From Rhodococcus sp. NBC_00297 (GTDB lineage: Bacteria; Actinomycetota; Actinomycetes; Mycobacteriales; Mycobacteriaceae): a stretch of 64,000 nt of DNA. The stretch is taken from contig NZ_CP108041.1 of assembly GCF_036173065.1 (NCBI RefSeq), positions 3,103,001-3,167,000 of the forward strand, in the 5' to 3' direction. The translations under genes and the position numbers were made by a program. The notes under the pieces are model-generated. The model worked only from the letters and a program-made list of their open reading frames with translations, was not told the DNA's origin and made no database searches. Positions 1 through 64,000 of the stretch are shown piece by piece (the first letter of the stretch is position 1; each line of letters starts with the position of its first letter).

Positions 1-219
1 CCCCGCATCAGGGACTTCCGTGGCCTGTCGGGCACGCAGTTCGACGGCAACGGCAACTACACGTTCGGCCTGAACGAGCAGTCGATGTTCCACGAGATCG
101 ACGTCGACAAGATCGATCGCCCTCGCGGCATGGACATCACCGTCGTCACGACGGCCACCAACAACGACGAAGGCCGCGCGCTGCTCAAGCACCTCGGCTT
201 CCCGTTCAAGGAGAACTGA
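1..219 (+). CDS. rplE: 50S ribosomal protein L5, C-terminal part (cut by window edge)
   Basis: The first 73 codons are open and end in TGA at 217-219. The visible peptide starts PRIRDFRGL and ends [12 protein letters not shown], the conserved C-terminal part of L5, which binds 5S rRNA in the central protuberance of the large subunit. The start lies left of the window. The following rpsN gene begins 4 bases after the stop, and its Shine-Dalgarno AAGGAG (209-214) lies inside the last rplE codons, so the two are co-translated members of the spc operon. Only the 3' part can be judged; nothing in it looks degenerate. Confidence 0.95.
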
Positions 220-223
220 GCGT

Positions 224-409
224 ATGGCTAAGAAGGCACTGGTCAACAAGGCCAACAAGAAGCCGAAGTTCGCGGTTCGCGCGTACACCCGCTGCCAGCG
301 TTGCGGCCGTCCGCACTCCGTGTTCCGCAAGTTCGGCCTCTGCCGTATCTGCGTGCGCGAGATGGCGCACCGCGGCGAGCTCCCCGGAGTGCACAAGAGC
401 TCCTGGTGA
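224..409 (+). CDS. rpsN: 30S ribosomal protein S14, zinc type (S14Z)
   Basis: A 61-residue S14 of the short zinc-binding class, a component of the small-subunit head. The zinc ribbon is Cys24-x2-Cys27 and Cys40-x2-Cys43. Long zinc-free S14 paralogs are about 100 residues, so this is the housekeeping C+ form. The ATG is preceded by AAGGAG 9 bases upstream within rplE. In related actinobacteria rpsH normally follows at once; here a strong hairpin terminator (429-465) follows and rpsH is 3 kb away, so rpsN is the last gene of this transcription unit. Confidence 0.96.
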
Positions 410-428
410 TCTGATCACCTGACACACC

Positions 429-465
429 CCGACAGGCCCGAGCCATCACGGCTCGGGCCTGTCGG
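429..465 (+). terminator. Rho-independent-type hairpin after rpsN
   Basis: A perfect 16-bp stem, CCGACAGGCCCGAGCC (429-444) pairing with GGCTCGGGCCTGTCGG (450-465), with the 5-base loop ATCAC. There is no U tract, as is usual for high-GC actinobacterial terminators. It lies 20 bases after the rpsN stop and would separate the upstream ribosomal genes from the permease gene. Confidence 0.85.
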
Positions 466-603
466 CGTTCACGGGTGCAGTGCGTCGAGGAAGGTCGCGC
501 GGTCCGAACGGTCTGTTCCTCTCTGCGTGTCTCCCGCCGTATGCCTCGCGCCGGCGCCTCACCGGGCCTAGTGTTGCGCGACGGGGGAGCGAGCGGAGGA
601 ATC

Positions 604-2118
604 ATGACTCAGACCGCGGAGACCGAGACCTCGGCCACGCCGGAACTCAAGCGGGTCCTCGGACCCGGACTGCTGTTGCTCTTCATCGTCGGCGACATCC
701 TGGGCGCCGGCGTCTACGCCGTGACAGGCGACATGATCGCCAATGTCGGCGGAATGGCGTGGCTGCCGTTCATCCTCGCCTTCGTCGTGGCGACGCTGAC
801 CGCGTTCTCCTATCTCGAGCTGGTGTGCAAGTACCCGCAGGCCGCCGGCGCCGCGCTGTACACGCACAAGGCCTTCGGCATCCATTTCGCGACGTTCCTC
901 GTCGCGTTCGCCGTCATCTGCTCCGGCATCACCAGCGCCTCGACGTCCTCGAACGTGGTGGCGGGCAACCTGTTGGCCGGCCTGCACGAGACCTTCAGTA
1001 CCGAGGACGGCATCGGGTGGTTCGACGTACCCACCGGCGACACAGCGCAATTGGTGGTCGCACTGGCCTTCATGCTGCTGCTGGCGGCGATCAATCTGCG
1101 CGGTGTCGGCGAGTCGGTCAAGTTCAACGTGATCCTGACGATCATCGAGATGGCAGCGCTCGCCATCGTCATCGCGATCGGCTTCGTCGCGGTGGGAAGT
1201 GGTAGCGCCGAGGGCGACATCGCCAATCTGGTCGTGTTCGACGACGCCAACGAGAAGGGCTGGTTCCTCGCCGTCACCGTCGCGACCACCATTGCTTTCT
1301 TCGCGATGGTCGGCTTCGAGGACTCGGTGAACATGGTCGAGGAGACCAAGGAGCCCGAGAAGATCTTCCCGAAGATGATGCTCTCCGGACTCGGCATCGC
1401 CTGCCTCATCTACGTTCTCGTCGTCGTGGCCGTGATCGCGGTCCTGCCGCTGGACTACGACTCCGGCAGCGAGGGCATCCTGCTCCACGTCGTGCGACTC
1501 GGCGCACCGGGACTGCCGATCGACGAGATCTTCCCGTACCTGACGGTGTTCGCCGTCGCCAACACTGCGCTCATCAACATGCTGATGGCGAGTCGGTTGA
1601 TCTACGGCCTCGGGCGTCAGCGCATCCTGCCCAAGTCGCTGAGCGCTGTTCTGCCGACGCGTCGCTCGCCGTGGGCGGCCATCATGTTCTCCACCGTCAT
1701 GGCACTGGTGCTGATCGTGGTGGTCAACCAGCTGCAGGGGAACTCGGTCGTCAGCGCTCTGTCCGGAACGACCGGGCTGCTGCTGCTCTGCGTGTTCGCG
1801 GTGGTCAACGTCGCCAACCTGGTGCTCAAGCGCAAGAAGGAGACGACGGGCTTCAGTGCACCGCTGTGGGTTCCGGTGACGGGCGGCACGCTGTGCCTGT
1901 TCCTCGTCGGACCGTGGGCGCGGACCGATGCGCAGATGATCCAGTACCGCATCGCCGGCGCGATGCTGCTCCTCGGTGTGGCGCTGTGGGTGGTGACGTT
2001 CTTCGTCAACCGTGCCACGCAGGGCAAGTCGCGCTTCATCGACGTGGATGCGCTCGACCGCGACGAGAAGGCGAACCTCGGTGACCGGGTGCGTGATCGG
2101 GGAGACGGCAAGGACTGA
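604..2118 (+). CDS. APC-family amino-acid permease
   Basis: A predicted 504-residue inner-membrane amino-acid transporter of the amino acid-polyamine-organocation superfamily. About 12 hydrophobic helices are visible. The first carries GDILGAGVYAVTGD, the glycine-rich unwound segment of TM1 that contacts substrate in LeuT-fold carriers. The open frame extends upstream to 475, but ATG 604 is preceded by GGAGGA (595-600) and begins MTQTAETETS just before the first helix, so 604 is chosen. A TAGTGT box at 569-574 may be its -10. Substrate cannot be told from sequence. The gene sits alone between the two halves of the spc operon, bounded by hairpins on both sides. Confidence 0.85.
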   Translation: MTQTAETETSATPELKRVLGPGLLLLFIVGDILGAGVYAVTGDMIANVGGMAWLPFILAFVVATLTAFSYLELVCKYPQAAGAALYTHKAFGIHFATFLVAFAVICSGITSASTSSNVVAGNLLAGLHETFSTEDGIGWFDVPTGDTAQLVVALAFMLLLAAINLRGVGESVKFNVILTIIEMAALAIVIAIGFVAVGSGSAEGDIANLVVFDDANEKGWFLAVTVATTIAFFAMVGFEDSVNMVEETKEPEKIFPKMMLSGLGIACLIYVLVVVAVIAVLPLDYDSGSEGILLHVVRLGAPGLPIDEIFPYLTVFAVANTALINMLMASRLIYGLGRQRILPKSLSAVLPTRRSPWAAIMFSTVMALVLIVVVNQLQGNSVVSALSGTTGLLLLCVFAVVNVANLVLKRKKETTGFSAPLWVPVTGGTLCLFLVGPWARTDAQMIQYRIAGAMLLLGVALWVVTFFVNRATQGKSRFIDVDALDRDEKANLGDRVRDRGDGKD

Positions 2119-2144
2119 CCGGCGGGGTCGACCCGCGCACGAGA

Positions 2145-2177
2145 CGAGCCCCGGACCTCCCTGAGGACCGGGGCTCG
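2145..2177. terminator. Bidirectional hairpin between permease and secreted-protein genes
   Basis: CGAGCCCCGG (2145-2154) pairs with CCGGGGCTCG (2168-2177). An inner CCTC/GAGG extension follows an A-A mismatch. It lies between convergent genes ending at 2118 and 2190, so it can serve both. Confidence 0.75.
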
Positions 2178-2189
2178 CGTCGTCGAGCG

Positions 2190-2663
2190 TCAGCTCTCGA
2201 AGATGTCCAACGGCAGAGAGCCACCGCCACCGACAGGTGGGACGACAGGCGGGAGGCTGCCCTCCGGAAGCACTGTGACGGGGAGGTCGACGAGCGTGTC
2301 GACCGATGTGCCGCCGTCGTCACAGCTCACCGCGACGCTGTAGAGCCCGGCCTCGAGTCCGTCGATGACGACGGTGCCGACGGCGGGAGCGATCGGCAGG
2401 AATGGCGTGGCGGGGCCCGAGGCGCTCGCCGTGTTGGTCTCGTCACCCACTTCGGTCGCGGTGACGGTGCAGTCCACCGCGCCCGTGAAGGCGAGAGCGG
2501 GTGTCACGGTCACCAGTGTGCTGATCGATTCGACGCCGGGCGTGGGTACCGCGACGACGGCGAGCACCGCCGCCGACGCCGTTCCCGACCCTGCCAACAG
2601 CGCCGCAGCAGCTGCCGCTCCCACCATTCCGACCTTGCCGAATGTGCGTACACCGGTCTTCAC
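2190..2663 (-). CDS. Small secreted protein of unknown function
   Basis: GTG 2663 is chosen because GGAGG lies about 6 bases upstream; an in-frame ATG at 2675 has a poorer site. The product is 157 residues. It starts with a Sec-type signal (KTGVRTFGKVGMVGA, an alanine-rich core, then TASA before the probable cleavage site). The mature part is threonine/valine-rich, probably beta-sandwich, with two cysteines (in VDCTV and SVSCDD contexts) that could form one disulfide, and ends in a Pro/Gly-rich tail (LPPVVPPVGGGG). No known domain is recognised. Expected location is the cell envelope or medium. It is divergent from rpsH across a long repeat-bearing intergenic region. Confidence 0.6.
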   Translation of the reverse strand: MKTGVRTFGKVGMVGAAAAAALLAGSGTASAAVLAVVAVPTPGVESISTLVTVTPALAFTGAVDCTVTATEVGDETNTASASGPATPFLPIAPAVGTVVIDGLEAGLYSVAVSCDDGGTSVDTLVDLPVTVLPEGSLPPVVPPVGGGGSLPLDIFES

Positions 2664-3120
2664 ATCGTCCTCCATCACTCGTCGTGCGCGATAAACGTTG
2701 TGAATGGACACTAAAAGGCTGAACGAGAATGGCGGGGCGAAACGGACCAATCGGTCACCGAACTTGGTTCCCCGGCTGAACCCGACCGATGTCGCGGTGA
2801 ACCGGTGCGTCAGTCCGGGCCGGCGCTGGGCACCGTGCACACCTCCCGTGAGGCTCACACCTGTCGCGGCAGGCCGGAGGGGGTGCTCGCCCACCGCAAC
2901 CTGTGTGCACACCCCCTGCGGCACTGGCGAGTGCCACACCGGCACCTCACGCCGCACCCGGCCGACACCACCGCCGCGCACTCGTTCCGTGATGCGCACA
3001 CCCCTTGCCGCAGGCTGCAGAGGGTGTCCGCCCACCGGAACCGGTGCGCACACCCCTGCAGTACCGGCACCACCCGCCCTACCTGCACCGATTTGGTCCC
3101 CGCAGGTCACTCCCTTACAC
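2664..3120. other. Intergenic region with GTGTGC/GCACACC repeats
   Basis: No convincing gene is present; short frames here have no ribosome site and consist of repeat-driven Pro/Thr/Arg peptides. The stretch holds at least five copies of a GTGCGCACACC-like motif and a pair of about 35-bp units, described separately. Confidence 0.6.
2881..3056. repeat. Two imperfect direct repeats of an intergenic GTGTGC/GCACACC element
   Basis: Bases 2881-2915 and 3022-3056 match at about 30 of 35 positions, with starts 141 bp apart. Each reads GGGTG-yy-CGCCCACCG-s-AACC, then GTGyGCACACCCC. Each is preceded by a related GCAGGC-rich stretch. A further unit at 2984-3006 is nearly identical (21 of 23) to 35080-35102, so this belongs to a dispersed family. 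Confidence 0.7.
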
Positions 3121-3372
3121 TTGACCGGTTGCCCGGGTACCGTCATGCCTGCATACGACCCGAGCTACTCAGGTTTCTTGCCATGATGCTCGAAACACCC
3201 GCCAGTGCTCACGTCTGCACTGGCAGGAGCGCAACCCCTGACCGGCAACAGTCGGTCAGGACAGAACACTTCGCTGTAGGCCCACGACGGGACGAGTCAG
3301 GCCCTGCTACCAGGGCACCAGCTCGCGCGTGCTGTATGGGAACCGCTGCGAGAAAGGGCCATGAACTCTGTC
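3121..3372 (+). promoter_or_regulatory. rpsH promoter/leader with three stem-loops
   Basis: The region contains TTGACC (3121-3126), a plausible -35 box with no clear -10. Three perfect hairpins follow: GCCAGTGC/GCACTGGC (3201-3208, 3217-3224; 8-nt loop), CCTGACCG/CGGTCAGG (3237-3244, 3253-3260; 8-nt loop) and GCCCTG/CAGGGC (3301-3306, 3311-3316; tetraloop CTAC). The segment sits directly before rpsH, which here needs its own promoter. It could be an autoregulatory ribosomal-protein leader; that function is inferred only from position and structure. Confidence 0.45.
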
Positions 3373-3771
3373 ATGACCATGACCGACCCGATCGCAGACT
3401 TCTTGACGCGTCTGCGCAACGCCAATTCGGCGTACCACGATCAGGTGAAGCTGCCTCACTCGAAGATCAAGGCGAACATCGCCGAGATCCTCAAGCGTGA
3501 GGGCTACATCTCCGAGTACCGCACCGAGGACGCCGAGGTGGGCAAGACCCTCATCGTCGACCTCAAGTACGGCCCCAGCCGCGAGCGCAGCCTCGCCGGT
3601 GTGCGTCGGGTGTCCAAGCCCGGACTGCGTGTGTACGCAAAATCCACCAATCTGCCCAAGGTGCTCGGCGGCCTCGGCGTGGCGATCATCTCCACGTCCA
3701 CCGGCCTGCTGACCGATCGCCAGGCGGCCAATCAGGGCGTCGGCGGCGAAGTCCTCGCGTACGTCTGGTAA
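3373..3771 (+). CDS. rpsH: 30S ribosomal protein S8
   Basis: A 132-residue S8, a primary 16S rRNA binder of the small subunit and in several bacteria the translational repressor of its own operon. The start [20 protein letters not shown] and end GGEVLAYVW match the actinobacterial family over full length. ATG 3373 gives the family N-terminus; an in-frame ATG at 3361 would add MNSV and has AAAGGG only 2 bases upstream, so neither site has ideal spacing. It begins the second spc segment (rpsH-rplF-rplR-rpsE-rpmD-rplO). Confidence 0.95.
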
Positions 3772-3785
3772 GGGAGGCCACCACT

Positions 3786-4325
3786 ATGTCGCGTATCGGA
3801 AAGCTTCCTGTGACAGTTCCCGCCGGAGTCGATGTCACCATCGCCGGCCAGGATGTCACCGTCAAGGGACCCAAGGGCACCTTGAGTCTCACCATCGCCG
3901 AGCCGATCATCATCGCCAAGAACGATGACGGATCCCTCTCGGTCAACCGGCCGGACGACGAGCGTCGTAGCCGCTCGCTCCACGGCCTCTCGCGCACTCT
4001 CGTCGCGAACCTCATCACGGGTGTGACCACCGGTTACACCACGAAGATGGAGATTCACGGCGTCGGTTACCGCGTGGCACTGAAGGGCAGCGACCTCGAG
4101 TTCGCTCTCGGCTACAGCCACCCGGTGCCGATCACGGCGCCCGACGGCATCACCTTCGCGGTCGAGACGCCCACCCGATTCTCGGTCTCGGGTATCGACA
4201 AGCAGAAGGTCGGCCAGATCTCTGCCAACATCCGTCGTCTCCGTCGTCCCGACCCGTACAAGGGCAAGGGCGTTCGGTACGAGGGTGAGCAGATCCGCCG
4301 CAAGGTCGGAAAGACAGGTAAGTGA
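3786..4325 (+). CDS. rplF: 50S ribosomal protein L6
   Basis: A 179-residue L6, which binds 23S rRNA near the factor-binding site. It starts [19 protein letters not shown], and the C-terminal signature [25 protein letters not shown] is intact. AGGGAGG is 7-8 bases before the ATG. Its TGA (4323-4325) overlaps the rplR ATG by one base (TGATG), indicating translational coupling. Confidence 0.97.
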
Positions 4326-4747
4326 TGAGCAACTCCGCAGCAACGAAGGGTTCCGACGCGAACCCGAAGCGTATCCCGCTGGGCAAGGACGCCTCCACGC
4401 GTCGTCGCCTGTCCAAGACGCGCCGCCACTTCCGTCTTCGCAAGAAGGTCTCCGGAACCGCCGAGCGTCCCCGTCTGGTCGTCAACCGTTCCTCGCGTCA
4501 CCTGCACGCACAGCTGATCGACGATCTGACCGGCCGCACTCTCGCGTCCGCGTCCAGCATCGAGGCCGATGTGCGCGCGACCGAGGGAGACAAGAAGGCC
4601 CGTGGCGCGAAGGTCGGCGCTCTCATCGCCGAGCGTGCCAAGGCGGCCGGCATCGAGGCAGTGGTCTTCGACCGCGGTGGCCACGGTTACGCCGGACGCA
4701 TCGCGGCACTCGCCGATGCAGCTCGCGAAGGCGGGCTGACGTTCTGA
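4325..4747 (+). CDS. rplR: 50S ribosomal protein L18
   Basis: A 140-residue L18, a 5S rRNA-binding protein of the large subunit. A basic N-terminus is followed by the [16 protein letters not shown] motif and [26 protein letters not shown] at the end. ATG 4325 overlaps the rplF stop; a GTG at 4322 is in frame but less likely. The stop at 4745-4747 again overlaps an ATG (4747), which opens a 15-codon mini-frame leading to rpsE. Confidence 0.96.
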
Positions 4748-4794
4748 TGACCAACGCAGCGAAGATTCAGCTCACCAACGGAAGGACAGCCTGA
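4747..4794 (+). CDS. Possible 15-residue coupled mini-ORF between rplR and rpsE
   Basis: The frame encodes [15 protein letters not shown]. Its ATG overlaps the rplR stop by one base, and its own TGA (4792-4794) overlaps the rpsE ATG by one base, so ribosomes could pass through without leaving the message. It lacks its own ribosome site; the rpsE site GGAAGGA lies inside it. It may be a translational bridge, or a chance frame in a 46-base gap. Confidence 0.3.
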
Positions 4795-5465
4795 TGCCGG
4801 GACGTCAACGGCGTGACGGCGGCAGCGGACCCGCCGGAGCCAACGCAGGACCCAATGCAGGCGGAGGTGACAACCGCGGCGGAGACAACCGTGGAGGTCG
4901 CGACCGTCGCGACTCGCGGGGCGGCAACGCTCCCGAGAAGAACAACCTCGAGCGCGTCGTCGCGATCAACCGCGTCTCCAAGGTCGTGAAGGGTGGTCGT
5001 CGCTTCAGCTTCACCGCCCTCGTGATCGTCGGAGACGGCAACGGTCTGGTCGGCGTCGGCTACGGCAAGGCCAAGGAAGTTCCGGCCGCCATTCAGAAGG
5101 GTGTCGAGGAGGCTCGCAAGAGCTTCTTCCGCGTCCCGCTGATCGGTAGCACGATCACGCACCCCGTCCAGGGTGAGGCTGCGGCCGGTGTGGTCATGCT
5201 GCGCCCGGCAAGCCCCGGTACCGGTGTCATCGCCGGTGGCGCGGTGCGTGCCGTGCTCGAGTGTGCAGGTGTTCACGACATCCTCGCGAAGTCGCTGGGT
5301 AGCGACAACGCGATCAACGTCGTGCACGCCACCGTTGCGGCTCTCAAGAGCCTGCAGCGTCCGGAAGAGGTCGCGGCTCGTCGTGGTCTGCCGATCGAGG
5401 ACGTCGCTCCCGCCGGCATGCTGCGCGCTCGCGCCCAGGCAGCAGCAGGAGCAGCTCATGGCTGA
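4794..5465 (+). CDS. rpsE: 30S ribosomal protein S5
   Basis: A 223-residue S5, which acts in decoding fidelity and mRNA unwinding at the entry channel. The first about 50 residues are a Gly/Asn/Arg-rich extension with GGDNR repeated, longer than in E. coli but usual in actinobacteria. The core starts at [21 protein letters not shown] and continues through [14 protein letters not shown] and [16 protein letters not shown] to [22 protein letters not shown] precedes the ATG. The end overlaps rpmD by 8 bases. Confidence 0.97.
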
Positions 5466-5643
5466 CCTCAGAGTGACCCAGATCAAGAGCACCATCGGTC
5501 AGAAGAAGAACCAGCGTGACAGCATTCGCACGCTGGGCCTCAAGAAGATCCGCCAGTCGGTGATTCGCGAGGACACCCCGCAGACCCGCGGGCTGATCAA
5601 CGTGGTGCGTCACCTCGTCGTCGTTGAGGAGGTCACCAAGTGA
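5458..5643 (+). CDS. rpmD: 50S ribosomal protein L30
   Basis: A 61-residue L30, a small large-subunit protein of typical bacterial size. The sequence [20 protein letters not shown] through [10 protein letters not shown] to [12 protein letters not shown] is conserved over its whole length. ATG 5458 overlaps the end of rpsE. The stop TGA (5641-5643) overlaps the GTG start of rplO, so both junctions are coupled. Confidence 0.96.
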
Positions 5644-6083
5644 CCATCAAATTGCATCATCTTCGCCCCGCACCGGGTTCGAAGAGCGCGAAGATCCGCG
5701 TCGGTCGCGGTGAAGGCGGAAAGCGCGGCAAGACCGCAGGTCGTGGCACCAAGGGCACGGGCGCTCGTAAGAACGTCCCGGCCGGCTTCGAGGGTGGCCA
5801 GATGCCGATCCACATGCGGCTGCCGAAGCTCAAGGGCTTCACCAACCGCAACCGGGTCGAGTACCAGGTCGTGAACCTGGTCGACATCGAGCGACTGTTC
5901 CCCGAGGGTGGCGAGATCTCCAAGGACGATCTGGTCGCCAAGGGTGCGGTGCGCAAGAACCGTCTCGTCAAGATCCTGGGCGACGGCGACCTGTCGGTGA
6001 AGGTGTCCATCACCGCCGACAAGTTCACCGGCAGTGCCAAGGAAAAGATCAACGCAGCCGGCGGATCCGTCACCGAGTTGTGA
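5640..6083 (+). CDS. rplO: 50S ribosomal protein L15
   Basis: A 147-residue L15, a late-assembly large-subunit protein. The glycine/arginine-rich N-terminal half ([21 protein letters not shown], then [15 protein letters not shown]) is followed by the C-terminal domain ending [12 protein letters not shown]. It starts with GTG 5640, overlapping the rpmD stop. It is the last gene of this ribosomal-protein run and is followed by a hairpin. Confidence 0.96.
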
Positions 6084-6090
6084 GTTCGGC

Positions 6091-6119
6091 GGCCCGCCCA
6101 CTCGACGAGTGAGCGGGCC
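6091..6119 (+). terminator. Terminator after rplO
   Basis: GGCCCGC plus CACTC (6091-6103, with one extra C) pairs with GAGTG plus GCGGGCC (6107-6119, with one opposing A) around a 3-base loop. It starts 8 bases after the rplO stop. Confidence 0.75.
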
Positions 6120-6133
6120 TCCGGCAGTACGGA

Positions 6134-6172
6134 CCGATGGCCGTGGTACGACTCTCGTGCTGCGGCCATCGG
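6134..6172 (+). promoter_or_regulatory. Second inverted repeat in the rplO-secY spacer
   Basis: CCGATGGCCG (6134-6143) and CGGCCATCGG (6163-6172) are perfect complements with a 19-base loop that can itself pair CGA/TCG. It follows the rplO terminator and lies about 130 bases before secY. It could be a back-up terminator or part of the secY leader. Confidence 0.4.
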
Positions 6173-6303
6173 CCGTTCGGTGCCACGGTGAGTGGTTGTC
6201 CGGCTCGGCCCGGGCTGCGCACTCCGCGGCGCTGTTAGAGTTCGACGGGGTGCCCGTGCGCCCCGACCATCTCCCTCGTTAGTCACCCCGTCCAGGAGGA
6301 TCG

Positions 6304-7626
6304 TTGCTTTCCGCCTTTGTGTCGGCCCTCAGGACACCTGACCTGAGACGGAAGATCCTCTTCACTCTCGGCCTCATCGCTCTGTACCGCTTCGGCGCGA
6401 CGCTGCCGTCGCCCGGTGTCGACTACGGCAACGTCCGTCAGTGCATCGACCAGGTGTCGGGCGGCGACTCCGCCGGCATCTACTCGCTGATCAACCTGTT
6501 CTCGGGCGGCGCTCTGCTGCAGCTGTCCGTGTTCGCGATCGGCATCATGCCCTTCATCACCGCGAGCATCATCGTCCAGCTCCTCACCGTGGTCATCCCG
6601 CGGTTCGAGGAACTCCGCAAGGAGGGCCAGGCCGGCCAGGCGAAGATGACGCAGTACACGCGCTATCTCTCCATCGCGCTGGCGATCCTGCAGGCCACGG
6701 GTCTCGTCGCGCTCGCCTCGCGCGGGCAGCTGCTCCAGGGCTGCAACCTCGACATCATCGCGGACTCGTCCATCTTCGGACTGGTCACCATCGTGCTGGT
6801 CATGACCGCGGGTGCTGCCCTGGTCATGTGGTTCGGCGAGCTCATCACCGAGCGCGGCGTCGGCAACGGCATGTCGCTGCTCATCTTCGCCGGCATCGCC
6901 TCGCGCATCCCGTCCGAGGGCAAGTCGATTCTCGACAGCCGCGGCGGCATCGTCTTCGCGCTCGTCTGCCTCGCCGCTCTCGCCATCATCATCGGCGTCG
7001 TCTTCGTCGAGCAGGGCCAGCGCCGCATCCCGGTGCAGTACGCCAAGCGCATGGTCGGCCGCCGCATGTACGGCGGCTCGTCCACCTACCTGCCGCTGAA
7101 GGTCAACCAGGCCGGTGTCATCCCGGTGATCTTCGCGTCGTCGCTGCTGTACCTCCCCAATCTCATCGCCCAGCTGACCAATGCCAGCACGGCGGCGGAT
7201 CCGAGTTGGTGGCAACGCGCCATCAACACGTATCTGGTGAACCCGGCGAACCCGGTGTACATCGCGATCTACTTCGGTCTCATCGTCTTCTTCACCTACT
7301 TCTACGTCGCCATCACGTTCAACCCCGAGGAACGTGCCGACGAGATGAAGAAGTACGGCGGATTCATCCCGGGCATCAGGCCGGGACGTCCGACGGCCGA
7401 CTACCTCAATTTCGTTCTCAGTCGCATCACGCTGCCCGGTGCCATCTACCTCGGCACCATCGCTGTGCTTCCCAACCTGTTCCTCGACATCGGTAACTCC
7501 GGTGGCGCCCAGAACCTGCCCTTCGGCGGAACCGCGGTGCTCATCATGGTGAGCGTGGGACTCGACACGGTGAAGCAGATCGAAAGCCAGCTGATGCAGC
7601 GCAACTACGAAGGGTTCCTCAAGTGA
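6304..7626 (+). CDS. secY: Preprotein translocase subunit SecY
   Basis: A 440-residue SecY, the ten-helix channel of the Sec translocon with SecE and SecG. It starts with TTG 6304, strongly supported by GGAGGA at 6296-6301 and the family start [21 protein letters not shown]. Visible landmarks are the plug/TM2 region ([25 protein letters not shown]), the cytosolic loop PVQYAKRM and the end [22 protein letters not shown]. Its TGA overlaps the GTG of adk, forming secY-adk-map. Confidence 0.97.
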
Positions 7627-8210
7627 GACTCGTCCTCCTCGGTCCTCCCGGAGCAGGCAAAGGTACGCAGGCGACGCTGCTGTCGGAGAAGCTGGGAATT
7701 CCCCACGTCTCGACGGGCGATCTCTTCCGCGCGAACATCGGCCAGAAGACGCCCCTGGGCATCGAGGCCAAGAAGTACCTCGACGCGGGCGACCTGGTCC
7801 CGAGTGCGCTGACCGTGGACATGGTGCGCGACCGTCTGGCCGAGCCCGACGCCACCAACGGCTTCATCCTCGACGGCTTCCCGCGATCGACCGATCAGGC
7901 CGACTCACTCGCCTCCATCCTCGAGGACGCGGGCACGACGCTCGACGCCGTCGTCTCCTTCGTCATCGACGAGGACGTCGTGGTCGAGCGCATGCTCGCC
8001 CGTGGGCGCGAGGACGACAAGGAGAGCGTCATCCGGAACCGGATGAAGGTCTACCGCGACGAGACGGCTCCGCTGCTCGAGTACTACAAGAGCCATGGTC
8101 GCAGCGGGCAGGCCGAAGGCCGGTCGGGACTACTCGTGACCGTCGACGCCGTCGGCGAGGTCGAGGATGTCAACAAGAAGGTCATCGACGCGATCCAGGG
8201 CGACGACTGA
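7623..8210 (+). CDS. adk: Adenylate kinase
   Basis: A 195-residue AMP/ATP phosphotransferase (2 ADP to ATP plus AMP) in the cytosol. The P-loop is GPPGAGKGT at residues 7-15, followed by the AMP site STGDLFR and DGFPRS. The LID is the short form ([11 protein letters not shown]), as usual for mycobacterial-type enzymes, so there is no zinc LID. GTG 7623 overlaps the secY stop. The C-terminal part has a modest insertion ([11 protein letters not shown]) relative to the compact 181-residue mycobacterial enzyme. Confidence 0.96.
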
Positions 8211-8213
8211 CCC

Positions 8214-9008
8214 ATGGCTTTCGGACGTAAGCGCAAGGTGGTCCCGTTCCGCAGCGCCGGTGAGCTCGATGCCATGGCTGCGGCCGGGGCCGTCGTGGGC
8301 GCCGCTCTCGTGGCGGTGCGCGACGCGGCGAAGCCCGGCGTGTCCACGCTCGAACTCGACGCCGTCGCCGAGTCGGTGATTCGCGCCGCCGGCGCGGTGC
8401 CGTCGTTCCTCGGGTACCACGGCTTCACGGGCAGCATCTGCAGCTCGATCAACGATCGCGTCGTGCACGGCATCCCGAACTCGTCCGACGTGCTCGCCGA
8501 GGGTGACCTCATCTCGATCGACTGCGGCGCCATTCTCGACGGCTGGCACGGCGACTCCGCCTGGACGTTCGGTGTCGGTGCCGTCATCGAGGCAGACGAG
8601 CAGCTGAGCGAGGCCACTCGGTTGTCGATGGAGGCCGGTATCGCCGCGATGCTCCCGGGCAACCGCCTGACCGACGTCTCGCACGCCATCGAGCAGGGCA
8701 CGCTGGCCGCCTCGGCGGCGCACGGACGTACCTACGGCATCGTCGACGGCTACGGCGGCCACGGCATCGGCCGCGAGATGCACATGGAGCCGTTCCTCGC
8801 CAACGAGGGTGCGCCGGGCAAGGGCCCCGAGCTGGTGGTGGGGTCGACGCTCGCCATCGAGCCGATGCTGACACTGGGCACCCACGAGACCCGCGTGTTG
8901 GACGACGACTGGACCGTGGTCACCACGGACGGATCGCGATCCGCGCACTGGGAGCACACGGTCGCCGTCACCGAGGACGGGCCGAGGATTCTCACTCTGC
9001 GTCCCTGA
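8214..9008 (+). CDS. map: Methionine aminopeptidase, type I
   Basis: A 264-residue dinuclear metallopeptidase that removes initiator Met from nascent proteins. Metal ligands are visible in the usual order: Asp in [18 protein letters not shown] (two Asp), His in [12 protein letters not shown], Glu in [10 protein letters not shown] and Glu in [12 protein letters not shown]. The N-terminus starts [18 protein letters not shown]; the first His of the catalytic set is in [21 protein letters not shown]. The gene starts 3 bases after the adk stop and closes the secY-adk-map operon. Confidence 0.95.
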
Positions 9009-9020
9009 CGCAGATCCTTC

Positions 9021-9036
9021 CGACCCGTCCGGGTCG
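9021..9036. terminator. Small hairpin between convergent map and reductase genes
   Basis: CGACCCG (9021-9027) pairs with CGGGTCG (9030-9036). The 2-base loop is tight, so the stem would open a little. It fills the 28-base gap between convergent genes. Confidence 0.4.
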
Positions 9037-10056
9037 TCAGGCCCAGTGCTCGGCCGGAACCTGCTCCGACTCCTTCGGCGGCGGCGGGGGAGTGCCGTCT
9101 CCGAACGGCCTGCCGCCCAACGCTTCCCGGCCGTGTGGGCTCAACCAGCTCGACAGGTCCGGCCCCTTGGGCACGATGCCGGTCGGGTTGATGTCGGTGT
9201 GCACCTCGTAGTAGTGCGACTTGATGTGCACGAAGTCCGTGGTGTCGCCGAATCCCGGTGTCTGGAACAGGTCTCGGGCGTAGGCCCACAGCACCGGCAT
9301 CTCGGAGAGCTTGCTCCGGTTGCACTTGAAGTGGCCGTGGTAGACGGGATCGAACCGCGCCAGCGTCGTGAACAGACGGACGTCGGCTTCGGTGATGGTG
9401 TCGCCCACCAGGAATCGCTGGTTCTCGAGACGGTCGCTCAGCCAGTCCAGTCGCGCGAAGAGAGCGTCGTACGCCTTCTCGTACGCGCTCTGGGAGCCGG
9501 CGAAACCGCACTTGTAGACGCCGTTGTTGACGTCGTGGAAGATCAGTTCCGCCACCTCGTCGATCTCGCCGCGCAACGCTTCCGGGTACAGGTCGGGTGC
9601 GCCCTCACGGTGGTACCGCGTCCACTCCGTCGAGAAGTCGAGCGTCATCTGCGGGTAGTCGTTGGTGACCACCTCGCCCGTCGACACCTCCACCATGGCG
9701 GGCACGGTGATCCCGCGTGGGTAGTCGGGGAAGCGCGCGAGGAATGCGTCCTGCAGACGTGGGATCTTCAGCACCGGGTCGAGGCCGTCCGGATCGAGAT
9801 CGAAGGTCCAGCTCCGCTTGTCGTGGGTCGGTCCGCACACTCCCATCGAGATGGCGTCCTCGAGACCCAGGAGCCGACGCACGATGATGGCGCGGTTGGC
9901 CCACGGGCAGGCGCGGGCCACGACGAGGCGGTAACGACCGGGCTCCACCGGGTAGCGCGACGACGGATCGTCGATGATGCGGTCCTCGATGTAGTTCGTG
10001 TCGCGGTCGAAGCCGCCCTTCTCCACGTAGGACGGGGTACCGCTGTCGGTGCTCAT
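9037..10056 (-). CDS. Glutathionyl-hydroquinone-reductase-like (ECM4/YqjG) thiol reductase
   Basis: A 339-residue member of the omega-class GST-like xenobiotic reductase family, which removes a thiol from S-conjugated hydroquinones. The catalytic motif is ACPWANRA with Cys50. The family's GFDRDTNYIEDRI start, the thioredoxin-fold segment VPAMVEVSTGEVVTNDYPQM and the all-helical C-terminal domain (DRLENQRFLVGDTITEADVRLFTTLARFDPVYHGHFKCN) are present. Actinobacteria use mycothiol, so the physiological thiol is probably not glutathione (inference). It lies 9 bases after the GNAT gene and is likely co-transcribed with it. Confidence 0.85.
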   Translation of the reverse strand: MSTDSGTPSYVEKGGFDRDTNYIEDRIIDDPSSRYPVEPGRYRLVVARACPWANRAIIVRRLLGLEDAISMGVCGPTHDKRSWTFDLDPDGLDPVLKIPRLQDAFLARFPDYPRGITVPAMVEVSTGEVVTNDYPQMTLDFSTEWTRYHREGAPDLYPEALRGEIDEVAELIFHDVNNGVYKCGFAGSQSAYEKAYDALFARLDWLSDRLENQRFLVGDTITEADVRLFTTLARFDPVYHGHFKCNRSKLSEMPVLWAYARDLFQTPGFGDTTDFVHIKSHYYEVHTDINPTGIVPKGPDLSSWLSPHGREALGGRPFGDGTPPPPPKESEQVPAEHWA

Positions 10057-10065
10057 GGTCGTAAC

Positions 10066-10782
10066 TTACCCGGGGTCGGTCAATTCCATCCCGATGTGCA
10101 CTCCCAGTTCGGTGAAGCCGAGCGAGAGGCCGAACAGCCGGGCGGTCGCGTTGTCCATCGGCACCGACCACTGCGGCACGAGTCCCGCGTCGATGGCCTC
10201 GTTCGTGGCCAGCCGTGCGGCGGTCGAGCCGTACCCCCGCCGGCGTCGTGACGGCACGGTGACCGCGACGGTGTCGGCGAGGAAGCCGCGCCACTCGACG
10301 TACCCGGCAGCGGCCGCGGGGAGAGCGTCGTCCTCACCGTCGGCGTCGTCGAACACCGTGAACCACGAGTCGACGCCGACCGCGCGGATCCCGGTGGCGT
10401 CGTCGGGAGGCACCAGTGCGAGGACGCGGTCCACATCGTGCCCGTCGTGGGAGATCAGAGGGTGTTCGACGCGCACGTCGTCGCGACTGTCGTCGAGGAA
10501 GGCGAGGACCCGTGGTCCACCGCAACGACCCCGGCGCTGTCCCGCGAGCTCGGCGAGACCGTCCCGCGTCGCGAGCACGTCGTTGCCCAGTTCCTCGGCG
10601 CGGTCGAGGATGTCGCCGGGTCCGACCAGGACCGCGTGGCCGTCCAGGACGACGAACGTGAGGCGGGTCGCGTCGTCGTCGACCACGTGCAACCGCTCCG
10701 CGTCGTCGAGCGAGGCGTCGTCGGGAAGACCCAGTTCTCGCGCCCAGGCGAGACGGACGATGTCGATCTGGTGGGAGTTCAT
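10066..10782 (-). CDS. GNAT-family N-acetyltransferase
   Basis: The product is 238 residues. The C-terminal half has the acetyl-CoA site VTVPSRRRRGYGSTAARLATNEA and the following ARLFGLSLGFTELG, both typical of GCN5-related acetyltransferases of the FR47 type. The N-terminal about 120 residues (MNSHQIDIVRLAWARELGL onward) look like a degenerate second GNAT half. ATG 10782 is used; TAGCGT (10791-10796 on the complement) lies 8 bases upstream, fitting a leaderless message. It is divergent from padR, with the PadR palindrome between them, so it may belong to that regulon. Substrate unknown. Confidence 0.75.
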   Translation of the reverse strand: MNSHQIDIVRLAWARELGLPDDASLDDAERLHVVDDDATRLTFVVLDGHAVLVGPGDILDRAEELGNDVLATRDGLAELAGQRRGRCGGPRVLAFLDDSRDDVRVEHPLISHDGHDVDRVLALVPPDDATGIRAVGVDSWFTVFDDADGEDDALPAAAAGYVEWRGFLADTVAVTVPSRRRRGYGSTAARLATNEAIDAGLVPQWSVPMDNATARLFGLSLGFTELGVHIGMELTDPG

Positions 10783-10824
10783 CGCCGTCCACGCTAGCGC
10801 CGCTTGTGGCGACCATGCTCGGCG

Positions 10825-10850
10825 CCGTATATTCCAAGCGGAATATACGG
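10825..10850. promoter_or_regulatory. Perfect palindromic operator upstream of padR
   Basis: CCGTATATTCC (10825-10835) is mirrored by GGAATATACGG (10840-10850) with the 4-base spacer AAGC. It is AT-rich inside a GC-rich neighbourhood, lies 14 bases before the padR ATG and 42 bases before the divergent GNAT start, and has the size of a PadR dimer site. Autorepression and control of both directions are inferred from position. Confidence 0.75.
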
Positions 10851-10864
10851 GCGAGGGGATCGAC

Positions 10865-11455
10865 ATGGAACGCGTGACACCGCTGGCCATCGCCGTGCTC
10901 GCGTGCCTGTTCGAGCGGCCGATGCACCCGTACGAGATGTATCAGCTCCTGCTCGAGCGCAAGGACGACCGACTGCTCAAGGTACGTCCGGGGTCGCTTT
11001 ACCACGCGGTCGACCGCCTGGCGGAGCGTGAGCTGATCGTGGCGGTCGGCACCGAACGGGAAGGTAATCGGCCCGAGCGCACCACCTACTCGGTGACCGA
11101 CTCGGGTCGGGCGGCTCTGTCGGACACCCTGCGTACTCTCCTGGCGGAACCCACGCCCGAGTACTCGCAGTTCACCCTGGCCCTGTCCGAGTCGCACAAC
11201 CTCCCCGGGTCGGAGGTCGCGACACTCGTCCGTACCCGTATCGCTCTGCTGGAGAAGGATCTCGACGAGATGCGCGTCATCGATGCGATGGCCGTCGATC
11301 GCCACGTTCCCCGGCTCTTCTCCGTGGGCCTCGACTACACGCTCGCCCTGCGCGAGGCCGAACTCACCTGGCTCCGGGCCTTCGTCGACGACATCGACTC
11401 CGGACGTCTCCCCTGGCTGGACAGCATTCTCACCGAACGACAGGACCACCGATGA
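10865..11455 (+). CDS. PadR-family transcriptional regulator
   Basis: A 196-residue PadR regulator. The winged helix covers about residues 1-90 (TPLAIAVLACLFERPMHPYEMY, then RPGSLYHAVDRLAERELI and RTTYSVTDSGRAAL). The C-terminal helical part (about 100-190) forms the dimerisation/ligand domain, as in LmrR/PadR-s2 types. ATG 10865 has GAGGGG 6-7 bases upstream; the longer open frame from 10049 crosses the divergent gene and is rejected. Its stop overlaps the exporter start by 4 bases (ATGA). It is probably a drug-responsive repressor of the exporter through the palindrome at 10825-10850. Confidence 0.88.
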   Translation: MERVTPLAIAVLACLFERPMHPYEMYQLLLERKDDRLLKVRPGSLYHAVDRLAERELIVAVGTEREGNRPERTTYSVTDSGRAALSDTLRTLLAEPTPEYSQFTLALSESHNLPGSEVATLVRTRIALLEKDLDEMRVIDAMAVDRHVPRLFSVGLDYTLALREAELTWLRAFVDDIDSGRLPWLDSILTERQDHR

Positions 11456-12975
11456 CCAGCACCACCAGCCCGGCCGTGAAGGAGGCGTCCCCCTGGATCG
11501 CGCTCTGGACCCTGTGCCTCGGCTTCTTCATGATTCTCGTGGACACCACCATCGTCGCCGTCGCGCAGCCGGCGATCCTCGAGGGTCTGCAGACCGACAT
11601 CTCGAACGTCATCTGGGTGACCAGTGCGTACCTGCTCGCGTACGCGGTACCGCTCCTCGTGACCGGCCGACTGGGCGACCGGTTCGGACCGAAGAACCTC
11701 TACATCGGCGGGCTCGTCGTCTTCACTCTCGCCTCGCTGTGGTGTGGCGTCTCGGGGTCGATCGAGATGCTCATCGCCGCGCGCGCCGTGCAGGGCCTGG
11801 GCGCCGCGATGATCACGCCGCAGACCATGGCCGTCATCACCCGCATCTTCCCCAAGGACAAGCGCGGTGCCGCGATGGGTGCCTGGGGCGCGGTCGCCGG
11901 CGTCGCCACCCTGGTGGGTCCACTGCTCGGCGGCGTGCTGGTCGACGCGTTCGGGTGGGAGTGGATCTTCTTCATCAACCTCCCCGTCGGTGTCGTCGCC
12001 ATCGCACTGGCCGTCAAGTTCGTGCCGACGCTCCCCACCAACGACCACAAGTTCGACATCCCCGGCGTCGTGCTGTCCGCCGCCGGCCTGTTCTTCATCG
12101 TCTTCGGTCTGCAGGAGGGGCAGAAGTACGACTGGAACGGGTGGATCTGGACCTCCATCGCCGTCGGCGTGGTCGTCTTCGCCGCGTTCATCGTGTGGCA
12201 GTCGCGCAACCGCAACGAGCCTCTGGTGCCGCTCGGGCTGTTCCGCGACCGGAACTTCTCGCTCAGCAACATCGGCATCGCGGCCATGGGCTTCGCGATG
12301 ACGGGCATGATGCTGCCGATCATGTTCTACGCGCAGAGCGTCACCGGACTGACGCCCACGCGTTCGGCCCTGCTGTTCGTGCCCATGGCGGTGCTCACCG
12401 GCGTGCTCGCGCCGAACGTCGGCCGTCTGGTGGACCGCGTGCACCCGCGCTACATCGCCGGTACCGGCCTGACCCTGCTCACCGTCGCCCTCGTCTGGCT
12501 CGCGATGGAGATGACACCGACCACGGCGATCGTCCGGCTCCTCATGCCCATCGCACTGATGGGTGTGGCCAACGCGCTCATCTGGTCTCCGCTCGGTGCC
12601 ACGGCCACCCGCAACCTGCCGATGTCGCAGGCCGGCGCGGGCAGCGGCGTCTACAACACCACCCGCATGATCGGGTCCGTGCTGGGCAGTGCGGGTATCG
12701 GCGTGCTGATGCAGTCCCGCATCTCCGCCGAGGTGCCGTTCGCCGGTGCGGCCGGCGCGTCGGGTGAGCTGTCCACGGGCCGGGTGCCGGCACAGGTGGC
12801 GGAACCGTTCGCCACCGCGCTCGCCCAGTCGCTGTACCTCCCGGCCGCGGTCCTGCTGGTCGGAGCGATCGCGACGCTCTTCTACGCGCGCCCCAACTTC
12901 GGTGGGCACGGCGCTGCGGTTCCGGATCCGTCGGTCGAGGCGAGTGTTCCGGCCGGGACGACGCCCGTCCGCTGA
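11452..12975 (+). CDS. MFS drug exporter, DHA2 (14-helix) family
   Basis: A 507-residue drug:proton antiporter of the EmrB/QacA type with 14 predicted helices. Motif D1 is visible at LVDTTIVAVAQPAIL. Motif A is TGRLGDRFGPKNLY, and motif C is the GAVAGVATLVGPLLGGVLVD segment of TM5. Start ATG 11452 overlaps the padR stop, so expression is coupled to the repressor. Substrates are unknown. It ends 12 bases before a repeat array whose GC-rich tandem copies lie directly downstream. Confidence 0.88.
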   Translation: MTSTTSPAVKEASPWIALWTLCLGFFMILVDTTIVAVAQPAILEGLQTDISNVIWVTSAYLLAYAVPLLVTGRLGDRFGPKNLYIGGLVVFTLASLWCGVSGSIEMLIAARAVQGLGAAMITPQTMAVITRIFPKDKRGAAMGAWGAVAGVATLVGPLLGGVLVDAFGWEWIFFINLPVGVVAIALAVKFVPTLPTNDHKFDIPGVVLSAAGLFFIVFGLQEGQKYDWNGWIWTSIAVGVVVFAAFIVWQSRNRNEPLVPLGLFRDRNFSLSNIGIAAMGFAMTGMMLPIMFYAQSVTGLTPTRSALLFVPMAVLTGVLAPNVGRLVDRVHPRYIAGTGLTLLTVALVWLAMEMTPTTAIVRLLMPIALMGVANALIWSPLGATATRNLPMSQAGAGSGVYNTTRMIGSVLGSAGIGVLMQSRISAEVPFAGAAGASGELSTGRVPAQVAEPFATALAQSLYLPAAVLLVGAIATLFYARPNFGGHGAAVPDPSVEASVPAGTTPVR

Positions 12976-13050
12976 GGCGGGCAGGCCGGAGGCCGGTCGG
13001 GGTAGGCGGGCAGGCCGGAGGCCGGTCGGGGTAGGCGGGCAGGCCGGAGA
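12975..13050. repeat. Tandem array of a 29-bp GC-rich repeat (2.6 copies)
   Basis: Two exact 29-bp copies, 12975-13003 and 13004-13032, are followed by a 17-base partial copy at 13033-13049. Each full copy contains AGGCCGGAGGCCGGTCGG (12983-13000 and 13012-13029). The same 18-mer lies inside the NRPS gene at 18872-18889, and with one change inside the second FadE gene at 56739-56756. Confidence 0.9.
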
Positions 13051-13085
13051 ACGAGGATGTGTGCGCACCTGGCATGCTCCGATCC

Positions 13086-13877
13086 ATGAGTGAGAAGCCC
13101 ACCCGTCTCGAGCGCACCACCACCGACGCGGGCGCCGAGGTCGCGATCCTCACGTTCGCCCACGGCGCCCTGAACCTGTTCGACCAGGCGATGTTCGATG
13201 CCGTGACGGCCGACGTCGCCGAGCTGGTGGCCGCTCCTCCGCGTGCGCTGCTGCTGCGCGCGGAGGGCAAGGTGGTCTCGGGTGGGGTCGACGTGCACGT
13301 CTTCGAGGGGCTGTCGGAGGCCGAGGGAACGGCGTTGTGGGAGGGGCTCTTCGCGGCCATCGCCCACCCGCTCGAGGCGCTGCCCTGCCCGGTGGTGTTC
13401 GCCGCGCACGGTCTGACGTTGACGGCCGCGCTGGAGATCGCCCTGGCCTGCGACATCATCCTCGCGTCGCCGAAGGCGAAGTTCGGTCTGGTGGAGACAG
13501 TGGTGGGTCTGACTCCGTCGATGGGTGGTCCGCAGCGGATGGCGGAGCGTGCGGGCAGCGGCCGGGCACGTGAGTTCGTCATGACGGGCGATCTGTACAC
13601 GGCGGAGACGCTGCGCGAATGGGGAGTCGTCAACCAGATCCACGAGGACGTGGACTCCGCCGCCAGGGCTCTCGTCGCACGGCTCGCGGACGGGCCGACG
13701 CGCGCCCATGCGGCCACGAAGGAGATCATCGGTGCGTGGCGCTCCGGCGGTGTGCGCCATGCGGATTCGGTGACGTCGGCGGTGTCGGGTGCCCTGTTCG
13801 AGACCGAGGATCTGCAGGGCGCGGTGCGCAGCTTCCTCGATGTGGGGCCCGGAAAGGCGACCTACAGCGGGCGCTGA
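13086..13877 (+). CDS. Enoyl-CoA hydratase/isomerase family protein
   Basis: A 263-residue crotonase-fold protein. The oxyanion-hole segments are visible as KVVSGGVDVHVFEG and the GLVETVVGLTPSMGGPQRMAERAG region. The usual catalytic Glu pair is hard to place: the second loop reads KFGLVETVVGLTP, retaining one Glu. The exact reaction (hydratase, isomerase or dehalogenase) is not clear. ATG 13086 gives MSEKPTRLERTTT; upstream frame extension to 13059 runs into a GTGTGCGCAC motif and is rejected. It is convergent with the phosphatase gene, stop to stop without a gap. Confidence 0.8.
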   Translation: MSEKPTRLERTTTDAGAEVAILTFAHGALNLFDQAMFDAVTADVAELVAAPPRALLLRAEGKVVSGGVDVHVFEGLSEAEGTALWEGLFAAIAHPLEALPCPVVFAAHGLTLTAALEIALACDIILASPKAKFGLVETVVGLTPSMGGPQRMAERAGSGRAREFVMTGDLYTAETLREWGVVNQIHEDVDSAARALVARLADGPTRAHAATKEIIGAWRSGGVRHADSVTSAVSGALFETEDLQGAVRSFLDVGPGKATYSGR

Positions 13878-14648
13878 TCAGCGCTGGGTGTCCACCAGCG
13901 CATTCCTCAGTCGAGTGACCGCGTCGTGGTCGAGGCCGAGCCAGTCCAGGTAGCCGTCGAACGAGCCGTGCGCCGTGGTCATCGCCTCGAGCCCGGCGCG
14001 GTAGTACTCCTCCCGCACGCCCAGCAGGTCGTCGTCGAGGTCGGCGGGGGCCACCTCGTCGTGATCGAGAATGTGGCGCCGGAGTGGAGCGACGGCGGCG
14101 TTGCTGCGCAGGTAGTCCGCGACGATGTCCTCCTCGACGACGCCGGCGGCGCGCAGCACGGTGGCGACGGTCCACCCCGCGCGGTCCTTGCCGGCGGCGC
14201 AGTGCACCAGCGACGAGGTGCCGGACGACAGGGCCTCGACCACCGCCCTGATCGCCACCCGCGCGCCGGGCAGCGTCGGAAAGGCGCGGTAGGCGCCGTC
14301 GAGGTAGCCCCGGGCGGTGGTGGCGGGCACGGCGCGCTCGTGCGGCGCGTCGCGTTCCGCGGCGATGTAGGGGACGCGATGCACGGTGACCGTGTCCGGG
14401 GCCCGGTCCGAGCCCCACCGCGTCACCTCGGCGTCGCCGCGCAGGTCGAACACGTCGCTGACCCCGAGTCCGGCCAGCGTGGCCCGGCCCTCGTCGGAGA
14501 GGTGCGTGAGTGCCGACGCGCGGAAGAGCAGTCCGCTGCGGGTGCGTCCGCCGTCGGACGTGCGCAGGCCGCCGGTGTCGCGGAAGTTCCACGCGCCGTG
14601 CAGGTGGAACTGGCCGGGTTCGGAACCATCCGTGCTGCGTTCACTCAC
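13878..14648 (-). CDS. PtpB-like tyrosine/lipid phosphatase coupled to the NRPS
   Basis: A 256-residue protein phosphatase of the MptpB type, which can be dual-specificity or act on phosphoinositides. The P-loop HCAAGKDRAG has nucleophile Cys150 and Arg156 (CX5R). The N-terminal WNFRDTGG and the GLLFRASALTHLSDEG and DLRGDAEV motifs are family hallmarks. The Lys and Asp within the P-loop are features of the MptpB/triple-specificity group. GTG 14648 lies inside the NRPS 3' end and overlaps its stop by 8 bases, so it is translated from the NRPS message. There is no signal peptide, so it is cytosolic unless exported otherwise. The link to the peptide is positional only. Confidence 0.85.
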   Translation of the reverse strand: MSERSTDGSEPGQFHLHGAWNFRDTGGLRTSDGGRTRSGLLFRASALTHLSDEGRATLAGLGVSDVFDLRGDAEVTRWGSDRAPDTVTVHRVPYIAAERDAPHERAVPATTARGYLDGAYRAFPTLPGARVAIRAVVEALSSGTSSLVHCAAGKDRAGWTVATVLRAAGVVEEDIVADYLRSNAAVAPLRRHILDHDEVAPADLDDDLLGVREEYYRAGLEAMTTAHGSFDGYLDWLGLDHDAVTRLRNALVDTQR

Positions 14649-17600
14649 CCGTCGACAGTAACGACGCGGTCTCCACGCGTCCGAGCCACCGTCCCACCAG
14701 GGGACCGATGTCCGCCACGGCGTCGCTCGACAGCAGTTCGCCGTGTCGCCACGGCACCGACTCCACGTCGGCGGGTCCGGTGCAGTACTGCGACCAGAAG
14801 TCCGACATGCGGCCGAGTTCGACGGCGGTGACGTCGGAGTCGATCATCAGGACGGCCCCGCTGTAGGTCGGCGGCACGTGCTCGTCGACGAGGGCGAACA
14901 GCGTGAGCATCGCCTTGGTGATCAGTCGCGCCTGGATGTCCGAGACCGGTAGCTGGTCGCCGCCCATCGCCGACCACACCGACCACAGCGCGTCCGGCGT
15001 CATGTCCGCCAGGTCGTCGGTCAGGTGCTGGTACGCGCCGAACATGGCGTCCGCCTGCGCCTTCTTGACCGCACTGCCCGGCACGATGCTGTGCACCGGG
15101 TCGAGCAGCGACAGCGACGCGACGGTGTGGCCCTGCGATTGCATCCGGGCCGCGACGGCATGGGCCAGCACACCGCCGACCGACCATCCGACGAGGTGGT
15201 ACGGGCCGACGGGATCCACGTGCCGGATCTCCTCGACGTAGCGCTCGACGACGTCGTCCATCGACCGTGGTGCGAAGTCGGGGTCCGCCACCGCCGGCGT
15301 CTGCACGCCGTACAGGGGGCGGCCGGTCTCGAGGTGGCGGCCGAGCTCGAAGTACGGCCAGGCCAGCCCCATCATCGGGTGGATGCAGAACACCGGGGCG
15401 AGCTCGACTCCGCCGCCCAGTCGGAGAACGGGACCGACTGCGTCGGACGAGGCGATCGACTCGTCGTCGTCCTCGCGGTCGAGATGCTCGGCGACGGCGC
15501 CGACGGTGCCGTGCGAGAACAGGAGTCGGAGCACGCGGTCGACCCCGGCGGCACGACCGAGGTGTGCGGCCACCCTGGTCGCGGTCAGTGAGGTCCCGCC
15601 GAGGGCGAAGAAGTCGTCGTCGAGTCCGATGTCGCCGACGCCCAGCACGAGGGCGAAGGCGTCGGCGACCATGTGTTCCGTCGAGGTCGTCGGCGCGCGG
15701 TACACCGTCGGTGCGAACGTCGGTGCGGGAAGGGCCGCCCGATCCACCTTGCCCGCGATGGTGCGCGGCACCGCGTCCAGAGCGATGACGCGCGACGGCA
15801 CCATGTACTGCGGAACCCGTTCCGCCACCGCCTCTCTGACAGAAGCGACGTCGATCCCGTCGCCGGCGACGTACGCGACGAGATGATCCGATCCGGTTCC
15901 GGCGTCGCGGTTGAGGAGGACCACCGCCTGCGTCACCGCGGGATGGGCGAGGGCGGCGTTCTCGATCTCGCCCGGCTCGATGCGCAGTCCGCGGAGCTTG
16001 ATCTGGAAGTCGCTACGTCCCAGATACGCCAGTTCTCCGGCCGAGTTCCACCGCACCAGGTCGCCGGTGCGGTACAGGCGCGCGCCCGGCGGTCCGTACG
16101 GCGCGGCGACGAACCGGCTCGCCGTCAGCCCGGTCTGCTCGACGTACCCGCGGGCGAGATGTGGTCCGGACAGGTACAACTCACCGACGGCGCCGAGAGG
16201 TACCGGCCGCAGTCGGCCGTCGAGCACCACCGCGTCCACACCGCGGACCGGTGTGCCGATGCCGACGGGGCGGTCCGGCGTGATCGGTCCGTGCGCGGTG
16301 GCCCAGACGGTCGTCTCGGTGGGGCCGTAGTCGTCGTACATCTCGCGTCCGGCGGACCACGTCGCCGCGAGGTGATCCGGGAGGGCCTCGCCGCCCACGA
16401 CGAGGACGCGCACGCAGTCGAGGCCGGCGGGGTCCAGGGAGTCGAGCACGCGGGGCGTGATGATCGTGTGCGTGACCCTCTCGTGGCGAATCAGCGCGCC
16501 GACCTCGTCGCCGCTGTGTACGTGCGCCGGCGCGAGAACGAGAGTGCCGCAGTGCGCCAGCGCCATCAGCAACTCGGCGATCGAGGCGTCGAAGGTCGGC
16601 GAGGCCACCGCGAGCACACGCACGTCCGGCACGTCGCCGCGCCGGGAACGTTGGTCCGCCAGCGCATCCGCCAGGCCCGCGTGGGTCACGGCGACGCCCT
16701 TGGGTCGGCCCGTGGAGCCGGAGGTGTAGATGACGTACGCGATCGAGCTCGGATGCAGCCCCGGACGACGCTCCGACGCGAGCACCGTGTGCGCCGGGTG
16801 ACGGTCGAGCGCCGACACCACGTCCGGATCGTCGAGCACGATGCGCGGAATCCACGGCGCCGCGGTCGAGGTGGTCTGCTCGGACCGGGACTCCGTGATC
16901 ACGACGACGGCGCCGGAGTCCTGGAGGATGTGCGCGATCCGCTCGGCGGGTTGCGCGGGATCGACCGACAGGAACGCTGCCCCGGCCGCGGCGACGGCCC
17001 ACACGGACAGGACGTGGTCGATCGAGCGCGGCATCGCCAGCGCGACCACGACGTCGGGTCCTGCGCCGCAGGCGATCAGTTCCCGCGCGAGACGATTCGC
17101 TCGCGCGGACAGATCCGCGTAGCTCAGGTCGATGCCGTTCGCGCGCAGAGCGATCGCGCCGGGACGGGCCGCTACCGCGTCGGCCACGAGGTGGTCGAGA
17201 GTCCGGGCCGCCAGCGCGGGGGCACCGCTGCGGGGACGCATCGCGGCACGCTCCGCGGGCTCCACCGTCTCGAGGTCCCCGATCCTGACCGAGGTGTCGC
17301 GTGTCATCGACCGCAGTGTCCACGCCAGTCGGCGCGAGACCCGCTCGATGGTGCTCCGGTCGAACAGGTCGGTCGCGTAGGACAGCTCGATCAGCAGGCG
17401 CCCCTGGTCCTCGCGCAGCGTCACGGCGAGATCGAACTGTACGGGAGCGCCGCCGAGATCGAGCACCTCGACGGCCGGTGTGGTGTCGGGGAATCGCGGC
17501 GGCGCGGTGTTCTGCAGGGTCAGCATCACCTGCACCACAGGGTGACTCGCAGTGGAACGCACCGGGTCGAGGGCCGTCACCAGGGTCTCGAACGGCAGAG

Positions 17601-20600
17601 CGGCATGCGCGAAGGCGTCCAGGGTGGTCTCGCGCGCCGCGGCGAGGTGGTCGGCGACGGTGCCGTCCTCGTCGATCGTGGACCGCAGGACCACCGTGTC
17701 CACGAACATGCCGACCACGTCGTCGAGTGCCGGATCGGTGCGACCCGCGACGGCTGTCCCGACGAGGAGATCGCGCGTTCCCGCCCACTGGGCGAGCACG
17801 ATCGACAGCGCGGTGTGCGCGACCATGAAGAGGGTGACGTCGTGGGCCTGCGCGACGGACCGGAGTGCGCCCAGCGCGTCCGCATCGAGAACGGTACGCA
17901 CCCGATCGCCCTGCTGCGACGGGGTTCTCGGACGGGGGCGATCGGTCGGCAGCGCCAGATCGAGGGGTACGCCGGCCAACCGCTCCCGCCAGTGCGCGAG
18001 GTGACGCGACAACGCGGAGCCGGGGTCGTCGAGCGATCCCAGCGCTGCGCGTTGCGCGAGGGCATGGTCGGCGTACTGCACGGGCAGCGGTGGTAGGTCG
18101 AGTGGCCGTCCCTCCGCGCGAGCGGCGTACGCCGTGACGACGTCGCGCGTGAGCGGCGCCATCGACCACCCGTCCGCGGCGATGTGGTGCACGAGGATCA
18201 CCAGCACGTGATCGGTCGGTGACACGACGAGAAGAGTGGCGCGCAGCGGAGTCTCGGTGGTGACGTCGATGCGCGCCGCCGCGGCCGTGCTTACCGCCGC
18301 GGGGACGTCTGCGGCAGAGGTGCGCACGATCTCGACGGGGACGTCGACCGTGGGCGACACCACCTGGTGCGGCACGCCGTCGAGGGCGGGATGGACGGTG
18401 CGCAGTATCTCGTGCCGGAGGGTCACGTCGTCGAGGGCGGATCGGAGCGCGTCGACGTCCAGCGGACCGGTCAGCCTCAGCGCGAGCGGGATCAGCTGTC
18501 CACCGCGGTCGGCGTCGACGCGGCCGAGGAACCACATCCGGTGCTGAGCGAAGGAGAGCGGCACCCTGTCCGGGCGCGGCGCCGCCGTCAGGGGAGTGCG
18601 CGCCGCGGTCGGCGCCGCGACCAGCACTGCGGCGAGCGCACCCACGGTGGGGTGGTCGAACACCGCGCGCACCGAGACCTCGCGCTCCGTCGCCGCCGAC
18701 ACCCGCGCGGCCACCCGGGTCGCGGACAGCGAATGGCCACCGAGAGCGAAGAAGTCGTCGTCCAGCCCCGGCAGCTCCGGCAACTCGAGCACGGTGGCGA
18801 ACGCCTCGGCGACGGCGCGCTCGGCCGGGCCGACCGCCTCGCGACGCGGAACCGTCGGCACGGTCCCGGGAAGGCCGGAGGCCGGTCGGCGAGGGGAAGA
18901 CAGGAGTGCGCGACGGTCGAGCTTGCCCGACGCCGTCAACGGGATCGCGTCCACGGTGACGATGTGCGCGGGCACCATGTACCGCGGCAGGCGGCGCGCG
19001 GCGTCGTGTCGGAGGTCGGCGGGGTCGATGGCACTCGTGCCGGACGGCACCACGTACGCGACGAGGTGGTCGTCCTGCACCAGCACCACGGCGCGGTCGA
19101 TCGCCGGGTGCGAGGCGAGTGCCGCCTCGATCTCGCCGGGCTCGATGCGCAACCCGCGCAGCTTGACCTGGACGTCGGTGCGGCCCAGATACTCCAGATC
19201 TCCGCCGCTGGTCCAGCGCACGCGGTCGCCGGTGCGGTAGAGCCGCGCGCCCTGAGCCGCGGCGACGAACCGCTCGGCCGTCGCGGTGGGGCGGCCGACG
19301 TACCCGCGCGCGAGGTGGGTGCCGTCGAGGTAGAGCTCGCCGACCACCCCGATCGGCACCGGGCGCAGGAACGTGTCGAGCACCCGCGCGCCGACTCCGC
19401 GGACGGGCCGCCCGATGGTCACGGCGTCGTCCGCCCGGAGCGGGCCGCTGCTCGTGGCCCAGACGGTGGTCTCGGTGGGACCGTAGTCGTTGAACAGGCG
19501 CCGACCGGGGGCCCATCGGGCGGCCAGTGCCGGTGGGCAGGCCTCACCGGCGGTGACCAGGACGTGGAGTGACGGAACGTCCTCGGGGATCAGCGAGTCG
19601 AGCACTCGCGGCGTGAGGAGAGCGTGGGTCACCGCCGACTCAGCCACGAGGCGACCCAGTGCCGGTCCGCCGAACACGTCCGGTGGAGCGACCACCAGGG
19701 GAGCGGACAGGGCCACGGCGATGAGCAGCTCGGCGATGGACGCGTCGAACGTGGGGGACGCGACCGCGAGCACACGTGCCTCCGCAGCCTCGCGCAGTCG
19801 CTGGTCCGGCCGCGCAGCGCCGCGCAGTCGCTGGTCCCACAACGCGTCCACGAGGCCGCGGTGTGTGACGCCCACGCCCTTGGGGGTTCCGGTGGAGCCG
19901 GAGGTGTGGATGACGTACGCGAGGGTGTCGGGACGGATGGCACCGAGCCGGTCGGCGGGCGTCACGTCGGCCTCGGACTCCGCGCCCGTGTCGAGGACCG
20001 TCGGTGACACCGTGGCGAGACGTACCAGTGCGGCGGGAACCGTCACGGCGGTGACGGCGACGTTGGCGCCCGTCTCGGTGAGCATGTGCCGCAGTCGGTC
20101 CGGTGGCCCGTCGGGGTCGATCGGCAGGAACGCCGCGCCGGTCTTCGCTACCGCCCACACCGCGGTGATCTGGTCCACCGAGCGCGGCAGCGCGACGGCG
20201 ACGACGGTGTCGGGCGCGGCGCCGAGGGCGATCAGTGCCCGCGCCCAGCGGTTGGAGCGGCGGTCCAGCTCGGTGTAGGTGAGCGTGCGCTCCCCGATCA
20301 GGGCGGGCCCGTCCGGGTTGCCGGCCACCGCGTCGGCCAGCAGACGAGGCAGCACGCGCGGTGGTAGTCCGGCGCTGCCGTGCTGGGAGAGCAACAGTGC
20401 CCGCTCCGACGGGTGCAGGATCTCGAGGGCGCCGATCCGGTCGAAGGGCCTGCGCGCCACCGCGTCGAGGACGCGGAGCAGGACGTCGACGATTCCGGCC
20501 GCGGTCCGCCGGTCGAAGAGGTCGACGGCGTAGGTCAGTGCGCCGCTCAGTCCGTCCCCGGTCTCCGTGAGATCCAGGGTCAGGTCCACCGGCGCGGCCA

Positions 20601-23600
20601 CGGGAACCGAGTCCAGGACGTCGATCTCCAGTCCGGCGGCCACGAGAGTGGGCGGAGTCTGGTTCTGGAACGCGAACATGACCTGCACGACGGGATGGTG
20701 CGCGGTGGAGCGCACCGGATCGAGAGCGTCGACGATCAGCTCGAACGGCACGTCGGCGTAGTCGAGGGCCGCCACGGTGTCCTCGCGCACCTGATCGACC
20801 AGAGCCGCGACGGTATCGGTACCGGTGACGAACGCGCGGTGCACGACCGTGTCGACGAACATGCCGACCAGCTCGTCGAGATCCTCGTGACCGCGGCCTG
20901 CCACCGGTGTTCCGACGGCGATGTCCTCGCTTCCCGTCACGCGGGCGAGAGTGACGGCCCAGGCCGCCTGCAGGACCATGACGAGCGTCGCGTGGTGGGC
21001 GGTGGCGAGCGCACGCAGCGCCGCGGTCGTGGCGTCCGGCACCGTCACGCGTACACGCGCCCCGCGGTGCGAGGCCACCGGCGGCCGCGGTCGATCGGTC
21101 GGCAACGGCAGCACGTCCGGGAGACCGGCCAGGCGGTCCGTCCAGAACGCGACTCGACCACGGATGTCGTCCGCGTGATCCTGTTGCCACACGGCGTGAT
21201 CCGCGTACTGCATGGGCAGGGGGTCGACAGTCCACTCTCGACCGGACCGGCGGGCCGCGTAGGACGCCGTGAGATCGCGGGTGAGCGGCGCCAGGGACCA
21301 GCCGTCCGCGGCGATGTGGTGCAGCACGAGAAGCAGGACGTGATGCTTCTCGGTCACCGCCACGACGGAGGCGCGCAGCGGGAGATCCGCTGCCAGGTCG
21401 AACGGTGCCGACGCCATCCGGTCGAGGACGGCCTCCGGTGTCTCCGACTCCCGGTCGATCGCGATCCGCGCGTGATCGAGAACGTGTTGCTGCGGAACAC
21501 CGTTCACGGCGGGGTAGACGGTGCGCAGTATCTCGTGGCGGTCGACCACGTCGGCGAGTGCGCCCTGTAGCGCGCCGTGGTCGAGGACACCGCGCAGCCC
21601 GAGTGCGAGCGGGATGACGTAGCCGCTGTCGCTGGAGACCGTGTTCAGGAACCACATGCGCTGTTGGGCGAACGACAGAGGCACCATGTCGGGGCGCGGC
21701 CGTGTCCGCCGCGGTGCGAGAGCGCTCCGAGGCACGGCGTCGATCTGCGCGGCGAGTGCGTGCACGGTCGGTGCCTCGAACACGCTACGGACCGGAACCT
21801 GCAGTCGGGCAGCGACTCTGGTGGCACTGAGGGAGTGGCCACCGAGCGCGAAGAAGTCGTCGTCGAGTCCGACGGGGTCCGCGAGTTCCAGGACCGTCGC
21901 GAAGACGGCCGCGACGGCGACCTGCCCGGCGGTGGACGGAGCGCGGAACTCGGCCGTGTCGAGGGGCGGGCGGGGCAGCCGCGCGCGGTCGAGTTTGCCC
22001 GACGTCGTCATCGGCAGTGCGTCCATCACGACCACCGCGGCGGGAACCAGATACCGCGGCAGTGCCGCCGCGGCGGCGGCCGACACCTCTGCCGCGTCGA
22101 TACTGTGCCCGTCGGCAGCGACCACGTAGCCGACGAGACGCTCGTCGATCACCCCGGCCGCGGCGGCGCCGACGCCCGCGGCGCCGACGAGCGCGGTCTC
22201 GACGTCCCCGAGTTCGATCCGCAGGCCGCGCACCGTGATCTGGTGATCGGACCGTCCGAGGTACAGCAGGTCGCCGACGGCGTTGCGGCGCATCAGGTCT
22301 CCGGTACGGTACGTCCGCTGTCCGTCGGGAGCCGCGACGAAGCGGGACGCGGTGAGTCCCGGCCTACCGAGGTACCCGCGTGCGAGATGGTCGCCTGCGA
22401 CGTACAGCTCACCGACCACGCCGTCCGGAACCGCGTGCAGGCGGACGTCGCGAAGCGAGACCTCGACGCCGAGAGTCGGGGACCCGACGGTCACGGGATG
22501 CCCGGCGGCCAGGAGTGCCGTCGTCGACCAGATGGTCGCCTCGGTGGGTCCGTAGACGTTGGTCATCGTCCGGCCGGGTGCCCACGTGTCGACGAGACTC
22601 GGCGGGCATGCCTCGCCGGCGCTCATGACGACGCGGAGGTCACCGCCGGGATCGGGTGTCGCGTCCAGCGCGCGGGGTGTCATCAGGGTGTGGGTGACAC
22701 GGTGCCGCCGCATCAGGTCGCGGAGTTCGACACCGGCGTAGACCTCGGGAGGGGCGACGACGAGTGCGGCGTCCAGCGCGAGTGCGATGACCAGTTCGCC
22801 GACGGACGCGTCGAACGTCGTCGACGACACAGCGAGCACCCGGGCATCGGATGCCGGTGCGTGCCGGGCCCGTTGGTCCTGGACGGCGTTGTGGAGTCCG
22901 CGGTGCGTGACGGCGACGCCCTTGGGCCGTCCGGTGGATCCCGAGGTGTAGAGGACGTAGGCGAGGTGGTCGGGTCGCAGAGCCGAGCGACGGTCGCGAT
23001 CGGTGATCGGTGCGTCCGACAGCGCCGCGACCGCGGCGAGCGTGGCGGGATCGTCGACCGTGATCCGGACGACGTCGGTCGGGAACGGCGCCGCCGTGTC
23101 GGCGAGCACCAGCGTGGGCGCCGCCTCGGTCAGGATGTCCGCGAGCCGAGCCCGCGGCTGCTCGGGATCGAGCGGGACGAACGCGGCTCCCGCGCGGCTG
23201 ATCGCCGCGACGAGAACGAGGTACCGCGCCGACCTGGCGACGGCGACCGCGACGACGGTCTCGGGACCGGCACCGAGCGCGATCAGACGGCGCGCCCACC
23301 GGTTCGACGCTCGTGCCCACTCGTCCCGCGTGAGAACGGTGTCGCCCTCGATCACCGCGACTGCGGAGCCGTCCGCGTGGGCGTCGAGCAGGGCGGGGAG
23401 CGTCGTCGGGGTCGTGTGGGCGTCGGGATGCGTCCACGTGTCGGGCTCGTCCGCTCCGCGGATCGCGATGTCGCCCACTACGATCTCGGAACCCCGGGCC
23501 GCCGCGCGCAGCACGTGCTCGAGGACGGACGAGAGGCATTCCGCGGTCGTGTGATCGAACAGGTCGCACGCGTAGGTGAGGACGACCGCGAGGCCGGCGC

Positions 23601-26600
23601 CGGCGGGGCGGACGTCGACGGTGAGGTCGAAGGTCGCGGGTGCAGGCCCGACGTCGAGCACCTCGATGTCGGGACTGCCCGGGAGCGGATCCACGTCCTG
23701 GAAGGCCAGCACGACCTGGAAGACCGGGTGATGAGCCGACGTGCGAGCCGCACCGAGGGTGTCGACCACGTGGTCGAACGGGACGTGCGCGTGCGCGAAG
23801 GCGTCCACCGTCTCGTCTCGGGTGCGGGAGAGCAACTCGGCGAACGACTCCGACGGATCCACGCGGGTGCGCAGCACGACGGTGTCGACGAACAGGCCGA
23901 CGAGGTCGTCGAGCGCAGGATCCGGTCGACCCGAGATCGGTGATCCCACCGCGATGTCCGTCGACCCGGTCCAGCGCGCGAGGGCGACGGCGAGGGCGGT
24001 GTGCACGACCATGAACACCGTGGCCCGGTGAGCGACGGCGAGCTCGCTCAGTGCGGCCACGGTCGCGTCGTCGAGATCGAGGCGCACCGCGTCACTCGCC
24101 CGGCCGCGCCGCTCCGGGCGCGGTCGGTCGAGCGGCATGTCGAGGACGTCGGGCAGTCCGGAGAGACGGCACTTCCACCACGCCGCCGCGTCGGAGTCGA
24201 CGCCCAGTTCCGTCTGCCGCACAGCGACGTCGGCGTACTGCACCGACAGTGGCGACTGTGCCGGTACCCGTCCAGAGCGATGGGACTGGTACGCCGACAG
24301 CAGGTCTCGCGTGAGAGGGGCGAGAGACAGACCGTCCGCCGCGATGTGGTGCACGGTCAGCAGCAGGACGTGCTCGTCGTCGGCGAGGCGCAGCACCTCG
24401 GCTCGTAGAGGTGGTTCGGTGGCCAGGTCGAACCGCGTGGTCCGGGCATCCGAGAGTCGCTCCACCAGTGCGTCGGGTGTGACGGCGGTGACCGTGAGGG
24501 TGGTCGGCGCCGGGGGCGGTAGCACGACCTGGTGCACGACACCGTCCGCATCGGCGTAGACGGTACGGAGGATCTCGTGGCGAGTCATGACGTGACCGAT
24601 CGCGGACGACAGCGCGCCGAGATCCAGGTCGCCGCGGACGCGCAACGCCAGCGGCATGACGTAGGACCCCGGTTCGTACCGGTCGAGGAACCACATCCGG
24701 TGTTGGGCGTGCGTGAGCGGGATGCGGTCGGGACGCGCAGCGTGGAACCCGTGGTCGGTGTACGCGTCTCCCGCATCGACGGCGGCAGCCAGCCCCGCGA
24801 TGGTCGGGACGTCGAAGAGCGTGCGGAGCGTCAGGTCGCGTCCGGTCGCCGACCGGATGCGCGCGACGACCCGCGCCGCGCTGAGGGAGGTGGCGCCGAG
24901 CGCGAAGACGTCGTCGTCGGCACCCACCGGAGCGGACGTCTGCAGGACGGCCTCCACGATGTCCGCGACGACACGCTGGGTCGGTGTGAAGGGAGTGCGG
25001 TGGACCCGGCCGCGGCGCGCGGGCGCGGGCAGCGCACGCTTGTCGACCTTGCCCGACGCGGTGAGGGGAATGGTCTCGATCTCCACGATGTCGTCGGGAA
25101 CCAGATGGCGCGGAAGTGACGAGCGCAGCGACTGCAGCAGCGCCTCCGGGACGGCTGAACGGCCCCGTGTCGGAACGACGTACGCGACCAGTCGATCTTC
25201 GACGACCGCTGCCACCGCGCGGTCGATCAGGCCCGACCGCGTCAGCACGGCCTCGATCTCCGCCGGCTCGACGCGCACGCCGCGCACGGACAGCTGGTCG
25301 TCGCTCCGGCCGAGGAAGTGCAGGTCGCCGGCGGCGGACCAGCGGACACGATCGCCGGTCCGGTAGAGACGAGATCCGTCCGGTCCGGCGACGAACCGCT
25401 CCGCGGTCAACGCGGTGCGATGCGCGTAGCCGCGGGCGAGTTGCGCACCACCGAGATACAGCTCGCCGGGGACGTCGACGGGAACGGGGCGCAGGGCGTC
25501 GTCCAGCACGAGGGTCGTCGTGTTCCACACCGGTCGCCCGAGGGGGACGTCCGTCGTGTCGGCGTCGGTCATGACGTGGGCGGTGACGTCCACCGCCGCT
25601 TCGGTCGGCCCGTACAGGTTCACCACTCGTACGGGGAGCACGGCGCGGACCGCGGCGGCGACCCCCGCGGGCAGCGCTTCGCCCGACGAGAGGATCGTGC
25701 GCAGCGACGTGCAGGCGGCGAGGCCCGGTGCGTCCGCCATGAGCGCCAGCATCGACGGGACGGCGTGCACCACGCTGACGCGGTGCCGTGCGATCAGTTC
25801 CACCAGCAGATCGGCGTCGCGGTGGTCGTCCGGATCCGCGACGACGACGCGGGCACCGATCTGCCACGGCAGGAACAGCTCCCACACCGAGACGTCGAAG
25901 GTGGCGGGTGTCTTGTGGAGCACGATGTCGTCCGCGGTGACACCGACGAACTCGGCGCGCCAGCGCAGTTGGTTCACGATCGCGGCGTGCGACACCCCGA
26001 CACCCTTGGGCTGCCCGGTGGAGCCGGACGTGAAGAGCACGTAGGCGAGGTGGTCCGGGCGCAGGGGTGCGAGGCGATCGTCGTCGGTGAGGGGTGTGTC
26101 GGAGAAGGACCCGAGGGGCGCATCGCTGATCGTGATCCATTCGACCGCCTCGGGAAGCGTTGCCGCACTCCCGATACCGAGCCGCGCTCCCGACATGGTC
26201 ACCGTGTGTCGGAGCCTCTCGGCGGGATGGCCGGGATCGAGCGGGACGTAGTGCGCGCCGGTGGCCACGACGGCGTGCACGGCGACGAGCAGATCGATCG
26301 ACCGCTCGAGCGCCACCGCGACGGCCGTCTCCGGTCCGGCGCCGCGGCTGATCAGGTACCGGGCGAGGCGGTGGACGCGAGCCGAGAACTCGGCTCGGGT
26401 GACGTGTCGATCGCCGTGAGTGAAGGCCACACGGGACGGATCCAGAGCCGGCACGGCGTCTAGGAGTGTGGTGGGGACGAGGGGGTGCCGGGTGGAGTTC
26501 CACGTCTCGGTGACGAGGGTGCGCTCCGTGACCCCGAGCAGGTCGATCTCGGCGAGCACACGCGAGGGGTCGAGTGCCTCGAGCACCCGCAGGAGTCGGT

Positions 26601-29600
26601 CCAGCAGTCGGTCCACGGCGTCGGTGTCGAGGACGTCGCGGCGGTGCGTCGCGCGCACGACGAGGCTCTCTCCCGGTTCGACCGCCAGGGACAGCGGGTA
26701 GTGCGTCGCGTCCCGCGCCTCGACGCCGAGAACGGAGAGGTCACCCGCCGCCGCGGTCAGAGCGGTGCGATCCAGTGGATACGACTCGAAGGCGAGCGAC
26801 GTGTCGAATCCGGCGCCCGGCCCGACCTCCGCCTCGATGGCGGACGGAGCGAGGTGATGATGATCGAGCAGCGCGGCCTGCTCACGCTGCAGTCGCTGAG
26901 CCGACTCCCGCACCGTCGCTGTGCGATCGAGCCGCACGCGAACCGGAACGGTGGAGATGAGGAGCCCCACCATGGATGCGGAACCGTCCAGCTCGGCCGG
27001 TCGGCCCGAGACGGTGGCTCCGAAGACGACGTCGGTACGGCCCACCGCGGAGCCCAGTACGAGTGCCCACGCGAGTTGCACGAGGGTGTTGACCGTGACC
27101 CCCGCGGCGCCGGCGCGCGCCACGAGTTCGGCGGTGCGCTCGGTGCTCAGGGTCGCGATGCGTTGTCCCGGTGCCTCGTCGGTTCCGGAACCGTGCGCGG
27201 GAGCGAGCAGCGTCGCCTCGGTCGATCCGGCCAGGGCCTCCGACCATGCCGCGAGCGAGGCCGTGGTGTCGCGTTCGCTCACCCACTGCAGGAAGCCGCG
27301 GAGTGGAGGCGGCGCGGGCCGGGGGTCCTCGCCGGCGTAGTCGGCCAGGAGATCGGCGAGGACGATCGGCAGGGACCAGCCGTCGAGGAGCAGATGGTGA
27401 TGGGTGAGCACCAGGGTGTGCCGCTCGTCCCCGGTGTGCAGCAGAGCGACGCGCAGCAGCGGTGCGGCGGCCACGTCGACGGCGACGCCGCGATCGTGCG
27501 CGAGGAAGGCGTCGAGCACGGCGGCAGGGTCGGGATCGGCCCGGACGTCCACTTCCGTCCACGGCACCGTGACGGAGGCCGCGATCACCTGGACGTCCGT
27601 CCCGTCGGCGGTGGTGTCGAAGGCGACCCGCAGCGCGCCGTGACGGTCCACCAGCGAGTGCGCGGCCCGCTGCAGACGGTCGGCATCGAGCGCTCCACCG
27701 AGGTGCACGATCGTCTGCACCACATAGGGATCGACGCTCCCGGCGGCGAGGCGGGCATGCATCAGCAGGCCCGCCTGCAGTGGCGCGGTGGGCAGGACGT
27801 CGATCAGCGTGGGATGACGCCCGGTCCACCCGTCGACATCGGATGGTGTCGCATCGACCAGCGGGAAGTCCGACGGTGACCGCCCGCCGGCGCCGGGGGT
27901 GTCGACGTGGCGCGCGACGGCCGTCGCCGCCTCGACCCACAGCGAGACGAAGGCCTCGACGTCCGCGTCCGCCAGGACCGCGTCGAGCGTGCTCAGTCGT
28001 GCGATCAGGGTGTCCCCGAGGACGACGGTGTCGATCTCGAGCACGGCGGCCGCGCCCAGGTCCTCGGGCCGTGGTCCCGACAGCGGGGAGATGCCGGGAA
28101 CCGGGAGCCAGTCACCGGTGTCCGTCGTCGTCATCCTGCCGAGGTGCGCGAACGAGATCTGCGGTGTCCAGCGCAGGGCGTGGCGCGCGTCGTCGTCTGC
28201 CCCGTGTCGCAGCAGCCCGTAGCTCGCGCCGTGGTCGGGAACTCGTGCGAGGTGCTCCTTGACCCGCAGAATCGCCTCGCCCGCAGCAGGTCCGCCGCGC
28301 AGCGCCGCGGCGATGTCGAGACCCGTGAGGTCCAGTCGTACGGGGAACACCGTGGTGAACCAGCCGACGGTGCGCCCGGTGTCGGCGCCGGGAACCAGGT
28401 CGTCCTCCCGTCCGTGTCCCTCGAGTTGGACGAGCCTGGTCGGTGCGTCGTCCTGTCGCCACGTGGCCAGCGCGAGGGCGAGCGCGGCGAGGAGGGCGTC
28501 GGTCGGTCCGGCGTGGAACAGGGTGGGCGCGCGGACCAGTAGTGCGTCGGCGATCTCTGCTGGAAAGGCGACGTCCCGGACCGTCGTGTCCCGTACCCGA
28601 TCGACGACGGGGTCGAGGAGTCGTTGTCCGAGAACGGGATCGGGGCCGTCCAGAACGCCGGTCCAGTACGGCAGCCGCGCGCTCGCGTCGTGCGCTGCGA
28701 GACCGGACGACCAGCGCCGCATCGACGTGCGGACGGGGGCGAGAGTCGGTGCGACCCCGTCGCGCACCGCGGCCCACGCCGCGACGAGATCGGCGACGAG
28801 GACGCCCCACGACACCACGTCCACCACCAGGTGGTGCGCCGCGATCACGAGGCGTCCCGCCGTGTGCTCGCCGAGGTCGTTCCAGCCGAGCCCGAGCATC
28901 ACGCCGTTCTCGGGATCGAGTGTCGCGACGATGTCCTCCACCGCGAGATCGGCGCCGCGGCGCAGCAGTCCGTCGACCCGGACGGCATCCCGCGGGCGCA
29001 CCTCGAGGTGTACGCCGTCCGCGTCGCGGACGAGCACGGAGCGCAGCATGTCGTGGTGCGCGACCACGGCCTCGATCGTGGACACCAGGGATGCGCGGTC
29101 GATGCCGACCGGGAGCGAGAGCGTGAGGGTCTGAGCGAACTGATGCGGTGTTCCGCCGCGCTCCAGCAGGTGGCGCACGATGGGTGTCGGGTCGACGCGG
29201 CCGATGCCGCTGCCGGGTGGCTCGTCGACGGTGCCGACCGTGTCCGCCACGCGCGCGAGCCCGGCGGCACTGCGTTGTTCCACGACGTCACGAGCGCTGA
29301 TCCGCACGCCCGACGCCGCTGCGACGGTGACCAGTCGGATCGAGAGGATGCTGTCACCGCCGAGCGCGAAGAAGTCGTCGTCGACCCCGACATCGTTGCG
29401 GGACAGCACGTGTGACACCGCGTCGAGCAGCCGCCGCTCGACGTCGGAGGCGGGTTCACGGCGGGTCGTGGTCCGGCGCTCCGGCTCGGGGAGTGCGCGG
29501 ACGTCCACCTTGCCGGAGGCGGTCAGCGGGAGCGCGTCCAGCGGCACCACGTGCACCGGGACGAGGTGGCTCGGCAGCGTCCGGACGACGGCGGCGAGAA

Positions 29601-32292
29601 CGTCCGCGGGGTCGGCGTCACCGGTCACGTACGAGACCAGCTGCTCGCTGTCGCCGTCACGACGGACCACTGTGACGGCCTGCGTCACACCGGGAACCGC
29701 GACGAGGGCCGTGTCGATCTCGCCGGGTTCGACACGGCGCCCTCGTACCTTGACCTGACTGTCGGTGCGCCCCAGGTACTCCAGGTCACCGGACGACGTC
29801 CACCGTGCGCGGTCACCCGTGCGGTACAGCCGCGTTCCGTCGACCCCGGCCACGAAGCGCGCCGCGGTCTCCGCCGACCGTCCGACGTACCCGCGGGCCA
29901 GGCCGGCTCCGGCGAGGTGCAGCTCACCCGGAACTCCGACCGGGACGGGGCGCAGGCGGGAGTCGAGCACCACGGCGCGCACTCCGGGCAGGGGACGCCC
30001 GATGGTGACGGTTCCGGACTCCGCCAGCGGCGCAGTCCCGGTGGCCCACACCGTGGTCTCGGTGGGTCCGTAGTCGTTGTGCAGCAGGAGGCCCGGTGAC
30101 GTCGACCACCGGGACGCCAGCGCGGGCGAGCACACGTCGCCGACACTGAGGACCTGTCGCAGCGACGGAGCTCCGGTCGGGGACAGTGTCTCGAGCACCC
30201 GCGGAGTCAGGATCGCGTGGGTGATCGATTCTCGTCGCAGCAGATCCTGCAGAGGTGCACCGGAGTACGCGTCGGAACCGGCGACGACGAGGCAGCCGGA
30301 CAGTGCTAGGGCGAGAAGGTGTTCCGAGATCGACGCGTCGAAGGTCGGAGCCGCGACGGCGAGGACGCGACTGCCCCCCATCTCCGGAACCCGTGTCTCC
30401 GCACCGCGTGCGCGGTGGCCGGCCACGACACCGTGCAGTCCGGCGTGGGTGATGGCGACGCCCTTCGGACGGCCGGTGGAGCCGGAGGTGTACATGACGT
30501 AGGCGAGCTCGGTGATCGCCGGGTGCTCCCTCGTCAGCGGCTCCGGTGCGACGTCCGTGACGTCCACCCGGGTCGTTCCGCTCGGCAGATCGACGGGATG
30601 TCGATCCGTAGTGACGACGAGGGTCACCCCGGATTCGGCCAGCACGGCGGTGAGCCGCTCGGCGGGGTCCGCGGGGTCGACCGGGAGGAACGCGGCACCG
30701 GTGCGCACGACGGCCCAGAGCGCGATCACCTGGTCGACGGACCGCGGAAGTGCCAGCGCCACCACGGTTCCCGGAGTCGCTCCTGCATCGCGGAGAGTGC
30801 GGGCGAGGCGCCCGGAGGCGTCGTCGAGTTCGCCGTACGTGAGCGTGGCCGTTCCGCCGCGCACGGCCGGCGCCGCCGGGTCGCTGCGCGCGACCGCCGC
30901 CATGAGGTCGCCCAGTGTCGTCGCCGTCGGTGCCGGCCCGCCCGACCGGTCGAGCAGATCGGCCGCCTCGCCGTCGTCCAGGAACGCGAGATCGCCCACG
31001 GTGGTGTGGTCGTCCGCCGCGACGATGCCGCCGAGGAGTCGCGTCAGCCGCACGCCGTGCCGGTCGATGTCGGAGGCGTCGTAGCGCTCCGGGTTCCACT
31101 GGATGTCCAGCGTCAGTGTGTCGCCGGTGTAGATGTTGATCGCGGTGTCGTGGACGGGCCCCGACGACAGGATGCCGACGGGAGCCGAGATGTCGTCGAA
31201 CTGCAACGGGGCGACGAACGGCATGATGTTCACGACGGGGCCGAAGGAGACGCCGAACGGCCGCACCTCCGGTGGCAGAAGCTGATCCCAGTCCCGGAAG
31301 CGTTGGTGCCGAAGCGCCCCGGTGATCTCTCGCCGTACCTGTACGAGCAGTTCTCGCACCGCCGTGGTCGAGTCGACCGTCAGCCGCAGCGGCACCAGAT
31401 TGGCCATCATCCCGGCCGTCGCCCGCAGTGCGGCGGTGGTGCGTCCGGTGACGGGGAATCCGAGGACCACGTCGTCGGTGTCGAGCACCCGCGACTGATG
31501 CACGGCGAGAGCGGCGACGACGGCGAGCGGGTCGGCTGCGGTTCCCCTCGGCTGGGTCCACGGCAGGCGCGTCGCGACGGGTTGCCGGGGTGCGCTCGGG
31601 GGTGCCGCCGACAGTGCCGTGGGGCCGCCGACGCCGGCGAGGTGCTCGCGCCAGTGGGCGAGGTCGGCGTCGTGGCGACGTGACGCGGCGTAGGCGACCT
31701 CCGCATCGTGGATGCGGGCGGCGGTGTCGGGCGTCGGCGCCGGTCCCGGAGCCGACGTTCCCGAGTAGTGGCCGGCGATCCGTCCGAGGAGTGTGAAGGC
31801 GCCCTGGCCGTCGAGCACCACGTGGTGGGCCCGCAGATACAGGAACGTGCGGTGATCGTCGAGTCGGAGGAACACGCAGCGAACCAGCACGGTTCCGTGG
31901 AGATCGACGGGCTCCCGGAACTCGGCGCGCATCCACGCGTGAGCGGACGCCTCGGGGTCGGCGTCGCCGCGCAGGTCGAGCACGTCGAGGTTCATGACGG
32001 CGTCCTCGACGTGGATCAGACACGGCTCGTCGTCCTCTCCCTGCGCGAGGCGGGTCTGCCGCAGGCCGGACTCGGTGCCCGCGGCGTACATCGCCCGTTC
32101 CAACCGAGCGAGGTCGACGCCCGAGCCGACCGGAGCGGAGATGTCGACGTACAGGGCGACGGTGAGGGCCGCGTCGGGATCGAGGCGCTGGGCCAGCCAG
32201 AACGGCCGTTGCGCACCCGTCAGCGGAACCCGGGCGGGGCCGCCGTCCGGTTCGGGGGACACGACCGCCCCCTCGTTCCGGTCGTCTCCCAC
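14641..32292 (-). CDS. Giant five-module nonribosomal peptide synthetase with terminal thioesterase
   Basis: The product has 5883 residues. Domains (approximate residues): C1 20-450 (HHVVLDG), A1 470-930, T1 Ser981, E1 1010-1440 (HHLVVD, EGHGRE at 1291), C2 1490-1930, A2 1950-2430, T2 Ser2469, C3 2515-2960, A3 2980-3430, T3 Ser3487, C4 3525-3970, A4 3990-4440, T4 Ser4521, C5 4565-5030, A5 5050-5510, T5 Ser5568, TE 5610-5883 (GWSVGG, Ser5704). All C domains keep HHxxxDG. Eye-read specificity codes: A2 DVWHLSLVDK (serine); A1 DASILVDVWK, A3 DAGLMAVIWK, A4 DAALVADVWK, A5 DAAIVGDVWK (no confident match). C1 resembles EntF/DhbF C domains (GFPVTGR, MMANLVPLRL), suggesting an acyl or aryl starter. 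Predicted product: acyl-D-X-Ser-X-X-X, released as acid or ring. No MbtH or tailoring gene is nearby. GTG 32292 follows TAGGTT by 7 bases; GTG 32262 has GAGGGGG and is the alternative. Confidence 0.95.
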   Translation of the reverse strand: MGDDRNEGAVVSPEPDGGPARVPLTGAQRPFWLAQRLDPDAALTVALYVDISAPVGSGVDLARLERAMYAAGTESGLRQTRLAQGEDDEPCLIHVEDAVMNLDVLDLRGDADPEASAHAWMRAEFREPVDLHGTVLVRCVFLRLDDHRTFLYLRAHHVVLDGQGAFTLLGRIAGHYSGTSAPGPAPTPDTAARIHDAEVAYAASRRHDADLAHWREHLAGVGGPTALSAAPPSAPRQPVATRLPWTQPRGTAADPLAVVAALAVHQSRVLDTDDVVLGFPVTGRTTAALRATAGMMANLVPLRLTVDSTTAVRELLVQVRREITGALRHQRFRDWDQLLPPEVRPFGVSFGPVVNIMPFVAPLQFDDISAPVGILSSGPVHDTAINIYTGDTLTLDIQWNPERYDASDIDRHGVRLTRLLGGIVAADDHTTVGDLAFLDDGEAADLLDRSGGPAPTATTLGDLMAAVARSDPAAPAVRGGTATLTYGELDDASGRLARTLRDAGATPGTVVALALPRSVDQVIALWAVVRTGAAFLPVDPADPAERLTAVLAESGVTLVVTTDRHPVDLPSGTTRVDVTDVAPEPLTREHPAITELAYVMYTSGSTGRPKGVAITHAGLHGVVAGHRARGAETRVPEMGGSRVLAVAAPTFDASISEHLLALALSGCLVVAGSDAYSGAPLQDLLRRESITHAILTPRVLETLSPTGAPSLRQVLSVGDVCSPALASRWSTSPGLLLHNDYGPTETTVWATGTAPLAESGTVTIGRPLPGVRAVVLDSRLRPVPVGVPGELHLAGAGLARGYVGRSAETAARFVAGVDGTRLYRTGDRARWTSSGDLEYLGRTDSQVKVRGRRVEPGEIDTALVAVPGVTQAVTVVRRDGDSEQLVSYVTGDADPADVLAAVVRTLPSHLVPVHVVPLDALPLTASGKVDVRALPEPERRTTTRREPASDVERRLLDAVSHVLSRNDVGVDDDFFALGGDSILSIRLVTVAAASGVRISARDVVEQRSAAGLARVADTVGTVDEPPGSGIGRVDPTPIVRHLLERGGTPHQFAQTLTLSLPVGIDRASLVSTIEAVVAHHDMLRSVLVRDADGVHLEVRPRDAVRVDGLLRRGADLAVEDIVATLDPENGVMLGLGWNDLGEHTAGRLVIAAHHLVVDVVSWGVLVADLVAAWAAVRDGVAPTLAPVRTSMRRWSSGLAAHDASARLPYWTGVLDGPDPVLGQRLLDPVVDRVRDTTVRDVAFPAEIADALLVRAPTLFHAGPTDALLAALALALATWRQDDAPTRLVQLEGHGREDDLVPGADTGRTVGWFTTVFPVRLDLTGLDIAAALRGGPAAGEAILRVKEHLARVPDHGASYGLLRHGADDDARHALRWTPQISFAHLGRMTTTDTGDWLPVPGISPLSGPRPEDLGAAAVLEIDTVVLGDTLIARLSTLDAVLADADVEAFVSLWVEAATAVARHVDTPGAGGRSPSDFPLVDATPSDVDGWTGRHPTLIDVLPTAPLQAGLLMHARLAAGSVDPYVVQTIVHLGGALDADRLQRAAHSLVDRHGALRVAFDTTADGTDVQVIAASVTVPWTEVDVRADPDPAAVLDAFLAHDRGVAVDVAAAPLLRVALLHTGDERHTLVLTHHHLLLDGWSLPIVLADLLADYAGEDPRPAPPPLRGFLQWVSERDTTASLAAWSEALAGSTEATLLAPAHGSGTDEAPGQRIATLSTERTAELVARAGAAGVTVNTLVQLAWALVLGSAVGRTDVVFGATVSGRPAELDGSASMVGLLISTVPVRVRLDRTATVRESAQRLQREQAALLDHHHLAPSAIEAEVGPGAGFDTSLAFESYPLDRTALTAAAGDLSVLGVEARDATHYPLSLAVEPGESLVVRATHRRDVLDTDAVDRLLDRLLRVLEALDPSRVLAEIDLLGVTERTLVTETWNSTRHPLVPTTLLDAVPALDPSRVAFTHGDRHVTRAEFSARVHRLARYLISRGAGPETAVAVALERSIDLLVAVHAVVATGAHYVPLDPGHPAERLRHTVTMSGARLGIGSAATLPEAVEWITISDAPLGSFSDTPLTDDDRLAPLRPDHLAYVLFTSGSTGQPKGVGVSHAAIVNQLRWRAEFVGVTADDIVLHKTPATFDVSVWELFLPWQIGARVVVADPDDHRDADLLVELIARHRVSVVHAVPSMLALMADAPGLAACTSLRTILSSGEALPAGVAAAVRAVLPVRVVNLYGPTEAAVDVTAHVMTDADTTDVPLGRPVWNTTTLVLDDALRPVPVDVPGELYLGGAQLARGYAHRTALTAERFVAGPDGSRLYRTGDRVRWSAAGDLHFLGRSDDQLSVRGVRVEPAEIEAVLTRSGLIDRAVAAVVEDRLVAYVVPTRGRSAVPEALLQSLRSSLPRHLVPDDIVEIETIPLTASGKVDKRALPAPARRGRVHRTPFTPTQRVVADIVEAVLQTSAPVGADDDVFALGATSLSAARVVARIRSATGRDLTLRTLFDVPTIAGLAAAVDAGDAYTDHGFHAARPDRIPLTHAQHRMWFLDRYEPGSYVMPLALRVRGDLDLGALSSAIGHVMTRHEILRTVYADADGVVHQVVLPPPAPTTLTVTAVTPDALVERLSDARTTRFDLATEPPLRAEVLRLADDEHVLLLTVHHIAADGLSLAPLTRDLLSAYQSHRSGRVPAQSPLSVQYADVAVRQTELGVDSDAAAWWKCRLSGLPDVLDMPLDRPRPERRGRASDAVRLDLDDATVAALSELAVAHRATVFMVVHTALAVALARWTGSTDIAVGSPISGRPDPALDDLVGLFVDTVVLRTRVDPSESFAELLSRTRDETVDAFAHAHVPFDHVVDTLGAARTSAHHPVFQVVLAFQDVDPLPGSPDIEVLDVGPAPATFDLTVDVRPAGAGLAVVLTYACDLFDHTTAECLSSVLEHVLRAAARGSEIVVGDIAIRGADEPDTWTHPDAHTTPTTLPALLDAHADGSAVAVIEGDTVLTRDEWARASNRWARRLIALGAGPETVVAVAVARSARYLVLVAAISRAGAAFVPLDPEQPRARLADILTEAAPTLVLADTAAPFPTDVVRITVDDPATLAAVAALSDAPITDRDRRSALRPDHLAYVLYTSGSTGRPKGVAVTHRGLHNAVQDQRARHAPASDARVLAVSSTTFDASVGELVIALALDAALVVAPPEVYAGVELRDLMRRHRVTHTLMTPRALDATPDPGGDLRVVMSAGEACPPSLVDTWAPGRTMTNVYGPTEATIWSTTALLAAGHPVTVGSPTLGVEVSLRDVRLHAVPDGVVGELYVAGDHLARGYLGRPGLTASRFVAAPDGQRTYRTGDLMRRNAVGDLLYLGRSDHQITVRGLRIELGDVETALVGAAGVGAAAAGVIDERLVGYVVAADGHSIDAAEVSAAAAAALPRYLVPAAVVVMDALPMTTSGKLDRARLPRPPLDTAEFRAPSTAGQVAVAAVFATVLELADPVGLDDDFFALGGHSLSATRVAARLQVPVRSVFEAPTVHALAAQIDAVPRSALAPRRTRPRPDMVPLSFAQQRMWFLNTVSSDSGYVIPLALGLRGVLDHGALQGALADVVDRHEILRTVYPAVNGVPQQHVLDHARIAIDRESETPEAVLDRMASAPFDLAADLPLRASVVAVTEKHHVLLLVLHHIAADGWSLAPLTRDLTASYAARRSGREWTVDPLPMQYADHAVWQQDHADDIRGRVAFWTDRLAGLPDVLPLPTDRPRPPVASHRGARVRVTVPDATTAALRALATAHHATLVMVLQAAWAVTLARVTGSEDIAVGTPVAGRGHEDLDELVGMFVDTVVHRAFVTGTDTVAALVDQVREDTVAALDYADVPFELIVDALDPVRSTAHHPVVQVMFAFQNQTPPTLVAAGLEIDVLDSVPVAAPVDLTLDLTETGDGLSGALTYAVDLFDRRTAAGIVDVLLRVLDAVARRPFDRIGALEILHPSERALLLSQHGSAGLPPRVLPRLLADAVAGNPDGPALIGERTLTYTELDRRSNRWARALIALGAAPDTVVAVALPRSVDQITAVWAVAKTGAAFLPIDPDGPPDRLRHMLTETGANVAVTAVTVPAALVRLATVSPTVLDTGAESEADVTPADRLGAIRPDTLAYVIHTSGSTGTPKGVGVTHRGLVDALWDQRLRGAARPDQRLREAAEARVLAVASPTFDASIAELLIAVALSAPLVVAPPDVFGGPALGRLVAESAVTHALLTPRVLDSLIPEDVPSLHVLVTAGEACPPALAARWAPGRRLFNDYGPTETTVWATSSGPLRADDAVTIGRPVRGVGARVLDTFLRPVPIGVVGELYLDGTHLARGYVGRPTATAERFVAAAQGARLYRTGDRVRWTSGGDLEYLGRTDVQVKLRGLRIEPGEIEAALASHPAIDRAVVLVQDDHLVAYVVPSGTSAIDPADLRHDAARRLPRYMVPAHIVTVDAIPLTASGKLDRRALLSSPRRPASGLPGTVPTVPRREAVGPAERAVAEAFATVLELPELPGLDDDFFALGGHSLSATRVAARVSAATEREVSVRAVFDHPTVGALAAVLVAAPTAARTPLTAAPRPDRVPLSFAQHRMWFLGRVDADRGGQLIPLALRLTGPLDVDALRSALDDVTLRHEILRTVHPALDGVPHQVVSPTVDVPVEIVRTSAADVPAAVSTAAAARIDVTTETPLRATLLVVSPTDHVLVILVHHIAADGWSMAPLTRDVVTAYAARAEGRPLDLPPLPVQYADHALAQRAALGSLDDPGSALSRHLAHWRERLAGVPLDLALPTDRPRPRTPSQQGDRVRTVLDADALGALRSVAQAHDVTLFMVAHTALSIVLAQWAGTRDLLVGTAVAGRTDPALDDVVGMFVDTVVLRSTIDEDGTVADHLAAARETTLDAFAHAALPFETLVTALDPVRSTASHPVVQVMLTLQNTAPPRFPDTTPAVEVLDLGGAPVQFDLAVTLREDQGRLLIELSYATDLFDRSTIERVSRRLAWTLRSMTRDTSVRIGDLETVEPAERAAMRPRSGAPALAARTLDHLVADAVAARPGAIALRANGIDLSYADLSARANRLARELIACGAGPDVVVALAMPRSIDHVLSVWAVAAAGAAFLSVDPAQPAERIAHILQDSGAVVVITESRSEQTTSTAAPWIPRIVLDDPDVVSALDRHPAHTVLASERRPGLHPSSIAYVIYTSGSTGRPKGVAVTHAGLADALADQRSRRGDVPDVRVLAVASPTFDASIAELLMALAHCGTLVLAPAHVHSGDEVGALIRHERVTHTIITPRVLDSLDPAGLDCVRVLVVGGEALPDHLAATWSAGREMYDDYGPTETTVWATAHGPITPDRPVGIGTPVRGVDAVVLDGRLRPVPLGAVGELYLSGPHLARGYVEQTGLTASRFVAAPYGPPGARLYRTGDLVRWNSAGELAYLGRSDFQIKLRGLRIEPGEIENAALAHPAVTQAVVLLNRDAGTGSDHLVAYVAGDGIDVASVREAVAERVPQYMVPSRVIALDAVPRTIAGKVDRAALPAPTFAPTVYRAPTTSTEHMVADAFALVLGVGDIGLDDDFFALGGTSLTATRVAAHLGRAAGVDRVLRLLFSHGTVGAVAEHLDREDDDESIASSDAVGPVLRLGGGVELAPVFCIHPMMGLAWPYFELGRHLETGRPLYGVQTPAVADPDFAPRSMDDVVERYVEEIRHVDPVGPYHLVGWSVGGVLAHAVAARMQSQGHTVASLSLLDPVHSIVPGSAVKKAQADAMFGAYQHLTDDLADMTPDALWSVWSAMGGDQLPVSDIQARLITKAMLTLFALVDEHVPPTYSGAVLMIDSDVTAVELGRMSDFWSQYCTGPADVESVPWRHGELLSSDAVADIGPLVGRWLGRVETASLLSTGE
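18872..18889. repeat. In-frame copy of the 18-bp GC repeat inside the NRPS gene
   Basis: AGGCCGGAGGCCGGTCGG, identical to the core of the 12975-13050 array. In the NRPS it encodes about residues 4468-4473 (RRPASGLPG context) in the linker between A4 and T4, where extra residues are tolerated. Confidence 0.75.
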
Positions 32293-32490
32293 AGGACGAA
32301 ACCTATCCGCGGGAATTGCCCGTTCGGTCGGGCTCGCCGTCTTCTGGAGGACTCACAGGAGGCGGCGACGACTGCTGGTCCGGGCCACGCCCCACGGCTC
32401 GGGAAGAGAGACACATTAATAGTTGTTTACCTCAGGTATCTATCTATATAGTTGCAGACAGCAAGTAAACGAGTTCGAGGAGAGATCGCC
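32293..32490. promoter_or_regulatory. Divergent promoter/operator region between NRPS and marR
   Basis: This AT-rich island has a palindrome TACCTCAGGTA (32428-32438) and flanking GTTTAC (32425-32430) and GTAAAC (32465-32470) as a long inverted pair. A TATCTATCTATATA run between them could hold a -10 box for marR. On the other strand TAGGTT (32300-32305) lies 7 bases before the NRPS GTG. A MarR dimer on the palindrome would sit about 140 bases from the NRPS start, so direct control of marR-MFS is more likely than of the NRPS. Confidence 0.6.
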
Positions 32491-32970
32491 GTGGCCGTCC
32501 ACACCGAGACAGCAGAGCTGCTGATGGAAGAAGTCTTCCGCTTCGGCCGCGCACTGCGCGTGGCCGTGTCGACGGGGGACGACCGCACCGAGTTGCCGGC
32601 CGCCCTGGTCGGCGTACTGGGAACGCTCGCCACCCACGGCGAGTGCCGACAGTCCGAACTGGCGAACGCCATGTGCACCAGCCAGTCCGTGCTCAGCCGT
32701 CAGCTCGCCGAGCTGGTGGACGCCGGCCACGTCGTGCGTACTCCCGATCCCGACGACGGACGTGCCACCCGGGTTCGGGTGTCCGACGCCGGACTCGCCT
32801 GCTTGGACCGCATCAAGGAGCACCGAGTCGCACGGTTGTCCCGCATGTTGGGGGACTGGGACGAGGACCAGGCGAATGCCGCCCTCGACTCCATCCGCCG
32901 ACTCACGTCCACCTTCACCGACGAGGCGCAGGCCCGGCACTCCGGCCAGCGCATCCTCTCGCATAACTGA
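32491..32970 (+). CDS. MarR-family transcriptional regulator
   Basis: A 159-residue winged-helix MarR regulator. The DNA-binding part spans about residues 45-105 (LATHGECRQSELANAMCTSQSVLSRQLAELVDAGHVVRTPDPDDGRATRVRVSDAG), with the wing DPDDGRATRV. GTG 32491 is preceded by GAGGAGAG 6-7 bases upstream; the frame extends to TTG 32452 inside the operator and is rejected. The MFS gene follows after 20 bases, so this is a classic MarR-exporter operon, divergent from the NRPS. Ligand unknown; the NRPS product is a natural candidate (inference). Confidence 0.88.
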   Translation: MAVHTETAELLMEEVFRFGRALRVAVSTGDDRTELPAALVGVLGTLATHGECRQSELANAMCTSQSVLSRQLAELVDAGHVVRTPDPDDGRATRVRVSDAGLACLDRIKEHRVARLSRMLGDWDEDQANAALDSIRRLTSTFTDEAQARHSGQRILSHN

Positions 32971-32990
32971 GAATAGGAAGAACCACAGAC

Positions 32991-35012
32991 ATGACCGTCA
33001 CACACGACACTCCGCCCTCCCGGGTGAGTGACACCGATCAGCTCTCGGCTCCCGCCGAGGCCGCCGCGGACTCGACCCCGATGACGCACCGGCAGATCCT
33101 CGAGGCCCTGATCGGTCTGCTCGCCGGGCTCTTCACCGCCCTGCTCAGCACGACCATCGTCTCGACCGCCCTGCCCACCATCATCGGTGACCTGAAGGGC
33201 TCGCAGACCGCGTACGCCTGGGTCATCACGACGGCACTGCTCGCCAACGCGGCCTCGACGCCGATCTGGGGCAAGCTCGCCGACCTCTTCAACAAGAAGC
33301 TGCTGGTCCAGAGCTCGCTCGTCATCTTCGTCATCGGCTCCGTCATGGCCGGCCTCGCGCACAACGTGCCGATCCTGCTCGCCGCTCGCGTGGTGCAGGG
33401 CATCGGCATGGGTGGTCTGACCGCACTCGTCGTCGCCATCATCGGCAGCATCGTGTCTCCTCGTGAGCGCGGTCGCTACTCCGGCTACATGGGCGCCGTC
33501 ATGGCCGTCTCGATGTCCGGCGGCCCGATCCTCGGCGGCGTCATCGTCGACAGCCCCCTCGGGTGGCGCTGGTGCTTCTTCGTCTGCATCCCGCTCGCCG
33601 TCATCGCTCTGCTGCTGCTGCAGCGCACGCTGCACATCACCACCGAGCGCAAGGACGACGTCTCCATCGACTGGCTCGGCGCGCTGCTCCTCACCGCCGG
33701 TGTGTCCGTGCTGCTCATCTGGGTCTCGTTCGCCGGCAAGGCCGGGTACTACGACTGGATCTCCCGTGAGACCGCGATGTACGTCGGCGGCGGTGTCGCT
33801 CTGCTGATCCTCACCGTCCTCGTCGAGGCGAAGGTCAAGAGCCCGATCATCCCGCTCAAGATCGTCACCGAGCGCACCACCGGACTCGCCATCATCGCCT
33901 CCGTCGCCGTGGGTGTCGGCCTGTTCGGCGCCACCACCTTCCTGGGTCAGTACTTCCAGACCGCTCGTGGCTACTCGCCCACCGCGGCAGGCCTGCTCTC
34001 CATCCCGCTCGTCGCCGGCATGCTCGTCTCGTCGGTCGGCTCGGGTCAGCTGATCTCCCGCTTCGGCAAGTGGAAGCCCTTCATCGTCACCGGTTCCTTC
34101 CTGCTCGTCGTCGGCTTCGGTCTGCTGGGCACGCTCGATCACGCCACCAACCTGTGGCTCGTGGGCGTCTTCATCGCCATCGTCGGCCTCGGTACCGGCA
34201 TGCTGATGCAGAACCTGGTGCTGGCCGTGCAGAACACCGTGAGCGTGCAGAACATCGGTGCGGCATCGTCCACCGTCGCGTTCTTCCGGACGTTCGGTGG
34301 CGCCATCGGCGTCTCGGTTCTGGGATCGGTCCTCGCCACCCGCGTCGCCGACAACTCGGCCTCCGGACTCGCCGCCCTCGGTGTCCCCGCCGGCTCAAAC
34401 GGCGGCGGCACCCTGGACATCGGATCGCTGCCCGACCCGATCGCCGCGGTCATCCGTACCGCCTACGGTGACGCCACCGGACGCATCTTCCTGATCGCCG
34501 GGTTCGTTGCACTGGTCACCGTGCTCGCGGTGCTGTTCATCCCGAACCGCCCGCTGCGCACCACGATCGACCTGAAGCCTCAGGGTGAGCAGGCCGTGCC
34601 CGTCGAGGACTCGGACGTGCAGGGCGAGACCGCCGTGGACATGCAGAAGGACGAGGCTCGCACCGACACCGCGGACACCACCGAGATCGCACCGGTGACC
34701 GCTCCCGTCGGCAAGCACGAGGCCGCGGAGGGCTCCGCACCGTTCGACGGACTGAGCACCGATGCCCGCGACCGGCTGCTGTCGCTGCTGCTGCCCAAGC
34801 CCGCGGAGACCCTCGACGCACTCGAGGAGGCCGAGGTGCTGCGCGCCGAGGTCGCCGAGCTCCAGCAGGAACTCGACTCCAAGATGCTGAGCTTCGACGC
34901 CGTGTGCGAACGACTGCGCCGGTTGGGTCTCAGCGAGGACCAGATCGCTCGCGTTCTCGGTGACGTCCACGTGCCGGACGTGCACTCGCGATTCGACGCT
35001 TCGCACAACTAG
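32991..35012 (+). CDS. MFS multidrug/peptide exporter with long cytoplasmic tail
   Basis: The product has 673 residues. A 14-helix DHA2-type transporter covers about residues 30-525 (LSTTIVSTALPTI, GKLADLFNKKLL motif A, GAVMAVSMSGGPILGGVIVD motif C). A hydrophilic tail of about 130-140 residues follows. It is acidic (EDSDVQGETAVDMQKDEARTD) and then predicted coiled coil (LDALEEAEVLRAEVAELQQELD), a tail uncommon in this family. A periplasmic loop NSASGLAALGVPAGSNGGG precedes the last helix. It is co-transcribed with marR and divergent from the NRPS, which makes it the best local candidate for product export. A strong terminator follows. Confidence 0.88.
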   Translation: MTVTHDTPPSRVSDTDQLSAPAEAAADSTPMTHRQILEALIGLLAGLFTALLSTTIVSTALPTIIGDLKGSQTAYAWVITTALLANAASTPIWGKLADLFNKKLLVQSSLVIFVIGSVMAGLAHNVPILLAARVVQGIGMGGLTALVVAIIGSIVSPRERGRYSGYMGAVMAVSMSGGPILGGVIVDSPLGWRWCFFVCIPLAVIALLLLQRTLHITTERKDDVSIDWLGALLLTAGVSVLLIWVSFAGKAGYYDWISRETAMYVGGGVALLILTVLVEAKVKSPIIPLKIVTERTTGLAIIASVAVGVGLFGATTFLGQYFQTARGYSPTAAGLLSIPLVAGMLVSSVGSGQLISRFGKWKPFIVTGSFLLVVGFGLLGTLDHATNLWLVGVFIAIVGLGTGMLMQNLVLAVQNTVSVQNIGAASSTVAFFRTFGGAIGVSVLGSVLATRVADNSASGLAALGVPAGSNGGGTLDIGSLPDPIAAVIRTAYGDATGRIFLIAGFVALVTVLAVLFIPNRPLRTTIDLKPQGEQAVPVEDSDVQGETAVDMQKDEARTDTADTTEIAPVTAPVGKHEAAEGSAPFDGLSTDARDRLLSLLLPKPAETLDALEEAEVLRAEVAELQQELDSKMLSFDAVCERLRRLGLSEDQIARVLGDVHVPDVHSRFDASHN

Positions 35013-35024
35013 TTCGACGACGAC

Positions 35025-35059
35025 AGAGCGGACGCACCCGATTCGGGTGCGTCCGCTCT
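35025..35059 (+). terminator. Terminator of the marR-MFS operon
   Basis: A perfect 16-bp stem, AGAGCGGACGCACCCG (35025-35040) against CGGGTGCGTCCGCTCT (35044-35059), with a 3-base loop, 12 bases after the MFS stop. Confidence 0.88.
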
Positions 35060-35278
35060 CTCGTGCGTGGGATGCACGGGTTCCGTGATGTGCACATCCC
35101 TTCTGTCCGGCGGACGAGGGTGTACGGCGCGGGAACCTGTGCGCGCGAGCGCTCATCGGCCGTTGCAGGGGGTGTGTACACCGGCAGTGGTGACTGCACA
35201 CACCTTTCAGTCAGCTACACGGGGTGTGCGGACACCGAGAGGGGTGTGCGCTCCGGCCCAGACGCTGGACCAGTCGAC
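35060..35278. repeat. Intergenic GTGTGC/GCACACC repeat patch
   Basis: This spacer between convergent genes has several GTGTGC-type motifs (around 35090, 35170, 35187, 35224 and 35242). Bases 35080-35102 match 2984-3006 at 21 of 23 positions, and the similarity continues through GAGGGTGT and GGAACC about 58 bases on. Bases 35222-35256 closely match 60000-60035. No gene is visible. Confidence 0.7.
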
Positions 35279-36784
35279 CTACTGCACCGTCACGGGCATG
35301 CTCGCGTACCCGCTCGCACCGTCGGGAACGGTGTCGACGCGCACGTCCGTCTGCACCTCACCGGTGCCGTCGGTGGCCCGAGCCTCGATGCGGTGCTGGC
35401 CGGAGGTGGCGGTCCAGGCGTATGACCACTGGCGCCAGGTGTCGCGCGAATACTCGTCGGAGAGGGTGGTCTCGGTCCAGGGGCCGTCGTCGACGCGGAC
35501 CTCGACACGGGAGATGCCTCGATGCTGGGCCCACGCGACGCCGGCGATCATCACCGTGCCCGCCTGGACGTCCTTGCTGCCGACGGGGGTGTCGATACGG
35601 CAGGCCGTCTTGATCGGTCCGCGCTCGGACCATCCGCGGTCGGTCCAGTACGCGCGAGCCTGGCTGAACTTGGTCACCTCGAGGTCGGTGACCCACTTGG
35701 TCGCCGAGACGTAGCCGTACAGGCCGGGGACGACGAGGCGCGCCGGGTAGCCGTGCTCGATCGGCAGCGGCTCCCCGTTCATGGCGACGGCGAGCATGGC
35801 GTCGCGCCCGTCCATGAGGACGTCCAGCGGGGTGCCGGCCGTGAAGTCGTCGTGCGACGAGGACAGCACCATGTCGGCCGATGCCTGCGGACGTGCCTCC
35901 GCCAGAATGTCTTTCAGGGCGTAGCCGGTCCAGGTGGCGTTGCCGACGAGGTCGCCGCCGATGGGGTTGGACACGCAGGTGAGCGTCACCATCCGTTCGA
36001 TGGACACACGCTGTTCGAGATCGGCCAGCGTCAGCGTCATCTCGTTGTCCACCATGCCGTGGATGCGCAGACTCCAGTCCTGCGAGTTCACCCGCGGCAC
36101 CACGAGAGCGGTGTCGATCCGGTAGAACTCGGCGTTCGACGTGACGTACGGGGACAGGCCGGGCAGCCGGAGATCCGCGGCGGCGGGCACGGGCGGCGCC
36201 GGGCTGTCGGGCACCGGGACGGTGAAGGCGTTGCGGTCCTGCGTGACCGCCCGCGTGGAGGCGCCGAGCACCCGTCCCGCGGCGCCGGTCGCGACGGCCG
36301 CGGCGGCGCTGATCCCGGCGAGCATCACGAAGCGTCGACGGGAGAACCCCTCCGACGCGTCCGGGTCCGCGCGCTCGACGAGCGACCGTAGGACGAGGAT
36401 GCCGACCGCGACGCCGACGACGGTGGGGAGCGCTGCGATCGATCCACTGCCGGAGCGCGAGATCGCCGCCAGGACCCCGAGTACGCCGAGAACCACGAAC
36501 AGTGCCGATCCGATGGGTCGCCGAGCACGTTCGAGGATGCCTGCTCCGGCGGCGAGGAGGGCGATGACGACACCCATACCGATGAAGAGGGCGAGCTTGT
36601 CGGAGGTGCCGAACGTGTCGATGGCCCACTCACGGACGCCTGCGGGGGTGTTGTCCACCGCGGCCGACCCCACAGCGACGATCGGTGACGAGTCCGGGCC
36701 GACCACGGCGGCGAGGAGTTCACCGACACCGAGCACGAGGGCGGCCGAGAGGATTCCGGACAGGGCCCTGCGCATCACGTTCAC
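35279..36784 (-). CDS. Membrane-anchored sulfite-oxidase-type molybdopterin oxidoreductase (copy 1)
   Basis: The product has 501 residues. About four hydrophobic segments occupy residues 5-170, ending with a twin-Arg-like SRRRFVMLAG helix. A molybdopterin-binding sulfite-oxidase fold follows (about 225-400) and then a dimerisation domain (about 400-501). The molybdenum ligand is Cys270 in LTCVSNPIGGDLVGNATW. NGEPLPIEHGYPARLVVPGLYGYVSATKWV is the typical cofactor/substrate loop. The catalytic part is expected outside the membrane. GTG 36784 is 4 bases after the upstream oxidase gene, so the two form an operon. A paralog lies at 45017-46591. Substrate unknown. Confidence 0.85.
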   Translation of the reverse strand: MNVMRRALSGILSAALVLGVGELLAAVVGPDSSPIVAVGSAAVDNTPAGVREWAIDTFGTSDKLALFIGMGVVIALLAAGAGILERARRPIGSALFVVLGVLGVLAAISRSGSGSIAALPTVVGVAVGILVLRSLVERADPDASEGFSRRRFVMLAGISAAAAVATGAAGRVLGASTRAVTQDRNAFTVPVPDSPAPPVPAAADLRLPGLSPYVTSNAEFYRIDTALVVPRVNSQDWSLRIHGMVDNEMTLTLADLEQRVSIERMVTLTCVSNPIGGDLVGNATWTGYALKDILAEARPQASADMVLSSSHDDFTAGTPLDVLMDGRDAMLAVAMNGEPLPIEHGYPARLVVPGLYGYVSATKWVTDLEVTKFSQARAYWTDRGWSERGPIKTACRIDTPVGSKDVQAGTVMIAGVAWAQHRGISRVEVRVDDGPWTETTLSDEYSRDTWRQWSYAWTATSGQHRIEARATDGTGEVQTDVRVDTVPDGASGYASMPVTVQ

Positions 36785-36788
36785 TGTG

Positions 36789-38087
36789 TCACTCTAGTCG
36801 TGCGAGCACCGTGTCCGAATAGTCGTTTCCGAAGGTGCCGTGGGGATCCACTCGCTCGCGTTCGACCACGACGTCGTCGAAGCGCGGGTACAGCGAACGA
36901 AGTGTGCCCGCGGTGAGGGAGTGCATCTTGCCCCAGTGCGGGCGTCCACCGACATCACGTGCGATCGCCTCCACCGCGTCGAAGTACCCACCCACCGGCC
37001 GCCGGTGGTACTGGTGGACGGCGACGTAGGCGGTGTCACGGCCGTGCGCGGTGGACAGCCAGACGTCGTCGGCGGCGGCGCAGCGGACCTCGACCGGGAA
37101 GGTCACGCGGTAACCGGTCCGCGCGATCCAGGCTTCGATCGCGCGGATCACGCTCGGCACGGACTCGGGCGGCACCGCGTACTCCATCTCGCGGAAGCGG
37201 ACCCGACGGGAGGACGCGAACACGGACGAGCTGCGATCGGTGAACGTGCGACCCGACCAGGCCGCCGCCGACACCGTGTTCACCCTCGGGATGATGGACG
37301 GGATTCGCGTCGTCACGCGATTGATCACCTCGAAGGCGTTGTTGGACAACAGTTCGTCGTCGATCCACGACGACACGCGGCCCACGGGAGACAGTGGCGT
37401 GTCGGCGGGCAGCCGCGTGTTGCGCTTGGTCAGCACCCGATCCGTGTGCGGGAACCAGTAGAACTCCGGATGGTCGACGTCGCGCATGTCGTCGGGGAAA
37501 CGCTCGAGCGCCTCGCCGAGGCGACCCGGGGTCTCCTCGGCGTGCAGCGCGAAGGCCGGAACGCACCGCATCGTCACGGCGGTCAGGATCCCGAACGCCC
37601 CGAGGCCGAGTCGCGCGCACTCGAACAGCGGCCCGTCCGACACCGTGACCTCCGTGCCGTCGGCGAGCACCAGTCGCGCCCCGACCACGTGGGCGGACAG
37701 CCCGGCGAACCGCGCCCCGGTGCCGTGCGTGCCGGTCGAGATCGCACCCGCGAGTGTCTGCACGTCGATGTCGCCCATGTTGGTCAGCGCCAGCCCGCGG
37801 GCGTGCAGGAGATCGTTCAGGGTGTGCAGCCGCGTTCCGGCGCGCACGGTGACGTCGGTGGTGCCGTCCGGTCCCGCGGCCACACCCTCGATGCCCGTCA
37901 GATGGTCGAGCGCTACCAGGACGCCGTCCGTCAGCGCGGCGCCGGTGAACGAATGGCCTGCTCCGACCGCGTGGACCCGGCCCTGCGCGCGCACGACGAC
38001 GTCCCGGATCTCGTCGGCGCTGTGCGGTCTCACGATCGACGCGGGCCGTGCGCGCTGGTTTCCCGCCCAGTTCGTCCATTCGGTCAT
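36789..38087 (-). CDS. FAD-linked aldonolactone oxidase/dehydrogenase (gulono/arabinono-lactone type)
   Basis: A 432-residue vanillyl-alcohol-oxidase-fold flavoenzyme of the gulonolactone/arabinono-1,4-lactone oxidase family, the size of the mycobacterial gulonolactone dehydrogenase. The FAD domain shows VHAVGAGHSFTGAALTDG and GAISTGTHGTG; the C-terminal domain has the family motif GRPHWGKMHSL. ATG 38087 starts MTEWTNWAGNQ, the usual N-terminus; the frame continues to 38123 but crosses the TetR operator. It is co-transcribed with the molybdoenzyme downstream, suggesting electron or substrate coupling, and divergent from tetR. Confidence 0.88.
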   Translation of the reverse strand: MTEWTNWAGNQRARPASIVRPHSADEIRDVVVRAQGRVHAVGAGHSFTGAALTDGVLVALDHLTGIEGVAAGPDGTTDVTVRAGTRLHTLNDLLHARGLALTNMGDIDVQTLAGAISTGTHGTGARFAGLSAHVVGARLVLADGTEVTVSDGPLFECARLGLGAFGILTAVTMRCVPAFALHAEETPGRLGEALERFPDDMRDVDHPEFYWFPHTDRVLTKRNTRLPADTPLSPVGRVSSWIDDELLSNNAFEVINRVTTRIPSIIPRVNTVSAAAWSGRTFTDRSSSVFASSRRVRFREMEYAVPPESVPSVIRAIEAWIARTGYRVTFPVEVRCAAADDVWLSTAHGRDTAYVAVHQYHRRPVGGYFDAVEAIARDVGGRPHWGKMHSLTAGTLRSLYPRFDDVVVERERVDPHGTFGNDYSDTVLARLE

Positions 38088-38100
38088 GGATGGATACAAG

Positions 38101-38140
38101 TACTGGACAACCGTCCAGGTCAACCCCCTAGACTTCGACC
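38101..38140. promoter_or_regulatory. TetR operator and leaderless tetR promoter
   Basis: CTGGAC (38103-38108) and GTCCAG (38113-38118) form a palindrome with spacer AACC, the usual TetR style. The tetR -10 box TAGACT (38129-38134) ends 6 bases before ATG 38141, so the message is leaderless, and the palindrome overlaps the -35 position. It is also 16 bases from the divergent oxidase ATG. Confidence 0.7.
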
Positions 38141-38776
38141 ATGACCGTGCGCCTCCCCGCCGATCTCCGGCGTTCGCAGCTGATCGAGGCCGGGCTCACC
38201 GTGGCAGCGGAGGCCGGGATCGCCGCCGTCACCGTGCGCGCCGTCGCCGAACACGCGGAGGTCTCGCTCGGCGTCGTCCACTACTGCTTCGAGAACAAGG
38301 AAGCGCTCGTCACGGCCATGGGCGAGGCGTTGGTACAGGAGCTCGGCGCCGCCGTCGGCACGGCCCTGCACGCTGCCGCCGCCGACGGTCGGCGGGACTG
38401 CGCCGGCCCCCGTGCGCTGCGCGAGATACTGCACTGCGGCGTGGCCGCACTCTGGTCGGTCATCGAGAGCACGGCCGACCGGCAGCTGCTCACCTACGAG
38501 ATCACCGCCTACTCGGTGCGCTCCGCGGGAGCCGGACCCGGCATCGGCACGTTGCAGTACCGCGTCATGGACACCGAGACGGAGAGCTTCCTCGAGGCGG
38601 CGGCCGAGGCATCACGGATGCGGTGGACCGAACCGATGGCGTCGTTGACGCGTTCCGCACTGGCGACCATCGACGGGGTGGTTCTCCGGTGGCTCGTCGA
38701 CCAGGACACTCTCGCCGTCATCGCGGAACTCGACGACCTGGCCGCGCGCATCGCGGCGAAGGCGGTGCCGTCGTGA
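38141..38776 (+). CDS. TetR-family transcriptional regulator
   Basis: The product has 211 residues. The N-terminal helix-turn-helix (about residues 8-55: RRSQLIEAGLTVAAEAGIAAVTVRAVAEHAEVSLGVVHYCFENKEAL) is typical. The C-terminal ligand domain resembles the TetR_C_6 type. It is likely leaderless (TAGACT then 6 bases then ATG). It overlaps the PLP-enzyme gene by 4 bases (GTGA) and is divergent from the lactone oxidase, with its palindrome between, so it probably controls both directions. Confidence 0.88.
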   Translation: MTVRLPADLRRSQLIEAGLTVAAEAGIAAVTVRAVAEHAEVSLGVVHYCFENKEALVTAMGEALVQELGAAVGTALHAAAADGRRDCAGPRALREILHCGVAALWSVIESTADRQLLTYEITAYSVRSAGAGPGIGTLQYRVMDTETESFLEAAAEASRMRWTEPMASLTRSALATIDGVVLRWLVDQDTLAVIAELDDLAARIAAKAVPS

Positions 38777-39909
38777 CCGTGCTCGATCGGCTCGGTGCCG
38801 CGACGGCAGAGCTCGACCCGCCGCTGCTCGCGATCGACGAGGAGTCGCTCGAGGCCAACCTCGCGGATCTGGTGCGACGGGCCGGCGGTACGCCCATCCG
38901 TCTCGCGTCGAAATCCGTCCGTATCCGCGGTGTCCTCGAGCGTGCGCTGGCCGTTCGGGGGTTCGCGGGCGTCATGGCCTACTCGCTGCGAGAGGCGTTG
39001 TGGCTGAACGAGGTACCGGACATCCTCGTCGGCTATCCGACCGTGGATCGACAGGCGCTCGCCACCCTGGCCGCTGACGCCGACGCGTGCCGCCGCATCA
39101 CTCTCATGATCGACTCGCGAGCACACCTCGACGTGATCGACGCCGCCGGTCCGTGGGCAGCTCCGGTGCGGGTGTGTCTCGACGTCGACGCGTCGCTCCG
39201 CATCGGACCCGCTCACATCGGCGTTCGTCGGTCGCCGCTACGTCGTCCGGCCGAGGTGGCCGCGCTGGCGCGGGAGGCGGTCCGGCGCGGCGCGTCCGTC
39301 GTCGGCGTGATGTTCTACGAGGCGCAGATCGCGGGGCTGCCCGATTCCGGACGAGCGGTGCGGTGGATGAAGCGGAAGTCGGCGTCCGAGTTGGCCTTCC
39401 GGCGACGCGCCGTGATCGATGCCGTGCAGGACGAGGTGGGCGTACTCGAGATCGTGAACAGTGGGGGCACCGGGTCGATCGAGGTGTCGGCTGCGGATCC
39501 GGCGGTGACCGAGGTGACGGCGGGCTCCGGCTTGTTCGCGCCGACGCTGTTCGATCGCTACGACGCGTTCACTGCACGACCGGCGCTCTTCTTCGCACTC
39601 CCCGTCGTCCGCACGCCGACGCGGACCATCGCGACAGCGTTCTCGGGTGGGTACATCGCCTCGGGACCGACGGGGGCCTCTCGTGTGCCGTCACTGATCG
39701 GACGCGGGGCGTTGATCCGCACCGAGGGGGCCGGGGAGGTCCAGACGCCGGTGGCGGGATCCGGTGCGGCGGTGGGGGATCGGCTGTGGTTCCGGCACGC
39801 CAAGGCCGGTGAGGTGTGCGAGCGCTTCACAGAGGCACACCTCGTGTCCGCGGACGGTTCCCGCACGACACTGCCCACCTACCGCGGTGAGGGTCGGGCC
39901 TTCGGCTGA
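38773..39909 (+). CDS. Fold-III PLP enzyme, D-serine/D-threonine dehydratase-like
   Basis: The product has 378 residues. The N-terminal alanine-racemase-like TIM barrel has the probable PLP lysine Lys47 (RLASKSVRIRG). The C-terminal D-serine-dehydratase-like domain ends with the metal-site motif RHAKAGEVCERF (His and Cys ligands in this family). NSGGTGSIE and AGSGLFAPTLFD are phosphate-binding loops. The expected reaction is deamination or aldol cleavage of a D-beta-hydroxy amino acid; substrate not determined. GTG 38773 overlaps the tetR stop. It is convergent with the nuclease/helicase gene, with only 6 bases between stops. Confidence 0.85.
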   Translation: MTVLDRLGAATAELDPPLLAIDEESLEANLADLVRRAGGTPIRLASKSVRIRGVLERALAVRGFAGVMAYSLREALWLNEVPDILVGYPTVDRQALATLAADADACRRITLMIDSRAHLDVIDAAGPWAAPVRVCLDVDASLRIGPAHIGVRRSPLRRPAEVAALAREAVRRGASVVGVMFYEAQIAGLPDSGRAVRWMKRKSASELAFRRRAVIDAVQDEVGVLEIVNSGGTGSIEVSAADPAVTEVTAGSGLFAPTLFDRYDAFTARPALFFALPVVRTPTRTIATAFSGGYIASGPTGASRVPSLIGRGALIRTEGAGEVQTPVAGSGAAVGDRLWFRHAKAGEVCERFTEAHLVSADGSRTTLPTYRGEGRAFG

Positions 39910-39915
39910 CCGGCA

Positions 39916-42900
39916 TCATTCGTCGGGGCTCACCCGCATGAAGGCGCCGACCAACGACAGCTCCGCCGGTGTCGAGGGCAGATAGTGCGTCAGCGCGGGT
40001 GAGCGGACGACGTACGCGGCCCACTGCCCCCGCGACAAGGCGACGTTGATGCGGTTGCGCGACAACAGGAACTGCATGCCGCGCGGCACGTCCTCGGGGG
40101 CCGACGCGGCCATGGACACGATCACCACGGCGGCCTCCCGGCCCTGGAACTTGTCGACGGTGCCGCACGAGGCCTCGTGCAGTCCGGCATCGTCGAGCGC
40201 CGCGCGCACGGTGGCGACCTGGGCGTTGTAGGCCGCCACCACGAGCAGGTCCGAGGCGCCCAGCGGCCGTGTCTCCCCGTCACACGTCCAGGCCGATCCC
40301 ACCAGTGACCGTGCCAGTCGGACGATCTCGACCGCTTCCTCTCGCGAGGACGTCGCGTTGCCCTCGTGGTCGACGAGAACTGTGTGCACTCCCGGGTCGA
40401 CGCCGTCCAGGTGCCGTCCCAGCACTGTGTCGTGCGAGCGGAGCCGTCCGTCGTAGGACAGGTCGGACACCACGGAACACAGCTCGGGGTGCATGCGGCG
40501 AGTGGTGGCCAGGAAGTACCCGAGGTCGGCCGGGAGCGTGTCGGAGCCGTCCGCGAGCCAGCCCAGAGCAGAGGTGTCCACCGGTTCGGGGTGGCTGCCC
40601 TGGCTCACCTGCGGCAGCTGCTGCGGATCGCCGAGCAGCAGGAGGTTGCGTGCCACCCGCGCCACCGCAATGGTGTTGGCGAGCGAGAACTGGCCCGCCT
40701 CGTCGACGACCAGCAGGTCCAGCTCCTGCTCTGCGAACTCCTTGCGGTTGGTGAACGGCCAGGCCGTCGCACCCACGACGCATCCGCCGGTGTGTGTGGC
40801 CAGGTACCCGGAGTACGAGTCCACGCCGAGCCACGAGTGCGTGCTGTCGGACGACCCCTTCTTGGCGACGCTCTCGGGATCGAGCCCGGCGGCGACGACA
40901 CCGTCGAGAAGGTTCTCGATCACCGAGTGCGACTGGCCGACCACCCCGATGCGCCAGCCGTGATCGCGTGCGAGTGCGGCGATCACTCGCGATCCGGTGT
41001 AGGTCTTCCCCGTTCCCGGCGGCCCTTGGACCGCGATGTAGGAATCGTCGAGATCGAGGAGCGACGCCGTGATGGCCGCAGCGACCTGCTCGTCGACGAC
41101 CTCGGCGAGCGGTGCGCCGGACCGGGTCCGGGGAGGATCACGACGCAGGAGGTCGACCACGGCCGAGGCGCGGACTTCGGGAAGGCGATCCGCTGCCTCC
41201 GCCGCGGTGGCGGCGATGGCCTCCCGCAGCGTGGTCGTGTTGACGAAGGCATCGGGCGTCGTGGCGACCGGTGCGACATCGTGGGGTTCGGCGCCCTTGG
41301 ACAGCGACTCCTCGAGCGTGAGGTGGGCGCCGTCCTCGGACACCTCGACGATCGTTCCGGGCATCGTCCAGCGATACTGCGGGTTCGCGCGTCTGTCGGG
41401 CGCGATCCAGTCCGGAGCAGGCGGCGCGTAGAGCACGGTCACCTTCGACCCCACGCGCCCACTGCCGGGCCCGAACTCACCGCGCACCACGCTCGTGCGC
41501 CGCTGGACCCGCTTGCCGGGCGGTGTCGCCCACTCGGTCATGGACTCCACCTCCTCGACCATGAACACGTCGCGGGTGTCGGCCCACTCGTCCATCGGCG
41601 AGGCCAGTCGGTCGAAGTGCGCCCACCAGTAGGGCTTCTCCTCGCGCTGGTGGTAGCCGACAGCGGCCGCGAGCAGGGCGATCGCCTGCTGGTCGGTCGT
41701 GCGTGAGACCGATTCACCGGCGAACTCCCACAGGGCGTCTCGCACCGCGTCCCGGTCCTCGTCGACCGGTTCGGCCGCGTCGAGCGGACCGCGGGGCACC
41801 ACACCCGCGCGTTCGGCGTGACCGAGCAACCAGTCGCGCAGTTCCAGTGTGGAGCGGCAGTCGTACTCGTTGTAGTCGGCGATCTCGGCGAGGACGCCGG
41901 CCGCCTCGTCGAGGTCGCCACGGTCGCGCAGATCGCACCACCGCGCGTACTCGGTGATGGAAGCGACGGCGTCTGCCACGTCGCCGCGGTGATCGGTCAT
42001 GTACAGCGGTTCGAGCTTCTTGATGCTGTAGCTCGGTGCGCCGATGCGCAGGGCGGACCGCACGACGGGATACAGGTCGACGAGGATCTGCTGCCGGAGA
42101 AGGTCGTCGACCTCGTTCTCGTACACCCCGTACCGCGAGGCCAGACGCAGCAGAGCCGACTTCTCGTATGCCGCATAGTGATACACGTGCATGCCGGGGA
42201 ACGCCTCGCGGCGTGCACGCACGTACTCGACGAAGGCGACGAAGGCGGCCCTCTCCTCGTGCCGGTCGTGGGCCCAGAACGGCCGGAACGCGCCGTCGGA
42301 CTCCATGACGCCGAAGAGGTACTCGAGCCCCCAGTCGGAGGAGCCGCGTTCGGCGTACAGCGGGTCGCCCTCGAAGTCGAAGAAGATGTCGCCCTCGTCC
42401 GGAGCGGGCAGTGCACCGAGAGCGCTCGGGGTGTGCACGTCGACCACCGGTGACCCCGACTGCTCCTGCTGAACCTGGGCCAGGGCCTGCGCGCGCAGGG
42501 TGCCGAGGGACCGCTCCGAGAGGTCCGCGACGGAACCGGTGTGTGCGGCCAACTCGTCGACGGTCGTGATCCCCGCGGCGTGCAACGTGGACCGCTGGGA
42601 GACGCGCATCCCGGCGACCAGCAACAGGTCACGCTGTGCCTCGACCTCGGGGGTGCAGTGCTCGCACCGGAAGCAGGCGCGAATGTCGAGGTCGGCCCAG
42701 GATGCCGGGAGCAATTGCGTCAGGTGGCCGGACAGCAGGGCCACCATCTCGCGCCGTGCGCGGCGGTAGACGGGGAGGACGTCCGGCAGGTGCACGAGAT
42801 GGTCGGTGCCGTCACCGAGGACGAGGTGGCCCGTGGCGGACGTGGGAACTTCGACAGCCTCGAGCGCGTCGGCGTACGCCGCGATCTGCAGGACCGACGG

Positions 42901-43329
42901 GACGCGCTCGGTGCGCGACAGCTTGGTGTCGTGCACCGCATAGGTGTCGGTGGACGGGTCGTGGATCAGGAAGTCGCTGAAGCCGAGGAACTCGCCGTCG
43001 AAGAACGTGCCCTGGTAGATGACGGGGACGCGCTGCTGCGCCGCGGCGAGGGTGGCCTGTGCGGCGGCGGCCAGCGCGGACGGGATGCTCTCGGCCGGCC
43101 GTTCGATGGTCACGACGCCGTCCGGATGCTCGCGCTTCAGTCTCAGCAGCTCGCGGGCCTCGTGCTGACTGCCGAGGCGCGCGAGCCGGGCGAACATCGC
43201 GTCGTCGACCTGCTCGGTCTCGATGCGGCCGAGGTTCGCGTCGAGCGTGCGCAGGAGTGCGTACTCGCACCGGGACGCCAGCGCGAGGTCGCCTGCGCTG
43301 TGGACGAGGGTGTCTCCGGTGACGAACAT
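39916..43329 (-). CDS. RecB-like nuclease / RNase H-like exonuclease / SF1 helicase fusion
   Basis: The product has 1137 residues in three parts. About 1-240: a TM0106-type RecB-like nuclease (YQGTFFDGEFLGFSDFLI, then YAVHDTKLS for the D...D-x-K core; CFRCEHC near 223 may bind a metal cluster). About 300-520: an RNase H/DnaQ-like fold (FFDFEGDPL near 315; ADYNEYDCRSTLEL near 487). About 740-1137: a superfamily-1 DNA2/Upf1-like helicase with Walker A GPPGTGKT (about 770), Walker B VVDEAGQ, GDPQQLPQVSQG and VDKFQGREAAVVIVSM. Predicted nucleic-acid processing or repair enzyme. TAGGGT lies 6 bases before ATG 43329 (leaderless style). No defence partner genes are nearby. Confidence 0.85.
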   Translation of the reverse strand: MFVTGDTLVHSAGDLALASRCEYALLRTLDANLGRIETEQVDDAMFARLARLGSQHEARELLRLKREHPDGVVTIERPAESIPSALAAAAQATLAAAQQRVPVIYQGTFFDGEFLGFSDFLIHDPSTDTYAVHDTKLSRTERVPSVLQIAAYADALEAVEVPTSATGHLVLGDGTDHLVHLPDVLPVYRRARREMVALLSGHLTQLLPASWADLDIRACFRCEHCTPEVEAQRDLLLVAGMRVSQRSTLHAAGITTVDELAAHTGSVADLSERSLGTLRAQALAQVQQEQSGSPVVDVHTPSALGALPAPDEGDIFFDFEGDPLYAERGSSDWGLEYLFGVMESDGAFRPFWAHDRHEERAAFVAFVEYVRARREAFPGMHVYHYAAYEKSALLRLASRYGVYENEVDDLLRQQILVDLYPVVRSALRIGAPSYSIKKLEPLYMTDHRGDVADAVASITEYARWCDLRDRGDLDEAAGVLAEIADYNEYDCRSTLELRDWLLGHAERAGVVPRGPLDAAEPVDEDRDAVRDALWEFAGESVSRTTDQQAIALLAAAVGYHQREEKPYWWAHFDRLASPMDEWADTRDVFMVEEVESMTEWATPPGKRVQRRTSVVRGEFGPGSGRVGSKVTVLYAPPAPDWIAPDRRANPQYRWTMPGTIVEVSEDGAHLTLEESLSKGAEPHDVAPVATTPDAFVNTTTLREAIAATAAEAADRLPEVRASAVVDLLRRDPPRTRSGAPLAEVVDEQVAAAITASLLDLDDSYIAVQGPPGTGKTYTGSRVIAALARDHGWRIGVVGQSHSVIENLLDGVVAAGLDPESVAKKGSSDSTHSWLGVDSYSGYLATHTGGCVVGATAWPFTNRKEFAEQELDLLVVDEAGQFSLANTIAVARVARNLLLLGDPQQLPQVSQGSHPEPVDTSALGWLADGSDTLPADLGYFLATTRRMHPELCSVVSDLSYDGRLRSHDTVLGRHLDGVDPGVHTVLVDHEGNATSSREEAVEIVRLARSLVGSAWTCDGETRPLGASDLLVVAAYNAQVATVRAALDDAGLHEASCGTVDKFQGREAAVVIVSMAASAPEDVPRGMQFLLSRNRINVALSRGQWAAYVVRSPALTHYLPSTPAELSLVGAFMRVSPDE

Positions 43330-43359
43330 GCCGCCACCCTAACGAGACCGGCCGACAGG

Positions 43360-44313
43360 TCAGCGGGTCCCGAGGGCAGGTGCGATCGTCGTGCCCCAGG
43401 CCTCCTTCAGCTGGTCCTCGAACAGTGCCCAGCTGTGCGAGCCCTCGCCGCGCATAGAGATGGTCGCAGGCACGCCCGCCCTCCGCACCGCGTCGGCGAA
43501 GATGCCGGTGCACGTGTTCACCATGGCTTCGACGGCTGCTCCACCGAACGGGGGAATGCTGCCGGGCGGGATGCGGTCGACGGGGCCGGGAACACCGCTC
43601 GCGGATCCTGCGTAGACAGCCGTTCCGCGGAGGCGGTCGGCGTGGAGGGACGGGTCGTGCTGCGCCCATGCGGGAGCACCGGGAGGGCCCCACATGTTGA
43701 AGGGGTTGTTCAGGGCGCCGCCGATCATGATCGAGATCGCGGCCTGGGCGAGCGGGTTCGACGAGGCGGGGCACCCGCTGATGGATGCCGCGGCACGGTA
43801 GAGGCCGGGCGCCTGCACGGCGAGATCGAGTGCCGGACCGCCGCTCATCGACACCCCTGCCACCGCGTTGCGGCGCGTACTGCCGAACTGCTGGTCCATG
43901 ACGCCGGGCAGTTCCTGCGTCAGATAGGTCTGCCATTTGTTGGATCCGAGGATCGGATCGTCGGCGAGCCAATCCGTGTAGAAACTCAGACGCCCACCGA
44001 TGGGGAGCACGACGGTGACGTTCTTGTCGGCGAAGAATGCCGGGGCGCCGGAGTTGTTGATCCAGCCGACTCCGTCCTCGTTGCCCAGGGCACCGTTGAG
44101 AAGGTAGAGCGTGGGGAGCGACCCGCCGCGAGCCGGGCGGAGCACGTCGTTCGGCACGACGCGGTTCATGGCGGGGGAGTAGACGTCGACGACCGAGTGT
44201 GTCGGCGAGAGCTGCCGCACCCCGACCACTCGGGCAGGCTCCGCAGCGGTGGCGGCGGGCGCCCCGAGAAGAGCCGCGACGACGGCGACGACGATGACGA
44301 AAACCAACCTCAT
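43360..44313 (-). CDS. Secreted antigen-85-type mycolyltransferase/esterase
   Basis: The product has 317 residues. A signal peptide (MRLVFVIVVAVVAALLG, cleavage after ATAA) is followed by an alpha/beta-hydrolase esterase-D fold of the trehalose mycolyltransferase family. The nucleophile is Ser155 in AGVSMSGG. The His is in GEGSHSWALFEDQL. FYTDWLADDPILGSNKWQTYLTQELP is the family's substrate-cleft region. It transfers mycolates onto trehalose or arabinogalactan in the envelope, which implies a mycolic-acid organism. The WNN-type antigen-85 hallmark (GWINNSGAPAFF) is kept. It is divergent from the lipase gene across paired palindromes. Confidence 0.85.
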   Translation of the reverse strand: MRLVFVIVVAVVAALLGAPAATAAEPARVVGVRQLSPTHSVVDVYSPAMNRVVPNDVLRPARGGSLPTLYLLNGALGNEDGVGWINNSGAPAFFADKNVTVVLPIGGRLSFYTDWLADDPILGSNKWQTYLTQELPGVMDQQFGSTRRNAVAGVSMSGGPALDLAVQAPGLYRAAASISGCPASSNPLAQAAISIMIGGALNNPFNMWGPPGAPAWAQHDPSLHADRLRGTAVYAGSASGVPGPVDRIPPGSIPPFGGAAVEAMVNTCTGIFADAVRRAGVPATISMRGEGSHSWALFEDQLKEAWGTTIAPALGTR

Positions 44314-44350
44314 GGTCCGATGCTCGCACGGCGGAGGGAACCGTGGGGTT

Positions 44351-44384
44351 CGGTTCTGTGTCGAACCGGTGACTATTGAGTCAC
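44351..44384. promoter_or_regulatory. Two adjacent palindromes in a divergent promoter
   Basis: CGGTTC (44351-44356) and GAACCG (44363-44368) are separated by 6 bases. GTGACT (44369-44374) and AGTCAC (44379-44384) are separated by ATTG and follow without a gap. They lie between the mycolyltransferase start (44313) and the lipase start (44403). They look like one or two regulator sites; no regulator gene is adjacent. Confidence 0.45.
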
Positions 44385-44402
44385 ATCAGCCACAATGGCC
44401 AC

Positions 44403-45014
44403 ATGCCGTTCTTCGAAGGACCCCGAGGTCGAGCCCACTACCGCCAGTGGGGACCCACCGAGGATCCTGCCGCGACCCTCGTGTTCCTGCACGGGCGGGG
44501 ACAGCACACCGGCCAGTACCACCGGTTCGGCGCTGCCCTGTCAGCACATGGCATCGCCACCTGGGGCCTCGACCACATCGGCCACGGCTTGTCCGAAGGA
44601 GAGGCGGCCGACGACGCCGCCTACCTCGACGCGCTGGCGGAGAACGCACGTCATCTCCTCGACGTCGTGGTCGAGGCCGGCCACCGACCTGCGGTGATGG
44701 GCCACTCGCTGGGGTCCGCGACCGCGGTGCGGATGCTCGCGACCGGCGGGGGCGCGCCCGCCGTCGTGCTGGTGGCGATGCCGCCGCGCGCGATCTCCCG
44801 CGAGGATCTGACGGCAGCGACCCGGTCGCCCACCCTGGCACTGCACGGTGTGGACGACCGCATGGTGCCGATCGACGGCGTCCGAGACCTCGTGCGCGGC
44901 ATCCCGACGATCACCCTGCGCGAGTACGCCGACGCCGGACACGACCTGCTGCACGAGAAGATCCACCGCACCGTGACCGACGCGGCCGTTGACCACGTCC
45001 TCGCGAACGCCTGA
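44403..45014 (+). CDS. Alpha/beta hydrolase, monoacylglycerol-lipase-like
   Basis: A 203-residue serine hydrolase, shorter than typical 270-residue monoglyceride lipases. It shows FLHGRGQHTGQYHRFGAALSAHGI (oxyanion loop), LDHIGHGLSEG, the nucleophile elbow GHSLGSA with Ser102, an Asp in HGVDDRMVPID and His in DAGHDLLHEK. It appears to have a reduced lid. ATG 44403 (MPFFEGPRGRAHYRQWG) is chosen by family start; no clear ribosome site is visible and the frame extends to 44376. It is convergent with molybdoenzyme copy 2, with 2 bases between. Confidence 0.78.
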   Translation: MPFFEGPRGRAHYRQWGPTEDPAATLVFLHGRGQHTGQYHRFGAALSAHGIATWGLDHIGHGLSEGEAADDAAYLDALAENARHLLDVVVEAGHRPAVMGHSLGSATAVRMLATGGGAPAVVLVAMPPRAISREDLTAATRSPTLALHGVDDRMVPIDGVRDLVRGIPTITLREYADAGHDLLHEKIHRTVTDAAVDHVLANA

Positions 45015-45016
45015 CG

Positions 45017-46591
45017 TCAGCTGACGATGATGGTGCGGGTGTGCCACCCGGTCGAACCACCGGGGATCGGCGGGGTGCGCTCCTCGACCTGCGTGTTCCC
45101 GTCCTGATCCGTCGCGCGGACCTGGATGTTGTGGTTGCCCGCAGTGGCGTCCCAGTCCCAGAACCACTGGCGCCAGGTGTCGATCGTGTACTGCTCGGCG
45201 AGCGTCGCCTCCTGCCACGGTCCGTTGTCGACACGAACCTCGACGCGCTCGATGCCACGCTGCTGCGCCCAGGCGGTACCTGCGACACGGACGGGACCGG
45301 GTGCGACGGGGGCGAAGGCGGCCGGCACGTCGATGCGTGACGCCGTCTTGATCGGTGCCTTGTCGCCCCAGCCGCGGTCGGTCCAATAGGCCGTCGCCTC
45401 GTCGAAGCGCGTGAGTTCCCAGTCGACGACCCACTTGGTGGCGGAGACGAATCCGTACAGACCGGGCACGACCTGACGCACCGGGTAGCCGTGCTCGACG
45501 GGCAGCGGCTCGCCGTTCATCGACACCGCGAGCATCGCGTCGCGGCCGTCGGTGAGGGCCTCGACCGGCGAACCGATGGTCATGCCGTCGATGCTCGTGG
45601 ACAGCAGCATGTCCGCGTCGGCCTGCACACCCACCTCGTCGAGGATGTCCTTGATGGGGAACCCGATCCAGGTCGCGTTGCCGGCGAGCGGTCCGCCGAC
45701 CTCGTTGGACACGCACGTCAGCGTCACGACGCGCTCGATCGGAGTGCGAGCCATGAGGTCGTCCCAGCTCAGCGTCATCTCGCGGTCGACCTTGCCGTGG
45801 ATCTTGAGCTGCCACTCGGCGGTGGTCAGCTGCGGGACCTGCAGAGCGGTGTCGATGCGGTAGAAGGTGTTGTTCGGCGTGACGAAGGTGGTCGCGCCCT
45901 CGACACCGATGTCGGTACCGGCCGGAATGGCGGCGGCTTTCTCGCCGGCCGCGACCGTGGGGAGGCGGAAGTTCTTGATGTCCTCGGCGACGCCGGCGAC
46001 ACGATCGCCGAGGTACCGGCCGACCGTGCCGGCTGCGACGGCCACCGCGGCGGCAGCGCCGAACAGGACGAGGAACTTGCGACGCGGCATGAACCCGTCG
46101 ACCGTGCCCGCCGGCACCTCGAGCGCTCGCGTGAGGGCTTGCAGGACCGCGATGCCCAGGACGACGCCCACCACGGTGGGGATGACATCACTGAGCGAGG
46201 ACGTCGGCCGCTGCAGCACCGCGTAGACGCCGACGGCACCGAGCACCAGCAGGATCACCGATCCGATGGGACGGGACGGGCGCTCGAGCAGGCCGGCGAT
46301 GGCGGCGATGATCGCGATGCCGATGGACATGCCGACGAACAGGGCGGCCTTGTCGTTGGTGCCGAAGGTGTCGATCGCGAACTCGCGGGCGAACGCGGGC
46401 GTGCGGTCCACGGTGGTGGAGCCGACGGCGAAGAACGGTGACGACGCCGAGCTGAAGAGGAGCGAGAGGATCTCGCCCACGCCGAGCACGACGCCGGCGG
46501 CGACCACTCCGCTGAGCATGCGTGCGAAGGGGTGGACGCGCGTACGCGCGGAGTCACCCGAGGTCTGGCGTTCGGTGGTCGTCGTGGTCAT
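45017..46591 (-). CDS. Membrane-anchored sulfite-oxidase-type molybdopterin oxidoreductase (copy 2)
   Basis: A 524-residue paralog of the 35279-36784 product with the same layout: about four N-terminal helices, a PRRKFLVLFG twin-Arg-like turn, the molybdopterin domain with Cys293 (LTCVSNEVGGPLAGNATW) and a C-terminal dimerisation domain. Shared blocks include YWTDRGW, NGEPLPVEHGYP and WAQQRGIERVEVRVDNGPW. Unlike copy 1 it stands alone without an oxidase partner. The two copies lie within 10 kb on the same strand and look like an old duplication. Substrate unknown. Confidence 0.85.
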   Translation of the reverse strand: MTTTTTERQTSGDSARTRVHPFARMLSGVVAAGVVLGVGEILSLLFSSASSPFFAVGSTTVDRTPAFAREFAIDTFGTNDKAALFVGMSIGIAIIAAIAGLLERPSRPIGSVILLVLGAVGVYAVLQRPTSSLSDVIPTVVGVVLGIAVLQALTRALEVPAGTVDGFMPRRKFLVLFGAAAAVAVAAGTVGRYLGDRVAGVAEDIKNFRLPTVAAGEKAAAIPAGTDIGVEGATTFVTPNNTFYRIDTALQVPQLTTAEWQLKIHGKVDREMTLSWDDLMARTPIERVVTLTCVSNEVGGPLAGNATWIGFPIKDILDEVGVQADADMLLSTSIDGMTIGSPVEALTDGRDAMLAVSMNGEPLPVEHGYPVRQVVPGLYGFVSATKWVVDWELTRFDEATAYWTDRGWGDKAPIKTASRIDVPAAFAPVAPGPVRVAGTAWAQQRGIERVEVRVDNGPWQEATLAEQYTIDTWRQWFWDWDATAGNHNIQVRATDQDGNTQVEERTPPIPGGSTGWHTRTIIVS

Positions 46592-46657
46592 GACTGCTAT
46601 TCGTCACGATGGCAGTGTCGGCTTGCTCCGGTGGGCGTGTTGACGAGCCACAACGAG

Positions 46658-46696
46658 CGAGGCGCGCCCGTGAGGAGTTCTCACGGGCGCGCCTCG
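46658..46696 (-). terminator. Terminator downstream of the FadD gene
   Basis: A perfect 17-bp stem, CGAGGCGCGCCCGTGAG (46658-46674) and CTCACGGGCGCGCCTCG (46680-46696), with loop GAGTT. It begins 18 bases past the end of the synthetase gene on the minus strand. Confidence 0.88.
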
Positions 46697-46713
46697 GGTG
46701 GGTCGGACGAGTG

Positions 46714-48504
46714 TCAGCCGCCGTAGATGTCGGCCACCTCGGTGGCGTGCGACTCCAGGATGACGTTGCGCTTGAGCTTCATGGTCGGCGTCAGTTCTCC
46801 CGACTCGATCGTGAAGTCACCGGGCAGGATCGTGTACTTCTTGATCTGCTCGGCCTTGGAGACCTTCGAGTTGGCCGTGTCGACGGCCTTGTCGATCTCG
46901 GCGATCAGGTCGGCGTTGGTCGTCAGATCACTCGCGGACGTGCTCTTGTCGAGACCGTGACGCTCGAGCCAGCCGGGCAGAGCCTCGGGATCCAGCGTGA
47001 TGAGCGCCCCGATGAACGGCTTGGCGTCGCCCACGACGAGGCACTGGCTGACCAGCGGGTGCGACCGGATGGAGTCCTCGAGGCCGGCGGGCGCGACGTT
47101 CTTGCCACCTGCCGTCACGATGATCTCCTTCTTGCGACCGGTGATCGAGAGGAAGCCCTCGTCGTCGAGTGAGCCGAGGTCACCGGTGTGGAACCAGCCG
47201 TCGCGGATCGATTCCTCGGTGGCCTTCTCGTTGTGCCAGTACCCGGAGAACACGACGGGACCCTTCACCAGGATCTCGCCGTCCTCCGCGATCTTCACGG
47301 CGTGCCCCGCGAGCGGGCGGCCGACGGAACCGATGCGCTGCTTGTCGGTGGTGTTGACCGTGACGGCGGCGCTGGTCTCGGTGAGTCCGTAGCCTTCACG
47401 CACCGGAACGCCGATGCCGCGGAAGAAATGGCCCAGTCGAGCGCCGAGGGGGCCGCCGCCGGACAGCGCACTGGTGCACCGTCCACCGAGCGCGGCGCGG
47501 AGCTTCGAGTAGACCAGCTTGTCGAACAGGGTGTGCTTCGCCTTGAGCACCAGGCCGGCGCCGCCCTTGTCCTGCGCGATGCTCCACTCGATCGCGACGT
47601 CCGCGGCCTGATCGAAGATCTTGCCCTTGCCGCCGTCGTGCGCCTTCTGCTTGGCCGAGTTGTAGACCTTCTCGAACACGCGGGGGACCGAGAGGATGAA
47701 GTCGGGCTGGAACTCGGCGAACTGCTCGACCAGCGTCGTGGTGTCGGACGTGTGCGCCACCGTGACCTTGGCCTCGAAGGCGCCGAACGACACCGCGCGA
47801 GCGAACACGTGCGCCATCGGGAGGAACAGCAGGGTGCGCTTGCCCTCGGTCATCTGGTCGTGCAGCGCCACCTGGGTGGCCGTCGTCTCGGCGTAGAAGT
47901 TCGAGTGCGTGAGCTGGACACCCTTCGGGCGGCCGGTGGTCCCCGAGGTGTAGATGAGCGTGGCGGCCGACGACGCGGACACCTGCTGACGACGGGCGTG
48001 CAGATCGTCGTCGGACACGGAGGCGCCGCGGGTGGTGAGCTCGTCGATCGCACCGCCGTCGAAGCTCAGCGTCTCGCGGAGATCCGCGGCGCTGTCGGTG
48101 ACGTCCTTCATGCGGGTGAGGTGTTCGGAGGTCTCGACGACGAAGAGCTTGGTCGCGGAGTCCTCGAGGATCCACTGCGCCTGATCGGCTGCGGACGTCT
48201 CGTAGATGGACACGGTGCAGCCACCGGCGGTCCAGATCGCGTAGTCGAGCACGACCCACTCGTAGCGGGTGCCGGCCATGATGGCGACGCGGTCACCGAA
48301 CTCGATGCCGGAGGCCATGAGGCCCTTGGCCACGCCCGCGACCTCGTCGGCGAACGTGCGCGCCGTGACGTCCTTCCACGAGCCGCCGACTCGCCGTTGG
48401 AACGCCACCCACTCCGGGGTCTCGCTCGCGTAGCGGAACACGGTGTCGGCCATCGAGACGTCGTCCGGGATCGTGTAGGACGCGGGTACCGAGTATTCGT
48501 GCAC
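46714..48504 (-). CDS. Long-chain fatty-acyl-CoA synthetase, FadD15-like
   Basis: A 596-residue ANL-superfamily acyl-CoA ligase that activates long-chain fatty acids at the membrane. Motifs: TLIYTSGTTGRPKGVQLTH (ATP loop), VREGYGLTETSA, WFHTGDLGSLDDEGFLSITGRKKEIIVTAGGKNVAP. GTG 48504 (VHEYSVPASYT) matches the mycobacterial FadD15 start and has GGAAGG 9 bases upstream; the frame to 48552 is not needed. It is closely convergent on no gene and ends in a strong terminator. A role in supplying acyl groups to the NRPS is conceivable but it reads as a housekeeping enzyme. Confidence 0.9.
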   Translation of the reverse strand: MHEYSVPASYTIPDDVSMADTVFRYASETPEWVAFQRRVGGSWKDVTARTFADEVAGVAKGLMASGIEFGDRVAIMAGTRYEWVVLDYAIWTAGGCTVSIYETSAADQAQWILEDSATKLFVVETSEHLTRMKDVTDSAADLRETLSFDGGAIDELTTRGASVSDDDLHARRQQVSASSAATLIYTSGTTGRPKGVQLTHSNFYAETTATQVALHDQMTEGKRTLLFLPMAHVFARAVSFGAFEAKVTVAHTSDTTTLVEQFAEFQPDFILSVPRVFEKVYNSAKQKAHDGGKGKIFDQAADVAIEWSIAQDKGGAGLVLKAKHTLFDKLVYSKLRAALGGRCTSALSGGGPLGARLGHFFRGIGVPVREGYGLTETSAAVTVNTTDKQRIGSVGRPLAGHAVKIAEDGEILVKGPVVFSGYWHNEKATEESIRDGWFHTGDLGSLDDEGFLSITGRKKEIIVTAGGKNVAPAGLEDSIRSHPLVSQCLVVGDAKPFIGALITLDPEALPGWLERHGLDKSTSASDLTTNADLIAEIDKAVDTANSKVSKAEQIKKYTILPGDFTIESGELTPTMKLKRNVILESHATEVADIYGG

Positions 48505-48650
48505 GGTGTCTGTACCTTCCAGTAGCAGCAGGTTTGTTGTGTATTGGATCACATGAAGCGATGCTGCGGTGATCGTAGTGCCGTATCCGCTTTGTCCTGT
48601 TCGAACAGTTGTCGTTCTGCAGGTGGTCGCTGGACTAGACTCTGGTGCAC

Positions 48651-50345
48651 ATGAGCACTTCCGAGTCGGAAACGGTGTCCACCGACACCCCCTCGTTCGT
48701 CGATCTCGGTATCGACGAGCGTGTGCTGAAAGCCCTCGCGGACGTCGGGTACGAGACGCCGTCGCCCATTCAGGCAGCCACCATCCCGCCGTTGATGGCC
48801 GGGAACGACGTCGTCGGCCTCGCGCAGACAGGCACCGGCAAGACCGCCGCGTTCGCCGTGCCGATCCTCTCGCGCCTCGACGTCGCCAACCGGGTGCCGC
48901 AGGCGCTGGTTCTCGCGCCCACCCGCGAGCTGGCCATCCAGGTGGCCGAGGCGTTCGGCAAGTACGCCACCCACATCGAGGGCCTGCACATCCTGCCCAT
49001 CTACGGCGGGCAGGCGTACGGCATCCAGCTCTCCGGTCTGCGGCGCGGCGCCCACATCGTCGTCGGCACGCCCGGTCGCGTCATCGACCACCTCGAGAAG
49101 GGCACGCTGGACCTGTCGCACCTCGAGTACCTCGTGCTCGACGAGGCCGACGAGATGCTGAAGATGGGATTCCAGGAGGACGTCGAGCGCATCCTCGCGG
49201 ACACCCCCGAGTACAAGCAGGTGGCGCTGTTCTCGGCCACCATGCCGTCGGCGATCCGCAAGATCTCGCAGCAGTACCTGCACGATCCGGTCGAGATCAC
49301 GGTGAAGACGAAGACGTCCACCGCCCCCAACATCACGCAGCGGTACGTGCAGGTGGCGCATCAGCGCAAGCTCGACGCGTTGACGCGGATCTTCGAGGTC
49401 GAGGACTTCGAGGCGATGATCATCTTCGTCCGCACCAAGCAGGCCACGGAGGAGCTCGCCGAGAAGTTGCGGGCGCGGGGCTACTCGGCCGCCGCCATCA
49501 ACGGTGACATCGTGCAGGCGCAGCGCGAGCGGACCATCGGTCAGCTCAAGAACGGTGCGCTCGACGTGCTCGTCGCCACCGACGTCGCGGCCCGCGGTCT
49601 CGACGTCGAGCGGATCTCGCACGTCGTCAACTACGACATCCCGCACGACACCGAGTCGTACGTGCACCGCATCGGGCGGACCGGTCGCGCCGGGCGCGCG
49701 GGCGAAGCGCTGCTGTTCGTCGCGCCGCGGGAGCGTCATCTGCTCAAGGCCATCGAGAAGGCGACGCGGCAGCCGATCACCGAGATGCAGCTGCCGAGCG
49801 TCGACGACGTCAACGCGCAGCGCGTGGCCAAGTTCGCCGACTCCATCACCCAGTCGCTGTCCTCGACGTCGCTCGGGCTGTTCCGTCGACTCATCGAGGA
49901 CTACGAGCGCGAGCACGACGTGCCGCTCGCGGACATCGCCGCGGCGCTGGCGACGCAGTCGCGGGACGGCGACGCGTTCCTCATGTCGCCCGAGCCGCCG
50001 CCCCCGCCGCGGGAGAAGCGCGAGCGCCCCGAGCGCAAGTTCGACGATCGGGACGCACCGCCGTTGCGCAAGTCTCGCAAGGGCGATCAGGATCTGGCGG
50101 TGTACCGGATCAGCGTCGGCAAGCGGCACAAGGTGGCGCCCGGTGCCATCGTCGGTGCCATCGCCAACGAGGGCGGGCTGCGGCGCAGCGACTTCGGGCA
50201 CATCAGCATCCGGCCGGATCACAGCCTGGTCGAGCTCCCGGCGGATCTCGCGGACGAGACGTTGGAAGCGTTGCGCCGCACCAGGATCAGCGGCGTGCTC
50301 ATTCAGCTGCAGCGCGACGGCGGACCGCCCCGCGGCAAGCACTGA
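48651..50345 (+). CDS. deaD: DEAD-box RNA helicase, DeaD/CsdA-like
   Basis: The product has 564 residues. The helicase core has Q motif SPIQAATIPPLMAG, AQTGTGKT, PTRELAIQ, TPGRVIDHLEKG, VLDEADEML, SAT, then ARGLDVERISHVVNYD and HRIGRTGRAG. After a basic linker (REKRERPERKFDDRD) the C-terminal DbpA-type RNA-binding domain follows (YRISVGKRHKVAPGAIVGAIANEGGL to HSLVELPADL). It is an ATP-dependent RNA remodelling factor in ribosome assembly, cold adaptation and mRNA decay. TAGACT at 48636-48641 lies 9 bases before ATG 48651, so the message may be nearly leaderless; GTG 48645 is an alternative start. Confidence 0.92.
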   Translation: MSTSESETVSTDTPSFVDLGIDERVLKALADVGYETPSPIQAATIPPLMAGNDVVGLAQTGTGKTAAFAVPILSRLDVANRVPQALVLAPTRELAIQVAEAFGKYATHIEGLHILPIYGGQAYGIQLSGLRRGAHIVVGTPGRVIDHLEKGTLDLSHLEYLVLDEADEMLKMGFQEDVERILADTPEYKQVALFSATMPSAIRKISQQYLHDPVEITVKTKTSTAPNITQRYVQVAHQRKLDALTRIFEVEDFEAMIIFVRTKQATEELAEKLRARGYSAAAINGDIVQAQRERTIGQLKNGALDVLVATDVAARGLDVERISHVVNYDIPHDTESYVHRIGRTGRAGRAGEALLFVAPRERHLLKAIEKATRQPITEMQLPSVDDVNAQRVAKFADSITQSLSSTSLGLFRRLIEDYEREHDVPLADIAAALATQSRDGDAFLMSPEPPPPPREKRERPERKFDDRDAPPLRKSRKGDQDLAVYRISVGKRHKVAPGAIVGAIANEGGLRRSDFGHISIRPDHSLVELPADLADETLEALRRTRISGVLIQLQRDGGPPRGKH

Positions 50346-50351
50346 CACCAG

Positions 50352-50382
50352 CGCACCCCCGCGAGATTCTCGCGGGGGTGCG
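50352..50382. terminator. Bidirectional terminator between helicase and MHS transporter
   Basis: CGCACCCCCGCG (50352-50363) pairs with CGCGGGGGTGCG (50371-50382), loop AGATTCT. It serves convergent genes ending at 50345 and 50388. Confidence 0.85.
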
Positions 50383-50387
50383 GTGCA

Positions 50388-51770
50388 TCAGCTCTTCTGC
50401 AACGCCGAGGGATGCGCGTCGGTGTCGACGCCGGGGACTCCGCGGCCGCGGATCGACGCGCCCGCCGTCTCGGCGACGAAGAGCAGTGCGATCAGTCCGA
50501 CGACGCAGGCGCCCATCATGTAGAACGCCGGGACGAGATCGTTGCCGGTCCGTTCGACGAGCCACTCGTTGGCCGCCGGCGCCGTGCCACCGAACAACGA
50601 GGTCGACACGTTGTAGGCGATGGCGAAGCCGGCGAACCGGACGTGCGTCGGGAACATGGCCGGGAACGTCGCCGAGATGGTCGAGAGCTGCAGGACGTAG
50701 AGCAGGCCCAGCACGGTGAACGCGACGATGGCCCAGCCGAAGTTGACCGTCATCAGCATGTACATCGGGATCGCGAAGATCAGCAGTCCGACCATCGAGA
50801 CGAGCCACAGTGGCTTGCGCCCCACCTTGTCCGACAGTGCTCCGGCGAACGGAATGACGAGCATCATGGCGAACTGCCCGATGACGACGAGGAACAGCGA
50901 CGACGTGCTCGACAGGCCGATCCGGCTCTCCAGATAGGTCGGCATGTAGCTCAGCAGGGTGTAGTTGCAGACGTTGAGCGCGACGACGAGGCCCATCAGC
51001 GTGAGGATCGGTCGCCAGTAGGTGGCGATCAGTTCGCGGAACTGGGTGGACGTCTTGTGCTCCACCGCGTCCTCGTTCTCGAGTTCACGGAACACCGGGG
51101 TGTCCTCGAGCTTGGACCGCATGTAGAGCCCGATGAGCGCCAGCGGCCCGGCGACGAAGAACGGCAGGCGCCAGCCCCACGTGTCCATGAACGCGTCGGT
51201 GGAGAGCAGGTCGACGGCCAGCACCACGAGGGCGCCGAGGGAGAAGCCGCCGAGTGTGCCGAACTCGAGGAAGCTGCCGTAGAAGCCGCGCTTGCGGTCG
51301 GGGGAGTACTCGGCCATGAAGGTGGCTGCGCCGCCGTACTCACCGCCGGTGGAGAAGCCCTGGATCATGCGCAGGATCACCAGCAGAACCGGTGCCCAGA
51401 AGCCGATCGAGGCGTAACTCGGGATGACACCGATGAGGAAGGTCGCGGTGCCCATCAGGATGATGGTCAGTGCGAGGACGTGCTTGCGGCCGAGACGGTC
51501 CCCCAGTGGTCCCCAGACGAGGCCGCCGAGCGGCCGCACGAGGAAGGACACCGCGAAGATGCCCAGCGTCAGCAGGGTGGCGGACTCGAGGTCGTCCGGG
51601 AAGAACGCGCGGGAGATGTACGTGGCCGTGTAGGCGTACACGCCGTAGTCGAACCACTCGGTCGCGTTGCCCATCGCCGAGGCGCCGATCGCGCGCCGGA
51701 GAACCCCGGGCGGAGCGTCCTTCAGCGCCGGTGTCGGGTTGTCGACAGAACCTGATTCGGAAGTACTCAC
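50388..51770 (-). CDS. MFS metabolite:proton symporter (MHS/ProP type)
   Basis: A 460-residue 12-helix symporter. The family signature NATEWFDYGVYAYTATYISRAFF opens the first helix. Motif A is GPLGDRLGRKHVL, and RMIQGFSTGGEYGGAATFMAEY is the MHS-specific TM4 segment with the charged Glu. The middle loop LEDTPVFRELEN (in MRSKLEDTPVFRELEN) is typical. Substrates in this family include proline/betaine, shikimate, alpha-ketoglutarate and other carboxylates; which one cannot be told. GTG 51770 starts STSESGSVDN. The C-terminus ends DTDAHPSALQKS. Confidence 0.87.
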   Translation of the reverse strand: MSTSESGSVDNPTPALKDAPPGVLRRAIGASAMGNATEWFDYGVYAYTATYISRAFFPDDLESATLLTLGIFAVSFLVRPLGGLVWGPLGDRLGRKHVLALTIILMGTATFLIGVIPSYASIGFWAPVLLVILRMIQGFSTGGEYGGAATFMAEYSPDRKRGFYGSFLEFGTLGGFSLGALVVLAVDLLSTDAFMDTWGWRLPFFVAGPLALIGLYMRSKLEDTPVFRELENEDAVEHKTSTQFRELIATYWRPILTLMGLVVALNVCNYTLLSYMPTYLESRIGLSSTSSLFLVVIGQFAMMLVIPFAGALSDKVGRKPLWLVSMVGLLIFAIPMYMLMTVNFGWAIVAFTVLGLLYVLQLSTISATFPAMFPTHVRFAGFAIAYNVSTSLFGGTAPAANEWLVERTGNDLVPAFYMMGACVVGLIALLFVAETAGASIRGRGVPGVDTDAHPSALQKS

Positions 51771-52126
51771 TCACCCAGACCTACCGAAGTCGTGGCCGAA
51801 CCTCAGCATCGAGAGGGGCGATCGGTCTCTTCGTTATCGAGTCGTTACGGCGCCCGGGCCGCCGCGACAGTGGCCGTTCGGCACCGGAAACCACCTCTCA
51901 CCTGGCCCTCGCACGGACCGTCGTCGTCGGTGTCGCGGCGCGGGAGCGGCGGCATCCGATCTCGGGCACTGCCGGCAGCGTCGGCGCCGTCCGCGCAGGC
52001 ATGACTGCTGTCTCGGCGCTGCTCGTCTTTCCACTGCTCAGCTAGGTTGTGGACGGATAGATTGTGGTCGGACAGGTCGTGGTTCGGGGGACACGCTCAC
52101 GCGCGGTGGTCGAGGAGGACGAGTCG
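51771..52126. other. Intergenic region between divergent MHS transporter and GGDEF-EAL genes
   Basis: This 356-base stretch has no convincing gene; a 70-codon frame at 51792-52004 lacks a ribosome site and known motifs. Near its right end lie three 15-base tandem units, listed separately. It must contain both promoters, but no clear -35/-10 pair was seen. Confidence 0.5.
52047..52091. repeat. Three 15-bp tandem units before the GGDEF-EAL gene
   Basis: TTGTGGACGGATAGA (52047), TTGTGGTCGGACAGG (52062) and TCGTGGTTCGGGGGA (52077) follow each other without gaps. The first two share 12 of 15 bases and the third keeps CGTGGTTCGG. They end about 36 bases before ATG 52127. An iterated regulator site is possible. 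Confidence 0.5.
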
Positions 52127-54397
52127 ATGGTGTCGACGCCCGTTCCCCCACGAGTGACCGCTGCGGCGCTGGACCGATCGCGCCTCGGTGGGCCCGTCCG
52201 GTCGCCGGGGCGCTACCTGGCGGCGTCGTTCACGGTGGCCGCCGTGGTGCTGGCCGTCTACCTGATCGTGCCCGCATCGATCCGGACCGGCGTCTTCGCG
52301 GTGGGCGCCATCGGCTGCATGGTCGTGGTCCTGGTCGGCCTGCGGCGCAACAGCCCGACCGACACGTACGCCTGGCGGTGCATGCTCGGCGCGGCGACGT
52401 CCTTCCTGGTGGGCCTGTCCGCGCGGAGCGTGCGCGCGGACCTGCCCTCGGCGATCCGGCTGCTGCCGGAGGTACTGGTGTTGCTCGGCTACCTGCTGCT
52501 CGTCCTCGGCATCGTCGGCTGGTCGCGGCGAGGGGGCAACTCGCGGCCCACCCCGACCATCATCGACGCGGTCCTGGTCACGCTGGGCATGACGTTCGTG
52601 TCCTGGGTGCTGCTGGTGGCTCCGGTCCTCTCGACCACGCGGGACGTGCCGTCCGTGGTGCTCAACGGGCTGTTCCCCGCGATCGACGCCGGTCTGTTCA
52701 CGATGGCGTTCTTCCTGCTGTTGTCGAAGAGCCGCTTCAACGTGTCCCTGGTTCTCCTCGTCGCCGCACTGCTCGTCACCATCGTCGGCGATCTCGGCTA
52801 CGCGATCGCGACGGCCCGCTCGGTCGCCCCGCCCGCGGTCGTCCTCGACGCGATGTATCTGCTCGCGTTCGTCCTGCTGGCCGCCGCGTCGCTGCATCCG
52901 TCGATGGCGTGGGTGGGCCGCGCGGGAGGTGTGACGGCCGCGCTCACCCGGCAGCGGATGACGGTGTCCGTCGCGCTCGTCGCCACCTGCGCCGCGCTGC
53001 CGCTCGTCGGCGACGCGGTGGGGACCGCGGACGTGGTGGTCCGCTCGACCTTTCTGGCCGTGATCCTGGTGGGAATGTTCGTCCGCGGTGAGCGGGCGCT
53101 GAGCCGGGTGCAGCGCAGCGAGGACAAGGCCCGCCACGACGCCACCCACGATTCGCTCACCGGTCTCCCCGATCGGTCCATGCTCGAGTCGATCCTGGAA
53201 CGCGCTGCGCGGAGGCCGTCCTCGTCGGCGTCGGCCACCACCGTGCTGTTCGCGGACCTCGACAACTTCAAGGTCGTCAACGACTCGTACGGCCACCGCG
53301 CGGGCGACGAGCTCATCCAGGCGGCGGCGCAGCGCATCCGGCGCGTGGTCTCCGCCGACGAGGACGTGGTGCGGTACGCCGGCGACGAGTTCGTGGTGGT
53401 GGCGCACTGTGACCGGGCCCGTGCCGAGGAACTCGCGGAACTGCTCCTGGCCGCGTTCGCGGAACCGTTCGAGTTGAGTGTGGCGTCGCTGTACGTGAGC
53501 GTCAGCATCGGCATCGCGACGTCCTGCGGTCCCGCCGGGCTCGCGGACGATCTGGTCCGCGAGGCCGACACGGCGATGTACGACGCCAAGTTCCGCGGGC
53601 CGGCGGCCTACGCGTTCTTCGACGAGTCCCTGCGCACCGCGGCGACCCGGTCGGTCGAGCTGGGCAGCGCGCTGCGCGGCGCGGTCGCGCGCGGGGAGAT
53701 GGCGGTGCACTACCAACCCATCGTGTCGCTGCGGACCCACGACGTGCTGGTCTACGAGGCCCTGGTGCGGTGGAAGCATCGCGGCCGCTGGGTGGGGCCG
53801 GACGAGTTCATCCCGGTCGCCGAGGCCACCAACATGATCTCCGAGATCGGGACCTGGGTACTCGACACGGCTCTGGGCGATCTGGTGCGACTGCGGGCGG
53901 CGGGAGCGCCGCGCATGTCGATGTCGGTGAACCTCTCCGTGCTGCAGCTGCGTGACGAGCGGCTCCCGGACGTCGTCGCGGACCTGCTGGCGTCGCACGG
54001 TCTGGACGGGTCGGTGCTCGGGCTCGAGGTGACCGAGAGTGCCCTCATCGCCGATCCGGTGGTGGCCAATCGGGTCCTCGCACGTCTCGCCGAGCAGGAC
54101 ATCGTGCTGGTGCTCGACGACTTCGGGATGGGGTACTCCTCGCTCGGTCGCCTACGAGATCTGCCCATCACCGTCATCAAGATCGACAAGTCGTTCATCG
54201 ACCGCGTCCCGGTCGACGACGCGTCGGTGTCCATCGTGACGGCCATCGAGGCCATGGCCACCGCGCTGACCATGCGCACCGTCGCCGAGGGCGTGGAGAC
54301 GACGGAGCAGGAGCGCATCGTCACCGAACTCGGCTGCACGTACGCGCAGGGGTACCTCTACGGGCGCCCCGCGCCCGTGGAGACGTTCCTCTCCTGA
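52127..54397 (+). CDS. Membrane GGDEF-EAL cyclic-di-GMP enzyme
   Basis: The product has 756 residues. The N-terminal about 320 residues contain roughly nine hydrophobic helices and form a sensor of unknown type. GGDEF domain (about 335-500): the active loop reads YAGDEFVVV near residue 418, i.e. AGDEF, which can still be active. EAL domain (about 510-756): YEALVRWKH, SVNLSVLQL, LEVTESAL, LDDFGMGYSSL, KIDKSFID and AEGVETTEQ, so the phosphodiesterase residues are intact. ATG 52127 has GGAGG upstream; the frame from 52064 is rejected. The net activity (synthesis or breakdown of c-di-GMP) is not decidable from sequence. Confidence 0.9.
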   Translation: MVSTPVPPRVTAAALDRSRLGGPVRSPGRYLAASFTVAAVVLAVYLIVPASIRTGVFAVGAIGCMVVVLVGLRRNSPTDTYAWRCMLGAATSFLVGLSARSVRADLPSAIRLLPEVLVLLGYLLLVLGIVGWSRRGGNSRPTPTIIDAVLVTLGMTFVSWVLLVAPVLSTTRDVPSVVLNGLFPAIDAGLFTMAFFLLLSKSRFNVSLVLLVAALLVTIVGDLGYAIATARSVAPPAVVLDAMYLLAFVLLAAASLHPSMAWVGRAGGVTAALTRQRMTVSVALVATCAALPLVGDAVGTADVVVRSTFLAVILVGMFVRGERALSRVQRSEDKARHDATHDSLTGLPDRSMLESILERAARRPSSSASATTVLFADLDNFKVVNDSYGHRAGDELIQAAAQRIRRVVSADEDVVRYAGDEFVVVAHCDRARAEELAELLLAAFAEPFELSVASLYVSVSIGIATSCGPAGLADDLVREADTAMYDAKFRGPAAYAFFDESLRTAATRSVELGSALRGAVARGEMAVHYQPIVSLRTHDVLVYEALVRWKHRGRWVGPDEFIPVAEATNMISEIGTWVLDTALGDLVRLRAAGAPRMSMSVNLSVLQLRDERLPDVVADLLASHGLDGSVLGLEVTESALIADPVVANRVLARLAEQDIVLVLDDFGMGYSSLGRLRDLPITVIKIDKSFIDRVPVDDASVSIVTAIEAMATALTMRTVAEGVETTEQERIVTELGCTYAQGYLYGRPAPVETFLS

Positions 54398-54401
54398 CGC
54401 G

Positions 54402-55013
54402 TCAGCGGAGCCGTCGGCCGTGGCGGACGGGAACCGAGTTGACGGTGCGGACCGACCAGCCGTCGTCGTCGCGGACGACGATGCTCACGCCGGCGTTCGC
54501 GATGCGCGGCGCAGGGTGGCCGGTGATGGACCTCAGCACGGCCCGGATGATACCGCCGTGGGCCACGGCGACGAGGGACCTGCCGGGGTTCTCGTCGGCC
54601 AGCAGGTCGAGTCGACGACGCCCTCGCTCGGCGAGCGCATCGTGCGACTCGGCGCCCGGGTAGTCACCGTCGGGCCAGTACGCCCACGCCTCGTAGCCGG
54701 TCATGCCCTCGGCACGTCCGAAGCGACGTTCCATCAGGTCCTCGTGGTCGGCCGAGCGGGTGAGCCCGATGACGTGGCCGATGATGTCGGCGGTCTCCGA
54801 CGCCCGCGAGAGCGGCGAGCTGACGAGGGTGTCCCACGAGTCGTCGGCCAGCGCGGCGGCCGCTGTCCGGGCCTGGCTGCGCCCGATGTCGTTGAGCGGG
54901 ATGTCGGAGGAGCCCTGCAGACGCCCCTCGACGTTCCAGTCGGTCTCGCCGTGGCGCACGAGGGCCACTCGGACAGAGGTGCTCCGCGCCCGGGAGTCGA
55001 GGTGATCGGTCAT
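54402..55013 (-). CDS. Histidine phosphatase (phosphoglycerate-mutase family)
   Basis: A 203-residue phosphatase with VRHGETDWN containing catalytic His21, GRLQGSSDIPLNDIGRSQA, SSPLSRASETA and the second His in AVAHGGIIRAVL. The member resembles the broad-specificity PhoE or glucosyl-3-phosphoglycerate phosphatase group; the exact substrate is unclear. ATG 55013 (MTDHLDSRARS) is preferred, since the extended frame to 55124 overlaps the divergent FadE start. It is convergent with the GGDEF-EAL gene, 4 bases apart. Confidence 0.88.
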   Translation of the reverse strand: MTDHLDSRARSTSVRVALVRHGETDWNVEGRLQGSSDIPLNDIGRSQARTAAAALADDSWDTLVSSPLSRASETADIIGHVIGLTRSADHEDLMERRFGRAEGMTGYEAWAYWPDGDYPGAESHDALAERGRRRLDLLADENPGRSLVAVAHGGIIRAVLRSITGHPAPRIANAGVSIVVRDDDGWSVRTVNSVPVRHGRRLR

Positions 55014-55111
55014 GGTCGGGCCCAGAATATCGGTCGACGGCACCCCTGTCCGAGCCTGGTTACCGGAGAGTACGGTGCTAGAGATCAGCGAAGGACTTCG
55101 AAAGGTCACAG

Positions 55112-56287
55112 ATGAACCTGGCACTCACCGATGAGGAAGCTGCGTTCCGCGACGAGATGCGAACTTTCTTCCGTACCGAGATCCCTGCCGATATCCGCGA
55201 GCGCAACGCGGCAGGCGAGGAACTCGAGCGCGAGGACATGATCACGACGCTGCAGATCCTGAACAAGCACGGCATGGCGAGCCCGCACTGGCCCGTCGAA
55301 TGGGGTGGCAAGGACTGGACCCCGATGCAGCACCACATCTGGTTGGACGAGCTGCAGCTCGCGTCGGTGCCCGAGCCCCTGGCCTTCAACATCTCGATGG
55401 TGGGGCCCGTCATCGCGACCTTCGGCAGCGAGGAGCAGAAGCAGAAGTTCCTCCCGCCCACGCAGAACCTCGACATCTGGTGGTGCCAGGGCTTCTCCGA
55501 GCCCGAGGCGGGATCGGACCTCGCGTCGCTGCGCACGGTCGCTCTGCGCGACGGTGACGAGTACGTCATCAACGGTCAGAAGACGTGGACCACGCTCGGC
55601 CAGTACGCCGATTGGATCTTCGTGCTGGCGCGTACCAACCCGGACGCGCCGAAGAAGCAGGCCGGTATCTCGTTCATCCTGGTGGACCTGAAGACCCCCG
55701 GCATCACCGTGCGCCCGATCAAGCTGATCGACGGCGGCCACGAGGTCAACGAGGTCTGGTTCGAGGACGTCCGCGTCCCCGTCGAGAACCTCGTCGGCGA
55801 GGAGAACGCCGGCTGGACCTACGCCAAGTTCCTGCTGAGCAACGAGCGCACCGGCATCACGCGACTCGGCTTCACCAAGACCAAGCTGGCGCAGGCCAAG
55901 GCGCTCGCGGCCGAGACCACGGTCGGGACCGGCACGCTGCTCGACGATCCGGTCTTCGCCGCTCGGTTCGCCGAGCTCGAGAACCAGGTGCTCGCACTCG
56001 AGCTCACCCAGCTGCGCATCGTCTCCAGCTATGTCTCCGGCAAGGAGAACCCGGCGTCGTCGGTGCTCAAGCTCCGGGGCAGCGAGCTGCAGCAGCTGGC
56101 CACCGAGATCCTCACCGACGTGGCGGGACCGGACTCGCTCCCGTTCGCGGCCGGGGAGGACTCGCCGACACCGGTCTGGGCGCAGCGTGCGACCCCGACC
56201 TACCTGAACTTCCGCAAGACATCCATCTACGGCGGCTCGAACGAGGTGCAGCGCACCATCATCGCGTCCGGCATTCTCGGTCTCTAG
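55112..56287 (+). CDS. Acyl-CoA dehydrogenase, FadE type (first of a pair)
   Basis: A 391-residue FAD acyl-CoA dehydrogenase. Domain order: N-terminal helices (MNLALTDEEAAFRDEMRTFFRTEIP), middle beta domain (WWCQGFSEPEAGSDLASLRT, INGQKTWTTLGQYADW), C-terminal helices ending IYGGSNEVQRTIIASGILG. The Arg of NEVQRTI is the usual flavin contact. It is paired with a second FadE gene 11 bases downstream. Such pairs in mycolate actinobacteria form alpha2beta2 heterotetramers for sterol or branched acyl-CoA side chains (established for ChsE-type pairs; inferred here). Confidence 0.9.
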   Translation: MNLALTDEEAAFRDEMRTFFRTEIPADIRERNAAGEELEREDMITTLQILNKHGMASPHWPVEWGGKDWTPMQHHIWLDELQLASVPEPLAFNISMVGPVIATFGSEEQKQKFLPPTQNLDIWWCQGFSEPEAGSDLASLRTVALRDGDEYVINGQKTWTTLGQYADWIFVLARTNPDAPKKQAGISFILVDLKTPGITVRPIKLIDGGHEVNEVWFEDVRVPVENLVGEENAGWTYAKFLLSNERTGITRLGFTKTKLAQAKALAAETTVGTGTLLDDPVFAARFAELENQVLALELTQLRIVSSYVSGKENPASSVLKLRGSELQQLATEILTDVAGPDSLPFAAGEDSPTPVWAQRATPTYLNFRKTSIYGGSNEVQRTIIASGILGL

Positions 56288-56298
56288 GAGCGCACGAC

Positions 56299-57459
56299 AT
56301 GCAGTTCGAACTGGACGAAGAACAGAAGCTGCTGCGCGACACGGTGCGTGACGTGCTCGCCCGCAGTTACGACAACGAGAAGCGCAAGGCAGCGGTGGAG
56401 AGCGAGCGCGGCTGGACCGAATCGGTCTGGAAGCAGTTCGCCGAGCTGGGCCTGCTCGGCCTCAGTTTCGCCGAGGACGACGGCGGCATGGACGCCGGAC
56501 CGGTCGAGACCTTCGCGGTCATGACCGAGATCGGTCGCCGCCTCGCACCCGAGCCGCTGCTGGACTGCGTGCTGATTCCGGGTGGTCTCATCACCGAGGT
56601 CGGATCGACCGATCAGCGTCAGCGCATCCTGCCGGGCATCGCGGAGGGGCAGACCCTTCTCGCATTCGCGCATTCCGAGCCGGGCACCCGCTGGCCGGCG
56701 GCCGAGGTGTCGACGTCGGCCACCGAGGACCTGCGTGAAGGCCGGAGGCCGGCCGGATCGGGTGGCTCGTGGGCACTCTCGGGTGTGAAGAACCCTGTGC
56801 TGCACGGTGACTGCGCCGATCACTTCGTGATCAGCGCGGCGCTGCCCGGCGGCGGCGTGGGCCTGTTCCTGGTCGCGGCCGATGCCGAGGGACTCACGCG
56901 CAAGACCTACCGCACCCACGACGGACTGCGCGGCGCGTCGCTCGAGCTGTCGGACGTCGCGGGCGAACCGCTCGGTGACGGCGGCGACGCCAGTGCCGCC
57001 ATCGTGGCGTCCAACGTCCGTGCGCAGGCGGCTCTCGCTGCCGAGGCGCTCGGTGCGATGGAGGAGTCGCTGCGACTCACCACGGAGTACCTGAAGCAGC
57101 GCAAGCAGTTCGGTGTGCCGCTCGCCAAGTTCCAGGCACTGACGTTCCGCGCTGCGGACATGTACGTGCAGCTCGAACTGGCACGCAGCATGGCGCTCTA
57201 CGCGACGATGTCGCTGGCCGACGGATCTCCGGATCCCACGGTCGCGTCGCGGGCGAAGCTGCAGATCGGACGCTCCGCCCGGCAGATCGGCCAGGAGTCG
57301 ATCCAGCTGCACGGCGGAATCGGTGTGACGGACGAATACCCTGTGGGACATTACTTCTCGCGTCTCACGGCCATCGAGCACACGCTCGGCGGGGTCGACG
57401 ATCACCTCCGGGTGATCACGTCGTCGCTGAAGGATCACGAGATGCTCGGCGTCTCCTAG
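56299..57459 (+). CDS. Acyl-CoA dehydrogenase, FadE type (second of a pair), with a repeat-derived insert
   Basis: A 386-residue partner subunit. It starts MQFELDEEQKLLRDTVRDVLA and ends EHTLGGVDDHLRVITSSLKDHEM. QLHGGIGVTDEYPVGHYFSRL is the C-terminal signature. Between the middle-domain strands it has an extra stretch (DLREGRRPAGSGG, about residues 143-155), where relatives usually run straight into WALSGVKNPVLHGD. That stretch coincides with a copy of the dispersed GC repeat (56739-56756). The first subunit's conserved active features are less complete here, as expected for a heteromeric pair. Confidence 0.88.
   Translation: MQFELDEEQKLLRDTVRDVLARSYDNEKRKAAVESERGWTESVWKQFAELGLLGLSFAEDDGGMDAGPVETFAVMTEIGRRLAPEPLLDCVLIPGGLITEVGSTDQRQRILPGIAEGQTLLAFAHSEPGTRWPAAEVSTSATEDLREGRRPAGSGGSWALSGVKNPVLHGDCADHFVISAALPGGGVGLFLVAADAEGLTRKTYRTHDGLRGASLELSDVAGEPLGDGGDASAAIVASNVRAQAALAAEALGAMEESLRLTTEYLKQRKQFGVPLAKFQALTFRAADMYVQLELARSMALYATMSLADGSPDPTVASRAKLQIGRSARQIGQESIQLHGGIGVTDEYPVGHYFSRLTAIEHTLGGVDDHLRVITSSLKDHEMLGVS
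56739..56756. repeat. In-frame copy of the GC repeat inside the second FadE gene
   Basis: AGGCCGGAGGCCGGCCGG differs at one base from the 18-mer in the 12975-13050 array and the NRPS copy. It keeps the reading frame and adds Arg/Pro/Gly codons. Confidence 0.7.
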
Positions 57460-57468
57460 CACCGCCTC

Positions 57469-57507
57469 GACGAAGGCCGGTCGCCCGCGTGGTGACCGGC
57501 CTTCGTC
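57469..57507. terminator. Bidirectional terminator between FadE pair and 2-hydroxyacid dehydrogenase
   Basis: GACGAAGGCCGGTC (57469-57482) is perfectly complementary to GACCGGCCTTCGTC (57494-57507), loop of 11 bases. The convergent genes end at 57459 and 57518. Confidence 0.87.
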
Positions 57508-57517
57508 CTGTTCGGGG

Positions 57518-58492
57518 TCAGCCGACCAGGTTGATCAGCGGGGTCCCGTCGGCGAGATGCCGGATGTTGGCGACGATGTCGCGGCAGCGGCCCTCGAACG
57601 TTCGGCGCGTGATGCCGGACGAGTGCGGCGTCATCAGCACGTTCGGCAGGCTTCCGAACGGGAGTGCACTCGGCTCGCCTCGCCCGTCCGGGCCGGGGTA
57701 GCTGTACCAGACGTCGATGGCCGCGGCGCCGAGCTCGCCGCTCGCCAGCGCGTCGTGTAGCGGCCGCTCCTGCACCAGCGGCCCGCGGCCGACGTTGATC
57801 AGGACTCCCGCCGGCCCCAGCGCGCGGAGCTCGTCCGCGCCGATCATGCCGGTCGTCGCCGCGGAGAGAGGTGCCGAGACGACGACGATGTCCGACTCCG
57901 CCATCAGCCGCGGAAGTTCCGTGGCATCGCCGGCCCAGTCCAGGCCGTGAGCGGCCACGTCGACGGCTCCGCGTCCGGTCACGGCGGCGCCGAAGCAGCC
58001 GAGGGTGCGCAGCAGCGACCACGAGCGCTGCCCGATGTGGCCGAAGCCGACGAGGCCCACGCGGGCGCCCGCCGTCGCGGACGGCTGGGGCAGCGTGTCG
58101 TCGTACACCGAGGTCGACCAGACACCCTGTCGCAGTGCGTGATCCTGCGTCAGGAAGCCACGCCGCAACAGCACCGCAGACGCGAGCACGTACTCCGCGA
58201 TGGAGTCCTCGTGGTGGAACGTGTTGGCCAGCAGTGTGGTCGATGGAAGGGCCGCACGGGCGACGTTGTCGACGCCGGCTCCCGCGACCTGGACGAGTCG
58301 CAGGCCCCGGCCCGCCTGCGCCATGGCCTCGGTGACCCGGCCCCCGACATGGACGTCCGCATCGGCGAGGTCGGCGACGAGCGCGTCCTCGTCGAAGCGT
58401 TCGTGCCACGACACGACGGTGCCGTCCGGCATCCCCGCCTCGACGGCGTCCCGATGCGGGAGGAGGTTGCGGTCCGCGACGACGACCTTCAT
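57518..58492 (-). CDS. D-isomer-specific 2-hydroxyacid dehydrogenase
   Basis: A 324-residue NAD(P)-dependent oxidoreductase. The Rossmann motif [13 protein letters not shown] is at about residues 146-156. [10 protein letters not shown] and the catalytic His in [13 protein letters not shown] are visible; the Arg appears in INVGRGPLV and the acidic partner in the [11 protein letters not shown] loop is less clear. Some members reduce glyoxylate or hydroxypyruvate. ATG 58492 overlaps the glucarate-dehydratase stop (ATGA), so it acts downstream in the same pathway, perhaps reducing or oxidising a keto-acid product. Confidence 0.85.
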
Positions 58493-59856
58493 GCGCGCTG
58501 CAGGCAGGGGCGCTTGCTGTCGAAGGTCCAGTTCGGCACCAGGTACTGCATGCCGACCGCATCGTCGCGGGCCCCGAGGCCCTCGCGCTGGTACAGCTCG
58601 TGTGCGGCCTCGACGCGCTCCATGTCGAGGGTCACTCCGAGACCCGGCACGTCGGGGACGGTGAGGTACCCGTCCACGATGGGGAACGGATTCGTCGTGA
58701 TGCGCTGGCCGTCCTGCCAGATCCAGTGCGTGTCGATGGCGGTGATCTCACCGGGAGCGGCAGCTGCGACGTGCGTGAACATGGCGAGCGAGACGTCGAA
58801 GTGGTTGTTGGAGTGCGATCCCCACGTCAGACCCCAGGCATCGCAGAGTTGCGCGACGCGGACCGATCCGTTCATCGTCCAGAAATGGGGATCCGCGAGC
58901 GGGATGTCGACGGCGCCGGATCGAATGGTGTGTCCCATCTCGCGCCAGTCGGTGGCGATCATGTTGGTGGCGGTGGGCAGGCCGGTCGCGCGCTTGAACT
59001 CCGCCATCACCTCGCGCCCGGAGAATCCGCCCTCGGGTCCGACCGGGTCCTCCGCGTAGGCGAGCACGTCGCGCAGACCACGGCAGGTCTCGATCGCGTC
59101 CTTCAGGAGCCACCCGCCGTTGGGATCCAGCGTGATGCGTGCCGTGGGGAAGCGTTCCGCGAGTGCGCGCACGGCGTCGGCCTCCTGCGCTGCGGGGAGG
59201 ACACCGCCCTTGAGCTTGAAGTCCTGGAAGCCGTACCTGGCGTGTGCCGCTTCCGCGAGTGCGACCACGGCGTCGGGAGTCAGTGCCTCCTCGTGGCGCA
59301 GACGGGACCAGGCGTCGGCGGAACTGCCCTCGTCCGAGGGTGCGCGGTACGCGAGATCCGTCTTGTTCCGGTCGCCGAGGAAGAAGAGATACCCGAGCGC
59401 CTGCACTCGGTCGCGCTGGCGGCCGTCGCCGAGCAGGGCCGCGACGCTCACACCCAGGTGCTGGCCGAGCAGATCGAGCAGTGCGCTCTCGACGGCCGTC
59501 ACGGCGTGCACGGCGATCCGCAGATCGAAGGTCTGGGCGCCGCGTCCGCCGGAGTCGCGGTCCGCGAACGCGCGGCGCATCGCGTTGAGCACGGCGTGGT
59601 AGTTGCCGACCGAGGCGTTCTCGACGAGGACGCGGGCGTCCTCCAGGCAGCGGCGGATGGGCTCGCCACCCGGCACCTCGCCCACACCGGTGCGCCCGTC
59701 GGAGTCGGTCAGCACGACCAGGTTCCGGGTGAAGAACGGTGCATGGGCGCCGCTGAGATTCAGCAGCATGCTGTCGTGGCCGGCGACGGGAACGACGCGC
59801 ATCGCGGTGACGACGGGCGTGGCATGGGAGGTTCGGACCTCGGTGACGGTGCTCAC
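58489..59856 (-). CDS. gudD: Glucarate-dehydratase-like enolase-superfamily enzyme
   Basis: A 455-residue enzyme of the mandelate-racemase/enolase superfamily, close in size to bacterial glucarate dehydratase (about 446). It removes water from D-glucarate (and L-idarate) to give 5-keto-4-deoxy-glucarate. Visible: the KxK base motif in [10 protein letters not shown], metal ligands in [20 protein letters not shown] and ATNMIATDW, and the His base in [17 protein letters not shown]. The N-terminal capping domain carries [15 protein letters not shown] 59856 follows a TAGGCT box by 7 bases (leaderless style). It is co-transcribed with the dehydrogenase. Confidence 0.85.
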
Positions 59857-59937
59857 GTCGACGAGCCTAGGGCGGGTGATTCATTCCCGTCCAACACCAT
59901 TTGTGGATGCAGCGATGCAGGGTGAGTATCGATCGAG

Positions 59938-60070
59938 TGCGCCGGCGCCGAGTGCGCACATCTGCCATGAAGCGCACACCCCGTCCAGTCGGCTGTAGCG
60001 GGTGTGCGCTCACCAGAGGGTGTGTGCGCTCCCGGAAGCGCCGGCGCTGCACCCACCGCAACCGCACACC
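59938..60070. repeat. Intergenic GTGTGC/GCACACC repeat patch
   Basis: The spacer between the TauE/SafE stop and the gudD start has motifs at 59951, 59971, 60001, 60019 and 60063. Bases 60000-60035 align with 35222-35256. There is no gene here. Confidence 0.65.
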
Positions 60071-60787
60071 TCACGCCACCGCATCGACCAGCAGCACGAG
60101 CGCACCACCCGCCGAGACGACGATGGACACCCATCGCAGCCGACGACGGTCGAGTACGCGGTTCACCCAGCGCGAGGCCACGTACCCGAGCGCGACGACG
60201 GGCAGGAGCAGGGCGCCGGTCGCCAGGGAGTGCGCGTCGAGGGAGCCGGTGACCCCCAGCGCGGCGAGCGACATCAGGGAGCCGATCAGGAAGAAGCCGC
60301 TCATGGTGCTGCGCAACGCGGCGCCGCTGCTGCCGCTCCAGATCAGCGCCATGGGTGGCCCGCCGATGGAGGTGGCGGTGCCGAGCAGTCCGGACGCGGC
60401 GCCCGCCGTCATGAGCGATCCGCGTCGCGGTGTCGGCGACCAGCCGATCGCCGTGGCCACGACGCCGAACAGCACCACTGCGCCGAGCATGATGGAGACT
60501 CCCCGCTCGGGCAGCACGACGAGCAGCGCGGCGCCGGCGATCACGCCGGGCACCCGTCCCACCAGTGCCCAGCCGGCCCCGCGCACGTCGATGCTCGTGC
60601 GCTCCCGCACCACCACCAGCGCGGTGAGCGCGGTGGCGAGCAGGATGATCGTGCCGGGCACCATCCGCGGATCGATGATGGCCAGGACGGGCGCCGCGAC
60701 CATCCCCATCCCGAAGCCGATCGACGACTGGAGACACGACGCCGTGAAGATCGCGACGCCCACGACCAGCCATTCGAGGCCGGTCAC
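60071..60787 (-). CDS. TauE/SafE-family membrane permease
   Basis: A 238-residue membrane protein with about eight hydrophobic segments in two pseudo-repeats. TASCLQSSIGFGMGMVAAPVLAIIDPRMVP and LLGTATSIGGPPMALIWSG are the two conserved repeat motifs of the sulfite/sulfoacetate exporter (TauE/SafE) family. Substrates are small anions, often sulfonate- or carboxylate-derived. GTG 60787 lies 10 bases after the stop of the ABC ATPase gene, so it is the distal gene of that operon. Confidence 0.82.
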   Translation of the reverse strand: MTGLEWLVVGVAIFTASCLQSSIGFGMGMVAAPVLAIIDPRMVPGTIILLATALTALVVVRERTSIDVRGAGWALVGRVPGVIAGAALLVVLPERGVSIMLGAVVLFGVVATAIGWSPTPRRGSLMTAGAASGLLGTATSIGGPPMALIWSGSSGAALRSTMSGFFLIGSLMSLAALGVTGSLDAHSLATGALLLPVVALGYVASRWVNRVLDRRRLRWVSIVVSAGGALVLLVDAVA

Positions 60788-60797
60788 GCGAGCACGG

Positions 60798-61829
60798 TCA
60801 TACGGCCACGGCGTCCGATCTCGGGTGGTGGCACTCGGCGATGTGCAGGTTCCCGAGACGCCCGACCGACGGGGGGATGCCCGTGGCGCAGACGTCCGTC
60901 GCGTGCGCGCAGCGCGTGCGGAAACGGCAGCCCGACGGCGGGTTCAGAGGCGACGGTACCTCCCCCTCCAGGAGGATGCGCGAACGCCGGGTCGAGGGAT
61001 CCAGCGTCGGGGCTGCCGACATCAGTGCCTCGGTGTACGGGTGCGTGGGGTGGTCGAAGACGTCGTCGGTCGGACCGGTCTCGATGATCCGGCCGAGGTA
61101 CATGACGGCGACCCGGTCGGCGACGTGGCGCACCACCGACAGGTCGTGCGAGATGAAGACGTAGCTGATGCCGAGCTCCTTCTGCAGATCCGAGAGCAGG
61201 TTCAGCACCTGCGCCTGGACCGACAGGTCGAGAGCCGAGACGGGCTCGTCGCACACCACGACACTCGGGTCGAGTGCCAGGGCCCGCGCGATGCCGAGAC
61301 GCTGGCGCTGACCACCTGAGAACTCCTGCGGGTAGCGGTGCTCGTCGCTGGGACGCAGACCGACGAGGTGCAGCAGCTCCCGGACGCGGGCGGCGCGGTC
61401 GCGCTTGGTCTTGTACATCGTGCGATGCGTGTGCCACGGCTCCGAGATTATCTCCGCCGCCGACATCCTCGAGTTGAGCGATCCGTACGGGTCCTGGAAG
61501 ACCATCTGGATCCGACGACGCCACGCGAGCAGTTCCTTGCCCTTGAGGCCGAACGGGTCGACGCCGTCCCACGACACGGTGCCCGTGTCGGGTCGTTCGA
61601 GCATCATCAGCGTGCGCGCGAGTGTGGACTTGCCGCAACCGGACTCACCGACGAGGCCGAGGGTCTCGCCGCGTCGCAGCTCGAGGTCGATGCCGTCGAG
61701 TGCCCGCAGTTTCTTGTGGCCGCCGCTGCCGGCGGCGACGTCGAACGTCTTGGAGACTCCACGGACCTGGAGCAACGGTGCGGCCTGCGTGGCCGCGGCC
61801 TCACTCGCCACTGTCGTCGTAACGGACAC
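60798..61829 (-). CDS. Opp/Dpp-type ABC transporter ATPase (OppF-like)
   Basis: A 343-residue cytosolic ATPase. Walker A GESGCGKST, Q-loop VFQDPYGSLN, signature FSGGQRQRLGIARALA, Walker B VVVCDEPVSALD, H-loop ISHD. The C-terminal extension has the oligopeptide/dipeptide-type cysteine motif GCRFRTRCAHATDVC. GTG 61829 is selected for its GAGGAGG site; it overlaps the oppD-like stop by 29 bases. It works with the OppD-like ATPase as the heterodimeric motor. Confidence 0.9.
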   Translation of the reverse strand: MSVTTTVASEAAATQAAPLLQVRGVSKTFDVAAGSGGHKKLRALDGIDLELRRGETLGLVGESGCGKSTLARTLMMLERPDTGTVSWDGVDPFGLKGKELLAWRRRIQMVFQDPYGSLNSRMSAAEIISEPWHTHRTMYKTKRDRAARVRELLHLVGLRPSDEHRYPQEFSGGQRQRLGIARALALDPSVVVCDEPVSALDLSVQAQVLNLLSDLQKELGISYVFISHDLSVVRHVADRVAVMYLGRIIETGPTDDVFDHPTHPYTEALMSAAPTLDPSTRRSRILLEGEVPSPLNPPSGCRFRTRCAHATDVCATGIPPSVGRLGNLHIAECHHPRSDAVAV

Positions 61830-62820
61830 CGGACACCTCCTCGGGGAAATGGCATGCGGTCGCACGGCTGGTGCCGGCGACACTGCGGAGCTCGGGGCGC
61901 TGCGCGACGCAGACGGCGCGCGCGATGGGGCATCGGGCCTGGTACACGCATCCCGGCGGGATGGAGTGCAGATCCGGCGGGGTGCCGCCGATGGACTTCA
62001 GGTGCTCGCCGCGCACGGTGGCGACGGGGACCGAGTCGAGCAGTCCCTTCGTGTAGGGATGCTTCGGGTCGCCGAACACCTCGGCGACGGGTCCCGTTTC
62101 GACGACGGTGCCGGCGTACATGACGGCGACGTCGTCGGCTTCCTCCGCGACCAGCGCGAGGTCGTGCGTGATGAGGATGACGGCCATGTCGTGCTCGGTG
62201 CGCAGGTCGCGCAGCAACGACATGATCTGCGCCTGCACGGTGACGTCGAGAGCGGTGGTGGGCTCGTCCGCCAGCAGCACGGTGGGCCCCAGGGCGACGG
62301 CCATCGCGATGAGCAGGCGCTGACGCATACCGCCCGAGAACTGGTGCGGGTAGGAGTCGGCGCGCGACTCGGGCTCCGGGATGCCCACCCGCTCCATCAG
62401 CGAGATCGCTTCGACACGTGCAGCTTTCGCCGACATGCCGCGGTGGATGCGGAACGGTTCCGCCAACTGTGTGCCCACGGTGTAGACGGGGTTCAGCGCC
62501 GTCAGGGCGTCCTGGAAGACGATGGCGAGCTCGGTGGCGGCGATGCGGCGTCGAGTCCTGGAGTTCGCCGTCACCAGATCGGTGTCGCCGAGCATGACGG
62601 TGCCGTCGACGATGTCGGCGATCGGCTCGAGCAACCCGACGAGGGCCTGGGCCGTCATGGACTTGCCGCAGCCGGATTCGCCCAGCAGTGCGAGTGTGCG
62701 GCCGCGCTTCGCGCTGAACGACACTCCGTCGACGGCACGCACGGTGCCCGACGGGGTGCGGATCTCGACGGTCAGACCGTCGACCTCGAGCGCGGTGCGG
62801 GCGAGAGCGGGAGCACTCAT
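61801..62820 (-). CDS. Opp/Dpp-type ABC transporter ATPase (OppD-like)
   Basis: A 339-residue ATPase. Walker A GESGCGKSM, Q-loop VFQDALTALNP, signature QFSGGMRQRLLIAMA, Walker B VLLADEPTTALD, H-loop ITHD. The C-terminal GCVYQARCPIARAVC motif is as in OppD/DppD. ATG 62820 (MSAPALARTALEVDGLTV) has GAAAGG upstream and overlaps the permease stop by 4 bases. The much longer open frame reaching 63690 is out-of-frame read-through of the permease region and is rejected. Confidence 0.9.
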   Translation of the reverse strand: MSAPALARTALEVDGLTVEIRTPSGTVRAVDGVSFSAKRGRTLALLGESGCGKSMTAQALVGLLEPIADIVDGTVMLGDTDLVTANSRTRRRIAATELAIVFQDALTALNPVYTVGTQLAEPFRIHRGMSAKAARVEAISLMERVGIPEPESRADSYPHQFSGGMRQRLLIAMAVALGPTVLLADEPTTALDVTVQAQIMSLLRDLRTEHDMAVILITHDLALVAEEADDVAVMYAGTVVETGPVAEVFGDPKHPYTKGLLDSVPVATVRGEHLKSIGGTPPDLHSIPPGCVYQARCPIARAVCVAQRPELRSVAGTSRATACHFPEEVSGVRYDDSGE

Positions 62821-63800
62821 CGACGTGCCTTTCTCTTCGAACGCGGGAGGGTGAGGCGCCAGCGCTGCGCCGGGTCGGTGGCGATGCGGGCCCACGCGGC
62901 CAGCACGGTCGCGGACACGGTGGTGATGACGATCGCGAGTCCGGGGAAGAACGACAGCCACCAGGCGCTCTGCAGGTAGGTGCGGCCCTGGGACACCATG
63001 AGGCCCCAGCTGATGTCGGGTGGCTGGATCCCGATGCCGAGGAAGCTGAGCGACGACTCGGCCAGCATCACGAAGCAGAAGTCGAGCGTGGCGACGGTCA
63101 GCAACGTGGGCAGCAGAATCGGCACCACGTGGCGACGGATCACCGCGCCGCTGCCGGCGCCGAACGTGCGGGCCGCGTCGACGAAGACTCGCGATCGGAG
63201 TTCCGCGCTCTCGGCGCGGGCCGTGCGGAGGTAGATCGGGATGCGGGTGATGGTCAGGATCAGCACGATGTTCGCGGCGCTGGGGGAGAAGACGTACAGC
63301 ACGACGACGGCCATCAGCAACGACGGGAAGCTCATGATGACGTCGGCGACGCGCATGGCGGCGGTCTCGCGCCAGCCGCGGTGGTAACCGGCCCACATGC
63401 CGATGATCGAGCCGATGATGCCGGACAGGATGACTGCGGGGATCGCGACCGACAGCGTGGTCCGGCTGGCGAGGATCAGGCGCGCGAGCATGCTGCGGCC
63501 GAGCGGATCGGTGCCGAGGATGTTCATGAAGCCGGTGTCGAGGGAGAACGGCGCCAGGTTGGATCGATCGAGGTCCTGACGGGTGGCGGCGTCGCCGACC
63601 AGCATGGGACCGAAGATCGCGGTGAGGAAGACGAGCACCAGGATGCTCGCCGCGATGGTGGCGACGCGGTCCCGCAGCAGCAGACGCCACAGCGGCATGG
63701 AGGTCGTGCGCGAGGGCGCCGCGGACTTGGCGTCCGGGGTGGGCGGCAGCACCGGGGGAACCGGAACGCCCGAGCTGTCCTTGCTTGCTTCGAGTGTCAT
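62817..63800 (-). CDS. Opp/Dpp-type ABC permease (OppC-like)
   Basis: A 327-residue inner-membrane permease. A proline-rich cytosolic start (MTLEASKDSSGVPVPPVLPP) precedes the first helix (LRDRVATIAASILVLVFLTAIFGPML). NILGTDPLGRSMLARLILASRTTLSVAI and the EAA loop DAARTFGAGSGAVIRRHVVPILLP are DppC/OppC hallmarks. ATG 63800 has GAGAGG upstream; the frame to 63980 overlaps the OppB-like gene. Stop overlaps the next start (ATGA). Confidence 0.88.
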   Translation of the reverse strand: MTLEASKDSSGVPVPPVLPPTPDAKSAAPSRTTSMPLWRLLLRDRVATIAASILVLVFLTAIFGPMLVGDAATRQDLDRSNLAPFSLDTGFMNILGTDPLGRSMLARLILASRTTLSVAIPAVILSGIIGSIIGMWAGYHRGWRETAAMRVADVIMSFPSLLMAVVVLYVFSPSAANIVLILTITRIPIYLRTARAESAELRSRVFVDAARTFGAGSGAVIRRHVVPILLPTLLTVATLDFCFVMLAESSLSFLGIGIQPPDISWGLMVSQGRTYLQSAWWLSFFPGLAIVITTVSATVLAAWARIATDPAQRWRLTLPRSKRKARR

Positions 63801-63811
63801 GGGTGTACCTC

Positions 63812-64000
63812 TCAGACCTTGGCCTTGTCGCGAACCCGTGCGTCGAGCAGCGCGTAGCACGCGTCGATCACGATGTTCAGAACGAAGATGCTCACGGCCG
63901 TCAGGAGGACGGCTGCTTGGAGGACGGCGAAGTCGCGCTGCAGGATCGCGTCGATCATCAACTTGCCGATGCCGGGCCACCCGAAGATGGCCTCGACCAC
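63812..64000 (-). CDS. Opp/Dpp-type ABC permease (OppB-like), C-terminal part cut by window edge
   Basis: The last 62 codons of the partner permease: VEAIFGWPGIGKLMIDAILQRD is the conserved region after the EAA loop, followed by the last helix (AVLLTAVSIFVLNIVIDACYALLD) and the end ARVRDKAKV. It lies 11 bases before the OppC-like gene. Its 5' part and any substrate-binding protein lie beyond the right edge. Confidence 0.9.
   Translation of the reverse strand: MVEAIFGWPGIGKLMIDAILQRDFAVLQAAVLLTAVSIFVLNIVIDACYALLDARVRDKAKV

Follow-up and report, generated by a model that had tools for sequence, protein, structure and literature searches.

The window analysed here, a stretch of 64,000 nucleotides from Rhodococcus sp. 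NBC_00297, carries one very large nonribosomal peptide synthetase (NRPS) gene, and the question that it raises is whether this gene can make a product without partners, and what that product would be. The organism belongs to Rhodococcoides and shares its species with Rhodococcus sp. UNC23MFCrub1.1; its genome is a 4.81-Mb, two-contig assembly. According to Ceniceros et al. (2017, PMC5550956), starter-C lipopeptide NRPSs are frequent in rhodococci, and across 28 strains from rhodococci and their relatives, 69 of the 79 NRPS families bear hallmarks of lipopeptides; a study of 616 genomes counts 12,455 clusters (PMC11433410). The window NRPS is a further starter-C lipopeptide synthetase of this common type, and the reading that we prefer, at a probability of roughly 0.8, is that the single gene would make a small lipopeptide by itself from fatty acyl-CoA.

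The original prediction of a 5883-residue single-gene synthetase stands: the frame is open over 5883 codons (17.65 kb) from GTG 32292. One small correction concerns the length, as GTG 32262 is the likelier start (5873 aa): the sequence GAGGGGG lies five bases before it, and the Leaf247 orthologue becomes similar from a point just upstream of 32262. The gene, its domains and its neighbours are as follows.

14641 to 32292, minus strand: NRPS gene, C-A-T-E-(C-A-T)x4-TE
30973 to 32262, minus strand: C1, assigned as a starter condensation (Cs) domain, with HHVVLDG (residues 156-162) and alanines A155 and A165 at the gate
29377 to 30885, minus strand: A1, code DASILVDVWK
29248 to 29445 (ends approximate), minus strand: T1, GGDSI
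27895 to 29232, minus strand: E, epimerisation domain, HHLVVDVVSW
26530 to 27840, minus strand: C2, D-accepting type (DCL)
24913 to 26442, minus strand: A2, serine code DVWHLSLVDK
24778 to 24990 (ends approximate), minus strand: T2, GATSL
23452 to 24768, minus strand: C3, ordinary internal (LCL) type
21859 to 23373, minus strand: A3, code DAGLMAVIWK
21733 to 21930 (ends approximate), minus strand: T3, GGHSL
20410 to 21729, minus strand: C4, internal (LCL) type
18757 to 20325, minus strand: A4, code DAALVADVWK
18628 to 18831 (ends approximate), minus strand: T4, GGHSL
17260 to 18609, minus strand: C5, internal (LCL) type
15616 to 17172, minus strand: A5, code DAAIVGDVWK
15478 to 15690 (ends approximate), minus strand: T5, GGTSL
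14683 to 15441, minus strand: TE, GWSVGG at residues 5702-5707
13878 to 14648, minus strand: tyrosine-phosphatase-like gene with an 8-base overlap at the NRPS stop; 35 of 37 genus genomes have homologues
32452 to 32970 (likelier start GTG 32491), plus strand: MarR-type regulator, paired with the neighbouring MFS gene
32991 to 35012, plus strand: DHA2-type MFS transporter, present in 37 of 37 genus genomes

A domain scan of the protein, split into two, found 4+2 Condensation-fold stretches (five C domains plus E), 2+3 AMP-binding and 2+3 PP-binding domains and one Thioesterase, and together with the motif scan it bears out the predicted order C-A-T-E-C-A-T-C-A-T-C-A-T-C-A-T-TE. The motif scan returned five HHxxxDG motifs, a single HHxxxDxxSW, which confirms that an E domain is present in module 1 only, all T core motifs, most A motifs, and GWSVGG in the TE. 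Two A motifs missed by the motif expressions, HTSGSTGTPKG (A3 of module 4) and PRTIAGKVD (A10 of module 5), were seen by eye in the translation, so that the claim of wholly intact motifs ending in GWSVGG also holds. The C, A and T core motifs are thus intact in every module and are followed by a terminal TE, as in a complete modular NRPS. The best match of this TE in the PDB is 7CRN (E 1.3e-32), which we take to be the lactone-forming TE of skyllamycin, followed by EntF.

How the synthetase starts depends on C1, for which the N-terminal position had been taken to imply an acyl or an aryl starter. In a C-domain tree, C1 falls outside the internal clade, in a clade of 117 tips that are all first (N-terminal) C domains, a placement to be read with the bias that the 120 proteins of the tree had been collected by similarity to C1. 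The tree leaves out P0002, which duplicates P0001, as well as any C domain shorter than 330 aa, and its E and after-E clades hold 6 and 23 "internal" tips, perhaps domains missed by the E motif. In the same tree C2, which follows E, is of the D-accepting type, and C3, C4 and C5 are of the internal (LCL) type. The closest solved relatives of C1 in the PDB are the acyl starter C domains of the rhizomide (RzmA) and CDA synthetases, and on the grounds of tree, position and fold we identify C1 as a starter condensation (Cs) domain.

The acyl gate narrows the choice of starter. In RzmA, chain length is set by Y138 and R148, and donor choice is described as not very strict (PMC7804268). C1 has alanine at both positions (A155 and A165), an alignment made at about 30% identity to a single model system. 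The residue at RzmA position 148 is alanine in all six family proteins listed, and 104 of 119 first domains have A or G there. The pair of G147 with A or G at 148 occurs in none of 548 readable non-first domains and is absent from 40 of the 119 first domains. The gate alanines lead us to predict a fatty acyl-CoA donor; C1 points to chains of about C8 or longer, and against an aryl starter.

This is relevant to the possibility that an aryl group such as 2,3-dihydroxybenzoate or salicylate is supplied in trans and a siderophore-like peptide is made. Among the best matches of C1 are ObiF1 and EntF, two users of aryl starters, and by fold ObiF1 is level with RzmA and CDA; however, C1 scores the RzmA and CDA starter domains above EntF by both sequence and fold, and its small gate residues fit an alkyl pocket. 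Furthermore, no aryl-activating gene or iron-regulated neighbourhood was recognised among the scanned window genes, one IdeR consensus has 0 matches in the window, and none of the five A-domain codes was recognised as hydroxamate-type. We therefore consider an aryl-capped product very unlikely, and of the two starters originally allowed, only the acyl one, narrowed to fatty acyl chains, is retained.

The preferred single-gene reading also requires that no partner gene belong to the synthetase. In the window and in genomes G103, G005 and G222 (R. trifolii), the NRPS gene lies between the secY-adk-map side and the MarR-MFS pair, beyond which other chromosomal genes follow. Because the phosphatase and MFS genes are found genus-wide, they are markers of the slot rather than pathway genes, and both were rejected as cluster genes; in R. 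trifolii the phosphatase gene stands on the 5' side of the NRPS gene. An enoyl-CoA hydratase gene (13059-13877) was rejected as well, since it is kept in G089 and G073, two genomes that lack the synthetase. In G211 the NRPS gene is in a different place, where nine of ten scanned neighbours had a Pfam match, including isochorismatase-like, AraC, HNH and isocitrate dehydrogenase genes; neither an NRPS nor a transporter was among the ten, and none of 22 other window genes tried lies within 50 kb of it. As no partner is shared with the G211 locus, we read the NRPS as a one-gene cluster, with no travelling partner gene among the scanned neighbours. These neighbours include no ACP, acyl-AMP ligase or tailoring gene that could be linked to the NRPS, and the acyl-AMP ligase with free ACP of a daptomycin-type, FAAL/ACP-dependent system was not found beside it among the scanned window genes. 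A FadD11-like ligase is encoded 14 kb away (46714-48552), in a stretch that is also present in G103 and G005.

The same neighbourhood speaks to another explanation, in which C1 would receive a peptidyl or acyl chain from a different NRPS or PKS of the genome, for example that at 3.03-3.07 Mb, the window gene being the downstream part of a larger assembly line. The last C domain of that other NRPS locus is about 44 kb away, but C1 groups with starter domains, the gene is flanked by other chromosomal genes in the window's species, G103, G005 and G222, and the G211 copy has no NRPS among its ten scanned neighbours; such an arrangement is extremely improbable.

In the spacer between the NRPS and MarR genes (32293-32490), which is partly AT-rich, there is an inverted repeat, GTTTAC (32425-32430) and GTAAAC (32465-32470), a possible MarR operator between the divergent genes. 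A promoter and terminator scan of 31900-33000 and an Rfam search of 12500-36000 gave no matches, and no tRNA was found in the window. The minus-strand frame orf32440, seemingly conserved by tblastn, was rejected as the antisense of the MarR gene.

A complete frame could nevertheless be silent or on its way to being lost, and here the distribution of the gene is informative. Orthologues are found in 6 of 37 genus genomes (C1 match at E 1e-90), two of which are of the window's species, so that 31 are without such a match, and of 201 genomes sampled from the taxonomic family, three reach E 1e-90 for C1, the next best match being 41% identical. Identity of C1 is 98% in Rhodococcus sp. UNC23MFCrub1.1, 72% in Rhodococcus sp. 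Leaf247 and 51% in Rhodococcoides corynebacterioides NBRC 14404; over the full length, identity to the window NRPS is 98% in G207 (a genome listed as the window's species), 71% in G103, 51% in G222, 50% in G005 and 49% in G211. The protein database also holds members from Rhodococcoides trifolii, "Actinomycetes bacterium M1A6_2h" and one metagenome protein; two of the database proteins are full-length relatives beyond those of the genomes. Between the window and G103, the nearest species, dN/dS is 0.26 over 5847 codons and 0.15-0.30 in each of the 17 domains (Nei-Gojobori; dS near 0.8), which argues for function and indicates that the NRPS evolves under purifying selection. Together with the full-length relatives in four genomes of other species (49-71%) and the two database proteins, this low ratio places the architecture far beyond chance.

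In two relatives of R. corynebacterioides, placed as such by their flanks, the slot is occupied by a much smaller gene, of 720 codons in G089 (L125:4246-6408), with the reading frame kept in both species. In G073, contig ends interrupt the copy (L126:14017-15453; L127 from about 10023), which adjoins a proline-rich stretch. As read from the translation, the 720-aa product has a C region without HHxxxDG (C*) and an A region without core motifs (A*); it lacks T domains but retains GWSVGG in its TE. Between G089 and G073, C* is 61% identical (dN/dS 0.51), A* 64% (0.39) and the TE 68% (0.31), ratios that mix older and newer change. The G089 TE is 94% identical to that of the full gene in G005 (dN/dS 0.12), and because the flanking blocks of these two genomes match at about 89-90%, 16.9 kb of one allele (G005) can be set against about 1.5 kb of the other (G089). 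Of 37 genus genomes, only G089 and G073 match the C*-A* body closely, at 62% or more; weaker matches in all 37 are expected for A domains.

The shrunken gene in the same slot, and the many genus genomes without a C1 match, would fit a decaying locus. Against this, dN/dS is low in every domain in the comparison with G103, and six genomes, two of them from the window's species, have an open frame, to which the two full-length database proteins can be added. That the window NRPS is intact but silent or being lost is thus highly unlikely.

With the synthetase read as functional, the A-domain codes bear on what it would incorporate. Code extraction confirms the serine assignment of A2 (DVWHLSLVDK), and a serine-type code is found in all six genomes compared, G005 departing with A at position 299 and position 330 being V or I. 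In a tree of the A domains of 120 proteins, A1, A3, A4 and A5 of six family proteins group in a single 24-tip clade without outsiders (support 0.996). The best outside relatives of A4, taken as the best matches with one locus per genome (27 loci; 155 of 201 genomes had a match), are 49-57% identical and carry DALF-type codes in 22 of the 27, with W331 in two and D or E at 322 in none. DALF-type codes are aliphatic-like. Based on this clade and on these mostly DALF-type relatives, our best guess is that X1 and X3-X5 are related residues. A1 holds the same position in either sublineage, but no position-by-position correspondence links the A3-A5 domains of the trifolii group to those of the window's group, which suggests that residues 3-5 probably differ between species.

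These codes might instead suggest a pocket of undescribed type, defined by A236, V or I at 330, W331 and, in most copies, D or E at 322, which would choose an unusual residue for four of the five positions; the product would then represent a new class of lipopentapeptides in which residues 3-5 are re-dealt by module exchange, and the 720-aa derivative of the sister species, with a working TE, would have been selected for a new task. A literature search for the ends of the A-domain codes (six five-letter strings) gave, by title, five papers on tetherin/BST-2 and its viral antagonists and one on anticancer peptides, and none that by title and abstract concerns adenylation domains. Acidic 322 with W331 occurs in 24 of 35 family rows versus 8 of 597 aligned outside A-domain rows (a copy of the window's protein is counted). 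Window A3, however, carries V at 322, and because the eight outside rows share the combination it was rejected as private to the family. We regard this wider reading as unlikely.

In the preferred lipopeptide reading, C1 would take a medium- or long-chain fatty acyl-CoA from the cell pool (C8 or longer, as predicted) and join it to X1 on T1, after which the E domain would convert X1 to its D form and C2 would couple D-X1 to L-serine. C3, C4 and C5 would then add X3, X4 and X5, and the TE would free the chain as an acid or as a lactone through Ser2. The neighbouring MarR-MFS pair may perhaps export the product, whose role could be that of a surfactant or antimicrobial; acyl-CoA use, chain length and release mode are likewise inferred. 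The predicted product, acyl-D-X1-Ser2-X3-X4-X5, agrees with the type of C1, the type of C2 after E, the serine-type code of module 2 in six genomes and the lack of a partner gene among the scanned neighbours. It had also been noted that no siderophore starter, MbtH or tailoring genes were visible; this describes the scanned neighbours well, but an MbtH gene does exist elsewhere in the genome (G000:C1:1621635-1621787), where it adjoins another NRPS frame.

Several known systems can be compared with the window NRPS. RzmA and HolA (rhizomide and holrhizin) likewise have an N-terminal Cs domain and a cluster without an ACP or acyl ligase gene, and HolA has alanine at the acyl gate, as does C1 (PMC7804268). 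The first C domain of CDA synthetase I has M165 as its gate residue, paired with a C6 chain (PMC7804268), where C1 has alanine. Although the RzmA Cs domain is the closest to C1 by sequence and by VIA-align, the two share only about 30% identity, and the RzmA and HolA hosts belong to another phylum than the window organism. The C-starter NRPS families of Ceniceros et al. (2017) come from the same bacterial group and share the N-terminal starter C domain; the main text of that paper names neither R. corynebacterioides nor UNC23MFCrub1.1 (PMC5550956). Five-module synthetases of Nocardia, for example P0067 of N. farcinica (6036 aa), arrange their C, A, E and TE domains in the same way, C-A-E-(C-A)x4-TE (T domains not called). 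In P0067 two codes end in IWK, as does that of window A3, and the first C domain is 36% identical to C1, but the module-1 code is DAETVGEVTK and, unlike in the window NRPS, module 2 has no serine code. Among the papers listed in literature searches, none is by title and abstract about the window NRPS gene.

The locus offers a minimal case for chemistry, with one gene, a testable prediction of acyl length, one firm residue and four related pockets. A solved product would assign the A1, A3, A4 and A5 codes and would aid the reading of other rhodococcal and nocardial synthetases. In addition, a slot that holds an intact allele in some genomes and a shrunken one in others constitutes a small natural experiment in the loss of a giant synthetase.

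Elsewhere in the window, two related molybdopterin oxidoreductases with a bacterial Ig domain, presumably of the sulfite-oxidase type, are encoded about 8 kb apart (35279-36784 and 45017-46591), with cross-hits of 53-55% in relatives. The genome contains other NRPS loci: the MbtH gene with its 5362-codon frame (G000:C1:1621635-1639299), a 4584-codon frame at 105-116 kb, a 3545-codon frame at 4.265-4.273 Mb, and, about 44 kb from the window NRPS, a locus with frames of 2949, 8879 and 2865 codons (G000:C1:3029096-3073942) whose first C domain is 40% identical to C1. Finally, the small genomes G005, G073 and G089 have NRPS frames some 11,430 codons long among the search matches.
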